Positions 1-40,022 of a stretch of 40,022 bases of DNA are shown piece after piece. Position numbers and translations under genes: made by a program. Position 1 is the stretch's first letter; every line of letters starts with the position of its first letter. The notes below the pieces were generated by a model. The model was given only the letters and a program-made list of their open reading frames with translations, was not told the DNA's origin and ran no database searches. The DNA lies in the NCBI GenBank assembly GCA_030649025.1, contig JAUSGO010000037.1, positions 1 through 40,022 on the forward strand, in the 5' to 3' direction. The DNA comes from a bacterium. GTDB lineage: Bacteria; Patescibacteriota; Minisyncoccia; JAUYLV01.

Positions 1-42
1 GATTCCTTTTTCTCGCCTCGTCCCTCCGGCTCGAAAAAGCCC

Positions 43-63
43 GGGAAGTCCACCGGACTTCCC
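43..63. repeat. Perfect 9-bp hairpin
   Basis: GGGAAGTCC at 43-51 and GGACTTCCC at 55-63 are perfect inverted repeats around a 3-base loop. There is no following T run in either direction, so it is not a clear terminator. It could be a dispersed palindromic repeat or part of an attachment region. Confidence 0.6.
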
Positions 64-92
64 TTCTCATCCCGTCCCAGAACTTCAAATGA

Positions 93-132
93 GAAATTTA
101 AAACACCACGCCACGGAGGTGTTTTAAATTTC
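93..132. terminator. 15-bp inverted repeat, terminator-like
   Basis: GAAATTTAAAACACC (93-107) and its exact complement (118-132) flank a 10-base loop. The core ACACC/GGTGT with A and T runs is built like the terminators at 12438 and 14302, so a bidirectional terminator is the simplest reading. No gene next to it proves this. Confidence 0.5.
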
Positions 133-293
133 ATTCGTAGCCCTAGTGGGAGAGCGTTGGAACCAAGTCATTATCGAGGTGAAAAGATGGAGTGAGTTTG
201 CTAAAAGCTTGCACCTGGCTAATTTGACCGCCTAAAAATTGATAAATTGACCATCTTCATACTACCGCGAGGGATTAGAAACAAGAAAGCATG

Positions 294-318
294 TAGACAA
301 GTCTAGTAAAGTTATAAT
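294..318 (+). promoter_or_regulatory. Promoter with overlapping palindrome
   Basis: A perfect -10 box TATAAT lies at 313-318, 12 bases before the GTG at 331. The palindrome TAGAC-AA-GTCTA (294-305) covers the spacer and -35 region, where no good -35 hexamer is visible. The position fits an operator, possibly for the ribbon-helix-helix-like product of the next gene. The autoregulation is inference. Confidence 0.45.
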
Positions 319-330
319 TCGCAAAAATCC

Positions 331-597
331 GTGAAATCGAAATATCCACACATTAGAATAAGCAGAAACACTCACAGCTTTCTCCTGGGTGAGGCTGCAC
401 GTTTTAGAATCAGTATCAGCGAACTTATAGAAATCATCATAGGCTCATATAAAGAAAATCCCAATACTTTTTCTGAGATGACAGGGGGTGTCATTGGGAC
501 ACAACCACCTTGGAGCGAGTATCATCGAGTGTTAAAGCGCAACGGACAAGGCAGAAATGATAAGTCTCTCGAAATATCGCTTCGCCTGAACATATAG
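331..597 (+). CDS. Small ribbon-helix-helix-like protein, putative regulator
   Basis: This 88-residue protein starts at GTG 331; no Shine-Dalgarno sequence is visible, and the -10 box 12 bases upstream implies an almost leaderless message. Residues about 6-43 (a short strand around HIRIS, then a helix, then SISELIEIIIGSY) resemble the strand-helix-helix pattern of CopG/Arc-type DNA-binding proteins. The C-terminal half has no feature I recognise. It is the first gene of a + strand trio in the mobile block, where such proteins usually act as autoregulators or antitoxins, but no toxin gene is evident beside it. The fold call rests on pattern only and could be wrong; that it is a real gene is more likely than not. 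Confidence 0.45.
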   Translation: MKSKYPHIRISRNTHSFLLGEAARFRISISELIEIIIGSYKENPNTFSEMTGGVIGTQPPWSEYHRVLKRNGQGRNDKSLEISLRLNI

Positions 598-623
598 CGG
601 CATACCCCACAAGCTAAGCTTAT

Positions 624-854
624 ATGGCCATTAGTAATAGAATTAAAAAACTGGAGAAAAAGATTGGTGAAGCGGGATTGCGTTATGAGGTTGCTTTGGA
701 TGATTACGACGTTATGAAAGCTTACATTCAAGTCAGTAGATATGGAAAAGTTATCGGTAGAATGGATTATGATAGCGCAGAGGCTAAGAAACTTGAACGA
801 TTGGGCAGGATAGAGCCCTTTAAGTTAGTTTTAGGCGATGACTCAGACCCTTAA
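624..854 (+). CDS. Hypothetical protein, 76 aa
   Basis: The ATG at 624 opens a 76-residue acidic/basic mixed protein. It begins with a short helical stretch rich in Lys and Glu (about residues 3-17), followed by a Tyr- and Asp-rich middle and a Gly-Asp-Asp C-terminus. I recognise no family. It lies 26 bases after the previous gene, and its end overlaps the longest form of the following frame (from 838), which suggests one transcription unit. No membrane segment or signal peptide is present. The main support is position and coding character. Confidence 0.45.
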   Translation: MAISNRIKKLEKKIGEAGLRYEVALDDYDVMKAYIQVSRYGKVIGRMDYDSAEAKKLERLGRIEPFKLVLGDDSDP

Positions 855-879
855 AATCTTGAGTAAGTCAGCAACATCT

Positions 880-1266
880 ATGTCAAAAAAAGGGTGCAAG
901 CAAATCAAGCTGGACAACAAGCAATGCCAAGCGTGGGCTATGACCGACAGCGATTTTTGTTTTATGCATGACCCTGCCATGGAAATCGAAAAACGCAACG
1001 CAGTCATCAAGGGCGGAAGGGCGCAGAGGAGAAACCGTAGACCGCTGCCAGTAGTCGAGATAAAAGATACGAAAAGTGTTGCGAATCTGTTGTCATTGAC
1101 AATCACTGAAGTGAGGCGAGGAGAAGTAGATTTAAGAGTGGCAAATTGCGTGGGATACTTGTCAGGACACCTTATTAAGGCCCTAGAAATATCTGATCTA
1201 GGAGAGCGTGTAACCGAGCTCGAAGAAGTGCTTGCCGAAAAAGAGCTTGTTGGAGCGCGAGAATAG
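880..1266 (+). CDS. Cys/His-cluster protein, probable zinc-binding accessory protein
   Basis: I choose the ATG at 880 (128 aa) over the in-frame ATG at 838, because the conserved-looking part begins right after it (SKKGCK) and the longer form overlaps the gene before. Near the N-terminus it has a Cys-Cys-Cys-His arrangement: C6, C16, then FCFMHDP giving C25 and H28. This pattern is common in small proteins of phages and integrated elements, where it probably binds zinc. A basic stretch (GGRAQRRNRR) follows, then a region ending in a Glu-rich helix (VTELEEVLAEKE). DNA or RNA binding is a reasonable guess from the Cys/His knuckle plus Arg patch, but no specific function can be assigned. Confidence 0.5.
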   Translation: MSKKGCKQIKLDNKQCQAWAMTDSDFCFMHDPAMEIEKRNAVIKGGRAQRRNRRPLPVVEIKDTKSVANLLSLTITEVRRGEVDLRVANCVGYLSGHLIKALEISDLGERVTELEEVLAEKELVGARE

Positions 1267-1323
1267 TACTGTAACAACATTCTATCTAGGTCTATGACTT
1301 AAGAAATGCCGCCCTAGAACACC

Positions 1324-1347
1324 AAAAAGCAGCCGTTTTACGGCCGC
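1324..1347 (-). terminator. Terminator of the exported-protein trio
   Basis: GCAGCCGT (1329-1336) and ACGGCCGC (1340-1347) form a hairpin with one mismatch. Five A on the + strand (1324-1328) give a U run on the - strand transcript. It sits just past the stop of the - strand gene at 1363. Confidence 0.6.
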
Positions 1348-1362
1348 CCTTCCAAGAGTCTT

Positions 1363-1710
1363 TTAATACCACTGCGCGACTCCCCCGTGATGAGAACAAG
1401 TGCCGCGTCTATGAAGGCTGAAACTATATGTACCATCTCTGCATCTAGCGCTCGCTCCCCCTGGTCTGGTGTCTGAATACGCAGGAGAGTGAACTTTAAG
1501 TCCGTCGGAATTTGTATAGTAATTGTTGTTGGATAACGGAGCCGGGGTTAGAATCGGAGTATAAATCGGGCGAGGGGTCGGTGTTACAATATTAAAAGCG
1601 TTGTAACTATTCTGTGTCGTAGTTACGCTTGTCTGGCTTTCGCTACCCAAAGCTCCGATACCCATTACGGCAATTGCGATTCCTATTGCCCAAAAAATAG
1701 TTTTTCTCAT
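1363..1710 (-). CDS. Exported DUF3761 domain protein
   Basis: This is a 115-residue secreted or membrane-anchored protein. Residues 5-22 form a hydrophobic export segment. A Pro/Thr-rich linker follows (about 43-58). The C-terminal half (about 64-115) matches the DUF3761 pattern known from small bacterial exported proteins: YYTNSDG, then RPGGASARCRDGTYS, then HRRGTCSHHGG, with two Cys that could form a disulfide and several His. The function of DUF3761 is unknown to me. It is the last gene of a - strand trio of exported proteins (1363-2600) with its own promoter and terminator, probable cargo of the mobile block. The domain call is fairly sure, the role is not. Confidence 0.75.
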   Translation of the reverse strand: MRKTIFWAIGIAIAVMGIGALGSESQTSVTTTQNSYNAFNIVTPTPRPIYTPILTPAPLSNNNYYTNSDGLKVHSPAYSDTRPGGASARCRDGTYSFSLHRRGTCSHHGGVAQWY

Positions 1711-1720
1711 TGATCCTATG

Positions 1721-1951
1721 TTAATAAGTTTCCAAATTATCCAAAGCCCAACTCATATCCTCGTAGCTTGACCACGCATAGGATTTCGCTTCTTCAATAC
1801 CACTATTCGCATCGTCTAATCGGTAAGCCAAAGAATCGCCCCTGCTTTCGCAATAATCAAGTTGGCTCTGCAACTCTTTCTTAGATGGTCCCGAATCATA
1901 AAACCACCAAATTCCACCAATAATTAACAAAAAAGCGATAAATCCACCCAT
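1721..1951 (-). CDS. Small membrane-anchored protein
   Basis: This 76-residue protein begins at ATG 1951. Residues 3-17 (GFIAFLLIIGGIWWF) are a single membrane anchor. The rest is an acidic helical domain with SKKELQSQLDYCESRGDSL and a C-terminus rich in Ser, Tyr and Trp. It starts one base before the upstream gene ends and stops ten bases before the DUF3761 gene begins, so the three are surely co-transcribed. I know no family; an extracytoplasmic partner of its two exported neighbours is a guess. Confidence 0.5.
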   Translation of the reverse strand: MGGFIAFLLIIGGIWWFYDSGPSKKELQSQLDYCESRGDSLAYRLDDANSGIEEAKSYAWSSYEDMSWALDNLETY

Positions 1952-1952
1952 A

Positions 1953-2600
1953 TTAAGAATTTAGACAAGCAAGGTAGTCTGAATTATATTGCTGTTCCCC
2001 AGTACGCCTCACTGCTTGTTTCGCCTGTTCCCATAGATCAGCAATTTGATTTTCCAAATTTGAATAATAATTTACGGTAACCTGCTTCGTATTAGCGCAA
2101 CTCTGATGATAAGTCGTTATCATCTCCGGACTCATGCCTATCATATCTGGCGGCAATGGTGCAAGCCAACAATCCACTTGTTCTTGTTTGGCAGCAAGAT
2201 AATTTGCGTGTGTAGCATCGAGTTGACTCTGAAATTCCGGTAATTTAGCGGTCAATACTCTTGTTATATTATCATCCGTTTGTTTTCTTGCGCTTGCCTG
2301 GCATTGTGCAATTTTAAGAGCTGGATCAATAGTTGGTAATGGAGTAGGTAAAAAAGTTGGTAAGGGTGTCTGGGATGGAGCGGGTACGGGGATTGGCTTA
2401 GAAGTGGCCCCTGGAACTGTTTTCTTAATTGGTTTTGGTGTTGGCGTAGGAGTCAGTGTAACTTCTGGTGTTGGGATTGGGGTGGAAGACGGCGAAACAA
2501 CCACAATTATTGGTGTAGGCGCAGGAGACTGAACTCGTTGCAGATCAACCCCGAAAAGTCCAGCAATTGCTATGAAAATTGAAGCGATAAATTTACTCAT
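1953..2600 (-). CDS. Exported protein with Pro/Thr stalk
   Basis: This is a 215-residue protein. Residues 1-18 look like a signal or anchor segment (FIASIFIAIAGLFGV). Residues about 26-92 are almost entirely Pro, Thr, Ser and Val, typical of an extended stalk in surface proteins of Patescibacteria. The C-terminal domain (about 95-215) is helical, Gln/Ala-rich, and contains four Cys (in AQCQ, VDCW, SCANT and LACL) that could form two disulfides. It is the first gene of the - strand trio and has a strong promoter at 2628-2656. There is no visible Shine-Dalgarno. The family is unknown; export and the stalk architecture are clear. Confidence 0.6.
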   Translation of the reverse strand: MSKFIASIFIAIAGLFGVDLQRVQSPAPTPIIVVVSPSSTPIPTPEVTLTPTPTPKPIKKTVPGATSKPIPVPAPSQTPLPTFLPTPLPTIDPALKIAQCQASARKQTDDNITRVLTAKLPEFQSQLDATHANYLAAKQEQVDCWLAPLPPDMIGMSPEMITTYHQSCANTKQVTVNYYSNLENQIADLWEQAKQAVRRTGEQQYNSDYLACLNS

Positions 2601-2627
2601 AGGATAGGGGGAAGCTTAGTTATATAT

Positions 2628-2656
2628 ATTGTAAACCTATTAGTATGCTTTGTCAA
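2628..2656 (-). promoter_or_regulatory. Sigma70-type promoter for the - strand trio
   Basis: On the - strand TTGACA (2656-2651) and TACAAT (2633-2628) are separated by exactly 17 bases, a near-consensus promoter. It sits 28 bases upstream of the ATG at 2600. Confidence 0.75.
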
Positions 2657-2694
2657 GTACCGGCTGGTAAGTAGCGTAGAAAAGTTTTACCCAC

Positions 2695-2722
2695 TGTACA
2701 AGCTTTAAATAGGGGCTATAAT
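2695..2722 (+). promoter_or_regulatory. Promoter of the structured leader and integration module
   Basis: A consensus -10 TATAAT lies at 2717-2722, with a weak -35 TGTACA at 2695-2700 and a 16-base spacer. Transcription would start near 2730 and run about 260 bases before the ATG at 2991, making the long structured leader described at 2757-2982. Confidence 0.5.
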
Positions 2723-2756
2723 AGAAATAAGTAAATAAGGGTGGTGTATGTGGGCA

Positions 2757-2810
2757 CTCCCTAAATTGGCAAATGCGGTTGCCTAGCCAATTTTGAGGAG
2801 TTTTATTTTA
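2757..2810 (+). terminator. Hairpin followed by T-rich tract in the leader
   Basis: AAATTGGC (2763-2770) pairs with GCCAATTT (2786-2793), extended by CTCC (2757-2760) with GGAG (2797-2800) across a small internal loop. TTTTATTTTA follows immediately. This is the form of an intrinsic terminator or attenuator in the leader of the recombinase module. The GAGGAG at 2795-2800 could instead be a ribosome site, but no start codon follows at a suitable distance. Confidence 0.45.
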
Positions 2811-2831
2811 CAAAAAAGAATTAACGCAATC

Positions 2832-2890
2832 ATAGACCGTGAATCAAGCGGCGAAGCCCTGTTGTGGCGCGTCATTTGATTTGCGGTTTT
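2832..2890 (+). promoter_or_regulatory. Second leader hairpin, possible attenuator
   Basis: AATCAA (2832-2837) can pair with TTGATT (2876-2881) around an inner GCC/GGC stem, followed by GCGG and seven T (2884-2893 region). CCCTGTTG at 2857-2864, in its loop, is identical to the downstream copy at 2955-2962. Both copies can pair with CAACAGGG at 2912-2919, so the upstream and downstream structures are mutually exclusive. Attenuation is inference. Confidence 0.35.
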
Positions 2891-2910
2891 TTTAATTGTC
2901 CGGCCATATT

Positions 2911-2982
2911 CCAACAGGGTACTGTCTCGCTATTGCGGGCAGGTGGCCAATACACCCTGTTGGAGCCTGCCCGGAGTAGCGA
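2911..2982 (+). promoter_or_regulatory. Interleaved stems (H-type pseudoknot topology) before ATG 2991
   Basis: Stem A: CCAACAGGGT (2911-2920) with ACCCTGTTGG (2954-2963), 10 perfect pairs. Stem B: TCGCTA (2927-2932) plus CGGGCAGG (2936-2943) with CCTGCCCG (2966-2973) plus TAGCGA (2977-2982), 14 perfect pairs around a 3x3 inner part that can itself make an A-T and a G-U pair. The stems interleave, with connectors of 6, 10 and 2 bases. The only GGAG near the start (2973-2976) is buried in stem B. Translation control, a recombinase binding site in DNA, or both are possible. Confidence 0.55.
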
Positions 2983-2990
2983 TTTTAATT

Positions 2991-3287
2991 ATGAAGTCCT
3001 TGGAAAGAAGATTCAAAAATATTAGTGAAAAGAAACCTCTTTGGAGTACCCACACCTGTTTTGCGCTTGCCATCCAAGAGCAGGATTTTGGAACTCAGGC
3101 GATCCACCGCTGGTTTAACCGTCTAGTGAGTAACGACGACTACGCCAAAAACGAGAAACGGGCAATATTGCGACACCTAGAGAAGCTAACAAAACCAGTG
3201 AGGACAACCGGAATTGAAGATCAAACGAGCTTATGCACAGCGCTCGACGTTAAATACGGGGCAGTAGTCGCCAAAATTCAGAAATGA
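2991..3287 (+). CDS. Small conserved-looking protein of the recombinase module
   Basis: I place the start at ATG 2991 (98 aa) rather than the in-frame GTG at 2943, because 2943 lies inside the pseudoknot stems. The protein is basic at the N-terminus (LERRFKNI), with WSTHTCFALAIQ and IHRWFNRLV in the middle and a helix with EKRAILRHLEKL. The end is less ordered and may be variable. I believe small proteins of this form recur directly upstream of serine recombinases in Patescibacteria, but this is memory and not something the sequence proves. It could be a recombination directionality or regulatory factor: the size and position fit, and no DNA-binding motif is certain. There is no membrane segment. 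Confidence 0.55.
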   Translation: MKSLERRFKNISEKKPLWSTHTCFALAIQEQDFGTQAIHRWFNRLVSNDDYAKNEKRAILRHLEKLTKPVRTTGIEDQTSLCTALDVKYGAVVAKIQK

Positions 3288-3329
3288 TATTTTTACAAAT
3301 AATTTTGGTTATGCGGAATCACCAAATGC

Positions 3330-3518
3330 GTGCTTACAATTGAACACCTTAGAAGAATTGACCCCGAAACCAAAGACGCTTCAGACGAGGAGCTTTCTAA
3401 AGCGCGAGATTTATACTATCAAATGAGCCAATTTTCCTTTGATAAATGGCTGGAAAATAGGGGTTCCAAAAATCCCGCAGGGGTATTGCGCAATGTCCTT
3501 AATAATCCGAAAATATAA
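3330..3518 (+). CDS. Small acidic helical protein ahead of the recombinase
   Basis: This 62-residue protein starts at GTG 3330 and ends two bases before the recombinase start, so translation of the two is probably coupled. Residues 3-36 are helical and acidic (PETKDASDEELSKARDLYY), and the C-terminal part reads FDKWLENRGSKNPAGVL. The last part resembles small proteins I associate with this recombinase context in Patescibacteria, but I cannot name a family. No Shine-Dalgarno is evident. A role as accessory factor for integration or excision is an inference from position only. Confidence 0.55.
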   Translation: MLTIEHLRRIDPETKDASDEELSKARDLYYQMSQFSFDKWLENRGSKNPAGVLRNVLNNPKI

Positions 3519-3520
3519 GC

Positions 3521-5047
3521 ATGACTTGCGAGCGAGCAAAAACAAGCGTTATTTACTGCCGGGTATCCTCCAAAGAACAGGTTGAGGGTACGAGTTTAGA
3601 ATCCCAAGAGCGGATTTGCAGGGAATATGCCGCAAGGCAAGGCGTTGAGGTGGCTGAAGTTTTCATAGATCGTGGCGAATCGGCAAAGACTGCGGACCGA
3701 AAAGAGTTTTTAAGGGCTCTAAGCTTCTGCGCCGACAAGAAACGTCCCATAGGATTTTTCATTGTTTATAAACTTGATAGGTTCGCGAGAAATCAAGATG
3801 ACCATGTTACGGTCCGTGCAATATTGAAGAAGTCGGGGACACAGTTAAAATCCGCCACTGAGCCGATAGATGAAACGCCAGTTGGCCGGGCCATGGAGGG
3901 CATGGTTTCCGTGTTCGCGGAGTTTGATAACAACATGCGTACCGAACGAACGAAGCAGGGCATGCTAGAAAGGGTAAAACAAGGTGTTTGGGTATGGACC
4001 GCGCCCCTAGGCTTCTACAGACCCGTTAAAGGCTCAAATATCGCGCCGGAGCCAGGAACAGCAGAATATATCCTAATTGCGTTTGAAGAGTATGCGAAAG
4101 GCATTTACACCTATGAGAAACTGGCGACATACCTGGCTACAAGAGGAATGAGAACCCGAAATGGAAAAATACCCTGCGCCCAGCTCATAGAAAAAATCCT
4201 GAAAAACCCTCTGTACATGGGTGTCATTAGAATTTGGGGATTAAGCGTGAATGGGACCGGAACTTTTGTACCTATTATTTCGGAATCTCTTTTTACTCAA
4301 TGCCAAGCGAGTAATGTTAGAAAATCTGCTCATGCTGCGCCCCGGTCCGCGAATAACCCACTCTTCCCTCTTAGGAGATTGGTCGTATGTACTGAATGTC
4401 AAAAACCGCTAACGGGGAGTTCTTCAAAAGGACGTGGCAGAAAATACGCCTATTATCATCACGCCAAGCAGGACTGTCCCGAAGCCAAATTCATTCCCAA
4501 AGAAACGCTGGAGCAGTTATTTGTGGAGTTTCTGAATGAAGTAGAGCCGGATATAAAATACGAAAAAATGTTCAAGGCGATAGTCTTGGATAGTTGGCAA
4601 TCCAACTACAAGAAGCTGGATGAGAACAATGCCAAGATTCGAAAGGACATTGAAAAACTTGAACAAGCACGCCAGCGGACTTTTGACTTACACCGGGCAG
4701 GAACTTATAACGATGACGAATTTTTAGAGCAGAAAGAGCTTATCAATAAACAGATAAGCCAAAAGCACCTATTTATTCTAGAAAATAGGGTTGAGGAGTT
4801 TGATATGGAAGAGGCGCTTAACTATACATTTGGAGTGGTCCGGCAAACCACACAAACGTGGATAGTATCTGAATACCCAGAGAAGCTTAGATTCCAACGG
4901 ATGATTTTTGAAGGAAAACTAGACTTTGACGGGAAGAAAGTTGGAACCGCCGAATTATCGCTTCTCTATCGCATGAATAGGGATTATGCCGGAAATAAAT
5001 CCCACTTAGTAGCCCCGACGGGATTCGAACCCGTGTTCGCGGCTTGA
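3521..5047 (+). CDS. Large serine recombinase (site-specific integrase)
   Basis: This 508-residue enzyme cuts and rejoins DNA through a phosphoserine link to integrate or excise the element. The resolvase-type domain (about 8-150) has the catalytic serine in YCRVSS (S16) and the conserved KLDRFAR (84-90). The recombinase domain (about 160-270) includes GVIRIWG. The zinc ribbon has C290 and C293, then YYHH (313-314) and C319, so one of the usual four Cys is replaced by His. A coiled coil follows (about 360-420). The last 14 residues (HLVAPTGFEPVFAA region) are translated from the antisense of tRNA-Glu, so they are a by-product of the attachment site rather than a domain. All catalytic residues I can check are present, so it is likely active. 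Confidence 0.93.
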   Translation: MTCERAKTSVIYCRVSSKEQVEGTSLESQERICREYAARQGVEVAEVFIDRGESAKTADRKEFLRALSFCADKKRPIGFFIVYKLDRFARNQDDHVTVRAILKKSGTQLKSATEPIDETPVGRAMEGMVSVFAEFDNNMRTERTKQGMLERVKQGVWVWTAPLGFYRPVKGSNIAPEPGTAEYILIAFEEYAKGIYTYEKLATYLATRGMRTRNGKIPCAQLIEKILKNPLYMGVIRIWGLSVNGTGTFVPIISESLFTQCQASNVRKSAHAAPRSANNPLFPLRRLVVCTECQKPLTGSSSKGRGRKYAYYHHAKQDCPEAKFIPKETLEQLFVEFLNEVEPDIKYEKMFKAIVLDSWQSNYKKLDENNAKIRKDIEKLEQARQRTFDLHRAGTYNDDEFLEQKELINKQISQKHLFILENRVEEFDMEEALNYTFGVVRQTTQTWIVSEYPEKLRFQRMIFEGKLDFDGKKVGTAELSLLYRMNRDYAGNKSHLVAPTGFEPVFAA

Positions 5048-5084
5048 AAAGCCGATGTCCTAGACCGGGCTAGACGACGGGGCC
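5010..5084 (-). tRNA. tRNA-Glu (anticodon UUC)
   Basis: This is a 75-base tRNA on the - strand. The acceptor stem GGCCCCG pairs with CGGGGCT (one G-U), discriminator A, no encoded CCA. The D arm is TAGCCCGGTCTAGGA, the anticodon loop TTTTCAA gives UUC, the variable loop is 4 bases, and the T arm ACGGG-TTCGAAT-CCCGT is perfect. The outermost anticodon-stem pair (27-43) is T-C, a mismatch, unusual for this tRNA. Position 43 lies on the element side. The serine recombinase frame ends within the anticodon region on the other strand, so this gene is the attachment site. Confidence 0.93.
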
Positions 5085-5211
5085 CCCACACTAATTGAGC
5101 ACAAAATACTTACACGGAGTGCCGACACGGAGCTTCTTACCTCTTCTACGTCAGTAAAAATCTACAAAGAGAGTACGCGCCTCGTCCCCAAGTGCTCAAG
5201 TAGTGTGGGGG
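5083..5211. repeat. Inverted-repeat unit 1 (MITE-like or structured RNA)
   Basis: The ends are 20-base inverted repeats with 19 matches: CCCCCACACTAATTGAGCAC at 5083-5102 and its complement at 5192-5211. The 89-base interior contains a direct repeat ACACGGAG (twice within 25 bases). The left arm overlaps the first two bases of tRNA-Glu. It shares its terminal sequence with the unit at 5267. Confidence 0.7.
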
Positions 5212-5439
5212 CGGGGCCATTGCATCAAGTTTAGTCAAAAGATATCACAAATAAGGAAGAAAATCAACCCCTACGCTAATAGTGCACGCTTAATAATCGC
5301 ACGATATATCAGAAAGTTTTTTCTTAAGATGGCTCCTCTCTTTCTGTAGGTGTTATTTGTGGTGCCGTGCGCCACCAGTGCACTATTAGTGTGGGGGTCA
5401 AGGTTTTGAGAATAAAAAAGGACGAAGCATGTTCGTCCT
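5085..5439. other. Gene-free stretch between tRNA-Glu and clpX
   Basis: About 350 bases with no credible gene. It is dominated by two related inverted-repeat units (5083-5211 and 5267-5398) and, at its right end, the clpX terminator. Confidence 0.6.
5267..5398. repeat. Inverted-repeat unit 2 (MITE-like or structured RNA)
   Basis: The terminal 21-base inverted repeats match at 19 positions (5267-5287 with 5378-5398). They carry the same CACACTAAT-G-GCAC core as unit 1. Inside are two further nested stems: CGCACG (5298-5303) with CGTGCG (5366-5371), and CAGAAAG (5310-5316) with CTTTCTG (5340-5346). The whole can fold as one long hairpin. Confidence 0.7.
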
Positions 5440-5440
5440 T
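5414..5440 (-). terminator. clpX terminator
   Basis: AAGGACGAA (5418-5426) and TTCGTCCTT (5432-5440) form a perfect 9-bp hairpin with a 5-base loop. The A run at 5414-5419 gives the U tract on the - strand. The stem overlaps the clpX stop codon. Confidence 0.85.
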
Positions 5441-6708
5441 CAGCCGGTCTTGGCCGGTGGCAAAGCATTGGTCTTGCTGTCGGAGTTTTTCACGGAAAAA
5501 GGGATTCCGGCAATTGCGTTGTTGACGAGTTCTTCGTCAACAACAAAGCGTTCCGACGAATGATCCGGTAAATAAAACATCGCATCGCGCATAAAATCTT
5601 CCATAACTCCTCGAAGTCCCCTGGCACCGACTTTGCGCTTACAAGCCTCTGCGGCAATGATGTCCAATGCTCCTGCAGTGAACGTCAACTCCACATTCTC
5701 GGCGCGAAACATCGTTTTGTAGTACTTCGCCAGCGCGTCTTCCGGCTCGGTCAGAACCCGAATCAGGTCTTCCTTCGTCAGTTCATCAAGCACTCCGATG
5801 ATCGGCAGACGTCCAACGAATTCCGGGATCATGCCATACGCTATCAGATCGGTGGCATCAACCTCATGAAGCCAGGAGGTTTGCAGAGCCTCTGCTGATT
5901 TTTTTATCTTCTGGAGGAACCCCATTGATTTCTTACCACCCAGGCGTCCGGCGATAATTTTTTCAAGCCCGGTAAATGTGCCGCCGCAGACAAAAAGGAT
6001 GTTCGTAGTATTGATTTCCACATATTCGCCTTTGGGATTCTTGGGCCCGGCTTTGAAAGGAACGTTCGCAATCGTGCCTTCAAGGATCTTCAGCAATCCC
6101 TGCTGTACGCCTTCGCCAGACACGTCGCGCACTACGGATGAGCCGTCTCGTTTTTGTATCTTGTCTACCTCGTCAATATACACTATGCCCCTCTGCGCTT
6201 TCTCCACGTCTTCACCGGCGGCATGATACAGACGCAACAGAACACTCTCAACGTCTTCTCCGACGTATCCGGCCTCGGTCATGGTGTTGGCATCTGCCTC
6301 CGCAAACGGCACGTCCAACATTCTCGCCAGAGTTCTGGCAAGCAGGGTTTTTCCCGTTCCGGTGGGGCCGATAAGCAAAATATTTGCCTTGGAAATTTCA
6401 GGTGCCGGACCGAGCTTTAGCAGCTCCGTTCGCTTGAAATGATTGTTCACTTCCACGGCAAGCACCATTTTGGCCCGATCCTGCCCAACAACAAATCGAT
6501 CCAAAAACGCCTTGATCATCGAGGGCTTCGGGAACTTACACGGTGTGTAGTCCAGAAATCCGCTCACTTGATCATCGGCATTTTTATTGGCGACGATCAA
6601 GCACTCCCCGCAGATCCACTGGTTCTTTTCTTCGTTCACGGAAATAAGGTATCTGGCTTCTGAACAAAACACGCAATGAGGATCTTGAGAAGTGGTTTTT
6701 TCAAACAT
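5440..6708 (-). CDS. clpX: ATP-dependent Clp protease ATP-binding subunit ClpX
   Basis: This 422-residue AAA+ unfoldase recognises tagged proteins and threads them into ClpP; no clpP gene is in this window. The start is ATG 6708, chosen because GGAGGTG lies 4 bases upstream and the length then matches the family; the frame stays open for another 26 codons upstream. The N-terminal zinc-binding domain has C12, C15, C33 and C36. Walker A is GPTGTGKT (114-121), the pore loop GYVGED (147-152), Walker B IVYIDE (175-180). The sensor and C-terminal small domain are present (VGARGLRG near 360). Promoter at 6786-6814 and terminator at 5414-5440 make it monocistronic. Confidence 0.97.
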
Positions 6709-6785
6709 AAAGCACCTCCGCTCATTCATTTCTATGGAATTATTAACGTACATAAGGCAAAAACCTTCGTTGATGCCTTCTTGCA

Positions 6786-6814
6786 AATGTATCCTAAATT
6801 TGCGATAATGTCAA
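6786..6814 (-). promoter_or_regulatory. clpX promoter
   Basis: On the - strand TTGACA (6814-6809) and TACATT (6791-6786) are spaced by exactly 17 bases. The promoter lies 77 bases upstream of the clpX ATG, giving a leader of about 70 bases with a strong Shine-Dalgarno. Confidence 0.75.
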
Positions 6815-6843
6815 CCCCAGCCCTAATTCTCGTTGGATAACTT

Positions 6844-6872
6844 TTGCCAGATAAGCCGAGGAAGTCTATAGT
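6844..6872 (+). promoter_or_regulatory. tsaD promoter, nearly leaderless
   Basis: TTGCCA (6844-6849) and TATAGT (6867-6872) are spaced by 17 bases. The tsaD ATG is at 6883, only 10 bases after the -10 box, so the message would have a leader of a few bases at most, in keeping with the lack of a Shine-Dalgarno there. Confidence 0.6.
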
Positions 6873-6882
6873 AATACATGCT

Positions 6883-7998
6883 ATGCAAACATCACGTCAC
6901 ATACTTGCGATTGAGACTTCGTGCGATGAGACGGCCGCCGCGGTTTTGGTGTTCTCAAAAACCAAAAGTCCGAGCCTTATCTCTAGCATCGTTTCCTCCC
7001 AAGTCAAACTCCACGCCAAATTCGGCGGCGTAGTGCCGATGCTTGCCGCGCGAGAACAGCAAAAGAACATCGAGCCGGTCATTGCCGAAGCACTGCGCAC
7101 GGCGCGCGTCAATCTTCAAGATATTGATTACTTCGCGATAACGCGCGGACCCGGGCTCATTCCTTCATTGCACGTCGGCGTGAACTATGCGCGTGCGATT
7201 TCTTTTTCCATGCAAAAGCCTCTTCTGGGAATTAATCACATCGAGGGACACATTTACTCGAATTGGTTATCACCAATTCGAGTAAATCCGAAATCCAAAA
7301 TCCGAAATTCCAAACAACAGCGGAGTGATATTCAAAAACCTATAAGCTATAAGCTAAAAGCTAAAAGCTTTCCCATTCTTAATCTTGTCGTATCGGGGGG
7401 ACACACGGAACTCATTCTGATGCGCGGACACGGAAAGTACGAAATTATTGGGGAGACGCTGGACGATGCCGCAGGAGAGGCATTCGACAAAGTCGCTCGC
7501 ATGCTGGGACTGCCCTACCCCGGAGGACCTGCGCTTGCACATATGGCTGAAAAAGGGAATCCTGCCGCATTCGCATTTCCCCGCCCGATGCTTGCGTCAA
7601 AGAATTTCAACTTCAGCTTTTCGGGGCTCAAAACCGCGGTGCTGTACACTGTGCAACAGATGAACAAAAAGCAAATAACAAATAGCAAGACCGATATATG
7701 CGCTTCTTTTGAACAGGCGGTTGTTGATACGCTGACAACAAAGACTATCCGCGCCGCAAAATTATACGGCGCGAGGGGTATTTTTATGGCCGGGGGCGTG
7801 TCGGCAAATAAAAAACTCCGAAAGGAACTTTCGGAGCAGGTCATCAAAGAACTTCCTGGCGTAGCATATCGTCATCCCGATTTAGCTTACACCGGCGACA
7901 ATGCCGCGATGATAGCGATGGCGGCATATTGGCATATCCTGCGGGGCACTAAGCAACCGCCGGAGGTTACCGCGGACGCGAATCTGCGAATTGTATGA
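6883..7998 (+). CDS. tsaD: tRNA N6-adenosine threonylcarbamoyltransferase TsaD
   Basis: TsaD transfers threonylcarbamoyl to A37 of ANN-decoding tRNAs, with TsaB and TsaE (not in this window). The start at ATG 6883 gives 371 aa; the in-frame TTG at 6844 is the -35 box. N-terminal ILAIETSCDET (7-17), metal-binding HIEGH (119-123), SGGHTEL (171-177), FSFSGLK (244-250), GGVSANKKLR (304-313) and TGDNAAMIA (337-345, metal-binding D339) are all intact. Between GHIYSNWL and FPILNLV, where ordinary TsaD has a loop of a few residues, there are about 33 extra residues (130-162, Lys/Ser-rich) encoded by repeat DNA. This loop lies on the surface in known structures, so activity is probably kept. Confidence 0.96.
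   Translation: MQTSRHILAIETSCDETAAAVLVFSKTKSPSLISSIVSSQVKLHAKFGGVVPMLAAREQQKNIEPVIAEALRTARVNLQDIDYFAITRGPGLIPSLHVGVNYARAISFSMQKPLLGINHIEGHIYSNWLSPIRVNPKSKIRNSKQQRSDIQKPISYKLKAKSFPILNLVVSGGHTELILMRGHGKYEIIGETLDDAAGEAFDKVARMLGLPYPGGPALAHMAEKGNPAAFAFPRPMLASKNFNFSFSGLKTAVLYTVQQMNKKQITNSKTDICASFEQAVVDTLTTKTIRAAKLYGARGIFMAGGVSANKKLRKELSEQVIKELPGVAYRHPDLAYTGDNAAMIAMAAYWHILRGTKQPPEVTADANLRIV
7252..7371 (+). repeat. Repeat DNA inserted in frame in tsaD
   Basis: Three parts are seen. First, a perfect 16-bp inverted repeat, ATTTACTCGAATTGGT (7252-7267) with its complement (7272-7287) around TATC. Second, AATCCGAAATCC-type short repeats (7286-7313). Third, tandem copies of TATAAGCTA and AAAAGCTA (7341-7370), the same AGCT-rich motif found between genes at 14259, 25819, 25891, 26519 and 29651. 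All stay in frame. Confidence 0.8.
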
Positions 7999-8002
7999 AA
8001 AA

Positions 8003-8023
8003 AAGTCCCGCCGAGACGGGACC
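8003..8023 (-). terminator. Terminator of the - strand gene at 8030
   Basis: GTCCCG (8005-8010) and CGGGAC (8017-8022) form the stem. The run of A ahead of it on the + strand (7998-8004) gives seven U on the - strand. It lies in the 31-base gap between two convergent genes and may serve tsaD weakly as well. Confidence 0.8.
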
Positions 8024-8029
8024 TGATAT

Positions 8030-8815
8030 TCACTTCCTTTTAAGCTGGTTGACGCGGTCTTGATAGATCTTGAGCAGGGCAAGGGCCGCCCGCTTTTTTA
8101 TTTCCTTCTCGACTTCGCAATCGGAGAAGTCCGCGATCTCCCGGCCCTCATTTTTTATGGAAAGGTCGAGCAAGCGCATGTCAAAACCAATGAGAGAGTT
8201 TTCCAGAAGCTCGGTAATGCGGCGGAGATGCACAACGGCTCCGGGAGAAGAAGCGACCCTGCCAAGATGGTGTCCCAGGCCCCACGTTATGAGCGCCTCA
8301 GCAAAATGGTCGAGCGCGCGAGCGTGGCTCGCGTCTTTTTCGAAGGATGACTTCAGCCACCTTCCGTAAACATCAAGCAGGTAATTTGCGACAAAACGCG
8401 GATATGGGGGCTTGGCGAGATTTTGCGGAACTCCTTTTATGAAAAGCGAGATGAGGAGCTCATGCAAACCGTTCCACCCGGGAAAGCGTCGAGCAACTTC
8501 CCTTAGCCAATGTTTGACAATGAGTTGTTGCGCGACCGCTGCCACGGCGTCATCCATGCTCCGGCCTATCTTTATGTAGAAGCGAACCCGGTGGTCCAAT
8601 ATCTCCTCCGGCGTGTGATCGCCTCTTTGAACGTACTGAACTTCCTCTTCATCGGGAATCTCTATTTTCGTTCCCGCATAAAGAAGCGACTCTGCTTCCT
8701 CACGGCTAAGTTGCCCGTCTCTCCACTGCCACTCAAGCCTTTCCCAGGTAAGCCTTGGAAAGCCCCGCTCCACCGAAAACTCCATATTCTTGAGTTGGAT
8801 CAAGTGTGCGAACAT
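8030..8815 (-). CDS. Hypothetical cytoplasmic protein, 261 aa
   Basis: The start is ATG 8815, picked because GGAGG lies 6 bases upstream; an upstream extension of 30 codons has no such site. I do not recognise the protein. It is soluble, with no signal peptide or membrane segment, and rich in Arg, Leu and Glu. The N-terminal 60 residues include ERLEWQWRDGQLSREEAESLL. Residues about 70-110 carry VRFYIKIGRSMDDAVAAVAQQ, and the C-terminal half is mostly helical with paired His (GLGHHLGRV) and a Lys-rich end. The coding character is good and it has its own terminator. Two hairpins lie in its likely leader (8894-8946). It is monocistronic, and its neighbours give no clue. Confidence 0.7.
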   Translation of the reverse strand: MFAHLIQLKNMEFSVERGFPRLTWERLEWQWRDGQLSREEAESLLYAGTKIEIPDEEEVQYVQRGDHTPEEILDHRVRFYIKIGRSMDDAVAAVAQQLIVKHWLREVARRFPGWNGLHELLISLFIKGVPQNLAKPPYPRFVANYLLDVYGRWLKSSFEKDASHARALDHFAEALITWGLGHHLGRVASSPGAVVHLRRITELLENSLIGFDMRLLDLSIKNEGREIADFSDCEVEKEIKKRAALALLKIYQDRVNQLKRK

Positions 8816-8893
8816 ACCGCTCCTCCTTTTCTGGCCGCCCTGTTCCGGGCAGCATGAGGATATATAGATTCGTCTCCTCCCGGGAGACACGGC

Positions 8894-8946
8894 CTTGTCC
8901 CGCATTGGACAAGCTTTTTCGGTTCTAAAAGAACTACCGAAAATTC
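8894..8946. promoter_or_regulatory. Two hairpins in the divergent intergenic region
   Basis: CTTGTCC (8894-8900) pairs with GGACAAG (8907-8913). Next to it TTTTCGG (about 8916-8922) pairs with CCGAAAA (about 8937-8943) around an inner TTC/GAA stem. They would fall in the leader of the - strand gene at 8815. A regulatory role is possible but unproven. Confidence 0.35.
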
Positions 8947-8967
8947 ATCATACTGCATAAAAAACCT

Positions 8968-8996
8968 TTGTCAATCGGAAAAAAATCTGTCATACT
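8968..8996 (+). promoter_or_regulatory. valS promoter, leaderless
   Basis: TTGTCA (8968-8973) and CATACT (8991-8996) are spaced by 17 bases. The valS ATG is at 9003, six bases past the -10 box, where transcription itself would begin. No Shine-Dalgarno precedes the ATG. Confidence 0.6.
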
Positions 8997-9002
8997 GCCT
9001 GC

Positions 9003-11123
9003 ATGCCCGAAGAGAAAGAAAAAAATGACTGGGGATCCTATGACCCCAAACAGCACGAGGATGCAATGTACAAACTCTGGGAAAAGGGCGGATTTTTTAA
9101 TCCCGATAATCTCCCCTCCGGCCACAAAAAGCCGTTCACCATCATGCTTCCGCCGCCAAATATCACCGGGTCCTTGCACATGGGACACGCCTTAAATGCG
9201 GCTATTCAAGATATTTTGATCCGCCTTAGGCGGATGCAGGGGTATCGTGCGCTTTGGGTTCCGGGGACCGATCACGCCTCCATCGCCACGCAGAATGTGC
9301 TTGAAAAAGAGTTGAAGAAAGAAGGCAAAACGCGGCACGACGTAGGTCGCGAGAAGTTTTTGGAGCTTTTCTGGGCATGGAAGGAAAAATATGGAAGCAC
9401 GATACTCGGACAGTTAAAAAAGCTTGGCGCGTCATGTGACTGGTCGCGACTCCGCTTTACCATGGATGAGGGGTACGCGAAAGCCGTTGAACACGCATTC
9501 CGCCACTATCACGAAAAAGGACTTATCTACAAAGGCAAGCGCGTTATTTCCTGGTGCGTGCGGTGTCAAACAAGCCTGTCGGACCTTGAGCTTGAATATA
9601 AAGAAGAAATGGGCACGCTCTGGTACATCCGTTATCCCATTACCGAACACGAGCGGGCGCTTGCAGGTAGGGAATTTTTGGTCGTGGCGACCACGCGTCC
9701 CGAGACGATGCTCGGGGATCAAGCGGTGGCGGTACATCCGGAAGACCGGCGCTACAAAGAACTTATCGGCAGAAGAGTCGTGTTGCCCATACAGAACCGA
9801 GAAATATCCGTCATCGGCGACGATGCGGTGGATAAAGATTTCGGCACGGGAGCGGTGAAGGTCACCCCTGCGCACGACCTGACAGACTATGAAATAGCCC
9901 AACGCCACAACCTTGAGCTTCGGCAGGTCATCGGCACAGACGGCAAGATGACGGCGCTAGCCGGTACAGAATATGCCGGTTCAAAGACCGCGGAGGCACG
10001 GGATCGGATAGTTGCCGCTTTAAAAGAACAGAACCTCCTGGAAAAAGAAGAGCCCTATCCGCATTCAGTGGCAATATGTTATCGCTGCAGCACCGTGGTG
10101 GAACCGATGCCTTCGGAACAGTGGTTCTTAAAAATGAAAGAACTCGCCAAGCTCGCGCATACCGCTGTAAAAGAAAAACGGGTGAAGTTCCACCCCTCGC
10201 GGTGGGAGGAAGTTTTTACCAAACGCCTGGAGAACGAACGGGACTGGTGTATCTCGCGACAGATATGGCTGGGACACCGCATACCCCTGGAAGGCGAGAC
10301 GGACACGTTCGACACGTGGTTTTCCTCCGCGCTTTGGCCGTTTGCAACTCTTGGCTGGCCAGAAAAGACGAAAGACCTTGAAACTTACTATCCAACCCAG
10401 ACTCTTTCCACCGCCCGGGACATCATAAATCTCTGGGTAAGCCGCATGGTATTTTCCGGTATGGAGTTTATGGGTCGGTGTCCGTTCGATGACGTCATCA
10501 TCCACGCAACAGTGCTAGCAAAAGATGGCAAGCGTATGTCAAAATCTCTGGGAACGGGCGTCGACCCCATGAAACTCATCGAGCAATATGGAGCGGACGC
10601 AACCCGATTCGGGCTGATTTGGATGTCGCTCGGGGGACAAGACATGAAGTTCGGAGAGGAACCTATTGTTGCGGGAAAGAAGTTCCTGAACAAAATATGG
10701 AATGCCGCACGTTTCGTTTCAACAAAAACGAATGATAATATCGAGCGCGGCTTTCCGGAAAAGCCGAGGTTGGTAGAGAATGCATCCATTATTGAATCCT
10801 TGCATCAGACCTCGGACGTCGTGACACGGTATCTGGAAGTTTATGATTTCGGACAAGCCCTACACGCCACGCATGAGTTCTTCTGGCACAGGTTCTGCGA
10901 CCAGTACATTGAGTGGACGAAAAAATCTCTCGGCGGGGATGCCGGAGACAAGAAGGATGATGAAGAGACTAAACAAGTACTTGGCGCCGTATTCGTATCT
11001 TCGCTCAAGCTATTACACCCCTTTATCCCATTTGCCACCGAGGCACTTTGGCAGCACATTCGGAAAACGGAATGGGAGGAGCAGCTCATGGTTGCGTCGT
11101 GGCCCTCCTCCATTCATACATAA
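9003..11123 (+). CDS. valS: Valyl-tRNA synthetase, compact form
   Basis: This class I synthetase charges tRNA-Val. At 706 residues it is much shorter than the usual 850-950. The HIGH motif is HMGH (59-62) in PPPNITGSLHMGHAL, and KMSKS is RMSKS (511-515). The editing domain includes TTRPETMLGD (about 230-240) and GTGAVKVTPAHD. Two Cys pairs, CVRC and CYRC, remain. After ISRQIWLGHRIP (about 418-429) the usual segment with a further zinc ribbon of roughly 30-40 residues is missing, and the chain goes directly to TDTFDTWFSS. The anticodon-binding domain is present, but the C-terminal coiled coil that touches the tRNA is absent. It stops 12 bases before prsW and is probably co-transcribed with it. 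Confidence 0.96.
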   Translation: MPEEKEKNDWGSYDPKQHEDAMYKLWEKGGFFNPDNLPSGHKKPFTIMLPPPNITGSLHMGHALNAAIQDILIRLRRMQGYRALWVPGTDHASIATQNVLEKELKKEGKTRHDVGREKFLELFWAWKEKYGSTILGQLKKLGASCDWSRLRFTMDEGYAKAVEHAFRHYHEKGLIYKGKRVISWCVRCQTSLSDLELEYKEEMGTLWYIRYPITEHERALAGREFLVVATTRPETMLGDQAVAVHPEDRRYKELIGRRVVLPIQNREISVIGDDAVDKDFGTGAVKVTPAHDLTDYEIAQRHNLELRQVIGTDGKMTALAGTEYAGSKTAEARDRIVAALKEQNLLEKEEPYPHSVAICYRCSTVVEPMPSEQWFLKMKELAKLAHTAVKEKRVKFHPSRWEEVFTKRLENERDWCISRQIWLGHRIPLEGETDTFDTWFSSALWPFATLGWPEKTKDLETYYPTQTLSTARDIINLWVSRMVFSGMEFMGRCPFDDVIIHATVLAKDGKRMSKSLGTGVDPMKLIEQYGADATRFGLIWMSLGGQDMKFGEEPIVAGKKFLNKIWNAARFVSTKTNDNIERGFPEKPRLVENASIIESLHQTSDVVTRYLEVYDFGQALHATHEFFWHRFCDQYIEWTKKSLGGDAGDKKDDEETKQVLGAVFVSSLKLLHPFIPFATEALWQHIRKTEWEEQLMVASWPSSIHT

Positions 11124-11135
11124 TCCTCCTCGTAT

Positions 11136-11873
11136 ATGGCTGCCGTCCTTTTTATAAAATTTTTTCCGCTCATCCTCATTGTCGTGGGACTTTTCCCCAG
11201 CGTTGTATGGCTGCTCGTATACCTTAGGGAAGACGCGCACCCCGAACCGAAAAAATCCATCTTAAAGATATTTCTGTGGGGCATGCTCGTAGCCCCATTC
11301 GCGGTACTCCTGCAATACCTTGCGCTTGCCTCCCTTGAATCCTCCGGCGTAGCGGGGGCGGCGGCCATTGGTCTTCTGGGACTTGCCGCCATCGAAGAGT
11401 ATCTGAAGTATCTGGTCGTAAAAACAGAGATAGAAGACGAGCCGGTTTTCAACGAACCTACGGACGCGGTCATATACATGATCATTGCGGCTCTTGGCTT
11501 TGCGGCCGTTGAAAACATTTCCATCGCATTTTCTCTCGCTCCTACGGGACAGCTGCAGACGCTCTCGGCAAATACCGGAAGTTTTCTCAACATCCTCAAG
11601 GTTCTGGGAGTGCGTCTCTTGGGGGCGACGCTGCTTCATGCGTTCTCTTCAAGCATAGTCGGTTATGCGTTGGCCAGGCGTGTTTTTGCCAAACGCGGGA
11701 TGTGGATAATCCCCCTGGGACTTGTGGGGGCCACTCTGTTGCACGCCTTGTTCAATTATCTTATACTTCAGAGTAGCGAGGTCCGCGGTGTTGCATTTAT
11801 TCTTGCGGCCGCCACCATGACCGGAGCCATCATTTTCATCTTCAAAAGGGTTGGGCGCATGCAGGCCTCATAA
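11136..11873 (+). CDS. PrsW-family intramembrane metalloprotease
   Basis: This 245-residue polytopic membrane protein has about seven hydrophobic segments. The conserved marks of the PrsW (M82, CPBP-related) family are present: the EE of AAIEEYLKY (E87, E88), NEPTDAVIY (106-114), ALGFAAVEN (119-127), HAFSSSIVGYALA (168-180) and HALFNYL (203-209). In Bacillus PrsW begins the cleavage of the anti-sigma factor RsiW; here no anti-sigma gene is adjacent, so the substrate is unknown. It follows valS by 12 bases. The family call is good; the gene name prsW would overstate the function. Confidence 0.85.
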   Translation: MAAVLFIKFFPLILIVVGLFPSVVWLLVYLREDAHPEPKKSILKIFLWGMLVAPFAVLLQYLALASLESSGVAGAAAIGLLGLAAIEEYLKYLVVKTEIEDEPVFNEPTDAVIYMIIAALGFAAVENISIAFSLAPTGQLQTLSANTGSFLNILKVLGVRLLGATLLHAFSSSIVGYALARRVFAKRGMWIIPLGLVGATLLHALFNYLILQSSEVRGVAFILAAATMTGAIIFIFKRVGRMQAS

Positions 11874-11963
11874 GTAATTTTTTTGAGCATATTAAAAATA
11901 CTTTTACATTAAACTTAATAAGGCTTGCGATGTGGCTATAGTCATATCACGGTCTCTAATGGA

Positions 11964-12416
11964 ATGAAAAAATCTTTTTTTGATAAACTCACCGGTAGCA
12001 CAAAAGTCGAGGATCAGGAGGGTCCCGAGATCTCCGGCGGAGAGGAAGGGGCGGAGGGATCTCGCGGAGCAGAGGCCGAAACGGGAGAGGGACAACTCAC
12101 CATTGATGTATATCAAACGGAGAGCGATATCGTGATCAAATCCACCGTTGCGGGAGTTTCCGCGGACGACATTGACATCACTATAACCAATGATATGGTG
12201 ACGATCCGAGGGAAAAGGGAGCGTGACGAGGAAGTTCCGCAGGAGCATTACTACTACCAGGAATGCTACTGGGGTCCGTTCTCGCGCTCGGTGATCTTGC
12301 CGGTCGATATTGATGCCGAACGGATCGATGCCTCAATGAAAAATGGTATTTTAACCATCAGGCTCCCGAAAATAGAGAAGGAAAAAACAAAGAAGTTAAA
12401 GGTTCGGGTTGGATAA
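11964..12416 (+). CDS. Hsp20/alpha-crystallin small heat-shock protein
   Basis: This 150-residue ATP-independent chaperone holds unfolding proteins. I start it at ATG 11964 (MKKSFFDKL), as the 13 codons before it look unrelated. The N-terminal arm (about 1-45) is acidic and Gly-rich. The alpha-crystallin domain (about 50-140) has LTIDVYQTESDIVIKSTVAG, DITITNDMVTIRGKRE, then the strand pair ending in GILTIRLPK. The C-terminal IxI-type tail is modest (KKLKVRVG). A promoter is uncertain: TATAGT is seen at about 11935, without a clear -35. It is monocistronic, with a strong terminator at 12438. Confidence 0.92.
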   Translation: MKKSFFDKLTGSTKVEDQEGPEISGGEEGAEGSRGAEAETGEGQLTIDVYQTESDIVIKSTVAGVSADDIDITITNDMVTIRGKRERDEEVPQEHYYYQECYWGPFSRSVILPVDIDAERIDASMKNGILTIRLPKIEKEKTKKLKVRVG

Positions 12417-12437
12417 ACAACCGATACCAAGAACATG

Positions 12438-12468
12438 AAAAACACCCCGCCATAGCGGGGTGTTTTTT
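12438..12468 (+). terminator. hsp20 terminator
   Basis: AACACCCCGC and GCGGGGTGTT form a perfect hairpin with loop CATA (12451-12454), flanked by A and T runs (stem 12438-12450 with 12455-12467). It is bidirectional in form. Confidence 0.9.
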
Positions 12469-12524
12469 GATGCCTTTGGGGTATCCGGGAAAGTGAAAAT
12501 GCCGTATACTCATATATGTAATAT

Positions 12525-14261
12525 ATGATGCATATGCATAGGAAATTGGGACTGAAGAATAATACATTCTCAAGACGGACGTTCCTTGTCGGCATCGCCG
12601 TATTCTTTTTGGCATGCCTTCTGCCTCTCTGCAGCATATTTGCATATTTTGCATATACCAGAAATAGATTTCTTGCCGGCGTTTCTATAAGCGGAATAAG
12701 CGTGGGAAGAAAAACAACGACGCAAGCGCGAGACATGCTTGAGAATCGCCTGAGGCTATTCTCCCTGCGTATGGAGCTTGCGCCCGACGCTCTTCTGGAA
12801 AAGAGCGGGAAACCGGAGAAAATAGTCCTCGGATCGTTGAGAGAATTAGGGGTTTCTGTATTGTTTGACGACGCATTGCATGACGCTTTCGCAATCGGAC
12901 ATCGGGGAAGTTTTTTGAACGATCTTCGTGAAACGCTCGCGCGGAAAGGAAGATCCTCAAACATCCCATTGCGCATCGCGCATGATGACAATATTCTTAG
13001 AGCGTACCTCCTGGAAAAATTCGGCGGAACACGAGAGATGCCCGCAACGAATGCAACGGTCTTTTTCAAAGAAAACAGGATTATGGTGACGCCCTCCCGG
13101 GACGGCAGCATCATCGATCGCGTTCGCCTGAAAGAAGCTCTTGCCGAGCGCCTCGCTACACTTCAGGACTTGCCGATCATTCTGGAGATCGTTCCCGATA
13201 GACCGCGTATCGATACCCGAGACGCGAAGGAAATCGCTTCTCGCGTTGAAAATATTCTCGGGTCTGCTCCGTATTTTCTTTTCGGCAATAATAAGCGCCT
13301 TGCCGTTCCCGATTCACAATTGCGAGAATGGATAAATTTTATACATAATCCGAGTAACATAGAAGTTGTCTTTTCGCGAGAAGCGATAGAAGAATATTTA
13401 TTAAGCATCTCTCCTTCCATGGCTCGGGAGGCGCGGGACGTTACACTCGGTGCGGACGCAAACGGCGTCATGTTCGTCGCATTGCCCTCCGAAAATGCCC
13501 TGCGACTCAACATACAGAAAACCGCCGGAGAAATGACATCTCACTTTGAAAAAATGAAACGCAACATTTCCGTAATAATGGACGAGACGCCGGCTCACAT
13601 CAATGAACTGCTTTTGAAAGAACGCAACATTACGCATCTTGTGGGCCGGGGAGAATCCAGTTTTGCGGGGTCTCCAAAAAACCGCATACAGAACATACGG
13701 GTCGCCTCAGAAAAATACCGGGGCATGTTCATAGAACAGGGGGAGGAATTCTCTTTTAATGCACATCTGGGCGATATCGACGCGGCGGGCGGATACGTGC
13801 CGGAACTGGTCATTAAAAACAATAAACTTATCCCCGAATACGGGGGCGGCATTTGCCAGGTATCGACCACCCTGTTCCGCGCGGCGGTATGGGCGGGTCT
13901 GAAGATCACAAAGCGCGCCAACCACTCCATCCCCGTACGCTACTATGGCGCTCCGGGCTTTGACGCGACCGTTTATCCGCCAAGCCCCGACCTTGCGTTC
14001 GTAAACACCGCAACGGGCACCTTGTTCATACAACCGCGCATCGAGGGCACGAAACTGGCATTCGAACTTTATGGACAACGAAGCGAAAAAGAAGTGAAGG
14101 TTGAGGGGCCGCGCGTCGTGGAATCCAAGCGCGACGGAAGCATACGCACCGTAGTTACTCAAAAGGTCTTTGAGGGAGGAGTCCTTGTGCAGCAAAAATC
14201 TTTCTGGTCCCTGTACAAATCTCCCGAACTCTATAAGATAGAGCGAAATCCTCTTGAATAG
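12525..14261 (+). CDS. VanW-family membrane-anchored protein with PG-binding-4-like domains
   Basis: This 578-residue protein begins with a cluster of Met codons (12525, 12528, 12534), any of which could be the start. A basic N-terminus and one membrane segment (about 18-45) anchor it facing outwards. Two repeats of a peptidoglycan-binding-4-like domain span about 55-190 and 200-335 (the first includes AGVSISGISVG). The VanW domain (about 365-505) has EFSFNAHLGD, YGGGICQVSTTL and ANHSIPVRYY. A G5-like strand region ends the chain. The family often accompanies cell-wall synthesis and glycopeptide resistance loci, but no resistance genes are here. The stop codon is the first base group of an AGCT-type repeat. 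Confidence 0.9.
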   Translation: MMHMHRKLGLKNNTFSRRTFLVGIAVFFLACLLPLCSIFAYFAYTRNRFLAGVSISGISVGRKTTTQARDMLENRLRLFSLRMELAPDALLEKSGKPEKIVLGSLRELGVSVLFDDALHDAFAIGHRGSFLNDLRETLARKGRSSNIPLRIAHDDNILRAYLLEKFGGTREMPATNATVFFKENRIMVTPSRDGSIIDRVRLKEALAERLATLQDLPIILEIVPDRPRIDTRDAKEIASRVENILGSAPYFLFGNNKRLAVPDSQLREWINFIHNPSNIEVVFSREAIEEYLLSISPSMAREARDVTLGADANGVMFVALPSENALRLNIQKTAGEMTSHFEKMKRNISVIMDETPAHINELLLKERNITHLVGRGESSFAGSPKNRIQNIRVASEKYRGMFIEQGEEFSFNAHLGDIDAAGGYVPELVIKNNKLIPEYGGGICQVSTTLFRAAVWAGLKITKRANHSIPVRYYGAPGFDATVYPPSPDLAFVNTATGTLFIQPRIEGTKLAFELYGQRSEKEVKVEGPRVVESKRDGSIRTVVTQKVFEGGVLVQQKSFWSLYKSPELYKIERNPLE

Positions 14262-14290
14262 CTTATAGCTACTAGCTTTTAGCTTATAGG
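14259..14290. repeat. AGCT-rich dispersed repeat, copy 2
   Basis: TAGCTTATAGCT, ACTAGCTTTT and AGCTTATAGG in a row, related to the copies at 7341, 25819, 25891, 26519 and 29651. It begins inside the stop codon of the VanW gene. Confidence 0.75.
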
Positions 14291-14301
14291 AGATGGAAAT
14301 C

Positions 14302-14331
14302 AAAAACACCCCGCTGCGGCAGGGTGTTTTT
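14302..14331. terminator. Bidirectional terminator between convergent units
   Basis: AAAAACACCC (14302-14311) and GGGTGTTTTT (14322-14331) form the stem around a GC-rich loop. It lies between the VanW gene (+) and the last gene of the secretion locus (-), with T runs in both directions. Confidence 0.9.
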
Positions 14332-14350
14332 GACAGAGGTGTTTTCGTAG

Positions 14351-14692
14351 CTATGGACTTATAACGGTTCCCGACACGCCAAAAAACTTCGCAACGATGT
14401 TCACGATGGCATACGAGAGGACAAGTAACACTACACCCACAATAGCCCAGGTAATGGTGTCTTTGCCCGTGGTGAGTTTTTTTTCGTCTCCGCGCGAGGT
14501 GAGTATGGAGATGGCTCCCATAATAATGAACAAAACTCCCAGAATCATTCCGAACACCAGCACCCACTGTGCTACGGCTTTAAGTGCAATATAAAAATCG
14601 CCGATGCTGGTCACCGACGGCTCGGGAATGGTTTCAGCGGCGCGCGCAACATTAAATGCGGCGCCAAGTGCTATCAAAGAAACGTATCTCAT
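14351..14692 (-). CDS. Minimal VirB2/TrbC-like membrane protein (short module, copy 1)
   Basis: This 113-residue protein has a signal peptide (1-18, ending ARA), an external loop, and two membrane helices (about 38-62 and 80-105), the layout of VirB2/TrbC pilin subunits. The loop between helices reads TSRGDEKKLTTGKDTI, a divergent form of the GG-x-KY and DAKD motifs of its neighbours. It is the last gene of the - strand run and ends next to the terminator at 14302. It may be a pilus or channel subunit of the VirB4-powered apparatus encoded upstream. The topology is clear; the pilin role is inference from family and context. Confidence 0.7.
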   Translation of the reverse strand: MRYVSLIALGAAFNVARAAETIPEPSVTSIGDFYIALKAVAQWVLVFGMILGVLFIIMGAISILTSRGDEKKLTTGKDTITWAIVGVVLLVLSYAIVNIVAKFFGVSGTVISP

Positions 14693-14731
14693 ATAAGTTG
14701 TGCAAAGCGCCTTGCTCTAAAAATTCCCATC

Positions 14732-15127
14732 CTAGCACGAGCTTCCGCTAAAAAACCCTGACCCCTCAAGCGATACATCTAAATCAGCTCCAAAAAAGCT
14801 GGCAATAATTTTTATAAGCGCAGTTGCAAGAACCAAGAATACGGTGCCGATGATCGCATAAAGAATAATGTTCTTGGCATCTTTTGCTTTTGTATCATCC
14901 CCTCCCGAAGTAATGTATTTAACCCCTCCCCAAATAACAAATAACACCCCGATAAGAAGCCCAAAAACCAATATCCAGCTTGTGGCCGCCTGTATGATTT
15001 CGTAGAAGTCGCAAATTGACTCTATATCGGTGGACGGTATAAGGCTGGGGTCTGGGGCATCAACATCGAGAGCACGAACACCAAGAGGCGCGAAGAACCC
15101 AAAAAAGAGAGTAAGAAATTTTCTCAT
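14732..15127 (-). CDS. Minimal VirB2/TrbC-like membrane protein (copy 2)
   Basis: The start is ATG 15127 (131 aa); a TTG two codons earlier is less likely. The signal peptide ends around VRA (18). Residues about 45-75 and 85-110 are membrane helices, with GGVKYITSGGDD and KAKDAKN between them. The tail after the second helix is short and ends in SGSSC; the terminal Cys is unusual. It is a tandem duplicate of the next gene: 104 bases (14883-14986) are identical to 15246-15349. The pilin-like subunit role is inferred. Confidence 0.75.
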   Translation of the reverse strand: MRKFLTLFFGFFAPLGVRALDVDAPDPSLIPSTDIESICDFYEIIQAATSWILVFGLLIGVLFVIWGGVKYITSGGDDTKAKDAKNIILYAIIGTVFLVLATALIKIIASFFGADLDVSLEGSGFFSGSSC

Positions 15128-15142
15128 AATCAACAGATTAAA

Positions 15143-15511
15143 CTAATCGACCCCGAAGAAACTGACAATAATTTTTATAAGCGCAACTGCAAGGATCAAA
15201 AATACGGTGCCGATGAGCGCATAAAGAATAATGCTCTTGGCGTCCTTTGCTTTTGTATCATCCCCTCCCGAAGTAATGTATTTAACCCCTCCCCAAATAA
15301 CAAATAACACCCCGATAAGAAGCCCAAAAACCAATATCCAGCTTGTGGCTACTCCTAGGATTATGTAGAAATCAGAAACTGAGTCTATGTCGGTGGACGG
15401 CACGGTGATACCGACGTCTCCAGGTAATTCTATCGCCAGCGCCGGTAGGGGGAGCGTTAATAGGAGATAAAAGTTAAAAAACCTGCCGAGTCTTAAAATG
15501 ATTTTCTTCAT
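15143..15511 (-). CDS. Minimal VirB2/TrbC-like membrane protein (copy 3)
   Basis: This 122-residue protein starts at ATG 15511, with a signal peptide (about 1-25, ending ALA) and two membrane helices separated by YITSGGDDTKAKDAKS. It ends right after the second helix. It is the first gene after its own promoter at 15560-15588, so the three short modules can be made independently of, and probably in larger amount than, the upstream run. It is the duplicate partner of the gene at 14732. Confidence 0.75.
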   Translation of the reverse strand: MKKIILRLGRFFNFYLLLTLPLPALAIELPGDVGITVPSTDIDSVSDFYIILGVATSWILVFGLLIGVLFVIWGGVKYITSGGDDTKAKDAKSIILYALIGTVFLILAVALIKIIVSFFGVD

Positions 15512-15559
15512 AGGTTATTCTAAAAATCTCTAAAATATAAAAAACTTTACCGTCTACTC

Positions 15560-15588
15560 ATTCTAGCACGTATTTATTGGCTAGTAAA
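15560..15588 (-). promoter_or_regulatory. Promoter of the three short VirB2-like genes
   Basis: On the - strand TTTACT (15588-15583) and TAGAAT (15565-15560) are spaced by 17 bases, in the 104-base gap between rsmA and the gene at 15511. The leader would be about 45 bases. Confidence 0.6.
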
Positions 15589-15615
15589 GGCACGCTATGT
15601 TTTTATCCACACACC

Positions 15616-16587
15616 CTATGAGACTGCTTCCGCTCCCATAACTGACAGAAGCTCAAGCCATTTCTCAAGCGCAATCTCACCCGGACGTTGCGTCGCCTTG
15701 ATGCCTGTCTTTGCAAGCCATGTACCGACATCGCTGTTTTTATAAAGGGCATTAGGCCCTGTATTTTCTGCACTCGCCTCGCCTCGCCCGCCTTGCTGCG
15801 AGGCAGGCTGTAGCTTTGGCGAAGCAGGTCGGAAATGCAAAAGAGTACTTTTGTATTTCTCTCGACTCTCTTGAAAATAACATCGGGATAGGGTGTGGAA
15901 GAGCTGTTTACGGGGAGCGGAAAACGCATTTTTAAGCAGCGCAAAAAACGCTTTATCGGCTTTTTCGTCATAGACCCTGGAAACAGCAAGTTTTAGGATT
16001 GCGGAGTCTACCTTTGGCTGAGGGAAGAACGCGCTTTTGGAGACCATAGAGATAATTTTTGGCTCTGCATAATACTGCACAGCATTACTTAAAAGCGTTG
16101 CATGCGGCGGGCGCGCCGCAATACGCTGGGCAACCTCTTTTTGTACAAGAATCGTAAGAGAGGCTGGCTGATGCGGCGTTTCTAAAAATATCCGCAGAAA
16201 ACGCGAGGTAAGATAATATGGAATATCCGCGACTATTTTATACTCCATGCCACGCAGACTGCGTGCCACAAGGTCAAACTTCAGAATGTCTCCTTGAACA
16301 ATTTCCACGTTCTTATGGTCCGCAAAAAGTTCCTGGAGAATGGGAATGAGCGCGCGATCTTTTTCAACGGCAATGACACGGCCTACATGCTGGGCGAGAA
16401 CCTGGGTAAGTGCGCCCAGGCCCGGCCCCGCTTCAAGTACGGTGTCGGTTTTTTTGAGGTCCGCGGCTTCAATAATGCGACGCAAAATTTCTTTGGAAAC
16501 CAAAAAATGCTGGCCGAGAACTTTATTCGGCTGAAGTTTCCGGGCACGGAGAAGTTTTCTTAAATAAGAGGGGTTCGTAAGGTCCAT
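15616..16587 (-). CDS. rsmA: 16S rRNA dimethyladenosine transferase RsmA (KsgA)
   Basis: RsmA makes m6(2)A at the two adjacent adenosines near the 3' end of 16S rRNA. From ATG 16587 it has 323 aa. Motifs: GQHFLVSKEILRRI (25-38), SAM-binding VLEAGPGLGALT (50-61), acidic E75, D100, and motif IV DIPYYLTS (121-128), where the usual Asn is Asp. The C-terminal helical domain carries an insertion of about 25-35 Gln/Ser/Gly-rich residues (about 255-285) encoded by repeat-like GC-rich DNA. It lies inside the secretion locus, 22 bases after a VirB2-like fusion gene, which is unusual for a housekeeping gene. The insertion is in frame and the enzyme probably works. Confidence 0.95.
   Translation of the reverse strand: MDLTNPSYLRKLLRARKLQPNKVLGQHFLVSKEILRRIIEAADLKKTDTVLEAGPGLGALTQVLAQHVGRVIAVEKDRALIPILQELFADHKNVEIVQGDILKFDLVARSLRGMEYKIVADIPYYLTSRFLRIFLETPHQPASLTILVQKEVAQRIAARPPHATLLSNAVQYYAEPKIISMVSKSAFFPQPKVDSAILKLAVSRVYDEKADKAFFALLKNAFSAPRKQLFHTLSRCYFQESREKYKSTLLHFRPASPKLQPASQQGGRGEASAENTGPNALYKNSDVGTWLAKTGIKATQRPGEIALEKWLELLSVMGAEAVS
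15775..15830. repeat. GC-rich palindromic repeat inside rsmA
   Basis: GCCTCGC (15781-15787) and GCGAGGC (15798-15804) are inverted repeats within a run of CCTCGCC, CTTGCTGCG and TTGGCGAAGCAGG units. It encodes the Gln/Gly/Ala-rich insertion of RsmA. It looks like a dispersed repeat that has entered the gene, as in tsaD, though of a different kind. Confidence 0.55.
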
Positions 16588-16609
16588 ACTTAAGGCGCGG
16601 GGGCGGCGG

Positions 16610-18376
16610 TCAGGGGCAGGGGGAGGAATCAAGGCATGACTTTACCGAAAAAGTGAGTTCGTCCGAGAAACGCTCTATGCCCGCAGCATCCTGAAGGCGC
16701 GCCTGCTCGCTCCAATCTCCGACGAGGCATCGGTCAAAGTTCCCGCTCGTGAACCAATGCCCAGTAGTTGGGTCGGTCTGCGGGGGGCTGAAATTCGTCC
16801 AATCACTCCACACGCTCCCGTTAAACGTTTGCTGTATCCATACATCGGCGCCGGCGGGACCGAGAACCTCCAGGGTCCAGGGCTCTTCAACACAAATGGG
16901 GGTTAAATCCGGATTTGGCAAAATGGTCCGCTGTTCGGCTCCTCCCGCCTTCAGGATCATGCAGGGCTTTACCTGAAAACTTATAATGTCGCCCTCCACG
17001 CCGCGGACGCGGGTTTGTATCTGCCAATCCGCGATAAGATCCGGCTTGAATTGCCCCGATAAAGACCATGAACCTGTGCTATCCGTCTTGGTTTGAAGCA
17101 CCCCCGTGTAGGAACCAAGCGGTGTACCGTCGAGCGTGGCTCCGCCGAGAGAAACCCAGTCCTGAAGCAGAAAGCCGTCTTTCCAGATCTTCACAAACAC
17201 ATCCTCGTCCTTACTCGCCGAATCAATACGAAGCTCCCATGGATCGTCGGGACAGAACCTGACAGGCAGCGCATCTGTTCCGGTGCGAAGATTAGTTATG
17301 GTAAACGGGAACTGACCGACGTTTGCGGTGCAAGTTGCTGTAACTTTCTGGAAGGTGGTAAGGTCCGTTACTTCCACCCTTTGGGTGTAGTTTCCCGGAA
17401 GCGGAAACACATATTCGGGATTGCACCCGATTGCCTCAAATGTCCCCGACCAGCGGCAATCATAACTCCCCATTCCATTTGCGTGAATGCCGAAATGCAC
17501 GCCGTCCTCCATATTTGCCGAAGAAGGGTTTGGCGTCGCAAAGCATGACACTTCAAGATTTTCTTGCGACGGCGCGCTCGCGGAAGTTCCAAGAGAATTC
17601 TTTGAACAACACACGTGTGTAGCGGAAACAAAATCCGCCCCATCAATGCACTCAACGGGACGTTCAGGATCTTGGCACTTGCTGTCAGGTGCCACCTCCC
17701 ATTCACTTCTGAATCCGCCCGTGACCTCCGAGCAGGGATAATTTGCGGGGCACGTACCGCCCGATGCGGTATTGCACGGAATATCCGAAACACAGGAAAG
17801 ATATTCAAAGTCACCCTCCGCGGTTTTTGCCTGAACGCAGGCATCTCCCTCCACGCGCCCGATACAGGGAGCGCATTGCGAGTCATCCCCGCAGGTGCCT
17901 TCTTCGGTCGGAGCGCAAAATGTTCCCGCATCTCCTTGAATTTTACAGCTTAGATACCCCCCTCCGGGAAGAAAGTCAATGGGCCTTACAACTCCTTCAA
18001 AAACGCCCGGTGCGCCGGAACCGATAAATTTAAAAAGATCCGGATTGATAAAGCGGAGTGTGGCGCCCGCAAACACCACAACCAAAAATCCAAGAAGCGC
18101 ATGCACCAAGCGATCTTTGGCGTCCTCGGCCTTGGTGGGGTTCCCGACGGCTGTTAAGTATTTCACGCCGCCGTAGAAAAATGCAGCAAAACCCGCAATA
18201 CCGACGGTCGCCAACCCATAGAGATATATGACGTGGATAAGTTGACTGGGAGAGTCCGGCGTAACGCTGCCTACCGGAGGCAAAATAAAGGAAGTTTCTG
18301 CATACACTGCAACCGGAAGCATGCCTAGAAAAAACATGCTTAATGCTTCAGCAAACTTTCTAAAAATTTTTCCCAT
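16610..18376 (-). CDS. VirB2-like module fused to large Cys-rich and Ig-like exterior part
   Basis: This 588-residue protein has a signal peptide (1-26, ending VYA), then two membrane helices (about 47-70 and 88-108) with GGVKYLTAVGNP and DAKDRL between, ending in INPDLFKF: the shared module. Residues about 140-275 form a Cys-rich region with more than 15 Cys (CGDDSQCAPCIG, CCSKNS), probably disulfide-bonded outside. Residues about 280-588 look like three beta-sandwich units, the last two with the repeated pattern PWELRI/PWTLEV, then GSWSLSGQF/GHWFTSGNF and FQVKPC/FSVKSC. No enzyme motif is seen. A surface-displayed binding or spacer subunit of the VirB4 apparatus is the best inference. Confidence 0.75.
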   Translation of the reverse strand: MGKIFRKFAEALSMFFLGMLPVAVYAETSFILPPVGSVTPDSPSQLIHVIYLYGLATVGIAGFAAFFYGGVKYLTAVGNPTKAEDAKDRLVHALLGFLVVVFAGATLRFINPDLFKFIGSGAPGVFEGVVRPIDFLPGGGYLSCKIQGDAGTFCAPTEEGTCGDDSQCAPCIGRVEGDACVQAKTAEGDFEYLSCVSDIPCNTASGGTCPANYPCSEVTGGFRSEWEVAPDSKCQDPERPVECIDGADFVSATHVCCSKNSLGTSASAPSQENLEVSCFATPNPSSANMEDGVHFGIHANGMGSYDCRWSGTFEAIGCNPEYVFPLPGNYTQRVEVTDLTTFQKVTATCTANVGQFPFTITNLRTGTDALPVRFCPDDPWELRIDSASKDEDVFVKIWKDGFLLQDWVSLGGATLDGTPLGSYTGVLQTKTDSTGSWSLSGQFKPDLIADWQIQTRVRGVEGDIISFQVKPCMILKAGGAEQRTILPNPDLTPICVEEPWTLEVLGPAGADVWIQQTFNGSVWSDWTNFSPPQTDPTTGHWFTSGNFDRCLVGDWSEQARLQDAAGIERFSDELTFSVKSCLDSSPCP

Positions 18377-18400
18377 ACGCAGAAAACGAATTTAATCGCT

Positions 18401-20362
18401 TTAATCCGGAACGCATGAGCCGACGGCTGCATGACATCCTGTGTTGCAGGTAATGTATCTTACCGCCCAGGAACTATTTACCGCACCCCATATGTTGCAG
18501 CCGTTGGCATTGCACTCGTTCTTATTATACGCAAAAACGTATGGATGCCTCCCCAGAGGCCCGGAGCTGCCCTGGGTTGTCCCGCACTGCGAACCGGATT
18601 CTTTTGAGCACGCACATGTACAATTCCACCACTGTCCCACTGCGGTGTACCCGCTTCCGTCCGAGTATCCGACCTGCCCGTTGTCATCTGTCGTCCAGCT
18701 GTTCAGCGAAATATTCTGCACTTGGTCATAGGTCACCCCGGCGGCTTGAGCCACATCAACCATGCCCGTATTGCAGTTCCCGGTAGCCCTACAAAGCAGT
18801 GAGCCGGGAGCCTGCGTACAGCTTGCGGTCCCGCATCCGCTGCAAAGCGTCGTGGTTGTGCAGCCTACGGCAATAGTTTTGGAAAGAAGGGTCTGGCTGC
18901 ATACTACAGGAGTAGGAGTTGGCGTAGGCGTGGGGGTTGTGGTTGGTGCAGGCGTGAGGGTTGGCGCTGGGGTTGGAAGCACTGTCGAGGAAGGCGGAGG
19001 ACAGTCGGAGGTGTAGAACGCAAAGTACGAATCTATCGTAGCCGCATATTTTCTGGTTTCTGTGTAGCTGGTGTTTGCCTGACACGCGCCGAGGCTTGAA
19101 GAATCAAACGGGCACATCCAGCGGGGTATCGTGGTGGAACAATTTCCGCATATGGTTGAGGTTGATTGCGTGCAGCCGGCCGGGAGCGCATCAGAACCGC
19201 TGTTTCGGCAACTGCAGCTTGGGGCATTCACGCCCACTCCGCCGTAATACGCGGCGGCAGTATATTGGATTTCGCCCGGCGGATAGTTATTTTCACTTTT
19301 GAACCGCTCGGCGCTTCGCATATCAATCTCAAGAATACAGGCACCGACGGCTATCGCGATATCTGGATTGGAAACCATAATGGGACAGGCCTGGGTAATA
19401 TCGCTTGCGCCAGAACCAAAAAGATACTGGCACGCCTTGAACTCGGAGGCTGGATCAAAAAGTATCTGCGGATTTACCCCCATAAGACCGCATCCGCCAT
19501 CTGGGGTAGTACAGTCAAGATTCCCGCCTGGACATTCTTTGCGCATGATTGCCACAATGAGAGCCCGCGGGATACCAAATTTAGAAGCCGCTCTCTCTAT
19601 CGCTTCGTCACACGTATAGGTGAAATTGGGCGACGTAACCGTTCCCGCACATGGCAAGACACAACTTGAGGGAAGCGCATCTCCCTTTGCCGTATTTAAA
19701 CATGCTTCCGAAAAGGGTCCGGGGGCTCCGGCGTTTTGTCCGACCTCAAGTGCGTCGGAAATAATTTTTTCTTCCCCCGACGTCGCCTCAAAAAAGTATG
19801 AAGTCTCTGTAGACGCAAGAGGGATAATCCATGTTGAAGATGCTTCGTTCCCTAGGACCGTCCCGCTAAGTGCCATGCCGGTTTCCACGATACGGAAGGC
19901 TACGGGAATACCGTCATCGCAATCCTCCGTCACCACCACCAAGCCGACTTCCGCGCCGGGGACTGCAGTGCCGGCCCATTGCGCCGAAATAAACCTGCAC
20001 GAATCTCCCGGCGCGCCGGCAGGTCCTTGCGACGGCGAACCGAGGCCCCCCGACCCCGGATTTCTTAACTTCAAAAAATCTGGATTGAGCGTGTAGAGAA
20101 AAATAACGGAAAAGAGAAAAACCGCAAGGCCCAGGAAAGCATGCAACATGCGGTCCTTAGCGTCGCTTACAACAGCAGGATTCCCTGCGGAAAAAAAATA
20201 CCGGATCGCGCCTATCAAGAATGCGATAAAAACGGCTATGCCTACAATACTAAACGCAAAGTAAAAAATATACGCCACAAGCGATGCGGGACTTGTTGGC
20301 TCCGGTGCTCCCGTAACATCGGGAAGGGATGTGATGACTTGGGCAATTGCGGACTTGAACAT
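18401..20362 (-). CDS. VirB2-like module fused to lytic transglycosylase domain
   Basis: This is a 653-residue protein. Residues 27-52 and 72-92 are the two helices, joined by IRYFFSAGNP and DAKDRM and followed by LNPDFLKLRNPG. A beta domain follows (about 120-210). Residues about 250-378 match a transglycosylase SLT domain: AIERAASKFGIPRALIVAIM, catalytic Glu candidate E276 in MRKEC, GGCGLMGVNP and YTAAAYYGG; several Cys in and around it suggest disulfides. Then come a Thr/Pro stalk (about 455-485) and a C-terminal Cys-rich part with a DVAQAAGVTYDQV segment. It should cleave peptidoglycan outside the membrane, opening the wall for the apparatus or for a neighbour cell. It has no clear cleavable signal peptide. 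Confidence 0.85.
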   Translation of the reverse strand: MFKSAIAQVITSLPDVTGAPEPTSPASLVAYIFYFAFSIVGIAVFIAFLIGAIRYFFSAGNPAVVSDAKDRMLHAFLGLAVFLFSVIFLYTLNPDFLKLRNPGSGGLGSPSQGPAGAPGDSCRFISAQWAGTAVPGAEVGLVVVTEDCDDGIPVAFRIVETGMALSGTVLGNEASSTWIIPLASTETSYFFEATSGEEKIISDALEVGQNAGAPGPFSEACLNTAKGDALPSSCVLPCAGTVTSPNFTYTCDEAIERAASKFGIPRALIVAIMRKECPGGNLDCTTPDGGCGLMGVNPQILFDPASEFKACQYLFGSGASDITQACPIMVSNPDIAIAVGACILEIDMRSAERFKSENNYPPGEIQYTAAAYYGGVGVNAPSCSCRNSGSDALPAGCTQSTSTICGNCSTTIPRWMCPFDSSSLGACQANTSYTETRKYAATIDSYFAFYTSDCPPPSSTVLPTPAPTLTPAPTTTPTPTPTPTPVVCSQTLLSKTIAVGCTTTTLCSGCGTASCTQAPGSLLCRATGNCNTGMVDVAQAAGVTYDQVQNISLNSWTTDDNGQVGYSDGSGYTAVGQWWNCTCACSKESGSQCGTTQGSSGPLGRHPYVFAYNKNECNANGCNIWGAVNSSWAVRYITCNTGCHAAVGSCVPD

Positions 20363-20372
20363 TTACAAAATT

Positions 20373-21689
20373 TTAACTTCCGGTGCAAGCAGCAAGCGCA
20401 GTGCGCTGATTGCGGTCTATGGTGTACAATGAGTTTTCGGGAACCGTTGCGATGCCGTCAAACGCATTGCCGCCGTTACCTACAATCCATTGATTATCCA
20501 TTTTCAGTTCAAAATGAAGGTGTGGGCCGAATACATTAGGTCCACAGTCCCAGGTAGTAAGCACACCGACTTGTTGACCGGCCTGAACCGTATCGCCCAC
20601 AGCTACGCTTGGATCAATATGTGCGAGCACCGCACAGAAGGGGTCGTCTACACACTCCAATCCCTTGGAGGTGATAGTAATATAACGACCAAACTCGCCC
20701 TGGGAACCCAAGCTTCTATTTCTCATCACCTTTCCTGAAAATGGCGCAAATACCGGTACGCCCCGTAAAGCATTTTCATGTGCTTCCTCACAAGTTTTTC
20801 CCACACGCAAGTCTACCGCACAGTCGGGGTCTTGGCACGATACCCAGCCATGCCCGCTTCCGGGCGCTTTGTGCAAAGAACTGTTTACGGTGATGGCATA
20901 ATCTCCATAATTTATTGGTGGTACAGCTCCTCCAGTTGGGCAATTTCCGCCGGTATTGACGCAAAGTCCGTCCTTTACCAAGAGCGTGCCCGAGGCCTTC
21001 TGCGTCAGGGCATCTCCTTCTCCGGCTCTTGCTATAAAGGTATACGTTCCGGTTTTCAACGGTTGCCACTGCTCCTGAACCACATTTGAAGAATCAAATA
21101 AAACAACGGGAACGGGCTGATTTATGGTAGCGCCGCTCGCGTCCACAATGTTAAGCGAAACGCCCCAGCCCTCGCAGTTTCTTCCTTGCACAACCATGGA
21201 TACCCTATCGAATGCTTTTGTTACTTCATTATAGCACGCCTGGTTGTTGTCCCACGCGGCGCTCAAAAGCTGGCAGCTTCCCTCCGGAACATCGTCCGGA
21301 GGAATGACCACTATTGTTGGTATTTCCAGAATAGGTATGCCGGGATTCCTTAAGCGTACAAAGTCAGGATTTATAGTATAGAGAAGGGAGATTGCCGCAA
21401 GCACAAAAATAAGCCCGAATATCGCCGATTTGATACGGTCTTTCGCGTCGCTCTCGGCGCTGGGATTTCCCGCAGCGGTAAGGTACCGGAAGCCCCCTGC
21501 AAGAAGTGCTACAAGCGCCAAGGCTCCCACGAACACAAAGGAGAAGACAACGATGTAATTTACAAAAGCCGCCGGGCTTTTGCCCGGCTCCGCCCCGCCC
21601 ACTGCAGGAAGATTGAGGCTTAAGGAAGCGGCAAAAACGGTTCCGCTTTCCCAGAGCAATATGAGTAGTACGGCAAGAAGCGCATACAT
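20373..21689 (-). CDS. VirB2-like module fused to M23 endopeptidase domain
   Basis: The start is ATG 21689 (438 aa); a TTG six codons earlier is less likely. The signal peptide ends near VFA (20). Two helices (about 45-68 and 86-105) carry FRYLTAAGNP and DAKDRI and end INPDFVRLRNPG, almost as in the gene downstream. A beta domain follows (about 135-240). The C-terminal M23/LytM domain (about 270-395) has VFAPFSGKV, LAHIDPSVAVGDTVQAGQQVG and GPHLHFEL (H390, H392). The first zinc pair is less regular: H280 and D293 are 13 apart instead of 4, with two Cys in between. It would cut peptide cross-links, complementary to the glycan-cutting neighbour at 18401. Confidence 0.85.
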   Translation of the reverse strand: MYALLAVLLILLWESGTVFAASLSLNLPAVGGAEPGKSPAAFVNYIVVFSFVFVGALALVALLAGGFRYLTAAGNPSAESDAKDRIKSAIFGLIFVLAAISLLYTINPDFVRLRNPGIPILEIPTIVVIPPDDVPEGSCQLLSAAWDNNQACYNEVTKAFDRVSMVVQGRNCEGWGVSLNIVDASGATINQPVPVVLFDSSNVVQEQWQPLKTGTYTFIARAGEGDALTQKASGTLLVKDGLCVNTGGNCPTGGAVPPINYGDYAITVNSSLHKAPGSGHGWVSCQDPDCAVDLRVGKTCEEAHENALRGVPVFAPFSGKVMRNRSLGSQGEFGRYITITSKGLECVDDPFCAVLAHIDPSVAVGDTVQAGQQVGVLTTWDCGPNVFGPHLHFELKMDNQWIVGNGGNAFDGIATVPENSLYTIDRNQRTALAACTGS

Positions 21690-21735
21690 AATAAACTCAA
21701 AATGCAAATCTCAAAATGAAAAGTTTTTGAATATC

Positions 21736-21767
21736 GTGGAAGTTTTTCTTGCAAGAAAAACTTCCAC
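21736..21767. repeat. Perfect 32-bp palindrome
   Basis: GTGGAAGTTTTTCTTG (21736-21751) is followed without a gap by its exact reverse complement (21752-21767). It lies in the 126-base gap between the beta-propeller gene and the M23 fusion gene. It resembles the inverted duplication in tsaD in form but not in sequence. A cruciform, protein site or mRNA processing hairpin are all possible. Confidence 0.8.
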
Positions 21768-21806
21768 TCCTTAATTTTGATCTTTGATTTTTTATTTTTA
21801 AATTAT

Positions 21807-21830
21807 GCATTACGATTACAATCGTAATGC
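21807..21830 (-). terminator. Hairpin at the end of the beta-propeller gene
   Basis: GCATTACGATT (21807-21817) and AATCGTAATGC (21820-21830) are exact inverted repeats with a 2-base loop, spanning the stop codon at 21816. On the - strand AT-rich sequence follows without a clean T run, so it may be a weak terminator or mRNA-stabilising hairpin. Confidence 0.45.
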
Positions 21831-23018
21831 GTATACGTATCCATCGCGGCGATTCACGAAAAATATCCGAGATTCGTCGGGAGCAAGTATGGGGTTTATC
21901 GCATCAAGAACCGGAAATGTCTCCTGGGAGCGAATGATGGTGCGGCTTGCGAGCGTCTCCACGTTTACCTGTAAAACGTTATCCGCGCTTATGAATATTC
22001 CCTTAAAATAATCTTCGGGAAACTGCAGGTCTTCCGGAACCTCTAGGGGCGAGGCGCAAATAACGGTGGCGTTGTCCCGCCTCCAGACGCATTTTTGTGC
22101 GAGTGTTACGATGCCAAAAAGTTCTCTGGGCTGCGTCTGGAAAAGCGTTCCCGCAATGGCGTGCATCATATTTCCGTCGGAAGTTGTGCGGGAAGCAAAA
22201 AGGCGCGAGCCGTCTCCCGACCACGTTACGTCAAGGCCCTCATAGTCCTGCGGGAGAATTTTGGTAAGTATGCCGGTTCGTGCGTTAAGTGCATATAAAT
22301 GCGTCACGGAAGCGTATGAGGGTTTTGTTTGTACAACAATGGCGTCCTCCTTGGGCCAGGAAAGAAGAAAGTCGTCGAAAATCGGGTGGAACAAAGTTCT
22401 GAAGTTCGAACCATCGGGATTTGCGACCGCAATGATATCGTCGCCGTTTGTGGTGTTGAGATAGTGATAGACGATCTTATCGCCCCCGGGAGAAAACGCC
22501 ACTTCGCGTATGTACTTGTTAAGTTCCGTTGCCTTTTTTTCCGCAACATTGTAAAAATATTTTCGCGGTGCATCGGTTTGGTCCATGACGGTGAAAACCG
22601 CTTTATCACCCGAGCGCGACCACACAATTTCCACCATGTTCTGATGCGGAACATCCGATATGCGCTGTTGATGCAAACCTTCGAAATCCGCCTGCCACAA
22701 CATGCCGTTCGCGCGGGTGAAATATTGGACGGTATTTCCTGAAGGCGCAATCGCGGGAACAAATGCCGGTTCGTTCGAAACACGGTACAATCTTTGCCGC
22801 AAGCGTTCTTCCGGAGAGATGGGTTTTGGCAAAGACGGCTGCGGACTTGGTCGGGATCCACCGAGCAACCGGTTTAAAGCTTCGGGTAAAAATCCGAAGC
22901 GGGTTGTGGGCGCTTCCGGAGTAGACTCTTTTCCCCGATAGAAAAAGAAGTAATATACGGCTCCGACGATGGCGGCAACTGCAAGCACGATGATTATGAT
23001 TTTGCGTCTTCGGGACAT
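21816..23018 (-). CDS. Membrane-anchored beta-propeller-like protein
   Basis: This 400-residue protein has a basic start and a single membrane segment (6-27), then a Pro-rich spacer (about 30-70), then about 310 residues of repeating four-strand units typical of TolB/WD40-like propellers: IVWSRSGDKAVFTV, VAFSPGGDKIVYHY, VTWSGDGSRLFASR and ILAPDESRIFFVN each begin a blade with Ser/Asp-Gly or Asp-Glu turns. There is no enzyme motif. It lies among the VirB2-like fusion genes with an 18-base gap to the gene at 23037, so a scaffold or binding protein of the apparatus on the outer face is likely. Such propellers are common in Patescibacteria surface loci. Confidence 0.75.
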   Translation of the reverse strand: MSRRRKIIIIVLAVAAIVGAVYYFFFYRGKESTPEAPTTRFGFLPEALNRLLGGSRPSPQPSLPKPISPEERLRQRLYRVSNEPAFVPAIAPSGNTVQYFTRANGMLWQADFEGLHQQRISDVPHQNMVEIVWSRSGDKAVFTVMDQTDAPRKYFYNVAEKKATELNKYIREVAFSPGGDKIVYHYLNTTNGDDIIAVANPDGSNFRTLFHPIFDDFLLSWPKEDAIVVQTKPSYASVTHLYALNARTGILTKILPQDYEGLDVTWSGDGSRLFASRTTSDGNMMHAIAGTLFQTQPRELFGIVTLAQKCVWRRDNATVICASPLEVPEDLQFPEDYFKGIFISADNVLQVNVETLASRTIIRSQETFPVLDAINPILAPDESRIFFVNRRDGYVYALRL

Positions 23019-23036
23019 AGAAAATAAGAAATTAAA

Positions 23037-24464
23037 TTAGATACAGGTCTCTACTACGCTGACACTTTTTGATGTCGATCCATAGGCACCGTACTGGTCG
23101 AAAACCGTCAACGTAACGGTAGTATCATTGGTAAGAAGTAGTACCTCAACCGTTTTTGCCGGCTGTATCCCGGTATAGAGCGGCACACTATTTTTGTCGG
23201 TCCAGTTAAAGCCTTCGATTTTGGCGGCAATGGGGCTAGTAGATGCGCTGCCATCCAGCTTAACGCGCGCGGCTCCGCTTGACCCGACTAAATAGGAACC
23301 GTTGGGGCATAACATCGTACCATCGCCCGTAACAACCGATATCGTGAACGAAGCTACCGGACCGCAGTCTCCGCAAACACGCCGGGTGTCGGACATGTTC
23401 GCTATAGCATTCCCCGAAGCGTCTTTCCCTTGAGCGACTATTCTGTGTATGCCGGGACCCGTAATACCTTCCTGCCATATCACGCCGCAACTCCCCGCAA
23501 CCGGCGCGCATACGCCGGAATAAACTTCCGCAGAACTTTCATTATAAACCTTTATGCCGACCGTCACCACTTGCGATGGTGCCCGCACGTCTATGCGTAG
23601 AGGCTGGTCCGGCGTGACCGGCGTCACCGTGCCTCCGCCGGTCGGCGGCAGGGGGGAAATAATTTCGAACGTAAAGTATTGTGCCGTAGGATCCGAGCAG
23701 GAATCTCCCAGCGTGCAATCGGGAAAATCGGCAGGACAGGAATTCATGCAATCGGCAACAAGGAACGGCCCGCACACGGCTGGATCGTCGGGAGATACGG
23801 CAGTGCCTCCTTCGTTATCCTTCTTCGTGCACGAATGATTCATAGGATCGCAATCTTCCCCCACGATGCAGGCACAGCAACGTTCCGATGCGCTGCACAA
23901 CCCATTACAGCCGCCGAGGTTATCAATCCAGCCGTTGCCTATCGCTCCGCAATCCCTGCCTCCCAAGCCTTCGGGTGATGATTCGGTAGGAAAACATAGT
24001 CCTTCGCTTTTTGCATCTTCTTCCGGTGGAAAGGTGTTCGGAACGGTTTGTGTAAGGGGTGCGGTGTTTATTGCGGAGAAGTTCACCAGGTCCGGATTTA
24101 TGGTATTGAGAATGAGGTAACTTCCCAGCACCACCAAAAAACCAAGAAGCGCATGCGAGATCTGGTCTTTTGCATCCTGCTCCCCTCCCGGGCTCCCTGA
24201 TGCAAGCACATACCGCACGCCGCTATAAAGAAGCATGATGGCCGCGGCAAGCGCCACAATCCCCATGAGCCACAGATATATATAACGAACAAGCTCGGCA
24301 AGGTTTCCCGGAGCAGATTCGCCATCAATCCCCGGCAAGGGCACTATCAGCTTGTAGCCACCGATATCTGTTATGGGCTGGGCATTCACGGTCGGACCGA
24401 ACGCTGCCAGCCCAAGAGCTACTACCGCGATACCAAGTACTATTTTCGACCATGAGCGTATCAT
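23037..24464 (-). CDS. VirB2-like module fused to Cys-rich and PKD/Ig-like exterior part
   Basis: This 475-residue protein has a signal peptide (1-28, ending VNA) and two helices (about 62-90 and 103-122) joined by VRYVLASGSPG and DAKDQI, ending in INPDLVNF. A Cys-rich region (about 155-265) contains GLCSASERCCACIVGEDC and CMNSCPADFPDC; such dense Cys clusters recall knotted adhesion or binding modules. Residues about 270-475 form two Ig/PKD-like sandwiches, including IRIVAQGKDASGNA-type strands and a final VTLTVFDQYGAYGS. There is no catalytic motif. It is the first fusion protein in the transcribed order after the ATPase genes. A surface-exposed subunit with a binding role is inferred. Confidence 0.75.
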   Translation of the reverse strand: MIRSWSKIVLGIAVVALGLAAFGPTVNAQPITDIGGYKLIVPLPGIDGESAPGNLAELVRYIYLWLMGIVALAAAIMLLYSGVRYVLASGSPGGEQDAKDQISHALLGFLVVLGSYLILNTINPDLVNFSAINTAPLTQTVPNTFPPEEDAKSEGLCFPTESSPEGLGGRDCGAIGNGWIDNLGGCNGLCSASERCCACIVGEDCDPMNHSCTKKDNEGGTAVSPDDPAVCGPFLVADCMNSCPADFPDCTLGDSCSDPTAQYFTFEIISPLPPTGGGTVTPVTPDQPLRIDVRAPSQVVTVGIKVYNESSAEVYSGVCAPVAGSCGVIWQEGITGPGIHRIVAQGKDASGNAIANMSDTRRVCGDCGPVASFTISVVTGDGTMLCPNGSYLVGSSGAARVKLDGSASTSPIAAKIEGFNWTDKNSVPLYTGIQPAKTVEVLLLTNDTTVTLTVFDQYGAYGSTSKSVSVVETCI

Positions 24465-24475
24465 TAGGTGATTAC

Positions 24476-24540
24476 CGAATTACGAATTACGAATTACGAA
24501 TTCTGCAAAAAAACAAATCCGTAATTCGCAATCCGCAATC
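24476..24540. repeat. ATTACGA tandem repeat with inverted copy
   Basis: CGAATTA units occur three and a half times in a row (24476-24503), followed after 17 bases by GTAATTCG (about 24521-24528), the inverse. This can form a hairpin in the 97-base gap between two genes. A similar AATCCGAAATCC style of repeat appears in the tsaD insertion. Confidence 0.65.
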
Positions 24541-24561
24541 AGAAATTTTCAATTCTTGCAG

Positions 24562-25815
24562 CTATCGGATGGTTATCGGCACCGAAAATTCTCCGCTTTC
24601 CGTTCTTTTTGGATTTTTATTCTCCACCGTGAGTTGCAATGATTTTTCTATTTGAGTTCCTGCCTTGAGTTTTGCCTGACCGATATTGAGCGTGAATACG
24701 TCGGGATTCCGCGCGGCTTCGGGAAGCGTGTTTTCATCGAACAGCCAGGTAAAGCGCAGGCCGCGCAGGGTCTGCACGTTAAAATAGTACGGAACGGCAA
24801 CGGCAGAAAATTTTCCTGCGGGAGCCGCCTGAAATGATCCGCGCCCAGCGTCATCACGGTCGTATTTCCCCGTCCGTATTTGATGAAAAACCACCTGCGG
24901 CCGGGCGCGCTCAATAACGATCTCTTTGAAAATATCGATGTTCCCCGCAAGATCGGTGATATGCACCGAAACCGTGTGGCTGGAGAAGGGAAATCCGATG
25001 AGCGCCTGATTTTTCCCGATACCGAGAGCATCAAGCGGCGTATCGTCATCTATGGTCCAGGTGTAGTCGAGAAGGCCGAATGCGGGAGGCACAAAAGGCT
25101 GGGCCGACACCACGATAGAGCCTTGCAGGGTGGGAAGAGCTTTGCCGCGATACCCGGGCGGAGTATAGCTATCGGTATACCAGACGATATCCGCATCAAC
25201 AACCGGTATCAAAAGTGCGGCCTGTATTATTCTGCCTCCGGCAAGACGCGCCTGCATCCGCACCGAGTGTATGGTGCCCAAAACCCCGGATGTGAATGAG
25301 AGCGTGTTTTGCCCGACGCCGGAAAAGGCCGGCATGGCTTTATTGTCCAGGAACCATTGGTAGTTTGTGGAAGCGCCTTTCTCCAAGTCCGGGAACTGAA
25401 ATCCTCCGGCGACATTAAAGTCCGCGCTCACCGTTACCCGGGTTTTCGGGAATGGGCTTTGCGGATCCGCATTAAGCAAAAGAGCTTGATCGGTTGTGCT
25501 TTGCGTAACGGGTGCCTCCCGGCCCGAAGCAGTTTCATCCCCGGGAAAGGCTTCCTGAATAGCTCTAAGTTCTTCCTCGAGAACGCCGGGCGGAAGAATG
25601 CTGTTTATCGAATCCTTTATGTATTTTCTATAGGTATCAATTTGACCCTTCTGGTCTTTGGGGAGTTGAGCGGCAAAACCCTTAAGATACTGTTCGATGA
25701 GCGCGTCAATATCGGGCATAGAAATGTCCTGGGCGCGGCCGGAAGAAAGCGGCAGAAACAACAATGCCGCAAGAAGCGCTACAATTATGTTTTTTGAAAT
25801 AGAATGCATACTCAT
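24562..25815 (-). CDS. Secreted beta-sandwich protein of the secretion locus
   Basis: This 417-residue protein has a clear signal peptide (about 1-28, ending GRA). Residues 30-100 are helical (MPDIDALIEQYLKGFAAQL). The rest is beta-rich, probably three Ig-like units: around 125-210 with FQFPDLEKGASTNYQWFLDN, around 215-300 with LDYTWTIDDDTP, and around 310-415 with LRFTWLFDENTLPEA. The recurring Y/F-x-W-x-(I/L/F)-D-(D/N/E) motif is typical of PKD-like folds. It lacks the VirB2-like module of its downstream neighbours and has few Cys. A periplasm-like or surface structural component is likely; I cannot name a family. Confidence 0.7.
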   Translation of the reverse strand: MSMHSISKNIIVALLAALLFLPLSSGRAQDISMPDIDALIEQYLKGFAAQLPKDQKGQIDTYRKYIKDSINSILPPGVLEEELRAIQEAFPGDETASGREAPVTQSTTDQALLLNADPQSPFPKTRVTVSADFNVAGGFQFPDLEKGASTNYQWFLDNKAMPAFSGVGQNTLSFTSGVLGTIHSVRMQARLAGGRIIQAALLIPVVDADIVWYTDSYTPPGYRGKALPTLQGSIVVSAQPFVPPAFGLLDYTWTIDDDTPLDALGIGKNQALIGFPFSSHTVSVHITDLAGNIDIFKEIVIERARPQVVFHQIRTGKYDRDDAGRGSFQAAPAGKFSAVAVPYYFNVQTLRGLRFTWLFDENTLPEAARNPDVFTLNIGQAKLKAGTQIEKSLQLTVENKNPKRTESGEFSVPITIR

Positions 25816-25818
25816 GTT

Positions 25819-25917
25819 CAGCTTATAGCTAATAGCTTTTAGCTTATAGAATTAATTGGGAGAAGAAATCATCTTATCCAATATTTTTCACCTATAAGCT
25901 ATCAGCTAAAAGCTAGG
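25819..25917. repeat. Inverted pair of AGCT-rich dispersed repeats
   Basis: AGCTTATAGCT-AATAGCTTTT-AGCTTATAG (25820-25849) and, 41 bases later in opposite orientation, CCTATAAGCT-ATCAGCTAAA-AGCTAG (25891-25916). The two can pair into a long stem. They fill the gap upstream of the gene at 25815. Confidence 0.75.
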
Positions 25918-25932
25918 GGCTCTTTCTCTGGT

Positions 25933-26511
25933 TTATGCCGCTTCTCCCGCCGTCTCGTGTTGCGCCGAAAGCTCTTCCTGGCGATAGCTATACTGCTCCT
26001 GTTGTCTTGCCTCCTGTTGTTCATTTCTACGCTCGCTCTGGGCAGTCTCATACGCCGTTTTATGTTCCCAGTAAGCGTGGAGTACCAGGATAGTCCATGT
26101 GGGCACAATTTCCCCGACCCAGGGAATAATTTCAATAACGGTGGTGGCAATCCATCTCAGGACACGGTTTTTTAATCTTCCGGCTATGGTGCCACCGCCC
26201 GAGCCCTGTTTTTTTACGCCGCGCGCGACTGACCAAATACCGAGCGCCGCCGAGGTTGCAAAGTCAATAATTTTCAATATAAGAAGCCAAACGCCCGTAA
26301 AAGTAAAAATGAATGATATCCAGTCAAGACCGTCATTAAGGACCGCAATGGCTCCAATCAGCATATATTCTCCGGAATTCGGCGGACTTGCCGTGATGCG
26401 CTTCTTTCTGGCTTGTTGGCGGTTCTTTGTAAGTCGGTCGCGCATGCTTGCGAAACGACCTTGCGCAAGTTCTGCGGAATGATCTTGGGATGGTTGGGGC
26501 TCATCGGGCAT
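25933..26511 (-). CDS. Two-to-three-helix membrane protein of the secretion locus
   Basis: This 192-residue protein has a hydrophilic, basic N-terminus (1-45, DRLTKNRQQARKKR) and membrane segments at about 48-80 and 82-100, with a further hydrophobic stretch at about 118-145 (IATTVIEIIPWVGEIVPTW). The C-terminal 45 residues are charged and Gln/Glu-rich (RRNEQQEARQQEQ), probably a cytoplasmic helix. It sits directly after virB4 with repeats in the gap. There is no signal peptide, so it is an inner-membrane component. I do not recognise the family; a role in the translocation channel or in ATPase docking is a guess. Confidence 0.65.
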   Translation of the reverse strand: MPDEPQPSQDHSAELAQGRFASMRDRLTKNRQQARKKRITASPPNSGEYMLIGAIAVLNDGLDWISFIFTFTGVWLLILKIIDFATSAALGIWSVARGVKKQGSGGGTIAGRLKNRVLRWIATTVIEIIPWVGEIVPTWTILVLHAYWEHKTAYETAQSERRNEQQEARQQEQYSYRQEELSAQHETAGEAA

Positions 26512-26518
26512 GATTGGG

Positions 26519-26551
26519 GAAGCTGATAGCTAATAGCTTTTAGCTTATAGC
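26519..26551. repeat. AGCT-rich dispersed repeat, copy 5
   Basis: AGCTGATAGC, TAATAGCTTT and TAGCTTATAG in a row (26521-26550), same orientation and nearly the same sequence as the copy at 25819. Confidence 0.75.
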
Positions 26552-26598
26552 ACTTGATCCGAATAAGACATCTTGGGGGTTAGCGATTGAGCATTTAG

Positions 26599-28383
26599 CT
26601 ACTTTTCGGCGGCGGCAAATTCATCTTTTGCCTTCTGCAGCGCAAGCAGCTGGCTGGGATCTGACGTGATAATTTGGTCTTCGGTGTAGGAGGCGATGGT
26701 TCGCATTGCGATATGCTTTAAGCCCGCAAGTAAAAGTCCTTCTCCGATGTCGTTTGAGAGCAGGAGGTATTTTTCTTCTTCGGTAAGATTGAATGTTTTT
26801 TGCACAACATCAACGGCCGCGGGAGACTGCTTGAACAAAAACTGTATGGAGGCATTTGTTACGATAGGTTTTCCGAAGCTTGAGTTCATGAAGTCCGGCA
26901 CATCCTGCGTAATAGTGGTAAGGCCCACAAAATATTTCCGTCCGCGCTTGGCGATGGCGAACAGGAAGGAGCCGCCTTCGGGGTATTTCATAAGCCACCA
27001 TGCCTCGTCCACCACAATAATGCGTTTGCGCAGGTCCGAACGTATGATGTTCCAAATATGCTGAAGAATGATGTACATGGCGATGGGACGCAACTCTTCT
27101 TCCATGTCCCGTACGGAAAACACCACAAGCTTGTTCTTAATGTCCACATTGGTCGCTTGATTCACGAATCCCGCGAACGACCCTTCGGTATAACGGCTAA
27201 GGCGCTTGGCGATGCCCGATCCCCCATCCATGCTGGAGAGCACCGTCTGCAGGTCCTGCATTAAGGGAGGAGTGATGTTCGCGAAATTAGTTTCTGCCGT
27301 AATATCGCGCGACGCATAGGTCTCTATAACCGCTTTATCAAGCACGCCCTCCTCTTCCGAAGATATGTTTCCGAGCATAATCTTCAAAAGGCCAACGAGG
27401 TTTATAATGTTTCCCCTGAACAGCTCCTGCGGTCCTTCGTCGGGACGGGGAAGCGGGAGGTCGAAGGGATTGATGTGATAGGGTGAGGCAATGGAAATGT
27501 TGAAAATGGTGCCGCCCACTGCCTCGGCAAGATGTTTGTATTCATTTTCCGGGTCTATGACGATAACGTCATTGCCTATCATCAGCGAACGTAATATCTC
27601 CAGCTTTATTGCGTACGATTTTCCGCTTCCCGACTTTCCAAAGATCGTCATGTTGGCGTTTTCCAGATCGAACCGGTCAAAGAGCACAAGAGAATTATTG
27701 TGGCGGTTAAGGCCGTAGAGAATCCCGCGGTCCGAGGTGAAGGTGGACGAAACGAACGGAAATGACGTGGAGAGCGGCGCGGTATTCAGGTTGGTGTTCA
27801 CGAAAAGATTGTCGGTTCCCAACGGCAGAGCCGATTGAAACGCGATGTCCTGCTGAAAAGCCGCGGATTTTGCGTAAATAAGACGCGCCTCCAGAGTACT
27901 GATAATAAGACTCTCAACATCACTAAGTTCCTTTGGCGTATCACCGTAAATCGTCACATAAAGTCCGAATCTGAAAAGTTTTTCGGTTCCCTGAATAAGC
28001 CTGTCCCGCAAGTCTTCAATGTCGCGTCGCGCCGTATCAAGCACGGGATCGCGCACCAGCCCCTTCTCGCGTTCAATGTTTATCTGCGATTCCACTTCAG
28101 TAAGTTTCTTCCGAAGTTTTTTGAGCACCTCTGCAACATCGGTGGGATGGATAAACATGGTGATATCCATGACCCGGTCCGCGTTGATGATCGGCGAGAA
28201 CCACCCCGTGTTGAGATACCGGGGATACAAGAATACGAAAAGCGTCCGGCATAAGCGCGTGCCGATCTGCAGATAGTTCGGCGTTATTTTAATGGCCGAT
28301 GGCGCGATCAAATCCTGCACGGACGGCTGGTCAACCGTTTTTTGGATAAGTTCGCCTACATTTGATGTAATGTCCTTCTCCAT
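26599..28383 (-). CDS. virB4: VirB4-like type IV secretion ATPase
   Basis: This 594-residue ATPase powers assembly or transport in type IV secretion systems at the inner membrane. Walker A is GKSGSGKS (249-256), followed by VIVIDPENEY (273-282). Walker B is RIIVVDEAWWLM (454-465), and the C-terminal part has GRKYFVGLTTITQDV with the motif III Gln. The N-terminal 240 residues (RFGLYVTIYG, then TSDRGILYGLNRHN) belong to the middle part of VirB4. The first part of a full-length VirB4 (about 800 aa) is missing and seems to be supplied by the separate gene at 28494. No VirD4 or VirB11 ATPase is seen nearby. The family is certain; whether the cargo is DNA, protein or pilin cannot be told. Confidence 0.93.
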   Translation of the reverse strand: MEKDITSNVGELIQKTVDQPSVQDLIAPSAIKITPNYLQIGTRLCRTLFVFLYPRYLNTGWFSPIINADRVMDITMFIHPTDVAEVLKKLRKKLTEVESQINIEREKGLVRDPVLDTARRDIEDLRDRLIQGTEKLFRFGLYVTIYGDTPKELSDVESLIISTLEARLIYAKSAAFQQDIAFQSALPLGTDNLFVNTNLNTAPLSTSFPFVSSTFTSDRGILYGLNRHNNSLVLFDRFDLENANMTIFGKSGSGKSYAIKLEILRSLMIGNDVIVIDPENEYKHLAEAVGGTIFNISIASPYHINPFDLPLPRPDEGPQELFRGNIINLVGLLKIMLGNISSEEEGVLDKAVIETYASRDITAETNFANITPPLMQDLQTVLSSMDGGSGIAKRLSRYTEGSFAGFVNQATNVDIKNKLVVFSVRDMEEELRPIAMYIILQHIWNIIRSDLRKRIIVVDEAWWLMKYPEGGSFLFAIAKRGRKYFVGLTTITQDVPDFMNSSFGKPIVTNASIQFLFKQSPAAVDVVQKTFNLTEEEKYLLLSNDIGEGLLLAGLKHIAMRTIASYTEDQIITSDPSQLLALQKAKDEFAAAEK

Positions 28384-28386
28384 ATA

Positions 28387-28492
28387 TTAATCACGAATTT
28401 ACAGATATTTCACGAATCTACAGATTCACGAATAGGAATGTATGCATTCGTGAATTCGCGTTATTCGCGTACTATTCGCATTATTAGTGATT
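28387..28492. repeat. CACGAAT / ATTCGTG repeats
   Basis: TCACGAAT occurs three times (28391, 28410 and 28426 areas) and the inverse ATTCGTGA once (28446), with further ATTCGCG units to 28480. Together they fill the whole gap between the two VirB4 genes. They resemble the gap repeat at 24476. Confidence 0.65.
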
Positions 28493-28493
28493 C

Positions 28494-29186
28494 TTAAACA
28501 GCGGATCCGGGTTCCTTGAAACTCACTCCCTTCTCGCCCTCCGAGGGGTTATAGAGCAGATACAGAAGTTCCGTAATATCTTCCGTGGTTAAAAGTACCG
28601 CCCGCACTTCAACCCCCCTTAGACCCATGATAATGTGATCCACGCGCTGCAGAAGCTGCGTGCGATACTCTTCAAATTTTTCCTGTTCTTCCTCCGCTTT
28701 CTTTTTCTTCTCCGGTTTTATGCCGGAGACCGCTTCCATGAACTTTTCAAACATCCCTTCGGATTTCGTTTCTATCGGAGCAAATGGGATCGTCACATAG
28801 AAGTTCTTGGTCATCACGTTCGTAAGGCGCACAAGGCTCTGAATGAAATCAATGTACTCGGCGATCTGGATACGTAAAAGTTCGGTGGATTGTTCGGCGA
28901 GCTTTCCTTTGAGGAATTCAACGTACGGCTCAATGTTCAGCTTGCGGGAATTTATGGAGATCTCAACGGCAAAATCCAAAGAATTAAGAAATGCCTGATA
29001 TCGGTAGATGATGGCGTCCTTTTCTTCCTGTGATTTCAGGTCAAAGTTTATGGAAGAGCACATCACGATCATGCGCATGCCTTTGTTTTTGAGCGTGATT
29101 ACGCCGTCTTTCAAATTCTCAACGGTGACAAACTGTTGGGTTGAACTGGCTTCTTCGGTAACTAATTTTCCTCGTTTTGTTGGCAT
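28494..29186 (-). CDS. Separate VirB4/TraC N-terminal-like protein
   Basis: This 230-residue soluble protein lies directly upstream of virB4. Residues about 20-110 (FVTVENLKDGVITLKNKGMRMIV, then YRYQAFLNSLDFAVEISINSRKLNIEPYV) match the first domain of VirB4/TraC ATPases. Residues about 115-215 continue as the next helix-strand part (FYVTIPFAP, then a Lys/Glu-rich stretch, then LLTTEDITELLYLLYNP). It has no Walker motif. Thus the VirB4 function is probably split in two polypeptides, with this one giving the membrane- or partner-contacting lobe. Split forms with a TraC-like N-terminal protein are common in Patescibacteria as far as I recall. The assignment is by pattern, not by alignment. Confidence 0.75.
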   Translation of the reverse strand: MPTKRGKLVTEEASSTQQFVTVENLKDGVITLKNKGMRMIVMCSSINFDLKSQEEKDAIIYRYQAFLNSLDFAVEISINSRKLNIEPYVEFLKGKLAEQSTELLRIQIAEYIDFIQSLVRLTNVMTKNFYVTIPFAPIETKSEGMFEKFMEAVSGIKPEKKKKAEEEQEKFEEYRTQLLQRVDHIIMGLRGVEVRAVLLTTEDITELLYLLYNPSEGEKGVSFKEPGSAV

Positions 29187-29218
29187 ACAATGGTATCGAT
29201 ACGAATATACAAATTATA

Positions 29219-29647
29219 TTATTTCAGTTCCTCCGCTTCTCCTTTCATGTCAAGCTGCCAGGCAAGCGCCCGTATCCTCCCCTGCTGGGGCCTCGGCTTT
29301 TGCGGTATGGCGGCTCGAAGCGCGTCTTCAAATATGACTCTTTCCGGTACCTCGCGGAGCGGCCCCTCTGCCTTTTTTTGCCAAATGAATATTTGCGGCA
29401 TAAGGCTATAACGCATGAATGACCCGATGAACGCATGCAGTGGCATATTGTATATTTTGAAAAACGCCAGCGCCGAGAAAATTCCCATGATAAATAGGGA
29501 TGCAAGCACCCAAACGCCGAACTTCAGGGTGAAATACAAAATGAAAACAATGCCCCCGCCCATGAGCAGCCACAAAAATTGCTTCATGGTAAGCGGCCCG
29601 ATGATCTTGTCTTCCACTTCAATGAATTGCGGAACGTTATAATGCAT
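29219..29647 (-). CDS. PrgI/VirB3-like membrane protein
   Basis: This 142-residue protein has the marks of the PrgI family of Gram-positive and Patescibacteria type IV systems: the N-terminal YNVPQFIEVEDKIIGPLTMKQF (split here as YNVPQFIEVEDK and IIGPLTMKQF), two adjacent membrane helices (about 24-42 and 45-65), then a short cytoplasmic domain with a basic end (IPQKPRPQQGRIRAL). It corresponds to VirB3, which docks VirB4 to the inner membrane, and as usual it is encoded next to the VirB4 genes. It is 32 bases upstream of the VirB4 N-terminal-like gene. The assignment is strong. Confidence 0.88.
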   Translation of the reverse strand: MHYNVPQFIEVEDKIIGPLTMKQFLWLLMGGGIVFILYFTLKFGVWVLASLFIMGIFSALAFFKIYNMPLHAFIGSFMRYSLMPQIFIWQKKAEGPLREVPERVIFEDALRAAIPQKPRPQQGRIRALAWQLDMKGEAEELK

Positions 29648-29650
29648 GAT

Positions 29651-29706
29651 TTAGCTGATAGGTCATAGCTTATAGGGGGCCGGGCCTTCCTTCTCTTCTT
29701 TATAAG
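29651..29706. repeat. AGCT-rich dispersed repeat, copy 6 (degenerate)
   Basis: TTAGCTGATAGG, TCATAGCTTATAGG (29651-29677) and, at the other side of the gap, TATAAGCTAC (29701-29710), an inverse unit running into the stop of the next gene. They belong to the same family as the copies at 25819 and 26519. Confidence 0.6.
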
Positions 29707-30369
29707 CTACTGACTCAGATCAACAACATTTCCTTTGATCTTTGGTTCTGCGCCCTGGCGGTTCTGTATCAAATTTTTCTCAAGTAATTTCGAAATATCT
29801 CCCGGGCGCGCGACAAATTTATTTTTCTCCGGAGGCGTCCATGGCACGTCTCTCTCCAGCGCGCGGTTGCCCGATGCTAGTTGGCCGGAAGCGCTGTGCG
29901 GCAGCGGGGGCACCGGAATTTCCATACCTCCAAAAAGCTCCGGAACTTCCAATGTTCCTCCAGACTGCATTTCCGGGTACGCCACGGCTTCTTCTTTCTT
30001 CTCCTCTCCGCCGAGCCTTGGCATCGCAGGCTTCTCCGCCGGAATTTTTCCGCCAAGCTCTTTTATCGTGGCATCGATATCCGGAAAGAGCGGCCAGAAG
30101 GGATAGAGGTGATCTTGCAGGATGGCAAGAGAAATCATTTTTGCCTTTTCGGAATCTATCCCAAGATTTTCTTTAATCGCTGCGGATAGCTTCTGCGTGG
30201 GCAACGTGCCGATGGTTACATGCATTATAATTGTGGTCAGAGAAGAAGCTTGTTCTTCGGTCAGAGAATATTTTTTCTCGAGCGAATCTAGAAACGCCAA
30301 GTTTTCTTCTCTCACGAGCATCCGGAATACGGTATCGGATATTTCTATTGGAGGTATTGGAAATTCCAT
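29707..30369 (-). CDS. Cytoplasmic protein between VirB6- and PrgI-like genes
   Basis: This 220-residue soluble protein starts at ATG 30369, two bases before virB6-like ends in the transcribed order, so they are coupled. Residues 1-110 are helical: FRMLVREENLAFLDSLEKKYSLTEEQ, then ATIKELGGKI. They look like a compact helical domain that may bind membrane or ATPase partners. Residues 110-220 are Pro- and Gly-rich and probably disordered, ending in a basic stretch. No family is recognised. Its fixed place between the two core genes suggests an accessory factor of the inner-membrane complex. Confidence 0.65.
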   Translation of the reverse strand: MEFPIPPIEISDTVFRMLVREENLAFLDSLEKKYSLTEEQASSLTTIIMHVTIGTLPTQKLSAAIKENLGIDSEKAKMISLAILQDHLYPFWPLFPDIDATIKELGGKIPAEKPAMPRLGGEEKKEEAVAYPEMQSGGTLEVPELFGGMEIPVPPLPHSASGQLASGNRALERDVPWTPPEKNKFVARPGDISKLLEKNLIQNRQGAEPKIKGNVVDLSQ

Positions 30370-30370
30370 A

Positions 30371-33073
30371 TTAGGGGTTCTTTGGTACCGGTAATTTTAT
30401 ACCGCATTGAGCCGCAAGATATTGCATATACTCATCGCGCCCTGCCTGATATAGCCACGCCTTGTTTTTACTGTTTTTATTATATGCGTCCTTGAACGTA
30501 TTGATACGTTCTTTCTGGTCGATGTTCTCCAGGAAGTATGATAACTGGCTGATTCGGGCGGCCTCCGCCACTTCTTTGCGAGCGGTCGGGTGTTTATTGG
30601 ATTTTCGGCCGAGCGTTTCCATATCTTCATTCTTAAGCGTAGAGAAGAAACTGCGTTTTGCCTCTCCCGATTCTTTTTGCCAGTCCAGACCGTTCTTATC
30701 AGCACCGGCACCGGAGTTGTTGAACGGCTCAGTATTGCCGCTCGCCATCGTGTATATACCCATGCGCTTGGCGTTATTATCGTTGTAGTACACGTTCGCG
30801 TCATTTGCCGCAATGGCCGCTGTGCGATCAGCGTCAAGTCTCGCCTTTAGATTCTGCTCATAGAGATCATGAATGCCGGACTTATCGAATGCCCTGTCTG
30901 TTTCCTGGATATGGATGGTACCGCGAAGCTCTTCAAATTTCTTATACCGATCAACGGCATCTGATGTAAGAACTTTATTTTTGGTGACAGGATCAATGGT
31001 GGTCGCATTGTAGGAGATGAATCGTTCGAGGTTCTCGTCTTTCATGCCAATAGCGATAGACTTGCCGAAGTCTTTTTTCACCGCACCGCTAGAGTCAGTG
31101 ATGCCCTCCAGAAACTTTTCCGGACGCAGCATAAGAAACGCTTCACGAGAATTCGTATTGCTGGCGTTGAAATCCTCCGCGGTGTTACCGGTGGTGAACT
31201 TTGCCGCAAGGCCGGTGATGAGCGCTTCGCGTGACTTTTCACCGAGCTTTTCTCCAAAACGATACATGGCCTGCGGAGTTTCTCCAAGCTCTTTTTCAAT
31301 AGCTTCCACGACAATCTTGTCCTTCAGCGATTCCTCGCTTATATTTTCCATGGTCCCCGTTCGCCTTGCCTCACGAACGCCTTTCTGTTTTTCTTCGTCG
31401 GTTACGCCTAGGTGTGGCATAGCGGCAAGCAGGGGTTTAATGGTCTCGTAGTCGTATGTCGCCCGGCCAACATTAATAGCGCTCTTGATTTCTTCCTTGG
31501 CTTTTTTCTGGTTTTCCGGCGTCTGCTCGTTCAGGTCTCGGCGCTGGGCAAGAAGCGTGGCGATGGCCATGCGGTCGGTTATATTAGCCGAGTCTATGGT
31601 GCCTGCGGTGTTGGCGAGCGTGCCGGTTGATAGGGAGGCATATTTCTTCATGGCTTCGGCAATTGCCGCGCGGTTTTGCTCGCCGGCTCCCATCATTCCG
31701 CGGGACAAAGCACCCATGCCGGGTAACTTGGCCAGGGGACTATTAGCAAGCCAATTTCCGGCCTTCTCTGCATACGGCGCGGCGCGCTCCTTTGCCCGGT
31801 CGGCAGTATATTTCACGGGCGCCAACGCTCCTTTAGCGGCACCCCGTGACATCGCCCCCATCGCCCATCGTTGTCCTGCTCCCGCAATGCCGATAACTCC
31901 GCTAGCCGCCATGCCGCCGATAGACTGCGCCGCCCAAGGACCCGCGAAAATAAAAGCCATAACGATGGCGTACTGGATGATATATTTTACCGAAGCAAGA
32001 AATAGGTTTGCGCTAACTCCCGAGATGGTTTTTGCAATGGGAGAGTCTGCAACACTACCAGTGAAGGGGCTTATGCCTAGCGAATTAATTTCTTGCGCGT
32101 ATGCCGCAAGCAGGTAGAAAAAAAACACCATGATGGGCGCCACAAACACCCATTTAAGAAAATTACTCCACCACATCTGGGCATATTGGCGCGTTCCCGG
32201 AAGTATCCATGCGATCCAGGCAAAGGGCGCGAAAATGATAAGAAGCCACAACATCACAATACGCACAATGAACGTGAGCGAGGCCAACAGGAGTCCAATA
32301 GCGGCGATCCACATGAGCATCGCGCCCATAAGTGAAGAGAAAATAAACTTTACTTGCGTCGAAACTGAAAAAACGGCTTTAGCTGTATCTGTAACCGTAT
32401 CCCAAAAATCCTTACTCGGCGCAAAAAGCTTATAAGCATTCAGGAGCTTCATAATTGCGTCTCCAAGCGGAATTCGTTCGGTGCCGCCCGGATGCAAAAA
32501 GAAGCTTGTAAGAAGATTCCCTACATCAATAATCACCCCCGCAATAACCTTGGAAAAGTTGATGAGAAGCGCCACGATGATGAGGCGCGGCAGAAGAGCT
32601 TTAAGCCCATAAGTCTCCTGCCTGAATATGGTTGCAAATCCGATGACCAAGAGAATGAGGATGAAAAGAAGATTTACAAAATCAAGCGACACGCGCCAGC
32701 CTACGTTCACGATGGCTACATTGGTAATATCTGTTACGTTTAAAACGGTGTCGATGACAACGACCGCAAAATTCATCGCCCCCGCGCCAAGCAACATGAT
32801 GATATATGATACGGCATACAGGATTAGGGTAGTGGGCGCGAATAAGGGTCCAAGGATAGCATCAGACAGCTCCCCGGCTCCTTGAAGAACCGCCCCACTA
32901 ATGTTTTCTTCCACTGCTTTTGCAAAAGATACAAAACCGGGTAAAACAAAAAGCGCCGCCCCCACGCCAAGCGCAAAAAACAAAGCAACTATTTTTTGCT
33001 TTGAAAGAAATCCTCTCTCCATCCAAGAGAGTTTTTTGAGAAATATCCCAATGCGATGAAGTATTAACAGCAT
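30371..33073 (-). CDS. VirB6/TrbL-like polytopic protein with long C-terminal tail
   Basis: This 900-residue inner-membrane channel component has about eight hydrophobic segments between residues 25 and 430. The central block VNLLFILILLVIGFATIF is followed by a run with FAPFAWIAWILPGTRQYAQMWW, typical of the TrbL/VirB6 family. The tail (about 440-900) is hydrophilic, Ala/Lys/Glu-rich and mostly helical, with an early amphipathic Gly/Ala stretch (MGGMAASG-like). Tails of this size are found in VirB6 of some systems and may interact with partners or with the target surface. A start at a later Met (MERGFLSKQK, residue 18) is possible. The family is quite sure; the tail has no known domain. Confidence 0.85.
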   Translation of the reverse strand: MLLILHRIGIFLKKLSWMERGFLSKQKIVALFFALGVGAALFVLPGFVSFAKAVEENISGAVLQGAGELSDAILGPLFAPTTLILYAVSYIIMLLGAGAMNFAVVVIDTVLNVTDITNVAIVNVGWRVSLDFVNLLFILILLVIGFATIFRQETYGLKALLPRLIIVALLINFSKVIAGVIIDVGNLLTSFFLHPGGTERIPLGDAIMKLLNAYKLFAPSKDFWDTVTDTAKAVFSVSTQVKFIFSSLMGAMLMWIAAIGLLLASLTFIVRIVMLWLLIIFAPFAWIAWILPGTRQYAQMWWSNFLKWVFVAPIMVFFFYLLAAYAQEINSLGISPFTGSVADSPIAKTISGVSANLFLASVKYIIQYAIVMAFIFAGPWAAQSIGGMAASGVIGIAGAGQRWAMGAMSRGAAKGALAPVKYTADRAKERAAPYAEKAGNWLANSPLAKLPGMGALSRGMMGAGEQNRAAIAEAMKKYASLSTGTLANTAGTIDSANITDRMAIATLLAQRRDLNEQTPENQKKAKEEIKSAINVGRATYDYETIKPLLAAMPHLGVTDEEKQKGVREARRTGTMENISEESLKDKIVVEAIEKELGETPQAMYRFGEKLGEKSREALITGLAAKFTTGNTAEDFNASNTNSREAFLMLRPEKFLEGITDSSGAVKKDFGKSIAIGMKDENLERFISYNATTIDPVTKNKVLTSDAVDRYKKFEELRGTIHIQETDRAFDKSGIHDLYEQNLKARLDADRTAAIAANDANVYYNDNNAKRMGIYTMASGNTEPFNNSGAGADKNGLDWQKESGEAKRSFFSTLKNEDMETLGRKSNKHPTARKEVAEAARISQLSYFLENIDQKERINTFKDAYNKNSKNKAWLYQAGRDEYMQYLAAQCGIKLPVPKNP

Positions 33074-33140
33074 TAGTTTGCCCGCGAGAAAATCGCGTAT
33101 TACAATCCCGAAGAAATTTGAGCGATTCCCGCCTACTTAT

Positions 33141-34571
33141 TTATGGGCAGGGGGTGGCGCACTCGGGATCAGAGGCAGCGGAGCAGGCGGATTGGCAATT
33201 AGCAACGCTGGTGTAACATCCGCCAATGCCTCCAGTGAGAGTCTCCTTGCAGCTATAATCGCCGGTCGGACAAGCAGAGCAAAGCGCAGTACAACTGCCG
33301 GCCCCTCCCCGAGCAACGCCCTCAACACACCTACAGCTTCCCGAGGTTGTGGGTGAATTTTTTGTCACTCTTTGGCACGATGCGCTATTCGGGCATTGAG
33401 CATCACTATTACAGTAATCGCCAGACGTCCCTCCTCCTGAACCGCCACACTGCACGCAATTACCACTAGCGCATCCGCTGCCGCCATCATTCGCGTCAAA
33501 CACACAGAGTGCGCTGGTGTCCCTACAGATTGCGGTATTATCAGAACATGCCCACTTTCCATCGGCGCAGGTCCCGCCCTTTTTTGCCGATACGCACTGC
33601 GGCGGCATACTGCCACCCACATTAATCGTCGTCCCCTTCGCGGGAGTTTTTCCCGCACAGGAAAGACACATGAACTTGGTTCCGATAAGTTTATTGAGCA
33701 ATACATTGACCACTGCTCCTATGAGGTCGGACAGTTCATGCACGTTGACCCAGCCTCCAACATCCTGTTCGAGCGTCGCAGAGACCTTTTTTGCCACAAC
33801 GCTTCCCGGCGTTACATTTTCAAAATCCGCGCACGATTCCGATTTAAAATCTTTCCCGTTCACCACCGAAGCGAACGCCACATTTACCGCGCAGTTTTTT
33901 ATCCCAACGAATCCTTGCGACGAGATCTGTTCAAGCTCCCCCTGTTTGCGCTTGTCTTGGACCCCGAAGGTTCTCTCATCGTTGAGAAGCAATATCTGCC
34001 CGTAAAAATTATTCTCCGGCCTTAGGATCTGGTTGAACATATCAAACCCGCCCTGGCTAAAATCGTTAAAAAAGCTTCTTGCCCTTGAGGGATTTTTTAA
34101 GGTGCATTTAAGCCGGGGATATCCGGGAATATCGGGAATCGTAATGCTCGGCGTTCCTGTGCCGAACGGGTAGCACAGACGTGAAGCGGCGGCACGCAGA
34201 TTGTGCGTGAGCAGTGCTTGGCTCACGAGTCTTTTGAAGAATTTTTCCGGATTTTTAACGAACTGCGGCTGGCCCTTAAAACCCCTGCGCACCCAATCGG
34301 CAAGCGAACGCAAAAATAAGGTCGAGGCCACTTGTGCGACTCCCTTTGCAATAGGATTGAGAACCTGTTCTCTTAATGTTCTGGGAGTATCAGCTGCCGT
34401 GTGACTCGCAGCGACTACGCCAATAACTGATTCGGGGACGGTCTGAACGAGGGGTATTATGGCTTTTGCTTGTTTTGGTGCGGAGAGGAGGCCAAATGAA
34501 AACTCAACACCGAGCATGAAAATAAATAATAGGATGGCAACATACGGTCTTGTTTTGCGTAAAGTCTTCAT
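33141..34571 (-). CDS. Secreted Cys-rich protein of the secretion locus
   Basis: From ATG 34571 (476 aa; a TTG three codons earlier is less likely) it has a hydrophobic export segment (about 9-30). Residues 40-310 form a mainly helical domain (LREQVLNPIAKGVAQVASTLFLRSLADWV) with four or five Cys, then a hydrophobic stretch (about 285-305). Residues 310-476 are extremely Cys-rich, more than 25 Cys in 165 residues, in short patterns such as CADGKWACSDNTAIC and CNSDAQCPNSASC that resemble small disulfide-knotted modules. The helical part may be a VirB5-like or assembly component, but I cannot prove it. The Cys-rich end is probably surface-exposed, as in the VirB2-like fusions downstream. Confidence 0.7.
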   Translation of the reverse strand: MKTLRKTRPYVAILLFIFMLGVEFSFGLLSAPKQAKAIIPLVQTVPESVIGVVAASHTAADTPRTLREQVLNPIAKGVAQVASTLFLRSLADWVRRGFKGQPQFVKNPEKFFKRLVSQALLTHNLRAAASRLCYPFGTGTPSITIPDIPGYPRLKCTLKNPSRARSFFNDFSQGGFDMFNQILRPENNFYGQILLLNDERTFGVQDKRKQGELEQISSQGFVGIKNCAVNVAFASVVNGKDFKSESCADFENVTPGSVVAKKVSATLEQDVGGWVNVHELSDLIGAVVNVLLNKLIGTKFMCLSCAGKTPAKGTTINVGGSMPPQCVSAKKGGTCADGKWACSDNTAICRDTSALCVFDANDGGSGCASGNCVQCGGSGGGTSGDYCNSDAQCPNSASCQRVTKNSPTTSGSCRCVEGVARGGAGSCTALCSACPTGDYSCKETLTGGIGGCYTSVANCQSACSAASDPECATPCP

Positions 34572-34627
34572 AATAAGCAAGATTCAAATTGATATAATAA
34601 AATAGTTCCGGTAAAATTTGTACAATC

Positions 34628-35602
34628 CTATCCCTTCAGCATCTCTATTGCTTTTTCTTTCCAAGCATCCCAATCGTCACCAACGCTCACAAGCATGGCC
34701 AGCCCATAAAAGGGGCGAAGCGGATCGTTTTTGGTATCCGTGATGTACGAGATGGCGAGCCGTTGCGCTGTGATAATAGCGATCTCATCCTTATGCATTT
34801 CTTTCCAGCTTGAGGGAACCGGGAGCGTGCGTAGATTTTTTTCCATGAGAGAGAGCGCCGGAATGATTTGTGTCTCTGCCAACGTCTTGAGCTCCGGCGC
34901 AAGACTGCCGTTTCCAGCCGCAACTCCGTCCCCAATTCCGGAAAGAAATTCCTGAATGTCGCTTACGGCATTTTTTTCCGAAACAATGGCAAAAAGCCCT
35001 TTTATATAGATTCCAACCGCTTCGGCACTGTTGTCGTTCGAGACGACAAGTTCGGCATCTTCCAGTTGCCGGATTTTTGCAATTTCCGGATTTTGAAGGA
35101 AGGCGTCTGTGAGGGTTGAAGCAACCTGCTCAATATCTTCTGGCTTGTATCCCAGTTTGAACTGGACCTCATCCGTGCTTGTTGACTCGGTAATATAGAG
35201 GCGGTCGTTTTCGGAAACATCGTTAAGAAGGGTTCCTATAAATTGATCGCTGTACGGCGCGTCTTGCTCCCCGGCGATCAATGAATTCAGCGAAGTGTCT
35301 CGGGGAAAATTCGTTCTATCGAGCGGATCGGTGCCCAGAGCAACCTCCTCGCCGTCCATGTAGTCATCGCCATCCGTATCGGGGTTTCCCGGGTTGGTGA
35401 GCGTGCGTGCCTCTTCTTCGTCTATCAGGCCGTCATAATCCGCATCCATATCTTCATACTGCTCCTCCGCAAAAGGCTGTACGCTTTTTTGAGGGAATCT
35501 TCCGGGTCCTTGAGAAAAAAACAGCACAAAAATAGCAATGCCCGCGCACGTAAAAAGGATAACTGAAGCGATTATTTGCTCTTTTTTCAACAATACACCC
35601 AT
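34628..35602 (-). CDS. Membrane-anchored protein with TSP3 calcium-binding repeats
   Basis: This 324-residue protein is the first gene of the secretion locus. A membrane segment (about 10-30) is followed by a Pro/Gln linker. Residues about 50-100 carry thrombospondin type 3-like repeats, DMDADYDGLIDEEEA and NPDTDGDDYMDGEEVALGTDP, where the regular Asp residues bind calcium. The rest (110-324) is helical, acidic and without known motifs (QFIGTLLNDVSEND, then GIYIKGLFAIVSEKN, then a Trp-containing end). It is probably an external, calcium-stiffened component of the apparatus. The TATACT on the - strand at 35615-35610 may be its -10 box, with no clear -35. Confidence 0.8.
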   Translation of the reverse strand: MGVLLKKEQIIASVILFTCAGIAIFVLFFSQGPGRFPQKSVQPFAEEQYEDMDADYDGLIDEEEARTLTNPGNPDTDGDDYMDGEEVALGTDPLDRTNFPRDTSLNSLIAGEQDAPYSDQFIGTLLNDVSENDRLYITESTSTDEVQFKLGYKPEDIEQVASTLTDAFLQNPEIAKIRQLEDAELVVSNDNSAEAVGIYIKGLFAIVSEKNAVSDIQEFLSGIGDGVAAGNGSLAPELKTLAETQIIPALSLMEKNLRTLPVPSSWKEMHKDEIAIITAQRLAISYITDTKNDPLRPFYGLAMLVSVGDDWDAWKEKAIEMLKG

Positions 35603-35717
35603 GGTATTTAGTATATCACCATTTTATCAAAGCCTTTTCATATACTTATCCACACGTAATTAAGATGATTTAAGTATGTGGTAAGATACGACAGGACTGT
35701 TTAAAATCGTCGTTTTC

Positions 35718-37817
35718 GTGGAAAATAGCCAAAAAAACTCATCACAATATATTCTTCTATTTTTGGCAAGTTTTCTTGCCCTATACTTTGAACTGGTCAT
35801 TATCCGATATCTTTCAAGCGAGATACGGGTCTTTTCATACCTTAAGAACCTGCCACTTGTCGCATGTTTCTTCGGGCTTGGGCTTGGCATGGTGCTTGGG
35901 GAGCGCGAGAAGTTTTTTACGCGGATTTTTCCTTTCACGATGCTTGCGCTTTTTTTGCTGATGCGTTTTGCACCAGAACTTAACCTGACGCATCTTCCTT
36001 TCCCCACATTCGACTACATTATTTGGGGGAAAGTTGACGTTGAGAGCTCTCCTCTCATGCAGCTTCTGCGCTACGTGGGAATCATCACGTTTATCTCGGC
36101 GCTTGTGGTATGTTTTTCCATACCGCTTGGCAGCCGTATCGGCCGGTATCTTCAAGGTCTTCCGACGCTCAAGGGCTATGCCACGGACCTTGCAGGAAGC
36201 ATCGCGGGAATCGGCATGTTCTCCCTCTTGGCATTCCTGGGCACGCCGCCGTGGGTTTGGGTCGGTGTCGGCTCGATTTTGCTTTTCGTTTTTCATCGAA
36301 ATAAAATTTTTGACTGTGTCGTTCTTGCTGCAATTCCCCTTCTGCTCATCAGTTCCCCTTCCGGAACGCTCTGGTCTCCCTACTACCGCATTTCTCTTGA
36401 AGAGCGGCCGCCGCTTGAAAAAGAACAGCGGTCATCGGCCATATATCTTTCGGTAAACTATGATTACCACCAAAAGATCTTGGATTTATCTGACGCGTTT
36501 TTCAAAAAACATCCTGAAACGGAACCGAACAGCTCGGCACTGCTCACTTATGACCTTCCGTATCTGGTACGTCCCGAAGCAAAAGATGTGCTTATTTTAG
36601 GAGCCGGGACGGGAAACGACGTGGCTTCCGCCTTGCGGCACGGCGCAGAACACGTAGATGCCGTAGAAATCGATCCAACCATCCTTGAGATTGGCAGATC
36701 GTATCATCCGGAAAAACCCTATGATTCCCCGAAGGTTTTTGTGCACGTGGACGATGCGCGCGCGTATTTGAAAAAAACCAAGGCTCGCTACGACCTGGTG
36801 GTGTTCGCGTACCTCGATTCGCATACCCTGCTTGCCAATTCCTCTTCACTGCGGCTCGACAATTACGTCTATACCGTTGAAAGTCTGCAGGAAGCCAAGA
36901 ATCTGCTTTTGCCGGGGGGAACGCTGGTGCTTGCTCATGGAACCGGCAAACTTTTTGTGAGCGCGCGCCTTTACCGGATGCTTAAAGAGGTATTCGGGGA
37001 AGCTCCAAAAACGTACTTTACGAATTATGATGGCGGAGGGACGGTGTTTGTCTCCGGATCCCGCAGGGATCATCCCCGACTTGAACATATTCCGATCATC
37101 AATGAAGAATTTGAGAGAACCGGAGCCGCACTTTCCCTTGCAACCGACCGCTGGCCGTTCCTGTACCTGCGTTCCCGCACGATTCCCGCTTCCTACGGCA
37201 TCATATTTTTTCTGCTCATGCTTGCGTATTTCTTTTCCAAGCCCGTGCTTTTTCCGAGAAGGACGTCGGCGGACGAGAAGACAATTGTCTGGACAAGATC
37301 TAACATCCATTTTTTCATGCTTGGCGCGGCATTTTTACTGCTTGAAACGAAAGCCGTCACCGAACTCTCTTTGCTTTTCGGTTCAACATGGATGGTCAAC
37401 ACCGTGGCTATTTTTGCGTTCCTTCTCATGGCGATGCTGGCAAATGCGCTTCTTATGCGGATCGTCCCGTCGCGGAACATTATCTACGGAATGCTTTTTG
37501 CGTCGCTTCTTGTCAGTATCTTCTTCCCGCTGGGCATTCTTGCCGGACTTTCGTTTGCGCCAAAGCTTCTTGGCTCCGGAGTTGTTCTGGCTTCTCCCGT
37601 ATTTTTTTCCGGCATGCTTTTTTCCCGCGCATTCAGGGACGCTACACGTCCGGGAGAAGCTTTGGGAATGAACCTTCTGGGAGCGCTTGTGGGAGGCGTT
37701 GCGGAGAATGCCGTAATGATCGGTGGCACGCTCTTGCTTGGGGGACTTGCCGCGATTTTTTATATAGTATCGCTATTGGCGGTCGTTGAGGTAAAAAAGC
37801 GGACTGAAAAACTTTGA
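35718..37817 (+). CDS. Membrane-embedded spermidine-synthase-like protein
   Basis: The start is GTG 35718 (699 aa). It has a hydrophobic N-terminal part of about six helices (12-210), a central methyltransferase-fold domain (about 270-460) with the SAM or dcSAM-binding motif DVLILGAGTGND (290-301) and acidic DAVEIDP, and about six more C-terminal helices (about 480-690). This layout belongs to the large membrane forms of the polyamine aminopropyltransferase family. Their reaction is mostly unproven; the soluble enzymes make spermidine from putrescine and decarboxylated SAM. The neighbours give no polyamine context (no speD or speA here). It is divergent to the secretion locus, with 115 bases between. 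Confidence 0.8.
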   Translation: MENSQKNSSQYILLFLASFLALYFELVIIRYLSSEIRVFSYLKNLPLVACFFGLGLGMVLGEREKFFTRIFPFTMLALFLLMRFAPELNLTHLPFPTFDYIIWGKVDVESSPLMQLLRYVGIITFISALVVCFSIPLGSRIGRYLQGLPTLKGYATDLAGSIAGIGMFSLLAFLGTPPWVWVGVGSILLFVFHRNKIFDCVVLAAIPLLLISSPSGTLWSPYYRISLEERPPLEKEQRSSAIYLSVNYDYHQKILDLSDAFFKKHPETEPNSSALLTYDLPYLVRPEAKDVLILGAGTGNDVASALRHGAEHVDAVEIDPTILEIGRSYHPEKPYDSPKVFVHVDDARAYLKKTKARYDLVVFAYLDSHTLLANSSSLRLDNYVYTVESLQEAKNLLLPGGTLVLAHGTGKLFVSARLYRMLKEVFGEAPKTYFTNYDGGGTVFVSGSRRDHPRLEHIPIINEEFERTGAALSLATDRWPFLYLRSRTIPASYGIIFFLLMLAYFFSKPVLFPRRTSADEKTIVWTRSNIHFFMLGAAFLLLETKAVTELSLLFGSTWMVNTVAIFAFLLMAMLANALLMRIVPSRNIIYGMLFASLLVSIFFPLGILAGLSFAPKLLGSGVVLASPVFFSGMLFSRAFRDATRPGEALGMNLLGALVGGVAENAVMIGGTLLLGGLAAIFYIVSLLAVVEVKKRTEKL

Positions 37818-37900
37818 TGGAGATTTTTTATCTCATCGAAAAAAATCCTGAAAAATATTCTATTCTTCGTCCATGGACGCGAAGTGAGAAACATGATAGT

Positions 37901-39862
37901 ATGGCATACATGCTAAGCAAAAAAAATATTACGACGGCCGTTTTTATTTTTTTTGTCACAACTTTTTTCGTTGCTTCTTTTTCCCGCGCCCAAGAAGAAT
38001 TCCCGGAAGGGTCTTTTTGGCGCGCCGGGGGGGACGAGCGCATGTACATCATCTCCAATGGCCGCAAACGCCACATTACCACCGAGGCGGTGCTGAACTC
38101 TTACGGGAAAGGTGTGGCCGATGTGAAAGAGGCCGATCCGGATATCCTTTTTGGTATTCCGGACGTGCGCGTCATGCGTCTTGCCGGCTCCACGGACATT
38201 TACGATATCGTGAGCGGCCAGAAAGAGCTTATTCCGTCCGCAGATGAATTTCTCGGAAGAGGTTATGTCTGGGATGAAGTTTCCAATGTAAACCGGACAG
38301 AGCTCGACAGCTACGCTACGGTGGTTGTTCCGGAAATAATATTGTTCCCGAGCCCGACTCCGGGCGTAAGTCCGACTTCTGTATCACCCACTCCGATACC
38401 CAGTCCGACCGAATCGCTTCTTCTAAAAAAAATAGCACAGGCAAGAGATCTTTTGCGCGCGGCAGCACCTTTATATCCGCAGGAGCATCGTCTTGGCGCC
38501 GGAGGATTTCGGAAGACCGCAGAACAGGTTATCGCCCTCCAAAAAAAACTCCAGCAACTTGGCTTTTTTCCGGCCTCTGTCCTGCCGAACGGAAATTACG
38601 GACCGGCTACCACCCAGGCCGTAAAAGCCTTCCAGCAGTCAAAGGGGCTTTCCCAACCCGGAACCGTGGGGCCGCAAACGCTTGCAGCTTTGCAAAAAGT
38701 CGGTCTTTCCTTTCCGTCGACGGGGACGCTTGTTAAGAATTGGCGAGCCGCAGCACCCGTGACGCGCGACGTGCTTCTTGCCGCATGGAACGAGACTACG
38801 GGAGATATACGGCTTATCCATGCGACCATCGGCAGTACAAAAATAAAAGTCGGCAAAAAAAAGGTAACGGTTCCCATTGCGCATTCCGAAACTGCCGGTT
38901 TTTCTGTCCACTACCAGTCGGGCAATGGAGCAAATACCCGGTACCTCGTCACTTCGCCTCCGGGATATCAGGTGCTGGCAAACCGTTACCCCATTTTTGA
39001 TTCAAATACCGGCACGACAACTTATCCGCCCGATGAGGAAGTGTATGTGCCGTATAATGATGCGTTCCGCACTCCGGAAATTGTAGCATCGGGCCGACAA
39101 TATCTTGATCGGGTGATAACACAGGCGCTTGGGGATCTAGGCGCAAGACAGATACAGTCTGCTACCGGACGCGGCCTCATCGCCGATCTTACCGATCCGG
39201 ATGAATTGAAGAATATCGCCATTATTGAACATATCGACCCGGCAGAATTCGGACGCACGCCGGATAAAGAAGGCGTAGTGAACAAGGTGTTTACGATACT
39301 TGGCACTAACCGGGAAGACGCGTTCAAGTTCAGCGGCTCTTCCAAGGGCGCTTTAGGACTTGCGCAATTTATCCGCAGCACCTACAACATCATCTATAAA
39401 CAGTATCCGGCAGCCGCTCTTCTTCCCGGTTTTGAAGCGGGCATGGCTAATCATGTGAACGCAATTAAGGCGATGGCGCTCTATCACGATGTGTCGGGCG
39501 CTACGCTTGAAAATCTTGTACGCGAGCGCATCGCGCAAGAGCCCGCGGATCTTGCCTGGGTGCTTGCCGAAATACGCGCCGCAGCATACAACGGCGGCGC
39601 GGGGCGCGTGAAAAAAGTAGTCACGGTGCTTGGCCCGCAGTGGGTTTCGACGACGGCGGAGGCAAAAAAGACATTGAACTCGGAGGTCGCAAGCCTTAAA
39701 GCGCAAATTAAAGCTGCGACCGGTAGCGTGAAGACCGCACTAAACGCGCAACTTAAACAAAAACAGAAACAAGTTGCATCCATCGCCTCTACGGTGTTGC
39801 GCAATGAGACTATCACCTATCTCCAAAAATTTAGAGTGGTCCGGCAAATTCTAAGGCAATAG
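37901..39862 (+). CDS. Secreted peptidoglycan-binding, transglycosylase-like protein
   Basis: I take ATG 37901 (653 aa; ATG 37910 also possible), because an export segment follows directly (about 10-31, ending SRA) while the upstream in-frame part overlaps the previous gene. Residues about 40-130 hold two copies of a surface-domain repeat: ERMYIISNGRKRHITTEAV, then STDIYDIVSGQKELIPSADEF. A Pro/Ser stalk (about 148-172) is followed by a PG_binding_1 domain (about 205-270, LQKKLQQLGFFPASVLPNG then GPATTQAVKAFQ). A transglycosylase-like domain (about 435-575) has catalytic Glu candidate E443 in IIEHID, SSKGALGLAQF, and AAYNGG. A coiled coil ends it (about 590-650). It acts on the wall outside the cell. 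Confidence 0.85.
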   Translation: MAYMLSKKNITTAVFIFFVTTFFVASFSRAQEEFPEGSFWRAGGDERMYIISNGRKRHITTEAVLNSYGKGVADVKEADPDILFGIPDVRVMRLAGSTDIYDIVSGQKELIPSADEFLGRGYVWDEVSNVNRTELDSYATVVVPEIILFPSPTPGVSPTSVSPTPIPSPTESLLLKKIAQARDLLRAAAPLYPQEHRLGAGGFRKTAEQVIALQKKLQQLGFFPASVLPNGNYGPATTQAVKAFQQSKGLSQPGTVGPQTLAALQKVGLSFPSTGTLVKNWRAAAPVTRDVLLAAWNETTGDIRLIHATIGSTKIKVGKKKVTVPIAHSETAGFSVHYQSGNGANTRYLVTSPPGYQVLANRYPIFDSNTGTTTYPPDEEVYVPYNDAFRTPEIVASGRQYLDRVITQALGDLGARQIQSATGRGLIADLTDPDELKNIAIIEHIDPAEFGRTPDKEGVVNKVFTILGTNREDAFKFSGSSKGALGLAQFIRSTYNIIYKQYPAAALLPGFEAGMANHVNAIKAMALYHDVSGATLENLVRERIAQEPADLAWVLAEIRAAAYNGGAGRVKKVVTVLGPQWVSTTAEAKKTLNSEVASLKAQIKAATGSVKTALNAQLKQKQKQVASIASTVLRNETITYLQKFRVVRQILRQ

Positions 39863-39905
39863 CAGAATCTGAAATTGACAGAAGAGAAATAGCGCGATAG
39901 TATTT

Positions 39906-39934
39906 AACATCCTGAATAGGATGTTTTTGTTTTG
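39906..39934 (+). terminator. Terminator after the transglycosylase gene
   Basis: AACATCCT (39906-39913) and AGGATGTT (39918-39925) form a perfect 8-bp hairpin with a 4-base loop, followed by TTTGTTTTG. Confidence 0.85.
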
Positions 39935-39960
39935 TTAGTTCTTTGACAAAGGAGGTCTTC

Positions 39961-40022
39961 GTGAGACTGCCAAGATGTTTTTTGAGGTGCTTCTTGATCA
40001 TTATCGCCATCGGTGTGCAATT
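39961..40022 (+). CDS. Start of an exported protein (partial)
   Basis: A strong ribosome site AAAGGAGGT (39948-39956) precedes GTG 39961 by 4 bases. The 20 visible codons start basic (RLPR), followed by Cys-containing hydrophobic residues (CFLRCFLIIIAIGV), typical of a signal peptide or membrane anchor. The gene runs off the window. Nothing further can be said about its function. Confidence 0.6.
   Translation, partial: MRLPRCFLRCFLIIIAIGVQ

Follow-up and report, generated by a model that had tools for sequence, protein, structure and literature searches.

The question raised by this locus is how the T4SS of a Patescibacterium passes the cell wall, and what part is taken in this by a pilin-like module that recurs, in one run of genes, with very different extracellular domains attached. 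Patescibacteria T4SS and their arrays of VirB2-like pilins have already been published, and were found with the same Pfam models as those employed here (PMC12102498, PMC10633639); in the only Patescibacterium so far examined in this respect, epibiotic growth requires the T4SS, and the pilin array is essential in Southlakia epibionticum (PMC10633639). A 2025 survey recognised no VirB1 in the majority of Patescibacteria that have VirB2, and its authors concluded that a pilus can be made without one (PMC12102498). The same paper associates VirB1 homologs with VirB4 in Paceibacteria, and its text mentions neither a fusion of these homologs nor pilin fusions of any kind. As such, the initial annotation's suggestion of an undescribed system could not be sustained, the machine and its arrays being published and the module already bearing a Pfam name; what appears to be new is confined to the pilin-module fusions and their likely VirB1 role.

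The window, by which we mean the whole stretch of 40,022 nucleotides that was analysed, belongs to a tiny, and probably host-dependent, bacterium. Seven co-oriented genes on its minus strand (14351-24464) encode a common signal/helix-loop-helix module at the coordinates originally assigned to them (Table 1), and seven further module genes lie outside the window, for a genome total of 14. As first described, three of the seven are bare and four continue into different exteriors (320-550 aa), several of which are enzymes. The KsgA/RsmA gene is inside the run, yet outside the machine; it has 23 bases of open frame in common with the 16610 gene, at the 3' end of the latter. The 14732 product is 131 aa only when started at ATG.

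Table 1. Features of the module-gene run and the adjoining T4SS genes, with the principal evidence for each.
Feature	Coordinates	Strand	Evidence
Bare T4SS_pilin-type protein, 113 aa, two TM helices	14351..14692	-	PF18895 E=2.7e-8; NF045849 E=8.6e-6, below cut-off
Bare T4SS_pilin-type protein, 131-133 aa	14732..15133	-	PF18895 E=9.6e-12; NF045849 E=1.1e-7, below cut-off
Bare T4SS_pilin-type protein, 122 aa, signal peptide and two TM helices	15143..15511	-	PF18895 E=1.3e-7; AlphaFold2 hairpin
KsgA/RsmA rRNA dimethylase	15616..16632	-	PF00398 E=5.5e-51
Pilin module (aa 46-111) and Cys-rich exterior, 588 aa	16610..18376	-	PF18895 26.2 bits; bare-pilin profile 41.8 bits
Pilin module (aa 28-93), SLT transglycosylase and C-terminal extension, 653 aa	18401..20362	-	PF18895 26.3 bits; SLT E=0.037
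Pilin module (aa 48-113), linker domain and M23 peptidase (aa 315-406), 444 aa	20373..21707	-	PF01551 E=1.1e-10; PF18895 E=1.3e-7
Single-TM protein, weak PD40/beta-propeller match	21816..23018	-	PD40 E=0.005, below cut-off
Pilin module (aa 58-123) and Cys-rich exterior, 475 aa	23037..24464	-	PF18895 E=4.4e-8; Ig-like C-terminus by orthology
Exported protein, no Pfam match	24562..25815	-	53% identical ortholog in L141
Membrane protein, three predicted TM segments	25933..26511	-	Topology prediction
VirB4 ATPase	26599..28383	-	PF19044 E=1.3e-24; NF045971 CD1110-family VirB4 above cut-off
Protein kept between prgI and virB4, TrsD-like by position	28494..29186	-	39 homologous frames in fetched loci
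PrgI/VirB3-like	29219..29647	-	PF12666 E=4e-10
VirB6-like polytopic protein, 900 aa	30371..33073	-	7 predicted TM segments; position

All seven modules match PF18895 (T4SS_pilin), five of them above the curated cut-off of 26.6 bits and those of 16610 and 18401 falling 0.3-0.4 bits under it. A profile built from 116 bare pilins only, all from outside the window, recovers the four long window proteins at 41-48 bits (16610 and 18401 at 41-42), whereas among 2100 decoys, shuffled locally so as to keep hydropathy, the highest score was 25 bits, and the non-module proteins of the window reached no more than 4; short and long modules thus share one profile, as the initial annotation had supposed. Simple pilins in the sense of PF18895 are encoded by the three short genes only; the long proteins, since they carry exteriors, are better called bearers of the module. 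AlphaFold2 predicts a hairpin both for a short module (15143, pLDDT 80) and for a long one (pLDDT 75), and a Foldseek search of these hairpins against the PDB was uninformative, with no match below E=0.001. The best NCBIfam match of all three bare pilins is NF045849 (E down to 1e-7), which describes the Mbov_0395-family pilin-like conjugal transfer proteins of mycoplasma ICEs; this is an 80-position model without exterior domains, and the window pilins score below its family cut-off.

The module resembles VirB2/TrbC pilins in its predicted two-helix hairpin, signal peptide and polar cytoplasmic loop, but PF04956 gives no match at E<=0.1 to any of the seven in the window, and direct similarity is not detectable. 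Two relatives do reach the PF04956 cut-off (C31, 32 bits; L013, 35.5 bits), and judged from sequence it is via such relatives that the link of the window modules to VirB2/TrbC runs. VirB2 was the best PDB match of a 59-member module profile, at a marginal E=0.017, and hhalign of the module profile with the single TrwL (R388) sequence returned nothing. We know of no canonical VirB2 that carries an exterior enzyme.

The module genes sit downstream of the VirB4, PrgI/VirB3 and VirB6-like genes, all on one strand, and the hydrolase genes lie within ~9.5 kb of virB4. Profiles corroborate the upstream neighbours originally named in the case of VirB4 (PF19044, NF045971) and PrgI (PF12666); a Pfam profile search with the remaining protein (30371..33073) gave no match, and the label VirB6-like is therefore one of topology (7 TM) and position only, with homologs found upstream of prgI in related loci. 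The locus thereby has the marks of the MPF_FATA-like Patescibacteria T4SS, namely a CD1110/FATA-kind VirB4 and PrgI, with VirB6 assigned by topology only, and no coupling-protein gene in the vicinity of virB4. VirB4 is present in 39 of the 39 genomes surveyed, in one copy each (as in the window genome) except for two in G047 and G187. Homologs of 21816 (L127, L128, L141) adjoin virB4 or a long module protein, and the gene order 24562/23037/21816 is conserved in the sister genus.

With regard to the exteriors, the M23 match of 20373 is firm (E=1e-10), and HxH 396-398 and H363 are present. The first zinc His is oddly spaced (H286...D299), which counts against the hydrolase reading. The SLT domain of 18401 is weak alone, whereas its sister-genus ortholog is firm (E=2.6e-10); the best PDB matches of a two-sequence profile are lytic transglycosylases (E=0.018), and Glu276 is the predicted catalytic residue. 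The peptidoglycan hydrolase domain expected of a VirB1-like protein is thus present, matched directly in the case of M23 and via the ortholog in that of SLT. In the sister-genus ortholog of 20373 the module is kept (anchor 48% identical) and a lysozyme-like domain replaces M23, such that the enzyme is exchanged upon a conserved anchor. An export segment had been described for all seven proteins; 18401 is without a clear signal peptide. The Ig-like domains originally assigned to both 16610 and 23037 fare less evenly: that of 23037 is retained by orthology only (Big_7 E=3.5e-6 in the ortholog), and that of 16610, whose sister-genus ortholog is 51% identical, is not.

It is reasonable to postulate, and we consider it fairly probable, that the VirB1 job is done here by peptidoglycan hydrolases built on pilin modules and anchored at the T4SS. 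The module would form an N-out hairpin with a cytoplasmic loop and a C-out end, and would be used twice: bare subunits would make up a pilus or channel, and as an N-terminal anchor the same unit would carry hydrolases and other extracellular domains. Members bearing SLT or M23 (M15/Hedgehog-type or lysozyme-like domains in relatives) would be held at the machine by this module, and would open the peptidoglycan to let the T4SS be assembled through the wall. That these domains are catalytic and that the proteins are incorporated via the pilin module is what we infer, as is an attack on a wall, be it the cell's own or that of the host. Gram-positive VirB1-like hydrolases (PrgK, TraG of pIP501, CD419) are comparable in being membrane-anchored, encoded with a VirB4/PrgI-type T4SS, and in combining SLT and peptidase activities, which in the window are predicted from the domains. 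Unlike these two-domain proteins, the window places SLT and M23 on separate pilin-anchored proteins, which may represent their split counterpart; other lineages of pilin-anchored hydrolases differ from them further in having M15/Hedgehog-type or lysozyme-like domains. If true, hydrolases hidden behind a pilin module would fill the VirB1 gap, at least in this class, and may explain how the Patescibacteria T4SS passes the wall, though most related genomes are without VirB1. They also furnish candidates with defined active-site residues for the breaching of the cell's own or a host wall.

That the long proteins might instead be anchored effectors or substrates, which the T4SS would deliver to the host cell, seems very improbable to us. 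They are encoded with the machine, the T4SS of most relatives is without a relaxase (PMC12102498), and a coupling-protein homolog (PF10412) exists elsewhere in the genome, with matches found only on contigs other than that of virB4 (best C28). However, a module that has two membrane helices and an export segment points to handling by Sec and not to a T4SS substrate, no T4SS signal was identified, and three unrelated kinds of hydrolase point to work on the wall.

In a census of 19 genomes of the same class, 14 of 35 long module frames lie within 10 kb of virB4, where ~1 (3%) was expected (p=3e-13; ~14-fold enrichment), compared with 3 of 81 bare pilins. Profile sharing and gene linkage together bear out the earlier proposal of one pilin-like module reused as a membrane anchor beside a T4SS; since about half of the long proteins are elsewhere, the linkage to VirB4 holds only in part. 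Sixteen of the 35 have neither virB4 nor a bare-pilin array nearby, and the module is therefore not exclusive to the machine, some long proteins being general surface anchors. Could the module be nothing other than a pilin-derived surface anchor of Patescibacteria, functionally unconnected with the T4SS and linked to it by origin only? The frames away from T4SS sites would fit, as would the seven of 14 module genes outside the window and, in other classes, proteins of 3077-3577 aa anchored by the module away from bare pilins. We regard this as quite unlikely given the enrichment at virB4 and the recurring orders of virB4 followed by hydrolase-pilin, and of hydrolase-pilin followed by pilin array. 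Against the hydrolase reading, many long-protein exteriors are Cys-rich or Ig-like and without an enzymatic signature. A module protein of 14,266 aa (genome G084) was discarded as an artefact of masked N stretches.

Hydrolase-bearing modules recur in relatives. M15/Hedgehog-type peptidase exteriors occur in 40 of 238 class genomes, and 33 of 35 such frames examined are fused to the module, eight downstream of virB4 (for seven of these the fetched stretch contains the whole VirB6-PrgI-TrsD-like-VirB4 set) and 19 leading or adjoining a bare-pilin array; four exteriors called by eye (G172, G236, G193, G328) are excluded from the profile-based counts. Twelve of 16 lysozyme-like frames are module-fused, and six of the twelve precede a pilin array. 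The PF18895 arrays of Patescibacteria are like the window in their module, their VirB4/PrgI/VirB6-like neighbours and their divergent paralogs, but the published arrays are described as consisting of pilins only, whereas in the window and its relatives the first or virB4-proximal member bears a hydrolase or other exterior. This arrangement would also suit minor or tip pilins that polymerise with the bare pilins and place enzymes outside, or at the tip, to act upon the host wall, a reading we find rather doubtful. The long proteins have the bare pilin's own module, and exteriors are found at either end of it (module N-terminal in 73, C-terminal in 13 and in the middle in 9), which would be expected of a module whose two ends are both outside; however, subunits with exteriors as bulky as 300-3500 aa could be packed helically only to a limited degree, and many long proteins beside virB4 are without bare pilins in the fetched stretch. 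It is also unlikely that these are drilling pili, in which pilins with exchangeable hydrolases on their outer ends would be built into the T4SS pilus, at its tip or its base, and would cut the host wall, VirB1 and pilin being one family.

Anchoring of hydrolases by the pilin module, which we prefer, does not extend to every M23 protein. A search of related loci with the M23 fusion gave only module-level matches, on two Yanofskybacteria contigs, which make it probable that the window genome belongs to Paceibacteria. Furthermore, virB4-proximal M23 proteins of other classes, at one time considered pilin-anchored, were rejected for their other TM layouts or membrane anchors; pilin anchoring is therefore not a general rule. 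The M15-like domain represents a candidate hydrolase class unrecognised by Pfam, as a Pfam M15 search gave no match. Its H, D, H zinc-ligand positions and a Glu are conserved (A4/A11), and all 17 of its 17 PDB matches are to Hedgehog, over the first zinc His/Asp pair (best E=0.33). A tblastn search with this domain found none in phages and, against plasmids, homologs ~40% identical in Streptomyces and Deinococcus, which either carry a fused PG_binding_1 domain or have amidase/GH25 genes as neighbours.

The seven genes at 14351-24464 which the initial annotation had described as sharing one helix-loop-helix module, three as bare pilins and four as long proteins with exteriors, are present as described, all on the minus strand. 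Pfam PF18895 ('Type IV secretion system pilin') is present in each; five scores exceed the curated cut-off, and those of 16610 and 18401 come within 0.4 bits of it. The question is whether short and long modules form one family or merely look alike as any two-helix hairpin would. A profile of 116 bare pilins only, all from outside the window, gave 41-48 bits for the four long proteins of the window, no more than 25 bits for block-shuffled decoys retaining local hydropathy (n=2100), and no more than 4 bits for the remaining window proteins; the reverse profile, from 94 long proteins, recovered the short pilins at 45-54 bits. Short and long modules thus share a profile, as initially proposed. 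The suggested kinship to VirB2/TrbC fared less evenly, in that the window modules have no direct match to that family while two relatives reach its cut-off; a 59-sequence module profile searched against the PDB gave VirB2 as top match (E=0.017, marginal alone). The bare pilins resemble NCBIfam NF045849, a pilin-like conjugal transfer protein of mycoplasma ICEs, a likeness that conflicts with the view of Gram-positive-type T4SSs as pilin-less.

Upstream of the module genes come VirB4, PrgI and a VirB6-like protein, as had been noted; the last of these has seven helices, and all are on the same strand. Because the coordinates from 35602 to 14351 leave gaps of at most 117 bases, with one short overlap, the genes read as one transcriptional run. 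Both enzyme assignments held: 20373 has a firm M23 match (E=1e-10), with an uncertain first zinc ligand (H286, at unusual spacing to D299), and SLT in 18401, weak alone, reaches E=2.6e-10 in the ortholog from the family's only other genome, the two combined having lytic transglycosylases as top PDB matches. No obvious signal peptide was seen in 18401. The sister-genus genome G384 has orthologs of 16610, 18401, 23037, 24562 and 21816. Its ortholog of 20373 retains module and linker (48% identity) and ends in a lysozyme-like part rather than M23, which is direct evidence of enzyme exchange on a conserved anchor. Exteriors follow the module in 73 proteins, precede it in 13 and occupy both sides in 9, as would be expected of a hairpin whose two ends both lie outside.

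Several wall-enzyme types occur among the exteriors near virB4, including Pfam SLT_3 in one (E=1e-9) and a weak SLT_2 in another. The SLT_3 accession, PF18896, comes directly after PF18895, and one might guess from the adjoining accessions that Pfam curators had met both on one protein. A further type, which no Pfam model matches, has the signature GGTE..H..G..SH..G.K.D...E..HWDV and is placed by this motif among the M15/Hedgehog zinc peptidases. In the PDB, a 30-sequence profile of it matched only Hedgehog proteins (17 sequences; best E=0.33, marginal alone), with an alignment that covers the Asp together with the first zinc His. Hedgehog proteins are known relatives of bacterial peptidoglycan peptidases (PMC8052667, PMC6027127). 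Streptomyces and Deinococcus plasmid homologs, approximately 40% identical, keep the putative ligands and Glu, and are PG_binding_1 fusions or lie beside genes for amidase and GH25 lysozyme. Among 238 class genomes, 40 have a match to this type, and 33 of 35 such frames in fetched loci also bear the pilin module; eight of the 33 closely follow virB4 in the same orientation (seven in the order VirB6-PrgI-TrsD-like-VirB4-fusion), 19 head or stand near a bare-pilin array, and six have neither context, several being at contig ends. Of 238 genomes, 17 have a lysozyme-like (SLT_3-related) exterior; the module is on 12 of 16 such frames in fetched loci, six of these ahead of bare-pilin arrays.

PF18895 was found in 372 of 380 sampled Patescibacteria genomes, with 14 matches in the window's own. 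All matches were listed for 19 same-class and 19 other-class genomes, and VirB4, M23 and SLT were located in these and the window's genome. VirB4 occurs in 39/39, in one copy save in G047 and G187 (two copies); its match counts exceed gene counts, because some genes are matched as two separate segments. In the window's class, which is probably Paceibacteria, 14 of 35 long module frames (at least 260 aa) lie within 10 kb of virB4 (expected 3%, p=3e-13), against 3 of 81 bare frames. Long frames this close to virB4 occur in 12 of 19 genomes (13 at a threshold of at least 200 aa). All counts given here come from samples rather than a census; draft genomes supply the sister-gene context. Long and bare frames showed no significant difference in virB4 proximity across the 19 other-class genomes. 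About half of the class's long frames lie away from both virB4 and bare-pilin arrays, which means that the machine is not the module's only setting.

The Patescibacteria T4SS and its kinship to Gram-positive systems are published, as are VirB2-like arrays of 2-11 genes, from a search that itself used PF18895; VirB1 is rare and relaxases are absent (PMC12102498). VirB1 homologs lie near VirB4 in Paceibacteria, some VirB1 homologs have M23, and in Southlakia essential peptidase and lysozyme homologs lie downstream of virB4 (PMC12102498), the T4SS and its pilins being essential (PMC10633639). We found no mention of wall enzymes fused to the pilin module in PMC12102498, in the portions consulted of a 2025 T4SS review (PMC12857230), or in titles and abstracts of the other literature searched. 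A signal peptide and hairpin would put the two module ends on the outside, with the K/R-containing loop on the inner side. Bare modules would serve as subunits of the pilus or channel, a role already proposed for them in Patescibacteria, and the simplest reading of modules that bear hydrolases is as the VirB1 component, enzymes that would open the wall and be tied to the machine through the pilin module. Module homology, the enzyme domains, gene linkage, recurrence and the exterior swap are demonstrated here; hydrolase activity, incorporation into the machine and the wall targeted are inferred.

Further module architectures occur in relatives (table). A 14,266-aa module frame (L041-L043, genome G084) arose artefactually from runs of masked N. 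The giant frames of L010-L012, without masked bases, belong to a recurring two-gene locus for giant surface proteins in other classes.

Features of the window and of related loci (L-numbers)
Locus	Coordinates	Strand	Feature
Window	14351-15511	-	Bare pilins (starts 14351, 14732, 15143)
Window	15616-16632		ksgA/rsmA, housekeeping rRNA methylase, embedded in the T4SS run between fusion genes and bare pilins; shares 23 bases with 16610
Window	21816-23018		Single-TM, possibly beta-propeller; homologs in other genomes adjoin virB4 (L128) and a long module protein (L127); unnamed candidate T4SS component
Window	37814-39862	+	PG_binding_1 protein with a tail that resembles SLT very weakly; close to the T4SS run, opposite strand
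L004 (G000, contig C31)	6054-8183		710-aa protein of the window's genome; Big_7, a weak match to an M64-like metallopeptidase (E=0.003), and a module whose genome-search score reaches the PF04956 (VirB2/TrbC) cut-off
L010	3890-14620		3577 aa, begins with module; preceded by a second module protein (640-750 aa)
L011	4032-14084		3351 aa, likewise; end looks VWA-like by eye
L012	5634-14864		3077 aa, likewise; end looks VWA-like by eye
L016	7931-10137		Two neighbouring proteins, each with three tandem modules
L017	8632-9924		Module N-terminal on polytopic VirB6-like protein, ~430 aa; possible pilin-VirB6 fusion, another class
L045	14051-15340		As L017
L046	11517-12806		As L017
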